Shown here: positions 1 through 24,686 of the stretch, in pieces
Layout of the letters: every line of letters begins with the position of its first letter
Numbering within the stretch: the first letter of the stretch is position 1
Origin: a virus
DNA length: 24,686 nucleotides
Strand: one strand, 5' to 3'
IMG/VR virus record: IMGVR_UViG_3300047362_001285
Location: 1 to 24,686 of that record
Made by a program: the position numbers and the translations under genes
Notes under the pieces: generated by a model
The model's input: only the letters and a program-made list of their open reading frames with translations
What the model was told of the DNA's origin: nothing
The model's database searches: none

Positions 1-1013
1 ATAATTTATTAAAGGGTGATTTTGATAAGCTTGATGTTCTAGGCTCGCTTGAAGATTTGGCTATTACTGTTGGCAGTTTATTTACTCTGTTCATGCCAGG
101 AAAGGCTATTAGCCTTGCACTTCGTGCTTTAACAAAACCATTTAGAATGGCATTTAATGCAGTACGAGGTACTGCGACTGCAGCAAGTGCCGCAGGTGTT
201 ACAGCATCGACTGCAACTGCATCAACGGCTACTGCTGCAGCAAGTACAGTAACAAAACCTAGGAATTTTACTGTAAATAAAGCTGGAGAATTTATAGGAA
301 AATCTGGTAAAAAATTAACTGGTGCTGCATTAGCCACGGCTCAAGCTACACAAGCTGCAGACACTGCAAAGTTAGGAAGATTTAATAAACTAGTAGGTTT
401 TGCAAAAAAGGCTCCATTATTAGGTAGCTTAGTTTCATTAGGCCATATTGGTTATATATTGGCTAGCGATCAATCAAAAGAAGATAAAGTTGCTAATGTT
501 ACTGGAGCATTGGGTGGATTAGCTGGTGCTACAGGCGGTGGATTACTTGGTGGTCTGCTAGGTACTTTAGGGTTTCCAGGAATTGGTACTGTAATTGGCG
601 GTGGAGCAGGTAGCGTATTAGGTTATTTTGCTGGTGAATATATTACTAAAGCGTTAGCTCAGTATTTACTCGATATGCCTATTACAGCTTTTCCAGATTG
701 GACTGGCTTAAATGATATGATGAATAATAATGTGAAAACTGGTAGTGGTGGAACAGCAATACAGTCGGGTGGCAATGCAGGAGAAATTGATGTAGGTAGT
801 AATACCGTACCACAAAATACTAAATCAGATAATCAACCTTCGGCTATGAGTATTGCCAATGCTTACAATCAAGCTTCACAAGGTGGGTCTGGAACAAGTT
901 ATGTGGATGCATCAAATAATGTTTCTAATTATACTGACGCATCCACAAATCAAGGTATTACAGTGCCATTCGCAGGATCAGGAGATCCTTACGCTAACAT
1001 GTATGTAGGTTAA
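1..1013 (+). CDS. C-terminal part of a tape-measure-like phage structural protein (5' end outside window)
   Basis: The frame is open from the first full codon at position 3 to the TAA at 1011-1013, so the gene enters from the left; the TTG at 57 is not a natural start. The visible 336 or so residues hold an amphipathic helical start, an Ala/Thr/Ser-rich low-complexity stretch (about nt 165-255), a basic segment, then a hydrophobic glycine-zipper region (about nt 500-650, repeated GGLLGG, GIGTVIGGG motifs), and a Gly/Ser/Asn-rich tail. Glycine-zipper segments near the C-terminus are common in phage tail tape-measure and other DNA-injection proteins, which is the basis for the call. It is the only gene on the plus strand. 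I cannot exclude another membrane-penetrating virion protein. Confidence 0.55.
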   Translation, partial: NLLKGDFDKLDVLGSLEDLAITVGSLFTLFMPGKAISLALRALTKPFRMAFNAVRGTATAASAAGVTASTATASTATAAASTVTKPRNFTVNKAGEFIGKSGKKLTGAALATAQATQAADTAKLGRFNKLVGFAKKAPLLGSLVSLGHIGYILASDQSKEDKVANVTGALGGLAGATGGGLLGGLLGTLGFPGIGTVIGGGAGSVLGYFAGEYITKALAQYLLDMPITAFPDWTGLNDMMNNNVKTGSGGTAIQSGGNAGEIDVGSNTVPQNTKSDNQPSAMSIANAYNQASQGGSGTSYVDASNNVSNYTDASTNQGITVPFAGSGDPYANMYVG

Positions 1014-1918
1014 GCTTCTTCGTTAGCCAACTTAGCAAAATATGACATTGTATCATCACCGTCATCAACAGACATTTCTTCTGCTGTAACTGGTGCAGCC
1101 ACTGGCATTGTTGGTGTAGGTGCTGGAGTATTCATTTGCATTTCTTGTTGCATTGATGGTGCACCCATCATAGCCTGTTCACCAAGAACCCTTGACAATT
1201 TAGCCTGCAAATCATCATATGACTTATAGTTTTTAGGATCTGTAAACTCTGCAAGAGGATGTAGCTTATTGTAAACATCTTCTAGTTTTGCTTCATCTCC
1301 AGAATAAAGACCTGATGGACTTGCAAATTCAGATTTGTCATAGTTACGATAACCCTCAACTTGACGAATCTTCAACTTAAAGTCAGCACCTTCCCAAAAA
1401 TCAAATGGATTAACAGCTTGTTCATCTGCGAACTGTGGCTGCATTACATCCATAATTTTATCAAAGATTTTCTTACCAAACTTATAGAGAACTACACGAC
1501 CTACATTATGAGGAGCTGATGGATCTTCTACAACAAGAGCATTAACTACGTAATGCAATCGGCGTTTTTGTGATCTAGCTTTTTCTTTGTCTTCGTCATG
1601 CCCAGAATTCCACAGTCGGGAGTTGAGTTCGCCAACAGGGTCAGGTTGACCAATAGAAGTAAGGCTGTTCTCGATATACCATTGACCTGTAGGACCTTTG
1701 AAGCCATGGTCCCAGTATCGTACCCATGGTAGATCTTCTCCTTCGGCGGCTGGAAGGAATCGTAGTACTGCATATCCGTTACCTGCCTTATCTACAGTTG
1801 GTTTCCAAACTCGGTCATCATCATAGTTTTTCTTTTCACCGCCTCCTCCAACTGCCTCTGCAGCTTGGACGAGTTTAGAGATTTGGTCACGATTGTTTTT
1901 TAGATTACTGAAAGACAT
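1010..1918 (-). CDS. 32: Single-stranded DNA-binding protein, T4 gp32 family
   Basis: This 302-aa protein coats ssDNA during phage replication, recombination and repair. The core aligns by eye with T4 gp32: a segment near residues 120-155 with LHYVVNALVVEDP, then VVLYKFGKKIFDKI, followed by FWEGADFKLKIRQVEGYRNYD. The C-terminus is acidic and flexible (EEMSVDDGDDT), as in gp32, where it contacts partner proteins. The protein contains no cysteine at all, so the zinc site of T4 gp32 (one His, three Cys) is absent. The ATG at 1918 follows AAGGAAAC. Upstream lie an early-type and a late-type promoter. Its TAA overlaps the stop of the convergent gene by 4 nt. Length is close to T4 gp32 (301 aa). 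Confidence 0.93.
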   Translation of the reverse strand: MSFSNLKNNRDQISKLVQAAEAVGGGGEKKNYDDDRVWKPTVDKAGNGYAVLRFLPAAEGEDLPWVRYWDHGFKGPTGQWYIENSLTSIGQPDPVGELNSRLWNSGHDEDKEKARSQKRRLHYVVNALVVEDPSAPHNVGRVVLYKFGKKIFDKIMDVMQPQFADEQAVNPFDFWEGADFKLKIRQVEGYRNYDKSEFASPSGLYSGDEAKLEDVYNKLHPLAEFTDPKNYKSYDDLQAKLSRVLGEQAMMGAPSMQQEMQMNTPAPTPTMPVAAPVTAEEMSVDDGDDTMSYFAKLANEEA

Positions 1919-1956
1919 ATATTTTTGTTTCCTTATATTGCTGAAATATGTTTATT

Positions 1957-1985
1957 ATTATAACACAGTATTGCTGTAATGTACA
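1957..1985 (-). promoter_or_regulatory. TGTACA-type promoter for gp32
   Basis: Reading the minus strand, -35 TGTACA (1985-1980), 17-nt spacer, -10 TATAAT (1962-1957), then about 38 nt to the gp32 start at 1918. It is one of ten copies of the same promoter in the window. Confidence 0.8.
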
Positions 1986-1987
1986 AC

Positions 1988-1995
1988 TATTTATA
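1988..1995 (-). promoter_or_regulatory. T4-type late promoter box (TATAAATA) for gp32
   Basis: The minus strand reads TATAAATA, the exact T4 late-promoter -10 box recognised by gp55-RNAP with gp33 and the sliding clamp. It lies two bases upstream of the -35 element of the TGTACA promoter, in the intergenic gap before gp32. It is the only intergenic copy I found in the window. Confidence 0.6.
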
Positions 1996-2001
1996 TTCGA
2001 C

Positions 2002-2244
2002 TTATTCGAAAAGTGCCGAATCAATAGCATTGGTTTTTGGCAAGAAGTTGAGAGCCATAGCCTCAGCTTCAAGTTTATCTTTAATAACTGGCGATACGAA
2101 TTTCTTCACATCTTCTGGTTCGATCTCGTGTTTAGTACATACATGCAAAATAGCATCCATATATGTAACACGTAGATCTACCACAGTTTTTTCGATGAGT
2201 TTAGAGAATCTACTTTTATTGAGAAATTGCTCTTCAACTGTCAT
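2002..2244 (-). CDS. 33: Late-transcription co-activator, gp33-like
   Basis: An 80-aa acidic, helical protein. In T4, gp33 binds the RNAP beta flap and links it to the sliding clamp at late promoters. The middle segment YMDAILHVCTKHEIEPEDVK followed by KFVSPVIKDKLEAEAMALNFL matches my recollection of the short gp33 proteins of marine T4-like phages. Placement supports it: in T4, gene 33 lies two genes from gene 32, and here it is directly upstream of gp32. The start ATG at 2244 overlaps the upstream TGA by 4 nt (ATGA), indicating translational coupling. It is shorter than T4 gp33 (112 aa). Identification is by motif and synteny, not by alignment. Confidence 0.72.
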   Translation of the reverse strand: MTVEEQFLNKSRFSKLIEKTVVDLRVTYMDAILHVCTKHEIEPEDVKKFVSPVIKDKLEAEAMALNFLPKTNAIDSALFE

Positions 2245-3374
2245 TTATCCATTACCTTTAATAGTACCGTATCGACACTCATTCGACCATTAGGCACAGT
2301 TGTTTTTGTTGTGAGTGATTTCCATTCATTATCAATTTGCTTAGTAGTTTTACTAAGAACAATAGGAATAAATGCATCGGGCTTTCGAAGTCGAGTAGAC
2401 CTACTCAATGATGTATCAATGTTTTTCAAAGTAGTACCACTGACTTCGAAGCCCTTTGCGGATGAAGTTACAAACTCAGTAATTACCCGTGTTTTCACAT
2501 TGAAGGTAAAGAGGCGATGACTACCGATCACCGAGAGAGGAGCTACAGATACGATCTTGTAGTCATTATCCTCTTTCTTATACTTAAGTTTTGCAACTTG
2601 CTTATCTGCTGCTTTTGGTTGTTTTACACGTAATTTGCGTGTAGCCTTTGCAGCAGACTGAAGGCGATCAAGATCAGCGAGCATTGATTCACATGCTTGT
2701 ACACGTTTGCGTAATTGCACGCGACTTAAGTGTGAATAACCCTCAACTGCATCTGGACATGCCTTCGTATAAGCGTCATTATAATCTTGCAACCAACCAT
2801 CTACTACATAACGAACAGTTTTGGTTGCAGAGTTTGGTAAACCATGACGCCTAAACTCTTGATATAGATCTAAGGTAGCATCTTCACCTTCGATCCATTT
2901 ATCTTCAAGATCAAGAAGATCTTGCATAATAGTATTACTAATCTTACGCTGTAGTCTTTCCATAGGAGAGATAGATCTTACAGCAGTAGAGTCTTTTAGT
3001 TTAGCTTGCTTCTCAAAATAAATATCTTTACCCATTGCAATGAGTTGAGATAGATATTTTGACAAAGCATCTGAATAAGTTCTAGAACGATAATCATCGT
3101 CTTCCCTTGTAGTGTGTGTCAACCAAAAAGCTGTTGCTGCTTGATATGGCACAGCTGTAAACTTATATTCAGGACAAGCAAGAACATAATCTTTATTGAT
3201 TGAATTCTTCAACTTACTACGAATAAAAGTTTTAAGTACCTTCGAAATATCTGCATTTGATACTTCTGTTTGGAAATAAGACTGCACCGCTTCAAACCCT
3301 TTTTCAAGAGGAGCAGCTGCTAGTCCTGTACGATTACGACGCGGTAACTTCTTTTGTTTTTTACGCATAGCCAT
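2241..3374 (-). CDS. Conserved phage protein of unknown function in the gene 33-32 block
   Basis: A 377-aa soluble protein with a strongly basic N-terminus (residues 2-16 rich in Lys/Arg, MRKKQKKLPRRNR), a helical middle with a Leu/Arg-rich coiled-coil-like stretch (LSRVQLRKRVQACESMLADLDRLQ) and a Lys-rich linker, then a beta-rich C-terminal third. I do not recognise a catalytic motif. It sits where T4 carries gene 59 (helicase loader) between 33 and 32 partners, but it is far longer than gp59 (217 aa) and I see no similarity. The basic composition and replication neighbours make a nucleic-acid-binding role plausible. Its start at 3374 shares one base with the preceding stop (TAATG). Confidence 0.85.
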   Translation of the reverse strand: MAMRKKQKKLPRRNRTGLAAAPLEKGFEAVQSYFQTEVSNADISKVLKTFIRSKLKNSINKDYVLACPEYKFTAVPYQAATAFWLTHTTREDDDYRSRTYSDALSKYLSQLIAMGKDIYFEKQAKLKDSTAVRSISPMERLQRKISNTIMQDLLDLEDKWIEGEDATLDLYQEFRRHGLPNSATKTVRYVVDGWLQDYNDAYTKACPDAVEGYSHLSRVQLRKRVQACESMLADLDRLQSAAKATRKLRVKQPKAADKQVAKLKYKKEDNDYKIVSVAPLSVIGSHRLFTFNVKTRVITEFVTSSAKGFEVSGTTLKNIDTSLSRSTRLRKPDAFIPIVLSKTTKQIDNEWKSLTTKTTVPNGRMSVDTVLLKVMDK

Positions 3375-3562
3375 TATGCTGCACCTCGCTCGTCTTGTTC
3401 TTTAATTAAATCAAGTACAGAATTTGCACGATTCTCAAGAAATTCAATTTCAAATTCTGAAAGAACCATATCATCTTTAAAATTTAAGATAGCATGAGCT
3501 GCAGCCTCAGCTGCAACTTTTAATTCGCCATATTTATAGGCGTGTGATTTTCTAATAGACAT
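3374..3562 (-). CDS. Small conserved hypothetical protein (62 aa)
   Basis: First gene of the transcription unit that leads into the 377-aa gene and gp33. It is a short, mostly helical, acidic protein (KVAAEAAAHAILNF, then EFEIEFLENRANSVLDLI). No known domain is recognised. It has a strong GAGGAG ribosome-binding site a few bases before ATG 3562, and it lies about 30 nt downstream of a TGTACA-type promoter. Its stop overlaps the next start by one base. The codon run TATAAATATGG inside it resembles a late promoter but is coding. Confidence 0.78.
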   Translation of the reverse strand: MSIRKSHAYKYGELKVAAEAAAHAILNFKDDMVLSEFEIEFLENRANSVLDLIKEQDERGAA

Positions 3563-3597
3563 TGTAGCTCCTCAGCTAAGTTTCATTTTATAGATCT

Positions 3598-3626
3598 ATT
3601 CTACCACAGTTTTAGCCGTTTGTACA
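3598..3626 (-). promoter_or_regulatory. TGTACA-type promoter for the 62 aa-377 aa-gp33 unit
   Basis: -35 TGTACA (3626-3621), 17-nt spacer, -10 TAGAAT (3603-3598). It is preceded by the conserved upstream stretch ATGTGTTTTAGGCA and followed by ATAGATCTAT and a leader ending in AGCTGAGGAGC. Confidence 0.8.
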
Positions 3627-3650
3627 TGCCTAAAACACATTTTATTAAAA

Positions 3651-4013
3651 TTAATTTCGTCTCATTTTGGCGTATTCTTCAGGTGAATCACCTTTGCCGA
3701 CTGGGACTGTGTTTGATTTGTGAAGAGTGGCAAGTCCGACAATGTAGTCTCCTGAGTATTCGTTTGCTGCTCGTTTACCTGCGATTGGCATGACGATGTC
3801 CGACGTTGGGATTGACGTACATTCTGTTGAATAGCTCGGAAGTGACGTGACATGGACTTTCTCTTTCTGTTTGAGTTGAGTAGGATGGACACCTCGTGCC
3901 ATTAACCATTTATCATGTTCTGCTTTGGCTTTTTCCCAGCCAGGTTTACGATTCTTCTTTGACTGTTTTCTGTTGAGACTTGACATCCCTCGAATCATAT
4001 GCATTCCGCTCAT
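3651..4013 (-). CDS. Conserved hypothetical phage protein (120 aa)
   Basis: A basic, Lys/Arg-rich protein. The N-terminal part (about residues 14-50) is helical and charged (KKNRKPGWEKAKAEHDKWL). The C-terminal part carries IVGLATLHKSN and ends with GDSPEEYAKMRRN, a tail I recall from conserved phage hypotheticals without assigned function. The ATG at 4013 has AGGAG six bases upstream. It overlaps the preceding 55-aa gene by 68 nt in another frame. Expression probably comes from the promoter at 4137-4165. No enzymatic motif is visible. Confidence 0.82.
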   Translation of the reverse strand: MSGMHMIRGMSSLNRKQSKKNRKPGWEKAKAEHDKWLMARGVHPTQLKQKEKVHVTSLPSYSTECTSIPTSDIVMPIAGKRAANEYSGDYIVGLATLHKSNTVPVGKGDSPEEYAKMRRN

Positions 4014-4113
4014 TTAGATCTCCTATCCTTTTATATGCAGTATACAAACATTCTTGTAATTCTGCAACGTTTTGTTCAAGAAGAGTAATGCGTTCTTTAT
4101 CAGAAAGTTCCAT
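3946..4113 (-). CDS. Small coiled-coil protein (55 aa), SlyX-like in appearance
   Basis: Starts at ATG 4113, five bases after AAGGAG, and encodes 55 aa beginning MELSDKERITLLEQNVAEL. The first 35 residues form a heptad-like helix (ITLLEQNVAELQECLYTAYKRI), reminiscent of SlyX-type coiled coils; the rest is charged and probably disordered. It is the first gene after a TGTACA-type promoter and overlaps the next start. Function is unknown. The good ribosome-binding site and the promoter position are the reasons for calling it. Confidence 0.7.
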   Translation of the reverse strand: MELSDKERITLLEQNVAELQECLYTAYKRIGDLNERNAYDSRDVKSQQKTVKEES

Positions 4114-4136
4114 AATCACTCCTTTATTCTAGATAT

Positions 4137-4165
4137 ATTCTACCATAGTTTTTTGCATTTGTACA
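4137..4165 (-). promoter_or_regulatory. TGTACA-type promoter for the 55 aa-120 aa pair
   Basis: -35 TGTACA (4165-4160), 17-nt spacer, -10 TAGAAT (4142-4137); the first gene starts 24 nt downstream of the -10. Confidence 0.78.
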
Positions 4166-4173
4166 TGCTTATT

Positions 4174-4803
4174 TTAGTTTATTTTAATAATATGTCCACC
4201 TGCTTGAAAATTTGGTACGATTAAACGCTCAACCAGGCTTAGCTCGTCTGGATGTATAAATGCAGAACCAAACACTAATCTCTCTGTGAGATTACCGGTG
4301 AATTCTTCAGGTATATGCCAATCTCCAGCATCAAATACTACTGCTCTACCAGGTTTATTTTTAATTAACGTCGCCTCTTGCATAAATTTTCTTTTATTTG
4401 TGCCAGCTGGAGTATTTAATCTTGTAGGTTTATAATTTTTTCCTTCACTAAAATATGTACCACCGCCCCATTCATTATTCCACTCATAATTCAAATAAAT
4501 TAAAATACGTTTTACTTTACCGTTAATTTGTTCTATAGCATCAGAAGTAAAATCTTGGTGTGGTAGCATAGTAGGTTTGTCTGGTACAAATCTAAATATA
4601 AATCTTAAATCGTGCCAACGATACCAATCTTTGTAAATGTGATTATAATGAGATAATATTTTTTCAGATATTTTTTTATCTTTTAAATATGCATCATGTA
4701 ATAATCTTTTTGCAGTATCTTTGTGGCTATAATCATATTTTTGTTGAGTAAATTCTAAATTGTTAAGAAATTCTACATCTTCAATATCGAATACTTCTAT
4801 CAT
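4174..4803 (-). CDS. 2-oxoglutarate/Fe(II)-dependent oxygenase
   Basis: A 209-aa protein with the facial triad of the 2OG-Fe(II) dioxygenase superfamily: His82 and Asp84 in PHQDFTSD, His163 in DAGDWHIPEE, and Arg175 in NLTERLVFGS as the expected 2-oxoglutarate anchor. The GGGTYF segment at about 113-118 fits the core jelly-roll strand of prolyl-hydroxylase-like members. Such enzymes hydroxylate proteins, lipids or small molecules; the substrate here is unknown. The start at 4803 is chosen because ATGA overlaps the stop of the ketoacyl synthase gene; a start nine codons upstream would lie inside that gene. As last gene of the envelope/lipid operon it may act on a product of that pathway, which is inference. 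Confidence 0.85.
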   Translation of the reverse strand: MIEVFDIEDVEFLNNLEFTQQKYDYSHKDTAKRLLHDAYLKDKKISEKILSHYNHIYKDWYRWHDLRFIFRFVPDKPTMLPHQDFTSDAIEQINGKVKRILIYLNYEWNNEWGGGTYFSEGKNYKPTRLNTPAGTNKRKFMQEATLIKNKPGRAVVFDAGDWHIPEEFTGNLTERLVFGSAFIHPDELSLVERLIVPNFQAGGHIIKIN

Positions 4804-5942
4804 GCTGAACCTATAACTAATGATGCACACTTACCACCAAAGCCAAAAGAATTATTCATTACAAAATCAACATTTGTTTTAAGAGGAGATCTTACTACAT
4901 TTTCATATTCTGTATTTATGCAGTTGTAAGTATGCGGTATAATATTATGTTGTATTGATAAAATAGAATAAATTGTTTCTAAAATACCAGCAGCAGCAAA
5001 CGTATGACCAATCTTTCCTTTGTTTGAAGTAACTAATAAATCGCCTATATCTTGAATAGCTTCATATTCTACTTTATCTCCAACTGGAGTTGATGTGCCA
5101 TGGGCATTTACATAATCTACAGTATCTACTTCTGCATTATCTAAAGCCTTATTCATGACAATTCTTGCTCCGCTTCCGCTTGGATTTGTACGGTCAAATG
5201 CATCAGAGGCATGTGCAACTGGATATAACCATGCGTGAATTCTTGCACCGCGAGCAATAGCCTTCTCTTCACTTTCTAATATCATACATCCGCCGCCTTC
5301 ACCCATAACAAATCCATCACGATTATTATCGAATGGCATAGATTTATTACCTAATGCCCGTAAACTAGAAAATACTTCTAAATCAACCTCATTAATTCCG
5401 TTATCTGAACCACCGCAGATTACATAATCATATTCATCAATAAATCTCATTGCTATATCAATACTAACGATACCAGTTGCACACGCTGCTTGAGCTGCAA
5501 AATTGACGCCAGTAGTTCCATAATATTGTGATATTAAACTTGCTGCTGAATCACATGGTTGATTCAATGCTTTTAACGGATGCATTCTTTCTCTGATAAC
5601 CATATCAAACAAACCGTTTTTACTACAGCACGTAGAATAAAAAACTCCTACATTTTCACTAATATCAATTTTAGAATCTAATAAAGCTTGATGAGTGCTA
5701 TGTAATGCATAGCACATAGATCTAGGCATATTTTTTAATAGCTTAGTGTTAAAATCTTCTGGATAAATATTTTCACTGGTAGGGATATGGCAATTATTTA
5801 CTTTGATTTGTTTACGCGGTACGACAATATCTTCAAAGGGTTTATCGTATGAATTATTATCTAATAAGTTATCGAAACATTGGACAGAATTATTGCCCAA
5901 TGCATCGATCATACCAATACCTGTAACGGCTACTCTTTTCAT
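4800..5942 (-). CDS. Beta-ketoacyl-[ACP] synthase, KAS I/II (FabB/FabF) type
   Basis: A 380-aa condensing enzyme that would extend acyl-ACP by two carbons with malonyl-ACP. The catalytic triad is visible: Cys154 in QAACATGIVS, His281 in NAHGTSTPVGD and His313 in SNKGKIGHTFAAAG, with Lys308 at the family's conserved lysine position. The C-terminal NNSFGFGG (363-370) is the KAS gating loop. The N-terminus (RVAVTGIGMIDALG) is also family-typical. It is slightly shorter than bacterial FabF (about 412 aa). It overlaps neighbours on both sides by 4 nt (ATGA), so it is coupled to the lipoprotein and the oxygenase. Such a gene is rare in phages. A polyketide-type condensing enzyme is the alternative, since no chain-length factor or ACP gene is nearby. 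Confidence 0.93.
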   Translation of the reverse strand: MKRVAVTGIGMIDALGNNSVQCFDNLLDNNSYDKPFEDIVVPRKQIKVNNCHIPTSENIYPEDFNTKLLKNMPRSMCYALHSTHQALLDSKIDISENVGVFYSTCCSKNGLFDMVIRERMHPLKALNQPCDSAASLISQYYGTTGVNFAAQAACATGIVSIDIAMRFIDEYDYVICGGSDNGINEVDLEVFSSLRALGNKSMPFDNNRDGFVMGEGGGCMILESEEKAIARGARIHAWLYPVAHASDAFDRTNPSGSGARIVMNKALDNAEVDTVDYVNAHGTSTPVGDKVEYEAIQDIGDLLVTSNKGKIGHTFAAAGILETIYSILSIQHNIIPHTYNCINTEYENVVRSPLKTNVDFVMNNSFGFGGKCASLVIGSA

Positions 5943-6565
5943 GAATCGGCAAGCACCTCTAGTTCTTTAAGATCGGCTTCGTTTTGAGTTTCGACATTAT
6001 TATCGAGTTCTTTCCAAGCTTGAGTAGATCTAAGCTTTGATAGTAATGCAGCATTTTTAGCTACTCGAGTTCGAATAACATTTGCAGCAACTTCATTGCG
6101 ATACTCAAGCAAAACGTATGATCGATATTGTGTGCCGTTTTGTACGATTACATTTTCTTTAATTGTGTAACCAGCAACGTCAGCATCTGCAATAAGATTA
6201 CGCGTAACTTGTTCAAACTCAACAGCAACATTAGAATCAAAATCAGTAGCACCTAATTTTGATTTAAACGTTTTAAGCTGAGATCGAATACGACTATCAA
6301 CACGATCAGCGAGAGTGGTCTTAGCTGATAGTACTGCGATATCTACTGCGAGTTGAAGATCTGGTGTGACTGCAGTACCAACTGCATATACAGCGTCATC
6401 TTCTTTTGGGATATTTGTATACCACTTAGGCATATCATCAATTTGTTTTTCGACTTGTTCAGTACGATATTCAAATTCTTTTTCAGACATTACCAAATTT
6501 GGTGGTAATTTATCACTACATGCAGATAGACCTAATACACCTGCCATTAACAAAACACTTCTCAT
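5939..6565 (-). CDS. LPP20-like lipoprotein
   Basis: A 208-aa lipoprotein starting MRSVLLMAGVLGLSAC, a classic signal peptide with a lipobox (LSAC) and lipidated Cys16, so it would be anchored in the host envelope. The body (PKWYTNIP, AVYAVGTAV, then LADRVDSRIRSQL and a VLLEYR strand) resembles the LPP20 lipoprotein family. The start at 6565 is preferred over an in-frame ATG at 6577 because that upstream ATG is part of the TGGAG ribosome-binding site. It starts one base after the 42-aa gene stops and overlaps the ketoacyl synthase start by 4 nt. Phage-encoded lipoproteins often alter envelope properties or block superinfection; neither is shown here. Confidence 0.82.
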   Translation of the reverse strand: MRSVLLMAGVLGLSACSDKLPPNLVMSEKEFEYRTEQVEKQIDDMPKWYTNIPKEDDAVYAVGTAVTPDLQLAVDIAVLSAKTTLADRVDSRIRSQLKTFKSKLGATDFDSNVAVEFEQVTRNLIADADVAGYTIKENVIVQNGTQYRSYVLLEYRNEVAANVIRTRVAKNAALLSKLRSTQAWKELDNNVETQNEADLKELEVLADS

Positions 6566-6566
6566 T

Positions 6567-6695
6567 TTATACTCCATTTAATCCATCAACAATAAAGTCT
6601 CTCAAACCAGAATCGACAAATAGATTCTGCATATCTGGGAAAAACACTGTCATACCTATACCTATAACAATTCCCAAGCACATATTAATCATCAT
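6567..6695 (-). CDS. Mini membrane protein (42 aa)
   Basis: ATG at 6695 with AGGAG four bases upstream; 42 codons then TAA. The N-terminal 20 residues are hydrophobic and Gly/Ile-rich (CLGIVIGIGMTVFF), a probable single transmembrane helix, followed by a short polar tail ending DFIVDGLNGV. Both ends are coupled: ATGA overlap with the upstream exported protein, and a one-base gap to the lipoprotein start. The tight fit between genes is the main evidence that it is real. Function is unknown. Confidence 0.72.
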   Translation of the reverse strand: MMINMCLGIVIGIGMTVFFPDMQNLFVDSGLRDFIVDGLNGV

Positions 6696-6970
6696 AAAAC
6701 TCCTAGACTTAATACTACTTCTAACAACTTACTGATACTTTGATTGTTTTCTTCAGCACCAAATAAGAATTCACCTACACCACGATCCTTTGATGGCATT
6801 TCTTTCTCGATAACAACAACCTTTGGAGGTGATTTACAATCATATTTTTTAATATCATTGATAACCGATCCATCTGAATAGGTTGTTTGTTGCGAATAGA
6901 AACAATCTTGTGCGTAAGCACTAGTTCCAATCGTTATCCATAGCAACAGTATCGCGCATCTTATCGCCAT
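6692..6970 (-). CDS. Small exported protein with two cysteines (92 aa)
   Basis: Starts at ATG 6970, preceded by CGGAG. Residues 1-20 form a Sec signal peptide ending in SAYA before QDC. The mature part has two Cys (about residues 23 and 45) flanking a YSDGSVINDIKKYD segment, so a disulfide in the periplasm is possible, then a charged middle and a hydrophobic C-terminus (LLEVVLSLGVL). The frame is open a further 35 codons upstream, but that extension is basic, has no ribosome-binding site and lies inside the 81-aa gene. It is part of the envelope-directed operon. Function is unknown. Confidence 0.75.
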   Translation of the reverse strand: MAIRCAILLLWITIGTSAYAQDCFYSQQTTYSDGSVINDIKKYDCKSPPKVVVIEKEMPSKDRGVGEFLFGAEENNQSISKLLEVVLSLGVL

Positions 6971-7166
6971 AATATTTCTCCGCATATTGTGGCGCATCTT
7001 GCCAGTGGTTGTAGTTTTCGTCAAGATCTTGACCCTTTTTAGGTTCAACTTCTTGGCGAGTATAATAAGCTTCACGCTTTTTCATTGCAGCCAATCTTTT
7101 AGATGCAGCACGGATAGCATCCATACGCTCTTCATAAGTCGACTCTTTAGTGATAACAATAGCCAT
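6921..7166 (-). CDS. Conserved hypothetical phage protein (81 aa)
   Basis: A charged helical N-terminus (RMDAIRAASKRLAAMKKREAYY) is followed by an acidic, aromatic-rich tail (HWQDAPQYAEKYYGDK). No known domain is recognised. The ribosome-binding site GGGAGG lies about nine bases before ATG 7166. It overlaps the next gene start by 50 nt and follows the 68-aa gene with a one-base gap. Confidence 0.8.
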   Translation of the reverse strand: MAIVITKESTYEERMDAIRAASKRLAAMKKREAYYTRQEVEPKKGQDLDENYNHWQDAPQYAEKYYGDKMRDTVAMDNDWN

Positions 7167-7167
7167 A

Positions 7168-7374
7168 TTAGTTTCCTCCCAATTGTACAGTCATTTCATA
7201 CCAAACATCTTCGATAATGTCAGAAATTTCTTGGCCACTTAAATGTGGCACCATGCTAAAAGCTTTAATTGTTCTCTTAGCATACTCTTCGAATGATTCA
7301 GAATCAATTGCAATACCAGCACACTTATCAATGAACTGCTCTTCAACATCCATAACATAACTTGACATACCCAT
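7168..7374 (-). CDS. Conserved hypothetical phage protein (68 aa)
   Basis: A short acidic helical protein (SFEEYAKRTIKAF, then SGQEISDIIEDVWYEMTVQLGG). No known motif. Its ATG at 7374 shares one base with the TAA of the preceding 38-aa gene. The compact head-to-tail arrangement in the operon from promoter 7798-7826 supports it. Confidence 0.78.
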   Translation of the reverse strand: MGMSSYVMDVEEQFIDKCAGIAIDSESFEEYAKRTIKAFSMVPHLSGQEISDIIEDVWYEMTVQLGGN

Positions 7375-7490
7375 TATTCTACCTCCTCAACATCAATACC
7401 ATAATATTCTTTTGGATCTACTTCGAAACGACCACACTCAGACAAATAAGGATTTTCAATCCAAATACCGTTAAACTCAAAACCTTCCAT
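7374..7490 (-). CDS. Mini protein (38 aa) with FNGIWIENPYLSECGRFEVDP motif
   Basis: ATG at 7490 and TAA at 7376-7374 give a 38-aa product. Both ends share a single base with the neighbouring genes (TAATG on each side), which is strong evidence for a translated gene. The sequence is dense in aromatic and acidic residues, and its central WIENPYLSECG resembles a short conserved protein I recall from marine T4-like phages. Function is unknown; a small protein-binding inhibitor or adaptor is possible. Confidence 0.75.
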   Translation of the reverse strand: MEGFEFNGIWIENPYLSECGRFEVDPKEYYGIDVEEVE

Positions 7491-7762
7491 TATCGCACCT
7501 CATAACCAAGATTATCATAAACCCAATCTTCACCAAGATCAGCAGCAAAAGCCATAACAACACCTTCGCGCGGATGTGTATCCATACGATCGATAAAGCT
7601 ACGAAGAGAACCCATATGGCCACGCTTATACCGATATTTGGCTTCGATCACGTCATTGCGATCTTCAGCATACATTTCAGCCATATCGTTGTCAACACCC
7701 ATAAATTCAACGTGGGCATTCCAAAGATTCTTTTCTAGCTTTGTAAGATTTTCTAAAAACAT
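7490..7762 (-). CDS. Conserved hypothetical phage protein (90 aa), first gene of the envelope/lipid operon
   Basis: Start chosen at ATG 7762, six bases after GAGGAG. An in-frame ATG at 7786 would put that ribosome-binding site inside the gene and lies in the conserved leader. The protein is helical and charged (TKLEKNLWNAHVEFM, then AEMYAEDRNDVIEAKYRYKRG) and ends with a less charged stretch containing GEDWVYDNLGY. No catalytic motif. It lies directly downstream of the TGTACA-type promoter at 7798-7826, so it is likely expressed early. Confidence 0.8.
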   Translation of the reverse strand: MFLENLTKLEKNLWNAHVEFMGVDNDMAEMYAEDRNDVIEAKYRYKRGHMGSLRSFIDRMDTHPREGVVMAFAADLGEDWVYDNLGYEVR

Positions 7763-7797
7763 TTTTTGCTCCTCAGCTTTCTTCATTTTATAGATCT

Positions 7798-7826
7798 ATT
7801 ATACCCTGTTTTTTTAGGTTTGTACA
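7798..7826 (-). promoter_or_regulatory. TGTACA-type promoter for the envelope/lipid operon
   Basis: -35 TGTACA (7826-7821), 17-nt spacer, consensus -10 TATAAT (7803-7798), followed by AGATCTATAAAATGAA and a leader ending AGCTGAGGAGC, nearly identical to the leader of the promoter at 3598-3626. It would drive about ten genes from 7762 to 4174. Confidence 0.85.
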
Positions 7827-7862
7827 CAAAAAAACGCACTTTGTTTTCGAATAAAAACAAAG
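7827..7862 (-). terminator. Intrinsic terminator after the 87-aa gene
   Basis: On the minus strand CTTTGTTTT, a six-base loop TATTCG and AAAACAAAG form a 9-bp stem (7862-7839), followed by TGCG and seven T. It ends exactly where the next promoter's -35 begins, so one unit stops and the next starts. The stem is AT-rich, hence moderate confidence. Confidence 0.6.
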
Positions 7863-7888
7863 GCTTATCATTTTTTTTAAAAAAAGTT

Positions 7889-8152
7889 TTAAGACTGATA
7901 GATTTTGCGAAGCAAATCTTCGAATTGGTCTACTTTTTCTACACGATTTGGCCATAAAATATAATCCTTTTCGGGATTTTTCTTCAAATTATTGAGCAAA
8001 GGAGTAATAGCATTGTATAACTTATCAAGTTTTTCTTGATTAGTATTAGCTTTTACTTCAACATCTCCTTTTGCCTTTTCTGCATCTTGTACTGCTTGTA
8101 GTTCTGTTTCATCTACAGCGGTAAAACCGAAATCGAACATGTCATCAGACAT
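7889..8152 (-). CDS. Conserved phage protein (87 aa) with FDFGFTAVDE and KDYILWPNR motifs
   Basis: The acidic N-terminus (MFDFGFTAVDETELQAV) and C-terminal segment (NLKKNPEKDYILWPNRVEKV) match a pattern I recall from conserved hypothetical proteins of marine T4-like phages. No enzymatic function is known to me. The ATG at 8152 follows AGGAGAATGGGAA. It overlaps the 47-aa gene by 8 nt and is followed by an intrinsic terminator, so it is the last gene of the unit that also carries the tRNA. Confidence 0.85.
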   Translation of the reverse strand: MSDDMFDFGFTAVDETELQAVQDAEKAKGDVEVKANTNQEKLDKLYNAITPLLNNLKKNPEKDYILWPNRVEKVDQFEDLLRKIYQS

Positions 8153-8288
8153 TTCCCATTCTCCTTTGATGTGCGTAATTTACAAATATAACCCAACCAA
8201 CAATAGCCCACATAATACTATGAATTAGTCCTTGAGATATGACCCAAGCAAACATTGAAACCATAATATGGTCATACCATTTTAACAT
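8145..8288 (-). CDS. Mini membrane protein (47 aa)
   Basis: ATG at 8288 follows AGAGGAAGTTAA. The 47-aa product is mostly hydrophobic and Trp-rich: MVSMFAWVISQGLIH, then SIMWAIVGWVIFVNY, which can form two short or one long transmembrane segment, ending in basic HQRR. The stop TGA overlaps the next start by 8 nt. It lies 16 nt downstream of the tRNA 3' end. Function is unknown; its size and topology would suit a small envelope-acting or holin-accessory protein. Confidence 0.7.
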   Translation of the reverse strand: MLKWYDHIMVSMFAWVISQGLIHSIMWAIVGWVIFVNYAHQRRMGNV

Positions 8289-8304
8289 TTAACTTCCTCT
8301 AACT

Positions 8305-8381
8305 TGGCGATTCCGGTAGGATTCGAACCCACGACCCACAGCTTAGAAGGCTGTTGCTCTATCCATCTGAGCTACGGAACC
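8305..8381 (-). tRNA. tRNA-Arg (anticodon UCU), CCA encoded
   Basis: The cloverleaf folds by eye: acceptor GGTTCCG pairs with CGGAATC (one G-U), discriminator G, encoded CCA at 8307-8305. The D arm is TAGCTCAGATGGATAGAGC, the anticodon loop CTTCTAA gives anticodon TCT, and the T arm contains GGTTCGAATCC. It reads AGA (and AGG by wobble), codons favoured in AT-rich phage genes but often rare in hosts. It is transcribed with the neighbouring small genes, so its 5' and 3' ends must be processed from a longer RNA. Confidence 0.96.
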
Positions 8382-8639
8382 AAAAATCCGGGTGGGGCTA
8401 ACCATGGCCCCACATGCACTTATTAGGGAGTGACCCCTTATTAAGCAGAGCTCTCGTATGAATGAGAGGTGCGTTCTCCTTTGTTGTGAGTCTTTCTAAT
8501 GAGGGCACTCTATAATTCCCACCTGCGTCTTAAATTTAAAGTCGTTTACAGGCTTAACCGCGTTATACCGCTCGACTATAGGATTAGCAAAATCGCATCA
8601 ACTGAGAGAGGAGCGAGACAGGAGCGATTTTGCTAAACT
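8382..8639 (-). ncRNA. Candidate structured non-coding RNA region between a small gene and tRNA-Arg
   Basis: About 258 nt with no credible reading frame. It is visibly more GC-rich than neighbouring genes (hand count about 30 of 60 in 8401-8460). On the minus strand it contains, in order: a 13-bp hairpin (8636-8584); AGTCG pairing with CGACT around two mini-hairpins (GCG-CGC and GG-CC); CTCTC-GAGAG; and GTGGGGC-GCCCCAC (8413-8392) followed by a T5 run before the tRNA. An AAAGGAG lacks a following start codon. Structure and composition suggest a functional RNA. I recognise no known family, and no tmRNA or riboswitch core is evident. Confidence 0.4.
8584..8636. repeat. Perfect 13-bp inverted repeat with 27-nt loop
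   Basis: TTAGCAAAATCGC (8584-8596) and its exact reverse complement (8624-8636) flank a purine-rich loop with GAGAGAGGAGCGAGACAGGA. It starts immediately after the stop of the 77-aa gene. No T-run follows on either strand, so it is not a standard intrinsic terminator; RNA-end protection or a processing site is possible. Confidence 0.8.
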
Positions 8640-8873
8640 CTACCACATCCACTCAACTTCGATACCAAACTCTGGTTCTGCTTCATTTTGTTGAGTAACA
8701 TGGTTAAATCCACTATTATGATATGTTTTTAGATTGATAAGTTTTTTACCAGACTTTTCATATTCCTCTCTAAGTTCTGCAAACTTATCTGTAAGACTTA
8801 CACCATCACCATTATATTCGTTAAATGGATGCGTTGTAAAATAAGAACCTAATATTTCTGAAGTTCTTTCCAT
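8640..8873 (-). CDS. Hypothetical phage protein (77 aa)
   Basis: A soluble protein with a helical, charged centre (LTDKFAELREEYEKSGKKLI) and an acidic C-terminus (EAEPEFGIEVEWMW). I do not recognise it. The ATG at 8873 shares one base with the stop of the upstream 118-aa gene, and the gene ends at the base of the 13-bp hairpin. Second gene of the unit from promoter 9263-9291. Confidence 0.75.
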   Translation of the reverse strand: MERTSEILGSYFTTHPFNEYNGDGVSLTDKFAELREEYEKSGKKLINLKTYHNSGFNHVTQQNEAEPEFGIEVEWMW

Positions 8874-9229
8874 TATGCTGCATCCTCACACCATGCATTT
8901 TCTACTTCCATGACTGGATCTGGATTATGATCATAGTTAGAATTGAATCTTTCATAAGCCACATTCAAATCGTCCATAGTGCAACAAAGGCTTAGCAAAT
9001 ACCGAGCATTGCCCTTTGATGTTAAGTTAGCAATATAGTCAAACAGACCATAGTACTCCATCTGGTATTCGTACTGCTCGACAGTAGTAATACCCTGATC
9101 TGCCCAATGTGCAGGATCAGTGACAGTCATGCCATAAAAAGAACCAGGATTCTCATCCATCCACTTCTTACCTTCAGCATTCTTAGCTTCGATGTGGGCT
9201 TGCAATTCGATTTGTGATTTAGTAAACAT
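8873..9229 (-). CDS. Hypothetical phage protein (118 aa)
   Basis: ATG at 9229 with GAGGAG six bases upstream. The N-terminal half is helical and charged (FTKSQIELQAHIEAKNAEGKK); the middle holds MTVTDPAHWADQGITTVEQY, followed by EYQMEYYGLFDYIANLT; it ends acidic (CEDAA). Four Cys are scattered without a clear metal motif. Function is unknown. It is the first gene after a TGTACA-type promoter, so probably an early gene. Confidence 0.8.
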   Translation of the reverse strand: MFTKSQIELQAHIEAKNAEGKKWMDENPGSFYGMTVTDPAHWADQGITTVEQYEYQMEYYGLFDYIANLTSKGNARYLLSLCCTMDDLNVAYERFNSNYDHNPDPVMEVENAWCEDAA

Positions 9230-9262
9230 TTAAGGCTCCTCTTCCTTCTTTATTGTAGGACC

Positions 9263-9291
9263 ATTATACCCTGTTTTTACCGATTTGTACA
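9263..9291 (-). promoter_or_regulatory. TGTACA-type promoter for the tRNA/structured-RNA unit
   Basis: -35 TGTACA (9291-9286), 17-nt spacer, -10 TATAAT (9268-9263), preceded by ATGCGTTTTAGGCAT and followed by a leader with AGAGGAG. It drives the 118-aa and 77-aa genes, the structured region, tRNA-Arg, and the 47- and 87-aa genes up to the terminator at 7827-7862. Confidence 0.85.
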
Positions 9292-9310
9292 TGCCTAAAA
9301 CGCATTTTTT

Positions 9311-10114
9311 TTAATTTATTCGAAATAAATCTGGTAAATTCATCCATTCTTTCCAATTAGTAGCATAAGCTTCTTCATAATCGAACATAATTTCTATTGA
9401 CTCTATATATTCTATTCTTTCAGGAGGAGTAGAAGAACTATAACCAACATCAATCAGACCCCAAGATCTTGGTTTAATATTATTATTTGCGCACCACTTT
9501 TCAGCCTTTGAATCAAATGGCTTATGTTTATCGTGGGCATATATGATTGTAAAGTCTGCAGACCAATGAGATTGATTAACAATCTTTTCTGCAAATGAGT
9601 CGTTATCATGATATATGTCATACATAGGTTTACCTACGTGGCAATAATTAATACAAACTGTACCAGGTTTTTGGTTAAAATTAAATCTCGCTTGCATTGA
9701 TTCATCTAATAAAAACTTATCAGGATTTTTAAAAGAACAGACAATGCGTTTACTATTAATACTTTCAAGATGGTGAATATTTACGTTATACTTAATAATG
9801 TTATCTTGTATTAATCGCGGAGCTTTATTAAAAAACTCTGGTTCCATCATTCTTTCGAAGTGTGTATGAAGCTCGTTTAGATCTTCAGTATCTGGTAAAT
9901 CTTCATAAAATTTTATAAGACCTACTGATTTGCGAAGTTTTTCATAAATTTTTTCATATGTTATTTCATCATTCAAACCATAAATTCTATCACGTTCCCA
10001 TATATTATTAATATTTTTTCTTACTTCATTGAACCATCTTTGACTTAGTTCATCATCGTATGGATATATGTCAATAGATTCATCATTATCAAATTTCAGT
10101 CTTAGATAATACAT
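9311..10114 (-). CDS. Unknown phage protein (267 aa) with multiple His/Asp clusters
   Basis: A soluble acidic protein without signal peptide or membrane segment. The first 65 residues are highly charged and helical; then come ELHTHFERMM, IHHLESIN, INYCHVGKPMYDIYHDND and IIYAHDKHKPFD, giving several His/Asp clusters that could hold a metal. I cannot assign it to a family. It is the last gene of the unit with the zincin, SWIM protein and desaturase, overlapping the desaturase by 26 nt, so a role linked to lipid modification is possible but unproven. Confidence 0.82.
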   Translation of the reverse strand: MYYLRLKFDNDESIDIYPYDDELSQRWFNEVRKNINNIWERDRIYGLNDEITYEKIYEKLRKSVGLIKFYEDLPDTEDLNELHTHFERMMEPEFFNKAPRLIQDNIIKYNVNIHHLESINSKRIVCSFKNPDKFLLDESMQARFNFNQKPGTVCINYCHVGKPMYDIYHDNDSFAEKIVNQSHWSADFTIIYAHDKHKPFDSKAEKWCANNNIKPRSWGLIDVGYSSSTPPERIEYIESIEIMFDYEEAYATNWKEWMNLPDLFRIN

Positions 10115-10937
10115 CTAATTTTTTGCCTTTAATTTCAATAACACCTATTTTGCCTAATAATTCCATAAATCTTGATGAATAATCTAACCAACCAGGATTA
10201 AAACTATACGCATATGGTTTAGCGTGGTGTTCCTCATGATACATACCTTCTGGATCTCCAAATGATAAAACCCACAAGTACCATGGAATGCTTCGTGTTT
10301 TAGCTTTTGTTTTATGAGCATAAGCATCAATAACACCTAATCCATGAAATTCTAAACAAGATGCTGCAGCTAAAACACTAAGGCCTTCTATACCGAAAAA
10401 AAGAATAATTAATGACCATAACGTAAAAGCAATGAATTTAGGGTAAAGACTGAAAACCCACAAATGTTTATAATTTTTTAATAAGTCGATATATATTTTT
10501 CTATTAAGTTGATCTTTATTTACTGTAGCACCCCATAAATGAAAATGTGCAGCAAACATACCAATCTGTGAAGGGCTATGTAGATCTAATTTATCGTCTA
10601 AGTGATCGTGATGTAATCTATGTGCAATTGCCCATTCAATAGGACCAGTTGGAAACATATGCCCAGAAACTGAAAGATATGAAGTTAGCAATACATCAAT
10701 TGTTTTACTTTTAAATTTCCAGTGACCATGAGAAATGCCCTTATGCAAAAATGAAGACACAGTAAAAGCTTGCAATTGAAACAAACCAAATGCAATAGCT
10801 AATAACCAGTATGCTTCATTCACGTAAATACTATTATAAAAGAAATATACAGTTAATACGTGAGTTGCGATTGCAATGAACAATCTCTCTGGATAATGCA
10901 AAAATTTAGGTAATATTTTTTTTAAGTTGATACCCAT
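10089..10937 (-). CDS. Membrane fatty-acid desaturase (delta-9/acyl-lipid type)
   Basis: A 282-aa di-iron integral membrane enzyme that would introduce a cis double bond into acyl chains using O2 and an electron donor. All three histidine boxes are present: HKGISH (65-70, HX4H), HRLHH (106-110, HXXHH) and HEEHH (234-238, HXXHH). A HGLGVIDAYAH segment lies at 198-208. Hydrophobic segments at about 17-37, 42-62, 80-95 and 165-205 fit the four-helix topology. The length suits bacterial acyl-CoA/acyl-lipid desaturases. No ferredoxin or reductase gene is nearby, so host electron donors would be needed. It overlaps both neighbours (16 and 26 nt) in the unit driven from 11582-11610. Confidence 0.93.
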   Translation of the reverse strand: MGINLKKILPKFLHYPERLFIAIATHVLTVYFFYNSIYVNEAYWLLAIAFGLFQLQAFTVSSFLHKGISHGHWKFKSKTIDVLLTSYLSVSGHMFPTGPIEWAIAHRLHHDHLDDKLDLHSPSQIGMFAAHFHLWGATVNKDQLNRKIYIDLLKNYKHLWVFSLYPKFIAFTLWSLIILFFGIEGLSVLAAASCLEFHGLGVIDAYAHKTKAKTRSIPWYLWVLSFGDPEGMYHEEHHAKPYAYSFNPGWLDYSSRFMELLGKIGVIEIKGKKLDVLSKTEI

Positions 10938-11146
10938 TTATTTGAAATTTCCTTTGTATGCTTACATTTTCCGTGTACTGCCATACCAATACATTCACAC
11001 GAAAAACCTTTATCTGTGAATACTACTGTATATTTATCACCGCGACTTCCAACAATAGAATATTCAATACCAACAGCCCAGTGGTTTTTGAAATTAATTT
11101 CTGGTATAGTAAGGTATTTATCTCTAAATTTACGCGACATACTCAT
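10922..11146 (-). CDS. SWIM-type zinc-finger mini protein (74 aa)
   Basis: Cys50 and Cys52 (CEC), eight residues, then Cys61-Lys-His63 match the SWIM zinc-finger consensus CxCxnCxH, with the preceding strands YTVVFTDKGFSCEC typical of the fold. SWIM fingers bind nucleic acids or proteins and are usually parts of larger proteins; a stand-alone 74-aa version is unusual. The basic N-terminus (SRKFRDKY) fits nucleic-acid contact. It overlaps the zincin by 17 nt and the desaturase by 16 nt. Confidence 0.78.
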   Translation of the reverse strand: MSMSRKFRDKYLTIPEINFKNHWAVGIEYSIVGSRGDKYTVVFTDKGFSCECIGMAVHGKCKHTKEISNKWVST

Positions 11147-11555
11147 ACTCCTTAAATAATTCTTCTTGTAAATAATATGCTTCAGCTTCCCACGGTTGGG
11201 CCATATACTCTTTTGTTGTACTCGTAATACAAATATATTCTACACCACACCAAGTTTTTGTACAAAATCCAGTGTCAATTAACTCTTTACGTGCACCTTG
11301 TTTGACATGTACAATCTCATGAAAAATTGCAGTAATCATATCATCTTCATCGATACCTTTTTGTATCTCAATTTCAAATGTACGGTTATCAACCTGTAAA
11401 CAATAACCGTCAACTGTGTCATAGATATTCTTAATCTCAATAGTAATATCTAATGTCTTCATGCGTGGCATAAGTTTGTGCACAGCAAATTCTGCAGCTT
11501 CTATACAAAGCTTACGTTCTTTTGCTGTACCACCAATTACTTCAATAATATTCAT
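11130..11555 (-). CDS. Zincin-like metalloprotease (HExxH)
   Basis: 141 aa with HEIVH at 79-83 in the helix MITAIFHEIVHVKQG, the catalytic zinc motif of gluzincin-type peptidases, and a downstream PWEAEAY (121-127) giving Glu123 as a likely third ligand. No signal peptide is present, so it should act in the cytoplasm. Small zincins of this kind occur in many phages with unknown targets. The ATG at 11555 follows GAGGAG at good spacing. First gene of the unit under promoter 11582-11610, hence probably early. Whether it is proteolytic or only structural is not determined by sequence. Confidence 0.8.
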   Translation of the reverse strand: MNIIEVIGGTAKERKLCIEAAEFAVHKLMPRMKTLDITIEIKNIYDTVDGYCLQVDNRTFEIEIQKGIDEDDMITAIFHEIVHVKQGARKELIDTGFCTKTWCGVEYICITSTTKEYMAQPWEAEAYYLQEELFKEYEYVA

Positions 11556-11581
11556 GATTGCTCCTCTTTCATTATGGATCT

Positions 11582-11610
11582 ATTATACCCTATAATGCAA
11601 GCAATGTACA
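11582..11610 (-). promoter_or_regulatory. TGTACA-type promoter for the zincin/desaturase unit
   Basis: -35 TGTACA (11610-11605), 17-nt spacer, -10 TATAAT (11587-11582), followed by AGATCCATAATGAAAGAGGAG and the zincin start. The leader closely matches that of the promoter at 17830-17858. Confidence 0.85.
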
Positions 11611-11619
11611 TGTTTATTT

Positions 11620-12243
11620 TTACTTATGAACTTCTATTTCGACATTATCTGATGGCTTAAACTTAAGCTTATCGTGTTTATGATGTAATACAAACTTAAC
11701 GCGGTGATGCTTACCGGTGCCATCAAAATCTTTAAACATATTTTTCCATAGTGGTCGCCAGTTATTTGCAAGACGATGGTTATTCATACCACCTCTATCA
11801 GAGTTTATAACAAGATCTGTGTAACTACGTAAATTAAAATCAAATATAGAATCAAATCCCCAAAGATGTACTTCATCAGCTTTTAATTTCTCACATGCAT
11901 AATAAGTTGCCATATGACCGCAATTCAAATCTGTATAGTTAGCAGCGTATTTAGGTAGTTTAGTATAGAATTCTTTAATTTGACCTGCAATTTGTAGATG
12001 AAATTTAGGATTTCTATTACAATATTCTTTTGGCCGTGCACCACAAATCCATTCTCCAGGTACTTGAATTTCTCCTTTATGAATAGTATTCATCATTTTA
12101 AAGTCTACAATACAAGTAGCATATACTCCTTCAACTTCAAACGGTGCCAAGTTACATGTAAGCTTGAGACCTTTTCTTTTTGGAACTTCATTATAAAATG
12201 CAGCTGAATCACCATTTCCAATTACTTGTACAATTCTTGGCAT
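11620..12243 (-). CDS. Rossmann-like protein, possible sugar or nucleotide transferase (207 aa)
   Basis: The N-terminus IVQVIGNGDSAAFY looks like a nucleotide-binding beta-loop-alpha start, and a later stretch CGHMATYYACEKLKADEV followed by HLWGFDS resembles the core of DUF115/MptE-like and GT42-type enzymes. The C-terminus is basic and His-rich (TGKHHRVKFVLHHKHDKLK). The match is by pattern only. It is the last gene of the glycan block and abuts the GT8-like gene with a TAATG overlap, which favours a role in glycan building. Unknown function remains possible. Confidence 0.55.
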   Translation of the reverse strand: MPRIVQVIGNGDSAAFYNEVPKRKGLKLTCNLAPFEVEGVYATCIVDFKMMNTIHKGEIQVPGEWICGARPKEYCNRNPKFHLQIAGQIKEFYTKLPKYAANYTDLNCGHMATYYACEKLKADEVHLWGFDSIFDFNLRSYTDLVINSDRGGMNNHRLANNWRPLWKNMFKDFDGTGKHHRVKFVLHHKHDKLKFKPSDNVEIEVHK

Positions 12244-12899
12244 TACATCATACTCCTAATTGTATCATTACCTTTTTCGCCAGTCCAATGCATAATTTTA
12301 ATTCTACCATTATAATTATCCTGTTCAACTTGCAACCGCATAACGTTATACTCATTTGGTAACGGATTAATATTAGCTAGCTGAGTAATTGGATTCAACA
12401 TAGAGTGCAACATTTCTTGATCACCAATATTTTGTTGAGCATGAACTACATTACACCATTGCGCTAATACAGTAGGTTTATCGATATAGCCTACAACACC
12501 AGAATTATACCAAACTTCGCCGCGGCGTTTAGTCCATGGTTTATCTTCAACCATATTTAACATATTTGGTTTTAGCATAGAAAACATATTGTCAATATTT
12601 GCTAGAACTTGGCAATCAGTATCTAACCATACAGCTCTTTTTGCTGGAACATGATACATGGATAATGGCTTTTTAAACCAGCCTCGTTCTTTACCTTTGG
12701 TATCCATAGTCATAATGGCTTCAACACAGGGGTGTTTTACTACTTTGTTCACCATATCTTGTGACATACCAAAATCTGTAATTATAATTTTTGTTTTATT
12801 TCTCTGTTTCTTGAAATTCTTAAGAAACCATGGCAACTGCCATTCAGTTTTATGGTCACAGCCAGTTACAAACAATTCATCTCTAATTTTCTTATTCAT
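12243..12899 (-). CDS. GT-A fold glycosyltransferase, family 8-like (218 aa)
   Basis: The DxD metal/nucleotide-sugar motif is D93-T-D95 in AVWLDTDCQVLANID; WYNSGVVGY, GDQEML and IMHWTG follow in the order seen in GT8-type enzymes. It probably transfers a hexose from an NDP-sugar; donor and acceptor are unknown. The start at 12899 (ATG, sharing one base with the preceding TGA) is preferred over an in-frame TTG one codon upstream. Soluble, no membrane segment. Part of the contiguous glycan block 11620-16355. Confidence 0.8.
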   Translation of the reverse strand: MNKKIRDELFVTGCDHKTEWQLPWFLKNFKKQRNKTKIIITDFGMSQDMVNKVVKHPCVEAIMTMDTKGKERGWFKKPLSMYHVPAKRAVWLDTDCQVLANIDNMFSMLKPNMLNMVEDKPWTKRRGEVWYNSGVVGYIDKPTVLAQWCNVVHAQQNIGDQEMLHSMLNPITQLANINPLPNEYNVMRLQVEQDNYNGRIKIMHWTGEKGNDTIRSMM

Positions 12900-13543
12900 C
12901 AAATAATCTCGTATGTTTCATCATATCTATGTTTAGCCAAGCAACCAGCTTCTTTTTGAATAGTAGTAAAAGAATCTGAAGCTATACAAATCCATGGATA
13001 TAATTCTTCTAGCCATGGAAATAAATTCAAATTCAAAAATACATCTGTTGGAGCTGCTTCTATTTTAGCTTTTTCCATTAACTCTTTAGCACCTTTTGGA
13101 CTTACTATATATCCATGTGCTCCACCGAAATATTGTTTTTGTACTAAACCATCAACTCCAATTTTCATTGGAGTATTAAATTTGCCATAAGATGGTTTTG
13201 AAAATGTAATTACTTTATTAAATTTAAAGTCTGTTGGTAATGAACCTGTAACTACAGCATCATGCTCGAAGATGATAATATCTTCATTTGTATCTACAGC
13301 TTTTTTCCATAAATTATAATGAGATAAAAATGCAGCAACAGTATTATCTAATCTAGAATATTTTTCTACAAATCCGTGGGGTGAAATACCTAATTTATGA
13401 ATTAATTCAATAGGTCTATCTGATGGTGTTATTGCTTTAAATTTTTCAATTGCAAATCCATACTTTTTTCCAGATTTAATGCATCTGTTAGCGGCTTGTA
13501 CTGATTTCTCAATTGACTCAATAGTAATTACAAAGGCTTTCAT
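12899..13543 (-). CDS. Glycosyltransferase family 25-like protein, copy A (214 aa)
   Basis: Begins MKAFVITIESIEKS, a GT25 (LPS-type beta-glycosyltransferase) start, with AFLSHYNLWKKA at 71-82 and the acidic motif E93-H-D95 at the place where GT25 enzymes usually have E(D/E)D. A GGAHGYIVSPKGAKEL segment also fits the family. It is paralogous to the next gene, which shares MKA(F/Y)VITI and SHYxLW. The middle His in the acidic motif is a deviation shared by both copies. It likely adds a sugar to a surface glycan; donor unknown. Confidence 0.8.
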   Translation of the reverse strand: MKAFVITIESIEKSVQAANRCIKSGKKYGFAIEKFKAITPSDRPIELIHKLGISPHGFVEKYSRLDNTVAAFLSHYNLWKKAVDTNEDIIIFEHDAVVTGSLPTDFKFNKVITFSKPSYGKFNTPMKIGVDGLVQKQYFGGAHGYIVSPKGAKELMEKAKIEAAPTDVFLNLNLFPWLEELYPWICIASDSFTTIQKEAGCLAKHRYDETYEII

Positions 13544-13545
13544 TT

Positions 13546-14241
13546 TTAATCCGTAGTAGTTGAAGGTAATCCTTGAACAAATGTATAATATTGCTTAGTC
13601 ACACCCATTCTTTTGACCAATTGTTTACACATAATTGCGTCATTAGGCCATAATCCATAATCTTCGACTGCAGCAATTACAGCACTAGCTCCTTTAGGTT
13701 TAATTATATATGCGCTGTTTCCAGCTAAACCCTGCGGAACATCGAATGAATCCACATTTGGAATTTTGCAGATGTCTGTCTTACAATTTTTTACAATTGA
13801 ATCAAACTGACGTGATCTACGAGTTGCACCAATAGGATCATTTAAACCAATAATATTATATTTTGATTGAAGGATATAATCAGGATTAAGTTTTTTTCTA
13901 AATTGTGCATCATGTTCTAATACTAAAATTGGTTCATTTTCATTTTGGCATTTTTGCCATAATCTATAATGACTTACTGCACACGAAACTCTTGCTAATG
14001 GATCTCTTGTTTGATACGCAGATAATCGTAATCCAGTTTTAAGACAAGTTTCTTCACCTTCCCATGGATAATCCCATTGAATTCCATAATCTGACATTAC
14101 TTCGCCGCAATCAATAGGTGTACTAGCTTCAAATTTTTCAATCGTAAAATCATTGCCTACTTGTTCAGATGAGGCTATACAATTTTCAGCTGCAGCTTCT
14201 GACAATGTATGACCTAATATTGTAATCACATATGCTTTCAT
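13546..14241 (-). CDS. Glycosyltransferase family 25-like protein, copy B (231 aa)
   Basis: A second GT25-like protein in tandem: MKAYVITILG at the start, AVSHYRLWQKC at about 88-98, acidic motif E109-H-D111, and NSAYIIKPKGASAV. Compared with copy A it has an insertion near residues 50-80. The arrangement suggests a duplication followed by divergence, perhaps for two successive linkages. It starts inside an ATGA overlap with the methyltransferase stop and is separated from copy A by two bases. Confidence 0.8.
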   Translation of the reverse strand: MKAYVITILGHTLSEAAAENCIASSEQVGNDFTIEKFEASTPIDCGEVMSDYGIQWDYPWEGEETCLKTGLRLSAYQTRDPLARVSCAVSHYRLWQKCQNENEPILVLEHDAQFRKKLNPDYILQSKYNIIGLNDPIGATRRSRQFDSIVKNCKTDICKIPNVDSFDVPQGLAGNSAYIIKPKGASAVIAAVEDYGLWPNDAIMCKQLVKRMGVTKQYYTFVQGLPSTTTD

Positions 14242-14870
14242 GATCTTAACTCAATGATATAACTATCTGGTTGTTTAGTTAATTTACGGTTATCATGTCG
14301 TAAAACTCTCAAGTCAGATTGCTCTAGTGCATTCAAGAACAGTTGATTATCCATAGAATTATATCGATCAGGATATCGTTGCAACCATTGATGTTCTAGT
14401 TCTTTATCATTCATTAATTCTAAAGGCCAAACATCTTCAATAAAATAAACACCTTCTTTTTTTAGCAATCTCTTAAGATTTAAAAAGGTTTCTTTATTTG
14501 CTGTTGGTGTATGCATACCATCATCAATGATAATATCAAACTTTACGGACTTACCAAACTTATCACGAATTTGTTTGTAAACTGTAGTGTCCATACTACT
14601 AGCTTTAATCCACTGTGTTCTATCTTTTTTATAACACTCGAGATCTTCTGGATTTGTGCGAGTAAAAATATCTAAACCATATAATTCAGCGTGTGGAAAA
14701 TATTCGTGCAAAGCCTCAGTGCTATGACCATTAAATACACCAATTTCTAAGATTCGCAAATCAGTTTTATTTTTTAGTTTTTTAAACACAGGTTCATAGA
14801 TTTTTTCGTATCGGTGTTTTCTAGTCTTATCACATCCATACTTATTAAATAGATTTCCGAGCTCACTCAT
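14238..14870 (-). CDS. Class I SAM-dependent methyltransferase (210 aa)
   Basis: Motif I LEIGVFNGHS (41-50) binds S-adenosylmethionine, with the acidic residue of motif II in GLDIF (about 65-69) and IIIDDGMH (113-120) as motif IV. The pattern resembles the sugar O-methyltransferases/cephalosporin-hydroxylase-like group acting in polysaccharide or antibiotic pathways. Its place between GT25 genes and a sulfotransferase makes a sugar O-methyltransferase the best guess. Overlaps: 8 nt with the sulfotransferase, 4 nt with GT25 copy B. Confidence 0.83.
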   Translation of the reverse strand: MSELGNLFNKYGCDKTRKHRYEKIYEPVFKKLKNKTDLRILEIGVFNGHSTEALHEYFPHAELYGLDIFTRTNPEDLECYKKDRTQWIKASSMDTTVYKQIRDKFGKSVKFDIIIDDGMHTPTANKETFLNLKRLLKKEGVYFIEDVWPLELMNDKELEHQWLQRYPDRYNSMDNQLFLNALEQSDLRVLRHDNRKLTKQPDSYIIELRS

Positions 14871-15567
14871 TATCTAGTCTCCAATAATTTTTAGTTGGTC
14901 CACTATCAAAATCAAATCCCCACATATCAATATCTTTTTTATACCAATCAGCAATGATTTGAATTGTTTCTTTGTTGTACATATCTTTATATGTACCCTC
15001 ATTCAAAGCGGTCACATTCCTATTTCGTCCCATCATAGGAATGTTAAAATATCTTATAAGATCTTCTTTCAAATGATCTAATCTTAGCATATCGCACACT
15101 AGTTTACCATTAGAATCGGTGACGTAATCAGCAGCCGGATACCACCCTCTGACTGCTCTATGCCACATATATTCTTTATCACCCCATTTATGACGCTCTT
15201 CTAGAAAAGCTTCAAACGATGAGGTATCAGCATATCCAGGATTTTGCTTTTTTTCAATTTCAATAACCTTTTTAGCAAAGAAATATCTTGAAACTACTCT
15301 ATCCCATGGATTACGAATAACTGCAAAAGCATCGTGTACCTTTGTAAATTTTTCATGAAGATCCACCCATCGTGCATGCTGAATGCCGTGATGATCTCCT
15401 AATTCTTTCATTGTTTTAAGTAAACCGTTTGTGTATTGTTTACTTTTGTGTATACGTGCATCAGCAGCAATAATATTATCTTTTACTAATAAACTATGCC
15501 TAACGGTCATACCAGCATTTTTTGGAATATGAATAAATATTTTTTTAGAAATGTCGCTTATGTTCAT
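14863..15567 (-). CDS. Sulfotransferase, carbohydrate-type (234 aa)
   Basis: Both PAPS-binding elements are present: the 5'-phosphosulfate loop IPKNAGMT (14-21) and the 3'-phosphate motif IRNPWDRVVSRYFF (84-97). They have the form of the sulfotransferase family 2 enzymes that sulfate sugars. No signal peptide, so it would act in the cytoplasm on nucleotide- or lipid-linked glycans. It requires PAPS from the host. Phage sulfotransferases are uncommon. It overlaps the GT8-like gene by 4 nt upstream and the methyltransferase by 8 nt downstream, so the set is translationally coupled. Confidence 0.87.
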   Translation of the reverse strand: MNISDISKKIFIHIPKNAGMTVRHSLLVKDNIIAADARIHKSKQYTNGLLKTMKELGDHHGIQHARWVDLHEKFTKVHDAFAVIRNPWDRVVSRYFFAKKVIEIEKKQNPGYADTSSFEAFLEERHKWGDKEYMWHRAVRGWYPAADYVTDSNGKLVCDMLRLDHLKEDLIRYFNIPMMGRNRNVTALNEGTYKDMYNKETIQIIADWYKKDIDMWGFDFDSGPTKNYWRLDNE

Positions 15568-16355
15568 ACTTTAGTCATTAGCTCCTTTACGTTTTCGCCC
15601 TTGTTTGGTAATTTGTCTTTTAAGAAAAAATGTACAAAGTTTGCTTCTTTTACCTTATCAGATTTAACTGCAGTAAAGAGAGCGTTCCATTTCCAATTGA
15701 GTCTTTGCACGTTCATACCGCATGTATTTACCCAGTAATTAAGTAACGTCTGATCTGTAGACCATTTCCATGGTCCTACACCATCAACGAATTGTTTAAA
15801 TTCTGATCTACGTATAAACTGTTCTGGCGTTTGATTATTAAGATATTTGGCAAATGACTTATTCATTACCATCATTCCCATATTCATAAATGGAAATCCA
15901 GTTTTATCGTTGTATTGACCATTCCATGCAGGAATCTTAAGAGTTCCGTATTGCATGCGAGAATACCCCAATATTTTTTGATTATACCATGGCTCAATTG
16001 GCATTTCGCTTTCAACCACACCGCCAAAATCTACATCAGCATCTATTTCTAAAAATATATCAGGTGCACCAGGACGAATCCAAATATCTGCATCAATGAT
16101 TGCAATTTGATCATAGTCTTTAAAATAAGAAAAGGCGTTTTCCTTCTCAAAGATTGGAAGAAAACCGCCATGTTTCTCGTAAGATTCTTTACTACGCCCT
16201 GTCATGAAGATGTCAGGTTTGATACGCAACTTAGGAACAGTTTGTATTACATGATCAATATCATGCGTATCGCAATATGCTTTTACTGATTTAATACAAT
16301 GATCATATAGTTTAGATTTCGCGCCTACTGCGACTTGATAAATCATTCTTTTCAT
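15564..16355 (-). CDS. GT-A fold glycosyltransferase (263 aa), first gene of the glycan block
   Basis: The DxD motif is D88-A-D90 in IAIIDADIWIRPGAP. FMNMGMMVMNKS and STDQTLLNYW correspond to the NxG and DQ motifs of GT8-like enzymes. It is not closely similar by eye to the other GT8-like protein at 12243, apart from these motifs. Soluble. The ATG at 16355 follows AGAGGTTATT. Donor and acceptor are unknown; the neighbours suggest it starts or extends a glycan that is then methylated and sulfated. Confidence 0.8.
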   Translation of the reverse strand: MKRMIYQVAVGAKSKLYDHCIKSVKAYCDTHDIDHVIQTVPKLRIKPDIFMTGRSKESYEKHGGFLPIFEKENAFSYFKDYDQIAIIDADIWIRPGAPDIFLEIDADVDFGGVVESEMPIEPWYNQKILGYSRMQYGTLKIPAWNGQYNDKTGFPFMNMGMMVMNKSFAKYLNNQTPEQFIRRSEFKQFVDGVGPWKWSTDQTLLNYWVNTCGMNVQRLNWKWNALFTAVKSDKVKEANFVHFFLKDKLPNKGENVKELMTKV

Positions 16356-16363
16356 AATAACCT

Positions 16364-16564
16364 CTAATAACGAAGTAGATAGTCCCAGTGGCCTTCAATT
16401 CTAATACAGACCCAATCTCGCTTCATAGTCCTAAAATCATACTTAAATTCTTGTTCAGTTTTTGCAAAATAACAATTATTCAAGCCTTCGAATATATCTA
16501 TACTTTCAGCAACTGGTTCACCATTAACGATAGTAACCATTACTAGTAACCACTTAACCATCAT
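16364..16564 (-). CDS. Small protein with N-terminal hydrophobic segment (66 aa)
   Basis: MMVKWLLVMVTIVNG is a short hydrophobic start that may be a signal anchor; the rest carries two Cys (NNCYFAKT, DWVCIRI) and an aromatic C-terminus. Both Cys could pair in the periplasm if exported. Function is unknown. It overlaps the EF-hand gene by 4 nt (ATGA). Resembles small envelope proteins of marine phages in style only. Confidence 0.7.
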   Translation of the reverse strand: MMVKWLLVMVTIVNGEPVAESIDIFEGLNNCYFAKTEQEFKYDFRTMKRDWVCIRIEGHWDYLLRY

Positions 16565-16908
16565 TTTTTAGGTGATGGTTTTTTACCCTTTACGGCATCT
16601 GCACCAAAAAATGCAGCAACCAATACAGAAATAGATACAAAATATGTTGGAGCAATATCGCTAATTAATTCTGCAGCTTTATCTTGACCAGCTAAAGTTG
16701 TAATTAAAATAATTGCTGGATATAATAGCATTCCGAATAATGCAAACCATGTCATTTTTCTCATGGCATCTCTTTGTGCATCGGCATCCTCAAGTTCTTT
16801 TCTTTTAAACTCAAGATGCATTTCAAGTTCTTTAGGACTGATATGACCATCACCATTGGTATCAGCTTCATCCAGTCCACTCACTGTTTTTACAGTCGTC
16901 TCTGACAT
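16561..16908 (-). CDS. EF-hand protein with two transmembrane helices (115 aa)
   Basis: From ATG 16908 (GGAG seven bases upstream) the protein has one canonical EF-hand loop, DTNGDGHISPKE at 16-27, with all calcium-ligand positions intact; a charged helix (HLEFKRKELEDADAQRDAM); then two hydrophobic helices at about 54-73 and 85-104 and a Lys-rich tail. I recall similar proteins as conserved hypotheticals in marine T4-like phages. A holin or Ca2+-sensing membrane role is possible but unproven. Upstream in-frame codons were not used because they lie in the 77-aa gene and lack a ribosome-binding site. Confidence 0.82.
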   Translation of the reverse strand: MSETTVKTVSGLDEADTNGDGHISPKELEMHLEFKRKELEDADAQRDAMRKMTWFALFGMLLYPAIILITTLAGQDKAAELISDIAPTYFVSISVLVAAFFGADAVKGKKPSPKK

Positions 16909-17101
16909 TTTCGTACTCCGTAATGATTGCTTCAGCAATCTCCATAGCTTCTCTGAAATCATTACGAAGTGAATTGGATCTATGTCCATTTTCAACAAAA
17001 TGCTTTAGACTATATATATCAGAACCGTACGAATCAAGTTTGAATTCTTCAGTAATTTGTTCAAACCTTGTACGAAGATTCATCATTTCAGTTAGTGACA
17101 T
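16868..17101 (-). CDS. Hypothetical phage protein (77 aa)
   Basis: An acidic helical protein (NLRTRFEQITEEFKLDSY, then DFREAMEIAEAIITEYENV) with no recognised motif. Start ATG 17101 overlaps the nucleotidase stop by 10 nt and has AAAGGGC upstream; a second ATG six codons later is possible. It overlaps the EF-hand start by 41 nt. Confidence 0.72.
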   Translation of the reverse strand: MSLTEMMNLRTRFEQITEEFKLDSYGSDIYSLKHFVENGHRSNSLRNDFREAMEIAEAIITEYENVRDDCKNSEWTG

Positions 17102-17616
17102 TCGGCAATAGCCCTTTCTAGTTCTACGAATAAGTATTCTTCAATATCGTCTTCATTACACTGGAAGCGAATACCAATACCACCAGCTTCTTTCCATCGT
17201 CTAATATTTTCAGGCTTATCATCGATAAGAATATTAGGTGTACGAGTTATATGATCAATAGCATACTTATGCTTATTACTTGTAAAAATCATATTTTCGA
17301 TTTTTGGTGGTACCATACTTTGTTTTTCTAACCAACGTCTTTTCCAATATGAAGAGTTGTTAGTATCACCACGTAAAGGCGAAGAACAGATACCCCAATC
17401 AATTTTGTTGATAGATGCAAGTTCTTGTACTTTTCTCACAATCTTGTGTGAGTCAGCTTTAAATGTTTTTAGCTGATAGAAAAAATCTGTATCACGAAGT
17501 TCTACAAAAATGCCATCGCGATGTTTAATAGATTTCCAATGATTTACTTCATAGTATGTTTCAATACCATTGAAGAAGTCAGCAATTACACCGTCCATAT
17601 CAAGATATATAATCAT
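17092..17616 (-). CDS. HAD-superfamily 5'-nucleotidase-like phosphatase (174 aa)
   Basis: The nucleophile motif DMDGV (D6 and D8 in IIYLDMDGVIADFF) opens the protein; CSSPLRGD follows at the motif II position, and ILIDDKPENIRRW provides the acidic motif IV. The layout matches 5'(3')-deoxyribonucleotidase-like members, which hydrolyse nucleoside monophosphates. In a phage with its own nucleotide reductase, a role in nucleotide-pool adjustment or salvage is plausible. The start shares one base with the 61-aa stop (TAATG). Other phosphatase substrates cannot be ruled out. Confidence 0.83.
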   Translation of the reverse strand: MIIYLDMDGVIADFFNGIETYYEVNHWKSIKHRDGIFVELRDTDFFYQLKTFKADSHKIVRKVQELASINKIDWGICSSPLRGDTNNSSYWKRRWLEKQSMVPPKIENMIFTSNKHKYAIDHITRTPNILIDDKPENIRRWKEAGGIGIRFQCNEDDIEEYLFVELERAIAECH

Positions 17617-17801
17617 TATGCTACCTCCATCATTTCTTGCTGAATTTGATCATATGCTTTTACAGCATACAGAAACAACTGAGCTTGACGCTTTATCGAT
17701 GGATAACGTACTGCAGCTTTTTCTACAAACTCTTGACGGGGAATATTGTAATATTCACAAGCAAATTCTTGTGCTTCTAATAATTCAACTTCTATTCTCA
17801 T
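17616..17801 (-). CDS. Hypothetical phage protein (61 aa)
   Basis: A small helical protein (VELLEAQEFACEYY, then VEKAAVRYPSIKRQAQLFLYAVKAYDQIQQ). No motif recognised. First gene after the TGTACA-type promoter at 17830-17858; ATG 17801 has AGAGGAGC upstream. Confidence 0.75.
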   Translation of the reverse strand: MRIEVELLEAQEFACEYYNIPRQEFVEKAAVRYPSIKRQAQLFLYAVKAYDQIQQEMMEVA

Positions 17802-17829
17802 AATTTAGCTCCTCTTTAATTATGGATCT

Positions 17830-17858
17830 ATTATACCATAGAAAAGGGAGTTTGTACA
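17830..17858 (-). promoter_or_regulatory. TGTACA-type promoter for the nucleotidase/glycan unit
   Basis: -35 TGTACA (17858-17853), 17-nt spacer, -10 TATAAT (17835-17830), preceded by ATGCGTTTTTAGCA and followed by AGATCCATAATTAAAGAGGAG. It would drive twelve genes down to 11620, the longest unit in the window. Confidence 0.87.
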
Positions 17859-17871
17859 TGCTAAAAACGCA

Positions 17872-18549
17872 TTAAGATGAAAATAATTTACGCCGCTTAA
17901 ACTCTTCTATCGTCTTAAATAAAAGGTCGGTGTAGTTATCTCGGTGTTCCTTGAAGACAATAGGGGCATTGTCGTCCACGTCCATAAGAATAACGGTGTT
18001 AGTGATTGGGAGGCCAGTCCTCTCTTCGAACATAATCGCATAAGCGCTAGCCTGTGCGAAATAGTTAGGAATCTTTTCCTTTTTCTTAGGGTACCGAGAG
18101 GTCTTAAAGTCGATAATTGAGGGTACACCATCAAATTCAGCTACGCAATCAACACGACCAGCCAACCCAAGATGGCGACTAAAAAGAGCACTCTCGAGAC
18201 CAAAGATTTTCCCGATAGATCTATCAAGAATTGGCCTGAGATTTTGAAGGCTTTGCTTAACATGAGGGAGAAATTCTGATGTATCTTCATTTAACAAATA
18301 TCTTTCTAAAATAGAGTGAACAGATGTGCCACGACTTGATGCTCGATGGCCAACACGATTAGCTTCTTCTTCCCCTACCCTTTTACGCCATGCAGCAATG
18401 TGCTCTTCATTAATAATGCTCAACACACTTGTTACACTAGGAAATTGATTGCCGTCTGGAGTATTATATACTCTTTTTCCATTTTTATTTTCTGTAATTA
18501 AATCATCATAACCAAGATCTAAATGCTCATGCTCAAATACGCGGGTCAT
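17872..18549 (-). CDS. PD-(D/E)XK exonuclease, RecB/Cas4-like (225 aa)
   Basis: Motifs in order: RGTSVHSI (73-80, the GxxxH of RecB-like nucleases), Glu119 in GLESALF, RVD134 after LAGRVDCVAEFD, D147-F-K149 in SIIDFKTSR, and Q166 in YFAQASAYA. These are the catalytic D, D-x-K and the QxxxY helix of RecB-type exonucleases. It should degrade or process DNA ends, probably in phage recombination or host DNA breakdown. The Cas4-type iron-sulfur cysteines are absent. It overlaps the phoH stop by 4 nt (ATGA). Its stop lies 14 nt from the -35 of the next promoter. Confidence 0.87.
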   Translation of the reverse strand: MTRVFEHEHLDLGYDDLITENKNGKRVYNTPDGNQFPSVTSVLSIINEEHIAAWRKRVGEEEANRVGHRASSRGTSVHSILERYLLNEDTSEFLPHVKQSLQNLRPILDRSIGKIFGLESALFSRHLGLAGRVDCVAEFDGVPSIIDFKTSRYPKKKEKIPNYFAQASAYAIMFEERTGLPITNTVILMDVDDNAPIVFKEHRDNYTDLLFKTIEEFKRRKLFSS

Positions 18550-19226
18550 CTCATTCCTAACATTTCTTTTGTCATTATATAGTCTCTTAAAAAATCAGAA
18601 CGTACAATGTCGTGCCAATTAAATGTAATTACTTCAAAGTTTTTAAGTTGTTCTACGATACGCAAAAACCTTTGAATTCCACTTCTTTCAGATTCGTCTT
18701 TAAAATCTGATTGGTAATAGTCACCGCAAAAAACAATACGGGTATTTTCTCCAACTCGTGTGATAATAGAATCAAGTTCATGAAAGTTTAGATTTTGCAT
18801 CTCGTCAACAATAATGATACTATTATCAATAGTAAGACCACGAATAAAGGATGTCGTGGTAAACTCAAGCTGCTTTGATGCCACCAATTTATTGTATGCT
18901 GCCTGATCATTGAGTAGTTGCATACAAATACTTTGATAAGGTATTTCATATGGACCCTTTTTTTCTTCCATAGTACCAGGCAAAAAACCCATATCTCTTG
19001 TAGGTACCACAGATCTAACTAAAATAATCTTTTTATATGGAGTTGCTTTCTCAAGAACAGCTTCGAGTGCAAGATATAACGCAATAAATGTTTTACCTGT
19101 TCCAGCAGAACCAGCTAAAATAATATTATCTCCATCATCCCAAGCTTCATACGCCTTTGTTTGATTCTCAGTAATTGGTTCGTGTACAACTAAGTCACGA
19201 ATAGTGGCAGTTGATTTATTCATCAT
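18546..19226 (-). CDS. phoH: PhoH-like ATPase (226 aa)
   Basis: Walker A GSAGTGKT (39-46) and Walker B IIIVDEMQN (137-145), with RSVVPTRDMGFLPGT between them, identify the PhoH P-loop family. PhoH is widespread in marine phages; its role is unsettled, with links to RNA handling and phosphate stress in hosts. An ATGA overlap couples it to the RecB-like nuclease. The start could be the first or second of two adjacent ATGs (19226 or 19223). Confidence 0.93.
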   Translation of the reverse strand: MMNKSTATIRDLVVHEPITENQTKAYEAWDDGDNIILAGSAGTGKTFIALYLALEAVLEKATPYKKIILVRSVVPTRDMGFLPGTMEEKKGPYEIPYQSICMQLLNDQAAYNKLVASKQLEFTTTSFIRGLTIDNSIIIVDEMQNLNFHELDSIITRVGENTRIVFCGDYYQSDFKDESERSGIQRFLRIVEQLKNFEVITFNWHDIVRSDFLRDYIMTKEMLGMR

Positions 19227-19230
19227 ATAC

Positions 19231-19464
19231 CTATACGTTAATTGTATTTTTTCTACCAGAGTTTTTCTTAATACGACCTAAATGTTCTTGCCAATCTTTA
19301 CCAGCTCTTGCAACGTTATCTTGCAATGGCTGTGTAGTAAAATTAGGTACTGTAAGAACTTTTACTACATCATCATCTTCTAGCATTTGTGCTAAATCGT
19401 CAAAAGGACAATGAACATTCCACTCTTCTCCAGTAGATACGCGCTTTAATGTATATGTTGGCAC
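19231..19464 (-). CDS. FmdB-like small protein lacking zinc cysteines (77 aa)
   Basis: The N-terminus MPTYTLKRVSTGEEWNVHCPFDDLA has the shape of FmdB-type zinc-ribbon proteins of phages, and the C-terminus DWQEHLGRIKKNSGRKNTIN matches a tail I recall from such proteins. Only one Cys is present, so a zinc ribbon cannot form. Its function is unknown. It shares one base with the upstream gene and ends four bases before phoH. Confidence 0.75.
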   Translation of the reverse strand: MPTYTLKRVSTGEEWNVHCPFDDLAQMLEDDDVVKVLTVPNFTTQPLQDNVARAGKDWQEHLGRIKKNSGRKNTINV

Positions 19465-19682
19465 TATACTAAACCTTTATGAGGAGGATTACCACTAAAA
19501 CTATCAACCCTACCGATAGGATTTTTATATTGCGAAGCACGAATTTCTTCTTTAATTTCTGAAACTCTATGATTCATCCATGAAATTGCAGTATTAATAT
19601 GTCCAGTATCATGCGGCTGTAATCTTGATTCTGCAATTTTAATTTCTTTATATAAGAAGTCAAGTTGATCTAATTTATCCAT
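19464..19682 (-). CDS. Hypothetical phage protein (72 aa)
   Basis: Start chosen at ATG 19682 (AGGAG about ten bases upstream, overlapping the upstream stop by 8 nt) rather than an in-frame ATG at 19787, whose extension would run inside the neighbour. The protein is a charged helix pair (KLDQLDFLYKEIKIAESRL, then WMNHRVSEIKEEIRASQ) with a flexible Gly/Pro-rich end. No motif recognised. Confidence 0.72.
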   Translation of the reverse strand: MDKLDQLDFLYKEIKIAESRLQPHDTGHINTAISWMNHRVSEIKEEIRASQYKNPIGRVDSFSGNPPHKGLV

Positions 19683-20241
19683 TACTATATTTCTCCTGAA
19701 ACCATCCTGGTTTTGAACGTTTTGTCCATACCATTTTGAAACGATCTTGTTTTGTTTGGTAAAAAGCACGATATGACAATACGGCATTTTCTAACATGCA
19801 TTCTGGATTTGCTTTCATTGCAAGCTTGAATGGAGTTAGTTTACCTTTTGGTATATTTTTTGGTCGTATACGCAAAGGTTGCAATAATCGTTCAGACGAG
19901 TGGACTTTACCATACCTGTATGTATACTCGTCGCATAAAGCTTTAAAATGTATCCAATGCCAATCATAATTAAGATTGGATTCCATAGTCCATACTGTAC
20001 AAGGATGCTTATAATGTACAGCCTTGTATAGTGTTTCGTCAAGATGAGCATCATCGAACAAGCGATAGTGTTTTACCATACGTTTACCAGATTTTGATGG
20101 AGCAATTTGTATAGTACCATCTAACATACGATGCGCTGTAGATAGCATTTGTGCAGACTCTACAATCATCTTTACCACATGTTTGTCACATTGCAATTGA
20201 GCAGCAATCACTGGATCTTTATCAAGAATAAAAATATTCAT
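19675..20241 (-). CDS. Conserved phage protein (188 aa), function unassigned
   Basis: Begins MNIFILDKDPVIAAQLQCDKHVVKMIVESAQ, in which I recognise the start of a widely distributed conserved phage family (MNIF-LD-DP--AA----DKHVVKM) without a firm function. Several His and Trp residues cluster in the middle (HPCTVW, YDWHWIHF). The C-terminus is basic (WTKRSKPGWFQEKY). Start ATG 20241 follows GGAGACAGGT; an ATG at 20253 overlaps that ribosome-binding site and is rejected. It has its own promoter at 20267-20295. Confidence 0.85.
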   Translation of the reverse strand: MNIFILDKDPVIAAQLQCDKHVVKMIVESAQMLSTAHRMLDGTIQIAPSKSGKRMVKHYRLFDDAHLDETLYKAVHYKHPCTVWTMESNLNYDWHWIHFKALCDEYTYRYGKVHSSERLLQPLRIRPKNIPKGKLTPFKLAMKANPECMLENAVLSYRAFYQTKQDRFKMVWTKRSKPGWFQEKYSNG

Positions 20242-20662
20242 ACCTGTCTCCATTCAGTATAGCATTATTATACACTGTTTCTGCGTCAATGTACATGATT
20301 AATTCGTATTTAACTTTTTCATTTAATTTTACAGATTCATTAGGGTTTCTACCTAACCACTTCCATGTAATAAACGTATCAATGTTTTTCTTAATAATAT
20401 TCTTATATACATAATCTGTTAGACGAAGTACACCTTCTTTATTATGGTATTTGAAATCGCATTTGCCAAAAAATTCATGTTCTGTATCGTATTCATAACC
20501 TTCATGCAATACATGACCACTACCTTTGACGCTGCATAAGTGTCTTTCAGGAAATTCAAAAGACCATTGACGAGCTGCTAATACAGGATCTCTGGTATCA
20601 TCGCTAACTTTTTTATTCAGGTAATCAATAAATTCCTGATTAACTATACCGCTATATTTCAT
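20222..20662 (-). CDS. Hypothetical phage protein (146 aa)
   Basis: A mixed alpha/beta, aromatic-rich protein: QWSFEFPERHLCSVKGSGH, then EYDTEHEFFGKCDFKYHNKEG, then a helical KYELIMYIDAETVYNN end. I do not recognise it. The ATG at 20662 follows GGAGGTAG. Its last 25 codons contain the promoter of the next gene and its end overlaps that gene by 20 nt. Confidence 0.8.
   Translation of the reverse strand: MKYSGIVNQEFIDYLNKKVSDDTRDPVLAARQWSFEFPERHLCSVKGSGHVLHEGYEYDTEHEFFGKCDFKYHNKEGVLRLTDYVYKNIIKKNIDTFITWKWLGRNPNESVKLNEKVKYELIMYIDAETVYNNAILNGDRYEYFYS
20267..20295 (-). promoter_or_regulatory. TGTACA-type promoter inside the 146-aa gene
   Basis: -35 TGTACA (20295-20290), 17-nt spacer, -10 TATAAT (20272-20267), located in the 3' coding end of the 146-aa gene. 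It would drive the 188-aa, 72-aa, FmdB-like, phoH and exonuclease genes. Confidence 0.75.
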
Positions 20663-20696
20663 AGGGATACTACCTCCGCTTAATTAAGATATACTT

Positions 20697-20724
20697 ATTA
20701 TACCATATGGGCCGAGATTGTACA
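20697..20724 (-). promoter_or_regulatory. TGTACA-type promoter for the 146-aa gene (16-nt spacer)
   Basis: -35 TGTACA (20724-20719), 16-nt spacer, -10 TATAAT (20702-20697). It is the only copy with a 16-nt spacer and a GC-rich spacer core (GGCCC). The gene start at 20662 follows with GGAGGTAG. Confidence 0.75.
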
Positions 20725-20739
20725 CCGGTTTATTTTGTT

Positions 20740-20904
20740 TTAAGTGGGATTTGGTTGCATTTCCTCTAATGTTCGTAACACAAAATCTCTTTTTGCTTTA
20801 ATCTTTTGCGCCTGCTCGACTCTGCCTTTAGCTAATAATTTCTTAGCATAATCTGCTAGATCTTGGCTATCTTTAACGAGTCTTTCTTTTTGAGCAAATA
20901 CCAT
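20740..20904 (-). CDS. Small helical protein (54 aa) behind a terminator hairpin
   Basis: Start chosen at ATG 20904, nine bases after GGAG; in-frame ATGs at 20919 and 20937 lie in the ribosome-binding site or the hairpin. The product is a charged helix pair (QKERLVKDSQDLADYAKKLL, then KGRVEQAQKIKAKRDFVLR). No promoter fits between it and the hairpin at 20920-20956, so expression depends on read-through from rnh. Function unknown. Confidence 0.68.
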   Translation of the reverse strand: MVFAQKERLVKDSQDLADYAKKLLAKGRVEQAQKIKAKRDFVLRTLEEMQPNPT

Positions 20905-20919
20905 TAGAATTTTCTCCAT

Positions 20920-20956
20920 AAAAAAAGAGCATGACACAGAATGCGCACATGCTCTT
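20920..20956 (-). terminator. Strong intrinsic terminator or attenuator
   Basis: Minus strand AAGAGCATG pairs with CATGCTCTT (9 bp, arms 20956-20948 and 20933-20925) around a 14-nt loop, followed by seven T (20926-20920). It sits after the DUF6433-like gene and 15 nt before the start of the 54-aa gene. Confidence 0.88.
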
Positions 20957-20977
20957 AGGTTAGTTGTGAAATTAAAG

Positions 20978-21394
20978 CTATTCTCCGATAAGACCAGGGA
21001 ATGCCTCCTGAATTATTGTTTTTGTAACACCATCAGGTGTTTTCTTATTAATCATATTTACCATCAATTCTGCATCATTTGGATGAATTGATTCCAAAAT
21101 AGAAAGAAAAACTTTCTCTCTTTTGAATTGTGGCATCTGATCACCTTTACCACCTTTTGCAAAGTAGGTAAATTTTTTATTCTGACGTTTAAGATTAGAT
21201 GGAGCATTATGCTCTTCACATGGGGTGTACGGAACTTCTCCAGCTGGCAAATGCCAATTAATTCTTGGATCCATAGATCCTTTAATTATATCTTTCAAAG
21301 CCCATGATTCATTATCTTTTAGAATAGAAATTTTTTCTGACTTAGATGCGGCTTTTTTAACATCCTCAAATACTTCATATACATACATTTTCAT
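20978..21394 (-). CDS. Conserved phage protein, DUF6433-like (138 aa)
   Basis: The order of conserved pieces, WALKDIIKGSMDPRINWHLPAG, then KREKVFLSILESIHPNDAELM, then IIQEAFPGLIGE, matches a marine T4-like phage family that I recall as DUF6433; the name is from memory. It commonly lies beside the RNase H gene, as here (3-base gap). It probably works in replication, but no function is known to me. The mid-region PYTPCEEHNAP is likely a loop. Confidence 0.82.
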   Translation of the reverse strand: MKMYVYEVFEDVKKAASKSEKISILKDNESWALKDIIKGSMDPRINWHLPAGEVPYTPCEEHNAPSNLKRQNKKFTYFAKGGKGDQMPQFKREKVFLSILESIHPNDAELMVNMINKKTPDGVTKTIIQEAFPGLIGE

Positions 21395-21397
21395 TTA

Positions 21398-22249
21398 TTA
21401 TATAAACTCCTGAACCGATTCAATTAACTGGTTACACCTTTTATTTATCAAATATGGAAACACCATACCGCGCTTTTCTTGTGCAATCGATTGATTAAAT
21501 TCTTGAATGATTGCATTTTTTAGATCTTGCGGTGTTTCTGTAAGATCAATTAGTTTCTTATTACGACAATAGTTACGATACCAACTAGCCGCATATAATA
21601 GTTCACCATCATTAAGATCTTCGATAATAGTGTCTAGCTTTTTCTTTGATAGTGGTGTTTGCCTTCTACTTTCTACAAATACATCATCATCTGATAATAC
21701 GTTTGGTACACCATCAGATGTATCACCACGCATAATTTGTTCTACTAAGAATGCACGTGGATTTTTTTCTATAACTAGCTTTTTCTGGACTGGAGAAAAC
21801 TGTGTAACATTATCATACTTCTGTAATTGAACAAAGTCTTTATCACCAGAAATAATCATAACATCTTCGTACTGACCAAATTCTTGAGTATTTTCTACTA
21901 TCGTAGCAATAATATCATCAGCTTCACAGCCATCGATATGCAATACTTTATATGGAAAGTTTTCTTTGATTTCTTCGCGAACATTATTCATAATAGTAAA
22001 TGCTGCATTCCAATCAAATGAAGATGTATCTCGTGTTTTCTTACGATTTGCTTTGTATTGCGGATAGTGTGATTTACGCCAGTTGTTGGGTCCGTCACAC
22101 GCAAGTACGAGTTCTCCATACTTATCTTTGTATTTAGTGCGATACATACGTAACGTGTTAAGAATCATATGACGAATCATATCTTCTTCGTTAAGTTTTT
22201 GTACAGCAATATTAGCCACAGCAATGGCACTAAAGTCTACTAAAATCAT
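21398..22249 (-). CDS. rnh: RNase H / 5'-3' exonuclease, T4 rnh family
   Basis: A 283-aa FEN1-type nuclease that removes RNA primers from Okazaki fragments. The metal-binding acidic residues are in place: Asp5 in ILVDFS, Asp52 in LACDGPNNWRK, E109, D111 and D112 in GCEADDIIA, D136 and D138 in ISGDKDFVQLQ, and D176 and D179 in RGDTSDGVPN. HYPQYKANRK (61-70) is the arch-side basic segment. Length is near T4 RNase H (305 aa). It is first in a unit with its own TGTACA promoter, which overlaps the preceding 43-aa gene. Confidence 0.94.
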   Translation of the reverse strand: MILVDFSAIAVANIAVQKLNEEDMIRHMILNTLRMYRTKYKDKYGELVLACDGPNNWRKSHYPQYKANRKKTRDTSSFDWNAAFTIMNNVREEIKENFPYKVLHIDGCEADDIIATIVENTQEFGQYEDVMIISGDKDFVQLQKYDNVTQFSPVQKKLVIEKNPRAFLVEQIMRGDTSDGVPNVLSDDDVFVESRRQTPLSKKKLDTIIEDLNDGELLYAASWYRNYCRNKKLIDLTETPQDLKNAIIQEFNQSIAQEKRGMVFPYLINKRCNQLIESVQEFI

Positions 22250-22278
22250 AATATAGTTCCTATCTTTATTGTAGGTCT

Positions 22279-22307
22279 ATTATACCACTATTTTCCGTAA
22301 ATGTACA
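22279..22307 (-). promoter_or_regulatory. TGTACA-type promoter for rnh
   Basis: -35 TGTACA (22307-22302), 17-nt spacer, -10 TATAAT (22284-22279), followed by AGACCTACAATAAAGATAGGA before the rnh ATG. The -35 and spacer lie within the end of the 43-aa gene. Confidence 0.83.
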
Positions 22308-22419
22308 TATATATTTTTACTTGATATGAAAAAACTTCAGGATACATTTCTGGATCTACTAGTTTGTCTCCGTAGAAATCCTTAAGTCTTTTGGTAAATG
22401 TCTCGAATGTATCTTGCAT
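22288..22419 (-). CDS. Mini protein (43 aa) between rnh and the GIY-YIG nuclease
   Basis: ATG at 22419 (preceded by TATAGG, a weak site) opens a 43-codon frame: DTFETFTKRLKDFYG, then LVDPEMYPEVFSYQVKIY, ending at TAG 22290-22288. The pattern DTF-x-FTKRLK...DPE..P..F.Y matches a short conserved protein I recall beside rnh in marine T4-like phages. It overlaps the nuclease end by 61 nt and contains most of the rnh promoter. Real but with a modest start signal. Confidence 0.62.
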   Translation of the reverse strand: MQDTFETFTKRLKDFYGDKLVDPEMYPEVFSYQVKIYMYIYGK

Positions 22420-22787
22420 CCTATAAACTCATTATAATATTCGTCGCTAATAAGAACATCATTGTCAAATTGGAATTTAGCCTCAAAATAAGACATCTCA
22501 CCTTTAGTTCTACATAGCTTTAAGATTTCTCTTTTGTAACTATCTTGCCCTCGTTGTTCAACGAGTAATTGAAGTTCTTTATTAGATCCATAATATTGTT
22601 GCCAGTCACTTGGGACTCTGGTTTTGACTCTTCGGTTTCTCTTAGAATTTTTTGGTAATACCTTAGGCCTCCAAAAGTTCTTTTTACCGATATATTTTTT
22701 GTTTGTACCCAATTCTGTGATAACATACACAAATCCTTGGTAGTCATCTGGGGTTTCATTGTATTCTGATTCATTATAGTACCACAT
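22359..22787 (-). CDS. GIY-YIG-type endonuclease (142 aa)
   Basis: The GIY-YIG core is seen as FVYVITELG (19-27) and KKYIGKKNFW (30-39), followed by basic residues, DWQQYYGS, KREILKLC, and the catalytic-type Glu102 in SYFEAKFQFD. The family includes homing endonucleases and phage DNA-degrading enzymes; a free-standing phage type near rnh is usual in T4-like marine phages. The last 16 residues overlap the 43-aa gene. No intron is nearby, so an intron-encoded homing role is not supported. Function: DNA nuclease, target unknown. Confidence 0.82.
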   Translation of the reverse strand: MWYYNESEYNETPDDYQGFVYVITELGTNKKYIGKKNFWRPKVLPKNSKRNRRVKTRVPSDWQQYYGSNKELQLLVEQRGQDSYKREILKLCRTKGEMSYFEAKFQFDNDVLISDEYYNEFIGCKIHSRHLPKDLRISTETN

Positions 22788-22791
22788 ACTA

Positions 22792-22932
22792 CTATATATC
22801 GTTTTCAGTAATATCTTCTATATTAGCTCTACATCCACAAATTGAGCAATATTCTGGGTTTTCACCGTTATTAACCAGTACAATCGTTGTCGATTCGCAC
22901 TCCTCGCATTCTATCCGGTATTCGTTTTCCAC
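22792..22932 (-). CDS. Zinc-ribbon mini protein (46 aa)
   Basis: Starting at GTG 22932 (AGGAG about 14 bases upstream, so weak), the frame encodes VENEYRIECEECESTT, then NNGENPEYCSICGCRAN and ends DITENDI before TAG. Two CxxC knuckles (CEEC and CSIC), about 18 residues apart, form a clear zinc ribbon. It overlaps the DUF1289 end by 62 nt in another frame and ends five bases before the nuclease start. Such mini zinc ribbons are common in marine phages, but the use of GTG is my inference. Confidence 0.68.
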   Translation of the reverse strand: MENEYRIECEECESTTIVLVNNGENPEYCSICGCRANIEDITENDI

Positions 22933-23080
22933 TTTGCTCTAATATCTCCTGTTTACGTTGATCGTCACAGTAAAACCATTCTCTAATCTCATTAGAAGAA
23001 CGACCACAGCCTTCGCAATGGTCGTCCTCTATTTGACACACCTTTATACAAGGTGATGGAATACTAGAAATCGATTTCAC
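22871..23080 (-). CDS. DUF1289-like cysteine-rich protein (69 aa)
   Basis: The motif SPCIKVCQIEDDHCEGCGRS followed by NEIREWFYCDDQRKQEIL is the signature of the DUF1289 family, small zinc/iron-type Cys proteins common in proteobacteria. The probable start is GTG 23080, three bases after GGTGGAG, overlapping the nrdJ end by 17 nt; an ATG at 23122 is also in frame but lies deeper in nrdJ without a ribosome-binding site. Coupling to nrdJ hints at a role alongside the reductase, such as redox or metal support, but this is inference. Confidence 0.8.
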   Translation of the reverse strand: MKSISSIPSPCIKVCQIEDDHCEGCGRSSNEIREWFYCDDQRKQEILEQSGKRIPDRMRGVRIDNDCTG

Positions 23081-24686
23081 AGGCTCCACCTGCACACGCA
23101 GCTGCTGCAAGAGTATCAACATCTGTAAATTTTTGTTGAGTCAAATCTGTTTTCCAATTTACTGGTTTTAGATTTTGCTGAATCTTATTCCATTTATGCA
23201 AAAGATATGCATCTTTCAAACAATGCTCTGCTTTTTTCATATCACCTTTAAAATAATTATTAGCGAAGTTTTCATAACGACGAATCCAGTCTTGTCTTGC
23301 TGAATTCTCTGCAGACTCGAGACTAATATCAAGACCAAACCCTTGAGCCGTTGAACAAGCATCCCACAAATTAGGGAATACTTTAATTGCATCAACGACA
23401 AGACCTGAAGCAAAAATGGCAGCAGTGCCGTATTCTTTTACCATTTTCTTTTCGTCAATCACTGCAGTGTTTGGCGCTTGATTATAGTCTTTATCACCTG
23501 TTGGCGATAAGAATGAAATACCTGAAAAAGAATAACGATTCTCAAACACATATTTTTCTACTTCATCCCAATCATCTACAATAATAGTATTTGATACGTT
23601 ATGACGAATACCTTTATCGGCACATAGTTCTTCATTAGTACCAGCAATAACCCAATGCTTTTGAGCTTTTGCTACTAATTCTAAATGTTTTACGCCATAT
23701 AGATCATCTTTATACATTGAACCTTTCTTTGGAACAATCGGAAACGACACCACAACATCAGTTCCGTTAGCAGACCATACTGACTCTTCAACCATATACG
23801 GATTAGTTTTTGTAATTGCTTGAGTAATTTCAGATTCTTTATTCATTTGTACGTTGCGGATGTACAAACTAGAATGTTCGGCATGAATTCCACTTGCTGT
23901 TTGGAGTAACACTGAAGCGTTGCCAGATGGTTTAACGCAAGTAGTACGAGCAGCAGCATTAATCCCGATAATGGCAGCAACTTCTTTGTTAGTTTCTTTA
24001 ACAATCTTTGCTCCTTTTTGAAGAACCTTTTCGTCAAACAATACTTTTGGATTATTCATCCAACCAGTAATAGAAACACCGAGCAATGCTTCTCTGTCAA
24101 AGATCTTCTTCGATACAGGACTTAAGAATTCAAAGTCAGTATAACCTGCTTGCAGAGTTCCAAGAATTGCTCCTGCTCTACACGCCTTATAGAAGTCTTC
24201 TTCAGTATGACATTTACCGCCATTAATTTCTGTTAGGTTACAACCTTGCCAACCTGATTCTCCCTCATATTGTGGGAACATACCAATCTCGACACACGGA
24301 TTAGTAGTGTGTTCTTTTGATGTAGTAAAGTAAAAGCCAGGCTCACCGAATGATTTGACTGATTCCATAATCTTTGCAAACATTTCAGGAGTTGCTTCAT
24401 CGCGGACGATTACTGCTGAGTTGTTTGAACGTCCACGCTGTGGATTGTCCATAAACCAGTTACCAGTTTTTGCTGTCATCATCTCATCGTCTTCTGGAGA
24501 GAATAAGCAAATAGTTGCAGAACGACGAACACCGCCAGAAAGAACTGCATCAGCTGCATGCATGCAAATATCATAAACCATTAAAGGACTAATATTAACA
24601 GTGTCTTTTGAATCAATCACCTTTGCTTGAAGCATGTGTTCAATCTTGTCAAGTGATTTACGTAAACCTTCTGGACCAGGAGCTTT
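23064..24686 (-). CDS. nrdJ: Class II (adenosylcobalamin-dependent) ribonucleotide reductase, C-terminal 540 residues
   Basis: The frame continues without stop to the window edge, so the N-terminal part lies outside. Visible are SGGVRRSATICLF, HTTNPCVEIGMFP (N, C and E of the radical site), a CNLTEING segment, GYTDFEFLSPVSKKI, TTCVKPSGNASVLL and a C-terminal redox pair, Cys-x4-Cys, in CAGGACEIDF. The pattern fits the monomeric B12-dependent triphosphate reductase (NrdJ/RTPR). It supplies dNTPs for phage DNA and needs host cobalamin. It is first in the visible order and is followed by DUF1289, the zinc ribbon and the nuclease without a visible promoter between. Confidence 0.9.
   Translation of the reverse strand, partial: KAPGPEGLRKSLDKIEHMLQAKVIDSKDTVNISPLMVYDICMHAADAVLSGGVRRSATICLFSPEDDEMMTAKTGNWFMDNPQRGRSNNSAVIVRDEATPEMFAKIMESVKSFGEPGFYFTTSKEHTTNPCVEIGMFPQYEGESGWQGCNLTEINGGKCHTEEDFYKACRAGAILGTLQAGYTDFEFLSPVSKKIFDREALLGVSITGWMNNPKVLFDEKVLQKGAKIVKETNKEVAAIIGINAAARTTCVKPSGNASVLLQTASGIHAEHSSLYIRNVQMNKESEITQAITKTNPYMVEESVWSANGTDVVVSFPIVPKKGSMYKDDLYGVKHLELVAKAQKHWVIAGTNEELCADKGIRHNVSNTIIVDDWDEVEKYVFENRYSFSGISFLSPTGDKDYNQAPNTAVIDEKKMVKEYGTAAIFASGLVVDAIKVFPNLWDACSTAQGFGLDISLESAENSARQDWIRRYENFANNYFKGDMKKAEHCLKDAYLLHKWNKIQQNLKPVNWKTDLTQQKFTDVDTLAAAACAGGACEIDF

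Follow-up and report, generated by a model that had tools for sequence, protein, structure and literature searches.

What is known of how bacterial viruses handle lipids comes chiefly from scattered desaturases and from fab genes recorded at the level of annotation. Fatty acid desaturases encoded by cyanophages were reportedly described by Roitman in 2018. Freshwater SAR11 myophages (fonsimyophages) are described in one sentence as carrying fabF, a stearoyl-CoA desaturase and a 2OGFeDO, and the passages devoted to them contain no catalytic, structural or phylogenetic analysis and no mention of ACP, holo-ACP synthase (AcpS) or FabI (PMC7029224). In Arctic viruses, desaturases of the SCD/Des type were proposed to raise membrane fluidity, and that article uses no term for beta-ketoacyl-ACP synthase (KAS), oxoacyl or ACP (PMC7300359). 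Three predicted prophages of Rhodobacteraceae carry fabG-acpP-fabF (PMC8224337), fabF, fabG and fabZ were recorded in viromes from 1,000 m (PMC10653327), and passages of two other articles mention fabF among viral genes (PMC12783922, PMC5704599).

In this study, a KAS gene was analysed in a virus record of 24,686 bases (IMGVR_UViG_3300047362_001285), the whole of which is called the window. The record is of T4-like make, with genes for gp32 (PF08804, 137.7 bits), the T4 RNase H C-terminal domain (52.8 bits), SegE (117 bits) and PhoH (157.7 bits); its gp32 shares 58.4% identity with the gp32 of Phage C48C1 and 55.6% with that of Methylophilales phage Melnitz. It is probably a partial genome of a T4-like phage. 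By name, the three gene types of the window also occur together in the fonsimyophages, which are T4-like as well (PMC7029224). The Rhodobacteraceae prophages are alike in having a phage-borne fabF, theirs with acpP and, in the passages describing it, in the order of the E. coli fab cluster, whereas the gene studied here belongs to a virus-type clade of T4-like and large phages (PMC8224337). The trio of fabF, desaturase and 2OG gene is thus already in print; the viral KAS clade and the fuller cassettes with FabI, AcpS or ACP beside a viral KAS were not found in the open-licence literature.

Identity and Predicted Structure of the Probable Condensing Enzyme

The KAS gene (4800-5942, minus strand, ATG start) encodes 380 amino acids, compared with 406-413 in E. 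coli FabB and FabF, and matches PF00109 (97.7 bits) and PF02801 (93.1 bits) over its full length, against cut-offs of 20.8 bits. As the earlier note had read from the letters, Cys154 (AACATG), His281 (NAHGTST), Lys308 (SNKGK) and His313 (IGHT) are all present in family context. They align with E. coli FabF C163, H303, K335 and H340, whose numbering and catalytic roles we take to be the standard ones. The fold, the two Pfam domains, the Cys-His-His set with its Lys and the GFGG gating loop with the equivalent of F400 are common to the viral protein and FabF/FabB. Further residues are the gate F368 and the virus signature K371-C372 together with K310.

In the NCBIfam scan, FabF (TIGR03150) was the top match at 259.1 bits, below its cut-off of 493.75, and the window KAS reached no equivalog cut-off; because of this score, it was not filed as FabF. 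The cispentacin protein AmcF matched over the full length (130.6 bits, cut-off 325). A PHROGs search returned one weak family of unknown function, and BFVD returned two KS-type phage proteins with 24% and 20% identity. In the acyl pocket (the FabF G107/I108/F133/T137 region), the viral clade has different residues; the alignment is loose in this part, and for this reason no chain length is claimed for the viral KAS.

A first model of the window KAS, built from 15 sequences, reached a pLDDT of only 70 and was superseded by one built with 50 viral sequences (pLDDT 91.5, pTM 0.94). FabF enzymes were its top matches in a Foldseek search of the PDB (e.g., 4b7v_A, TM 0.94, 1.9 A), and VIA-align 2 superposed it on S. 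pneumoniae FabF 2rjt_A over 377 residues (Z 56.6, 1.8 A), with other FabFs tied. The modelled protein has the thiolase-like KAS fold. Within the window's own lineage, dN/dS was 0.036-0.19 (21 pairs from 7 sequences), so the ORF is not a chance one, and these sequence comparisons place the gene under purifying selection.

Residues and model together indicate that the protein is very likely a functional condensing enzyme. A non-condensing relative, either a chain-length factor or a malonyl-ACP decarboxylase partner, could be argued from the divergence from FabF (259 bits against the equivalog cut-off of 493.75) and from the lack of any second KAS subunit in the window's record. We consider it very improbable, as every virus-type row (38/38) aligned with 18 cellular KASs retained the nucleophile Cys, the two His, the Lys and the Phe of the gate. 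Chain-length factors typically lack the nucleophile Cys and pair with a ketosynthase; the chain-length factor was ruled out by the Cys in all 38 rows. By every defining feature tested in sequence and model, the window protein is a KAS, and by cut-off and tree it is not FabF.

Phylogenetic Position and Distribution

IMG/VR was scanned for KAS genes, yielding 8, 22 and then the best 80 of 142 matching viral contigs; merged without repeats, the set comprised at least 89 loci plus the window, one of which (L024) was a contig from a Deinococcales MAG. Proteins shorter than 341 aa and rows more than 90% identical were excluded from the tree (IQ-TREE), leaving 56 rows. The 38 virus-type rows consisted of 37 viral ones and L024, where the gene lies between bacterial genes. 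The 18 cellular rows, named from their records or by short labels given here, covered FabF, FabB, NodE, type II PKS KS, aryl-polyene type and archaeal KAS.

One branch with 100/100 support split the 38 virus-type KASs from the 18 cellular rows, and the window KAS fell outside the cellular FabF and FabB clades; with so few cellular sequences sampled, a closer sister among cellular KASs may exist. The comparison with FabB, FabF and polyketide synthases that had been proposed for this gene thus gave a separate virus-type clade and not a place among chain-length factors. Viral proteins carry K-C after GFGG, whereas cellular ones mostly carry T/H-N: among virus-type rows with letters there, K followed GFGG in 37/37 and C came next in 35/37, while N stood at the second place in 16 of the 18 cellular rows. 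The position of FabF M337 is likewise K in 37 of the 38 virus-type rows. Window-type KASs reached at most about 34% identity to the cellular homologues found, in contrast to 39-100% among the other viral matches listed.

Among 50,697 isolate phage records, 29 matched the window KAS (best identity 32.9%) and 28 matched a second viral query, L012 (best 31.1%); judged by identity, none of these records holds a virus-type KAS. Most matches in that collection look like cellular FabF/FabB, which could favour reading the window gene as stray host DNA or an assembly chimera. That reading is hardly conceivable given the viral clade and the 4-bp overlaps of the gene with its neighbours, and the stray or host-derived gene was refuted by the independent contigs L002-L010, which have the same phage neighbours, together with the viral clade. 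The earlier assignment of the gene to the phage therefore stands. On these sequence grounds, the window KAS was not copied from a host, and virus-type KASs make up a large family that is all but confined to viruses.

A bacterial branch was also seen, with virus-type KASs in 3 of 111 genomes of the phylum of the L024 MAG (544-556 bits). In L024 (2606-3865), L208 and L210, the gene lies among bacterial genes in three different places, where the neighbours, read by eye, were sodA, divIVA and yggS (L024), ilvD (L208) and ychF (L210). The presence of virus-type KASs in bacterial genomes means that transfer between phage and host occurred, in either direction.

Genomic Context in the Window

The tight coupling of the KAS gene to lipoprotein and oxygenase genes, claimed from the sequence alone, was found as a 4-bp overlap on each side. 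The KAS stop overlaps the ATG at 4803 of a 2OG-Fe(II) oxygenase-like gene (4174-4803, minus strand, 209 aa) with an HQD motif and a distal H; according to the ORF list, translation could also begin at an earlier GTG (4830). The match of this oxygenase (4174-4806) to PF13640 (2OG-FeII_Oxy_3) is marginal, at 27.2 bits against a cut-off of 27. The KAS start overlaps the stop, at 5939, of a lipoprotein-like gene (5939-6577, minus strand, 212 aa) whose lipobox, LSAC, was read from the sequence. It matched no Pfam or PHROG family, and relatives (cluster 22) lie directly upstream of the KAS in 13 loci.

No ACP was found in the window with PF00550 and a profile of phage ACPs, in agreement with the earlier note, in a 24.7-kb record that is probably a fragment. 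No malonyl-CoA:ACP transacylase family appeared among the 28 larger window ORFs scanned with Pfam, and the window holds no FabI/FabG-type SDR, AcpS, MaoC-type hydratase, soluble acyl-ACP desaturase or ACP-domain protein.

Elsewhere in the window, glycosyltransferase (GT8, GT25), methyltransferase and sulfotransferase genes form a run at 12243-16355, several overlapping by a few bases, and this run likely serves surface-glycan editing. A tRNA-Arg (TCT) gene lies at 8305-8381 (minus strand). A small protein (16561-16998, minus strand) has an EF-hand-like stretch (24.0 bits, under the cut-off) and a membrane-like C-terminal half.

Recurrent Association with a Membrane Desaturase

The best clue to the function of the KAS is a gene for a stearoyl-CoA-desaturase-like membrane protein (10089-10937, minus strand, 282 aa), about 4.1 kb upstream of the KAS on the same strand. 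The earlier interpretation held as far as a full-length KAS I/II-type condensing enzyme in a phage is concerned, by sequence and model, and it overlooked this desaturase. Three histidine boxes and the extra His of the stearoyl-CoA type are present (H65/H70, H106/H109/H110, H208, H234/H237/H238), and these histidines were invariant in 16/16 sequences. Searched against the PDB, a profile of 16 phage desaturases (A3) retrieved SCD1 of human (7.4e-20) and of mouse (1.2e-17). The score of the window protein against PF00487 (FA_desaturase) was 24.5 bits, under the cut-off of 29.7, which 8 of 46 records exceeded, and it had no match among the 50,697 phage records. The 3' end of its gene is overlapped by a gene for a protein of 267 aa and unknown function (9311-10114, minus strand), which belongs to no Pfam, PHROG or NCBIfam family and whose counterpart also adjoins the desaturase in L006 and L010.

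Profile A3 matched in 20 of the 48 KAS records searched; the other 28, including the 333-kb record of L016, gave no desaturase relative, and the L042-L078 group, one of the largest of the KAS groups, had no desaturase near its KAS. In the reverse direction, 80 viral desaturase loci were recovered, 29 of them with a KAS in the stored flank. Among the 41 best-scoring loci, 28 extended 5.9 kb or more downstream, and every one of them had a KAS on the same strand 2.3-7.8 kb downstream, a count that does not represent 28 independent cases because the profile was made from KAS-linked desaturases and many loci are near copies. The other 13 had at most 5.6 kb downstream and a KAS in none, and the remaining 39 desaturase loci had a KAS in 1.

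Gene order is a better argument for the pairing than this linkage count. In the window group, among others, the desaturase gene precedes the KAS gene; it follows the KAS gene in L040, L059 and L079, and in L089 it is downstream on the opposite strand. States were assigned manually to 29 of the 38 rows, and on this basis the arrangement changed at least 8 times on the KAS tree; from this varied order, KAS and desaturase seem either to have been paired anew or to have stayed paired while genes were rearranged. Two desaturase genes stand in tandem upstream of the KAS in L041 (3134-4688) and L080 (997-2629).

Gene Content of Related Phages

Fuller gene sets were found in relatives. An apparent operon in L092 (3666-10801) comprises genes for ACP, 2OG oxygenases, KAS, a soluble acyl-ACP desaturase and PhyH. 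The ACP, of 85 aa and with the motif DLGVDSLDL (PF00550, 33.5 bits), is encoded 4 kb upstream of the KAS; two of the four 2OG-like genes scored, at 42.2 and 26.6 bits (cut-off 27); the soluble desaturase gene (PF03405, 177.6 bits) overlaps the KAS stop; and PhyH scored 78.2 bits. In a marine lineage (L129, L132, L139, L145-L149 and kin), AcpS turned up (8 of 49 records), as did a FabI-like enoyl-ACP reductase (7 of 46); in the three records where it was read, a protein of 321-326 aa has an ACP-like DSLD domain. L132, from a 117-kb marine phage record, encodes FabI, AcpS, an SCD-like desaturase, two HxD proteins and the KAS within about 6.2 kb (7138-13292); its FabI-like protein (7138-7899) fell below the FabI cut-off, with 261.5 bits, and its top PDB chains were of FabI type only. 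The ACP-domain protein is encoded elsewhere in the same record (L191, 2293-3273). In L089, a MaoC-type hydratase gene lies near the KAS (28.6 bits).

Use of host ACP, as the earlier note had proposed, is plausible for the fragment. Relatives, however, encode an ACP, an ACP-domain protein and holo-ACP synthase, so the window's phage may carry an ACP gene of its own outside this fragment.

The replacement of FabI in one lineage could also suggest a substitution, by which the phage KAS would sustain acyl synthesis if infection led to inhibition or breakdown of host FabB/FabF and would make no special product. The virus-only K371, C372 and K310, near the active site, could alter binding of an inhibitor or regulator. 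This explanation leaves the recurrent desaturase unaccounted for and calls for a host factor against KAS, none of which is known here, and we regard it as unlikely.

Other neighbours vary from branch to branch. Three 2OG-like genes follow the KAS in a row in L017, one of which scored (PF05118, 51.6 bits), and in L103, a series of AspH/2OG-like paralogues lies on both sides of the KAS (11297-14857 and 5864-7980). The same locus has a gene (10218-11300) for which an amidinotransferase reading, from the sequence type, was set aside, as it matched no Pfam or NCBIfam family. A class-III aminotransferase gene (5934-7010, 116.6 bits) stands between desaturase and KAS in L010, a close relative of the window, and L059 has a radical SAM gene.

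From such neighbours, it could be argued that the KAS makes a dedicated acyl product and not bulk membrane lipid, such as an acylated small molecule, an acyl group of lipopolysaccharide or a modification of a virion component or lipoprotein, which the oxygenases and the transferases of relatives would decorate. The 2OG/AspH-like genes that flank the KAS in several branches (the window, L017, L092 and L103) leave room for hydroxylated or other special chains, and the aminotransferase of L010, the radical SAM gene of L059 and the full-length match to AmcF, weak as it is at 130.6 bits against 325, point the same way. Yet the extra enzymes differ by branch, 2OG oxygenases are common in such phages, and the presence of FabI, AcpS, ACP and two desaturase types speaks for ordinary fatty acids, making a dedicated product rather unlikely.

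A Proposed Model of Lipid Remodelling

The reading that we prefer, at a probability of roughly 60%, is that the phage KAS elongates acyl-ACP, that the SCD-like desaturase also acts and that lipids of the infected cell are remodelled. In the FabF/FabB family, an acyl chain is transferred to the Cys, malonyl-ACP is decarboxylated and condensation follows. By analogy, Cys154 would take the acyl chain from acyl-ACP, and His281 and His313 would decarboxylate malonyl-ACP, the carbanion attacking the acyl thioester to give a beta-ketoacyl-ACP two carbons longer. In the window's phage, ACP and the reduction and dehydration steps would be mainly supplied by the host, as none of these is seen in the window fragment. 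The lengthened chain, or chains generally, would then be desaturated by the phage membrane desaturase, and the 2OG oxygenases may perhaps hydroxylate chains, which together would shift the length and unsaturation of the infected cell's lipids during phage replication. We infer enzyme activity, chain length, coupling of KAS and desaturase, and benefit to the phage alike; the intact family, the residues, the fold, the viral clade, the selection on the gene, the recurrent desaturase neighbours and the FabI, AcpS and ACP-like genes of relatives are consistent with remodelling.

A bolder version of lipid remodelling, which we hold only tentatively, is that these phages run a type II fatty-acid line of their own, with KAS, FabI, an ACP-domain protein charged by phage AcpS and a desaturase. 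Such a line might produce an acyl chain in an amount that the host itself would not reach, and the window would be a reduced form leaning on host enzymes.

Implications

The K-C signature offers a simple marker for the virus-type KAS family in metagenomes and metatranscriptomes. The findings also make testable the question of whether phage enzymes alter the length and unsaturation of membrane acyl chains in infection. The sequences analysed here suggest that remodelling of host-cell fats is widespread among uncultured phages; a virus-dedicated KAS clade, recurrently near desaturases and, in one lineage, near FabI and AcpS, would imply active construction of acyl chains by many uncultured phages of aquatic habitats.

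Follow-up and report, generated by a model that had tools for sequence, protein, structure and literature searches.

The window, that is, the whole stretch of 24,686 bases analysed here (GC 35%), is a fragment of a marine, T4-like phage. It carries genes for gp32 (1010-1918), PhoH (18546-19226), an RNase H-type exonuclease (21398-22249) and ribonucleotide reductase (RNR; 23064-24635). The nearest relatives of gp32 are found in Phage C48C1 (58%), the OM43 phages Melnitz (56%) and cyanomyophages (54%), while PhoH is nearest to cyanophages (50%) and RNR to Rhizobium and Pseudaeromonas phages (60%). The original prediction for this DNA described a two-part lipid module at 4174-10937, consisting of a beta-ketoacyl synthase (KAS) and a fatty-acid desaturase. 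Both genes proved to be real: the synthase by its Pfam domains and catalytic set, the desaturase by nine histidines, a profile match to SCD1 and its predicted fold. The interval starts at a 2OG-Fe(II) oxygenase gene that is a member of the module and was omitted from the title of the prediction.

The KAS gene (4800..5942, minus strand, 380 aa) encodes a protein of the KAS I/II type that belongs to a viral GFGGK group. Both Pfam KAS domains are present (PF00109, 97.7 bits, 1e-27; PF02801, 93.1 bits, 2e-26; cut-off 20.8), the protein can be aligned over its full length with FabF/FabB structures from the PDB at E-values of about 1e-47 and weaker, and the catalytic set C154, H281, K308 and H313 is invariant when nine diverse phage homologues are aligned. 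Judged from its sequence, by domains and catalytic residues, the protein is confirmed as a genuine KAS I/II member (thiolase fold). Its score for the NCBIfam FabF equivalog TIGR03150 stays below the cut-off (259 vs 493.75 bits), and it was therefore not filed as FabF. Phage KAS and bacterial FabF (KAS II) have in common the Pfam domains, the Cys-His-His and Lys residues and the full-length alignment. They differ in that the best cellular identity to the phage KAS is 33-37%, and in the motif, which is GFGGK[CNS] in the phage proteins and GFGG[TH]N in the cellular ones.

Downstream, the 2OG-Fe(II) oxygenase gene (4174..4803, minus strand) overlaps the KAS stop codon in an ATGA. The protein matches PF13640 at 27.1 bits, barely over the cut-off of 27, and its iron ligands H82, D84 and H163 (HxD...H) and the 2OG arginine R175 are invariant in five homologues. 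The PF13640 type is broad, and its members can have proteins, nucleic acids or small molecules as substrates. No match to PF05118 or to the NCBIfam LpxO model was found for the window oxygenase, and LpxO and OlsC (PF05118) represent a branch separate from this PF13640 protein. Directly upstream of KAS, again with an ATGA overlap, lies a lipoprotein-like gene (5939..6577, minus strand) with a lipobox-like LSAC recognized by eye. This gene is kept in KAS-free relatives, and is therefore a border gene rather than a gene of the module. In related contigs, the KAS site is always flanked by the lipoprotein gene as its left border and by a 120-aa gene (3651..4013, minus strand) as its right border. 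These two genes touch in L196, which has no KAS, indicating that KAS is an accessory insertion.

The membrane acyl desaturase gene (10089..10937, minus strand, 282 aa) encodes an SCD1-like protein. The window desaturase has no match of its own to PF00487 (FA_desaturase) over the Pfam gathering score of 29.7, but its homologues from L007 (37.6 bits) and L122 (50.1 bits) exceed this cut-off. Nine histidines are invariant in 15 phage desaturases (H65, H70, H106, H109, H110, H208, H234, H237 and H238), and the window protein has the complete nine-His di-metal pattern of three histidine boxes and one lone histidine. A profile of 15 phage homologues matches SCD1 at 6e-16, with the alignment spanning the histidine boxes. 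An AlphaFold model (pLDDT 81) was matched by Foldseek to SCD1 6wf2 (E 1e-5, TM 0.67); SCD1 entries were the only matches, the next, unrelated one having an E-value of 2.6. With the DesA family NF049918 the window desaturase scored 19 bits and the L007 protein 42, below the cut-off of 400, and tblastn at 1e-5 retrieved no relative of the window desaturase from 50,697 phage records. Taken together, the histidine pattern, the profile, the predicted fold and the homologues passing PF00487 identify the protein as a divergent membrane desaturase. The end of its gene is overlapped by 26 bases by the gene for protein X (9311..10114, minus strand, 267 aa), which has no family match in Pfam, PHROG or NCBIfam. 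Protein X stays with the desaturase in three allele types, is reduced to 85 aa in L010 and is absent in the types with two desaturases. A structure predicted for it with AF2 from four sequences (pLDDT 39) was not usable.

As originally predicted, KAS and the desaturase belong to different operons, each headed by a TGTACA-N17-TATAAT promoter on the minus strand. The first, at 7797..7826, precedes six to seven genes up to the end of the KAS operon, and the second, at 11581..11610, heads the desaturase operon. The same promoter is also found at 1985, 9291, 17858, 20724 (spacer 16) and 22307; looser matches to it were common in mononucleotide shuffles. The observation of a common promoter thus stands, but the link between the two genes that had been drawn from it was rejected, because the motif heads other operons of the window too. 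TGTACA-N17-TATAAT is a general promoter of the phage, and constitutes no evidence of a shared regulon.

The joint inheritance of the two genes was examined in close relatives taken from IMG/VR. The outcome that the original prediction had named as counting against it, genes never co-occurring in related phages, is not what we found: KAS is present in all six of the desaturase contigs of the lineage that are long enough, three others stopping short of the KAS site, and the desaturase is missing from two long relatives that lack KAS (152 and 98 kb). Across the six contigs with both genes (15 contig pairs), KAS identity correlated with desaturase identity at r = 0.92, and with the mean of the six genes flanking KAS itself at r = 0.06. 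The partial correlation of KAS and desaturase given both flanks was 0.87, a value reached by 1 of 720 label permutations, the observed labelling only, in a small sample of six contigs whose pairs are non-independent, for which the permutation allows only partly. Several of the desaturase alignments are remote. In a control, the next best gene correlated with KAS at 0.53.

The same pattern is visible in individual comparisons. In contig 3300049736 the KAS flanks are mostly 91-100% identical to those of the window (g127 73%), with KAS at 75%, the 2OG oxygenase at 40% and the desaturase at 69%. The reverse is seen in L003/L004, with flanks mostly at 50-84%, KAS at 94-95% and the oxygenase at 92-94%, and in L010, a separate contig from the same sample as L004, with flanks at 48-72% and the desaturase at 91%. 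L018/L021 have KAS flanks 80-98% identical to the window, a KAS at 51%, no 2OG oxygenase and a tandem pair of desaturases with 37 and 33% identity. Finally, L007 and 3300028384 share flanks of about 57-82% and have KAS at 91%, the oxygenase at 91%, the desaturase at 95%, X at 86% and an aminotransferase at 89%. The oxygenase allele was thus swapped along with that of KAS. One could argue that KAS and the desaturase are independent accessory genes in two recombination hot spots, and that the pattern arose by whole-region exchange or shared ancestry. Consistent with this, both sites are variable, other genes of the region vary too, and the two genes were found together in six contigs only. However, the genes g81, g127 and lipoprotein, which lie between both sites, do not follow the pattern (r with KAS of 0.00 to 0.09), and KAS and desaturase are adjacent and overlapping in other phage lineages, so that we hold this explanation to be decidedly improbable. 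Co-occurrence, adjacency in other lineages and inheritance independent of the flanks all argue that KAS and the desaturase form one functional unit. KAS, desaturase and oxygenase are swapped as a set among related phages, suggesting that the phage produces a modified fatty acyl group of its own during infection, probably altering the lipids of the host.

The adjacency was assessed by searching with an alignment of diverse KASs, which found 173 viral stretches with a KAS relative, the best 80 of which were analysed. Among these 80, KAS directly overlaps a desaturase gene in L019, L184, L185, L175 and L187. The same arrangement occurs in L179, where a weak blast match was confirmed by profile. 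L122 and L139 have the order KAS-65aa-269aa-desaturase, with the desaturase two genes beyond KAS. KAS is followed by two PF05118 proteins in L163 and by one in L166, and is accompanied by a 2OG oxygenase in L020. LpxO and OlsC are lipid acyl hydroxylases, and they are the best NCBIfam models for the KAS-adjacent PF05118 proteins of L163/L166, with scores below the cut-offs (27-41 bits vs 450-500 for the L163 proteins). These neighbours of KAS speak for acyl tailoring as the function of the set, but they score far below the cut-offs and are located in phages other than that of the window. Further points against acyl tailoring are the broad PF13640 type of the window oxygenase and L124-L157, the largest freshwater KAS group, where neither desaturase nor oxygenase lies beside KAS; one member, L131, has a desaturase elsewhere in its 128-kb record. 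The recurring theme is a KAS combined with iron-dependent acyl or related oxygenases. The module is not of two parts, as was initially proposed: the 2OG oxygenase is coupled to KAS, and in relatives the set is extended by an aminotransferase, a second desaturase or LpxO/OlsC-like hydroxylases.

KASs of viruses group apart from those of cells. All of the best 80 of 173 have GFGGK[CNS], and the cellular proteins among the matches listed have GFGG followed by T, H or V and then N. In a tree of 72 rows, with cellular rows picked by two short patterns among the matches listed, the 36 viral KAS rows are all on the same side of a branch with SH-aLRT 92, a support below 95, and a stem of 1.07 changes per column; one odd row, L218, sits on a very long branch. 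KAS matches in described phages (29 records) were set aside, since almost all of them appear to stem from contaminating bacteria or from host DNA: many are unverified and labelled by host, and encode typical FabB/FabF with a TN, HN or VN motif. The one well-annotated phage KAS, MW202545, is 27% identical over partial length only. Two further candidates beside KAS were rejected. The 269-aa protein of L122/L139/L165 shows a His/Asp pattern by eye, has no Pfam or NCBIfam support and was not counted as an oxygenase, and the small ORFs of 65-90 aa show no phosphopantetheine-type motif by eye and were not taken for ACP.

What could be the product of such a set? Our preferred reading, held with moderate confidence, is a two-piece acyl-tailoring cassette that provides host lipids with a modified acyl chain by means of host ACP and electron carriers. 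It is supported by the intact catalytic residues of KAS, desaturase and 2OG oxygenase. A phage ACP was sought in 24 records and a Fer2 ferredoxin in 17, and neither was found, which implies that host partners are needed. From its intact catalytic set we infer that KAS would take malonyl- and acyl-groups from host ACP and make, or bias synthesis towards, a particular chain, with host FabG/FabZ/FabI presumably completing the elongation cycle. The membrane desaturase, of which the class is established, would put a double bond into acyl chains as its probable substrate, presumably drawing on host electron carriers, and the oxygenase, whose class is equally clear, may hydroxylate the acyl chain. 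The product would become part of the lipids of the host envelope, phospholipid or lipid A being the likeliest, and would alter the surface or membrane of the infected cell. The tailoring enzymes differ by cassette allele, and different phages probably make different products.

The variable tailoring set could also be read as a small-molecule or signal pathway, in which a polyketide-like KAS would lead not to a membrane lipid but to an acyl amine, a hydroxy acid or a signal, destined either for release or for attachment to protein or DNA. A class III aminotransferase directly follows the desaturase/X genes in L007, 3300028384 and 3300021335, the set varies as a biosynthetic cluster would, and KAS is remote from housekeeping FabF (259 bits, cut-off 494). 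On the other hand, this aminotransferase is missing from the window type, neither ACP nor ketoreductase, thioesterase or transporter accompanied KAS, and membrane desaturases of the SCD1/DesA class act on acyl-CoA or acyl-lipid; we therefore consider such a pathway improbable. Another possibility, raised in the original prediction, is plain membrane fluidization, with KAS and desaturase raising the content of unsaturated or longer phospholipid chains, thus aiding assembly, lysis or cold tolerance, and the oxygenase having a separate job. This would fit the SCD1/DesA class of the desaturase, the desaturases of other phages have been interpreted in this way (PMC7300359; PMC7678222), and L019 and L175 have KAS and desaturase with no recognized oxygenase alongside. 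We find it less likely than the cassette, though still a live alternative, as it leaves unexplained the joint exchange of alleles and tailoring sets, as well as the two-desaturase sets without 2OG oxygenase, the aminotransferase and the LpxO/OlsC-like hydroxylases. Joint allele exchange and changing tailoring sets thus favour a specific product over general fluidity. Extending the acyl-tailoring cassette further, it is possible, if rather doubtful, that the virus-only GFGGK KASs are the core of a phage pathway which, with exchangeable desaturases, hydroxylases and aminotransferases, produces acyl groups foreign to the host, and that the cassettes are traded like serotypes, for example so that competing phages are stopped at the envelope.

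Phage desaturases have so far been interpreted as acting alone in support of membrane fluidity. Roitman et al. reportedly described cyanophage lipid desaturases in 2018. The vFADs of Arctic brine are phage desaturases as well (PMC7300359), and further phage desaturases are known (PMC7678222). The cyanophage desaturases and the vFADs resemble the window protein in being SCD1-like membrane desaturases with histidine boxes; they differ in that the desaturase is reportedly considered by itself there. Here the desaturase is tied to a virus-type chain-building enzyme and an oxygenase, and phage lineages exchange this set in the form of allelic cassettes, even when 4-5 kb separate its parts. A cluster of fabG-acpP-fabF in predicted Rhodobacteraceae prophages (PMC8224337) likewise places fatty-acid elongation genes inside a phage region. 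That cluster is a host-like fab operon with ACP, whereas the window has a lone divergent KAS with oxygenase partners and no ACP. The original prediction knew of no described phage with the KAS-desaturase pair, but freshwater pelagimyophages have been listed with fabF, stearoyl-CoA desaturase and a 2OG oxygenase (2OGFeDO), noted in one sentence as unique genes (PMC7029224). The pair is thus not wholly new, the gene set having already been noticed. These PMP-D pelagimyophages, T4-like and infecting aquatic bacteria, are listed with genes of the same three kinds, a likeness to the window by description only; no synteny, linkage or mechanism is given, and the phage 2OG protein is read as nucleic-acid modifying (PMC7029224). 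Relative to the literature outside subscription journals, it is new that the parts are exchanged jointly, are adjacent in several lineages and come with a variable set of tailoring enzymes, and that viral KASs form a separate group. If the parts act together, aquatic phages would impose acyl chemistry of their own on the host.

An island that adjoins the desaturase operon encodes two GT25 (LPS-type) and GT8 glycosyltransferases, a methyltransferase and a sulfotransferase. It is consistent with an envelope target and proves nothing alone; glycosyltransferase islands are frequent in pelagimyophages (PMC7029224).

Among related IMG/VR viral contigs, the desaturase operon differs in gene content. 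A class III aminotransferase gene (PF00202) forms part of it in some relatives (L007 4514-5590, L016 11552-12628 and L021 4613-5683, in the coordinates of each contig); it was present in L007 and in only two of the 15 records searched, and its product, at about 358 aa, is below the usual length. A tandem pair of overlapping desaturase genes replaces the single desaturase in L018 (5134-6688) and L021 (2997-4629), and these two contigs have lost the 2OG-Fe(II) oxygenase and protein X genes. In the window, the operon opens with two genes (10922-11146 and 11130-11555, minus strand); judged by eye, one product carries a SWIM-like zinc motif (CECIG...GKCKH) and the other, which has weak Pfam support, resembles an HExxH metallopeptidase. 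Envelope-type genes cluster next to this operon (11620-16355, minus strand). Besides GT8-like genes, the cluster encodes two glycosyltransferases of the GT25 type (LPS biosynthesis), together with one methyltransferase and one sulfotransferase.

The ketoacyl synthase gene is immediately preceded by a lipoprotein-like gene (5939-6577, minus strand), whose signal peptide ends in LSAC and which is also kept in relatives lacking the synthase; a search for its family gave no match. The 2OG-Fe(II) oxygenase (4174-4803, minus strand) matches PHROGs 274 and 2297, both labelled DNA endonuclease (V), a label that may be wrong for some of their members.

A tRNA-Arg (TCT) gene (8305-8381, minus strand) sits between the ketoacyl synthase and desaturase operons. 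Also on the minus strand, and again judged by eye, 16561-16998 encodes a small membrane protein in which two hydrophobic stretches follow an EF-hand-like calcium motif (DTNGDGHISPKELE), and 22871-23122, overlapping the end of the ribonucleotide reductase gene, encodes a Cys-rich, DUF1289-like protein of 83 aa (SPCIKVCQIEDDHCEGCGR).

Follow-up and report, generated by a model that had tools for sequence, protein, structure and literature searches.

A T4-like phage appears to carry a fatty-acid module, composed of an SCD1-like desaturase and a FabF-like synthase, that raises the unsaturation of acyl chains in the membranes of infected cells; we give this reading a probability of roughly 0.7. In the mechanism we propose, acyl chains carried by the host acyl carrier protein would be lengthened by the synthase during infection. 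With O2 and with electrons supplied by the host, for instance through ferredoxin, the desaturase would introduce a double bond into acyl chains of the host. Membranes that the infected cell makes or remodels could then come to contain more unsaturated chains. The position of the double bond, the acyl carrier, the source of the electrons, and what the phage gains are parts of the scheme that we infer. Both genes lie in the window, i.e., the stretch of DNA that was analyzed, which is the whole virus record of 24,686 bases and sets the extent to which the genome was seen (Table 1). A previous sequence-only reading of this DNA had pointed out the desaturase, whose coordinates it gave correctly, and had overlooked its potential lipid partner, an intact beta-ketoacyl-ACP synthase in the same window.

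Table 1. Location in the window of the desaturase, of its metal-site motifs, and of the genes at the synthase
Feature	Position	Strand	Description or evidence
SCD1-like membrane diiron desaturase ORF	10089..10937	-	282 aa; ORF, profile, fold, dN/dS
Histidine box 1, HKGISH, aa 65-70	10728..10745	-	both His in 98/98 aligned rows
Histidine box 2, HRLHH, aa 106-110	10608..10622	-	three His in 98/98 aligned rows
DxxxH (D204-H208), equivalent of SCD1 NxxxH, Asn to Asp	10314..10328	-	profile alignment to SCD1 NSAAH
Histidine box 3, HEEHH, aa 234-238	10224..10238	-	three His in 98/98 aligned rows
Beta-ketoacyl-ACP synthase (FabF-like)	4800..5942	-	380 aa; PF00109 + PF02801
2OG-Fe(II) oxygenase-like ORF	4174..4830	-	PF13640, 27.1 bits, cut-off 27; overlaps synthase
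Lipoprotein-like ORF, LSAC lipobox by eye	5939..6577	-	4-nt overlap with synthase start

The desaturase ORF has a purine-rich AAAGGA just before its start. It is a minus-strand gene, the opposite strand being full of stops. Its product has histidine boxes of the types HxxxxH, HxxHH, and HxxHH, in this order, and all three are intact, as had been claimed. The boxes, whose loss in relatives had been named as the counterevidence to this reading, are kept in relatives with 92%, 69%, and 51-52% identity. The hydropathy profile has single peaks at aa 19-37 and 45-63 and a double-length peak at aa 161-197, and the long helices of the predicted structure span aa 16-39, 44-69, and 166-206. Together, they fit four membrane passes, as in SCD1, in agreement with the four helices previously read from the hydrophobic pattern.

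Single-sequence searches gave weak scores. A plain hmmscan of the window protein against Pfam reported no desaturase family, and NCBIfam gave only 19 bits for a DesA model. A targeted search gave 24.5 bits (E 2.2e-7) for PF00487 (FA_desaturase); since this is below the curated cut-off of 29.7 bits, we do not claim membership of this family by score. The same family is matched by 52 of the 65 aligned relatives (E 0.001). A Pfam match to an O-antigen polymerase (16 bits for a cut-off of 26.6) was rejected as a match between hydrophobic helices. Searches of the desaturase with tblastn found nothing at E 1e-5 among 50,697 phage records, with one chance-level match at E 10, and nothing useful among annotated phages and plasmids. 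Hence, the relatives were taken from IMG/VR, starting with the close copies (L001, L002, L003, L004, and L005) and continuing with a wider set. The three-box motif is present in at least 120 IMG/VR contigs.

The profile of 65 sequences matches SCD1 (4YMK) with an E value of 7.6e-53 and also matches 4ZYO; the E values for mouse and human SCD1 are below 1e-51. An AlphaFold (AF2) model made on the same alignment has a pLDDT of 89.3 and a pTM of 0.87 and was used throughout, a three-sequence model (pLDDT 38) having been discarded. In Foldseek, where PDB matches below rank 4 were taken as noise except for known histidine-box enzymes, the model matches SCD1 with an E value of 7e-7 and a TM of 0.71. 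The comparison with SCD1 reaches a Z of 21, with an rmsd of 3.4-3.9 over 258-263 residues, and the next structure has a Z of 10. Evidence from the profile and from the fold is not fully independent, because the predicted model rests on the 65-sequence alignment. The likeness to SCD1 (PDB 4YMK, 4ZYO, and 6WF2) thus concerns the fold over nearly the whole chain and the nine histidines at the iron-ligand positions, which include the isolated H208 and are invariant in 98 aligned rows. In contrast, the window protein is only 17-19% identical to SCD1 and has an Asp for the Asn of NxxxH; the loop that follows DxxxH is shorter, box 3 is preceded by three additional residues, and nothing points to CoA substrates. 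The dN/dS of the desaturase (Nei-Gojobori) is 0.054 between the window and L002 and 0.167 between the window and L003, the larger values being approximate because dS is 0.6-1.25 for the desaturase and synthase pairs. Such values, 0.05-0.17, indicate selection to keep the protein. The profile, the fold, and the ligands support the membrane-desaturase reading, and the gene probably encodes a functional phage enzyme that places double bonds in fatty acids, a catalytic activity that we infer from the sequence and the predicted model.

The two genes are not neighbors: 4.1 kb separate the desaturase from the synthase. Like FabF (beta-ketoacyl-ACP synthase II, TIGR03150), which is its best NCBIfam model, the synthase has both ketoacyl-synthase domains and the catalytic Cys-His-His plus Lys (C154, H281, K308, and H313), which are invariant in 10 phage synthases. 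Unlike FabF, it scores 259 bits for an equivalog cut-off of 494, and we therefore file it as a member of the ketoacyl synthase family and not as a FabF equivalog. It belongs to a phage family found in at least 194 IMG/VR contigs. Its dN/dS (Nei-Gojobori) is 0.036-0.165, and the low values of the desaturase and the synthase imply that both genes are under constraint. Two other genes adjoin the synthase, and their belonging to the lipid module is uncertain. The 2OG-Fe(II) oxygenase-like ORF was found again only in L003 and L005. The lipoprotein-like ORF, which has no match in Pfam, adjoins the synthase in L003, L005, and L202.

The two genes recur together. A desaturase-family gene, recognized by its score with the desaturase profile, is present in 37 of 45 phage loci that were chosen by the synthase alone and had at least 6 kb upstream and at least 1 kb downstream, the query and alignment of the synthase having been seeded from loci found through desaturases. 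The relative position varies: the desaturase is 2.3-7.8 kb upstream of the synthase in some backgrounds and 1.8-4.0 kb downstream in others, where some of the partners are of a different subfamily that also resembles fatty acid hydroxylases. Among loci chosen by an unrelated neighbor gene, found at 11620-12243 in the window, and with at least 7.5 kb downstream of it, both genes are present in 4, the desaturase alone in 1, the synthase alone in 0, and neither of the two in 40 (Fisher p 3e-5); these tests of co-occurrence ignore the relatedness of the loci, many of which are near-copies. No further gene family was common across backgrounds when we compared the 26 loci with both genes.

The immediate surroundings of the desaturase are compact, as stated by the sequence-only reading, which described it as flanked by overlapping phage genes: it shares 16 nt with the upstream ORF (10922-11146) and 26 nt with the downstream one (9311-10114). 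The latter, of 267 aa, was considered as a further desaturase and rejected. A short version of 86 aa is found in L002 (8800-9060), as if the middle was missing. L002 is also without the 74-aa ORF beside the desaturase, and in L202 a second desaturase occupies the spot beside the first. By eye, the ORF at 10922-11146 (minus strand) has a SWIM-like CxC..CxH motif and the one at 11130-11555 (minus strand) has a HEIVH metallopeptidase motif; the second matches PHROG 10499, whose function is not annotated.

How would such an enzyme obtain its electrons? It had been stated that no donor is encoded nearby, and this stands: neither the window nor any of 13 related phage records (46-333 kb, most of them perhaps fragments) yielded a Fer2 or Cyt-b5 domain. 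An acyl-carrier-type domain (PP-binding) was found in only one of these 14 records. Hence, host electron donors and the host acyl carrier protein are likely used. The supply by the host that had been deduced from the missing donors is, for its part, compatible with the data.

One residue near the metal site distinguishes the window protein and its closest relatives. Four residues before the isolated H208, an Asp (D204) is found in 11 of 11 rows of the window subclade; the other 87 rows have no Asp there, and 83 of them share the Asn of SCD1. The 11 rows represent approximately six distinct proteins, with 36-100% identity to the window protein, since some are the same contigs twice. Because the Asn is common but not universal (4 of the 87 rows are without it), D204 does not exclude membership in the SCD1-like family. 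Tandem desaturases occur in L202 (7971-9522) and L273 (4621-6295), where the first gene has Asp at this position and the second Asn. H208 is the equivalent of H265 of SCD1 in the profile alignment. The mouse enzyme has a center of nine histidines, of which five bind Fe1 and the other four, including H265, bind Fe2 (PMC10359943). In the hydroxylase AlkB, the four-histidine iron has a Glu nearby, where a water molecule is found in SCD1; differences of this kind may affect reactivity, according to the authors (PMC10110569).

D204 may contact the metal. Its carboxylate, if bound to the iron or close to it, could modify the diiron center and change its oxidation chemistry or its reactivity with O2, which together with the synthase could result in a non-host acyl chain, an outcome that we regard as unlikely. 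We hold in the same low esteem the related idea that the protein is a membrane diiron oxidase and not a plain desaturase, its carboxylate shifting the reaction toward hydroxylation or other oxidation of the acyl chain. This idea draws on the role of H265 at Fe2, on the precedent of AlkB, and on the distribution of the Asp, which does not occur outside the window subclade and persists in members as distant as 36% identity, the tandem paralogue of L202 and L273 having retained the Asn. However, the overall match is to SCD1. AlkB and Scs7p are also membrane diiron enzymes with histidine boxes, but their fold matches to the window model are much weaker (Z of 6-7 for AlkB and of 5 for the Scs7p hydroxylase), and a single N-to-D substitution may be neutral.

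Other explanations concern the purpose of the genes. The module could tailor the acyl chains of a special product, such as an LPS lipid or a lipoprotein, resulting in a surface change or in phage exclusion. A cassette at 12243-16355 (minus strand), upstream of the desaturase, would suit this purpose: it has LPS-type glycosyltransferases (two GT25 and two GT8), a sulfotransferase, and a methyltransferase, and probably serves the modification of surface or virion sugars. The overlap between the lipoprotein-like ORF and the synthase goes in the same direction. Yet the pair of synthase and desaturase does not depend on the sugar cassette, because it is found without it in other phage backgrounds, and we consider this explanation rather improbable, somewhat more so than a change in chemistry caused by D204. 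The desaturase could also be a passive or decaying acquisition without function, as its patchy distribution might suggest. Among 69 phage loci with the same neighbor gene (11620-12243) and at least 2.5 kb downstream of it, 7 carry the desaturase, which is therefore an accessory gene and not, as had been proposed, a fixed part of the genome. A dN/dS of 0.05-0.17, nine invariant histidines, and an intact overlapping ORF are nevertheless so difficult to reconcile with decay that we give this explanation hardly any credit.

The reading that we prefer, a phage module raising the acyl unsaturation of the infected cell, is set in a clear phage context. The window encodes a gp32-like ssDNA-binding protein (PF08804, PHROG 224), PhoH, and a tape-measure-like tail-type protein, and by its gene content it is a T4-like phage. 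The gp32 protein is closest to that of Phage C48C1 (58%), followed by those of Methylophilales phages and cyanophages. In a tree of 128 rows (quick method, SH-aLRT), the window clade joins both desaturases of L202 (99) and then L141, L203, and L214 (98), all of them from phages, with the bacterial panel elsewhere. Given the phage neighbors and the phage-only desaturase clade, we rejected bacterial contamination. Phylogeny had been proposed as the way to find the donor lineage, and it revealed none: the protein nests in phage desaturases, and a bacterial donor sought in 398 Pseudomonadota genomes and in a motif-selected panel, itself without identified host genomes, yielded distant family members only. 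A tRNA-Arg(TCT) at 8305-8381 (minus strand) shares 94% identity, across 63 nt, with its counterpart in Pelagibacter phage Mosig, a possible clue to the host. The ORF at 23064-24635 (minus strand) resembles class II (B12-type) ribonucleotide reductases, with a best phage match of 61% to Rhizobium phage RHph_I1_18, and the one at 16561-16998 (minus strand) is membrane-like, with a calcium-binding loop of the EF-hand type.

Lipid desaturases of cyanophages were reportedly the subject of Roitman et al. 2018. Fatty acid desaturases of phages from Arctic brine and sea ice have three boxes, a model based on 4ZYO, a proposed role in membrane fluidity, and signs of purifying selection (PMC7300359). The window gene is likewise phage-borne and has three boxes, a likeness of description; a residue such as D204 goes unmentioned in the text consulted. 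The freshwater pelagimyophages PMP-D, which are SAR11 phages with Fonsibacter-like tRNAs, have among their unique genes fabF, a stearoyl-CoA desaturase, and a 2OGFeDO protein, between which the passage that lists them draws no link (PMC7029224). The window has the same three kinds of genes, a likeness of gene lists. Unlike the window, PMP-D also carries speH, and L205 and L216, with their S-adenosylmethionine (AdoMet) decarboxylase, look closer to it. In these two loci (approximately 8.9-16.6 kb), the decarboxylase and an amidinotransferase-like ORF lie between or after the desaturase and the synthase. The same stretch has several related 2OG-oxygenase-like ORFs by eye, two of which were tested and have no Pfam match. 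Phage desaturases (PMC7300359) and the presence of fabF and a desaturase in freshwater SAR11 phages (PMC7029224) are already published. As far as the compared literature shows, what is new relative to the published phage desaturases is the Asp subclade and the recurrent pairing of synthase and desaturase.

The N-to-D substitution, kept across the subclade and accompanied by Asn in the tandem paralogue, provides a natural comparison for the role of the residue that neighbors the second iron. Discussions of phage desaturases usually treat them as lone genes for membrane fluidity. Here, a desaturase and a phage condensing enzyme recur in several backgrounds, which suggests that some phages seize two steps of acyl-chain building, and the two enzymes form a pair that is testable together.
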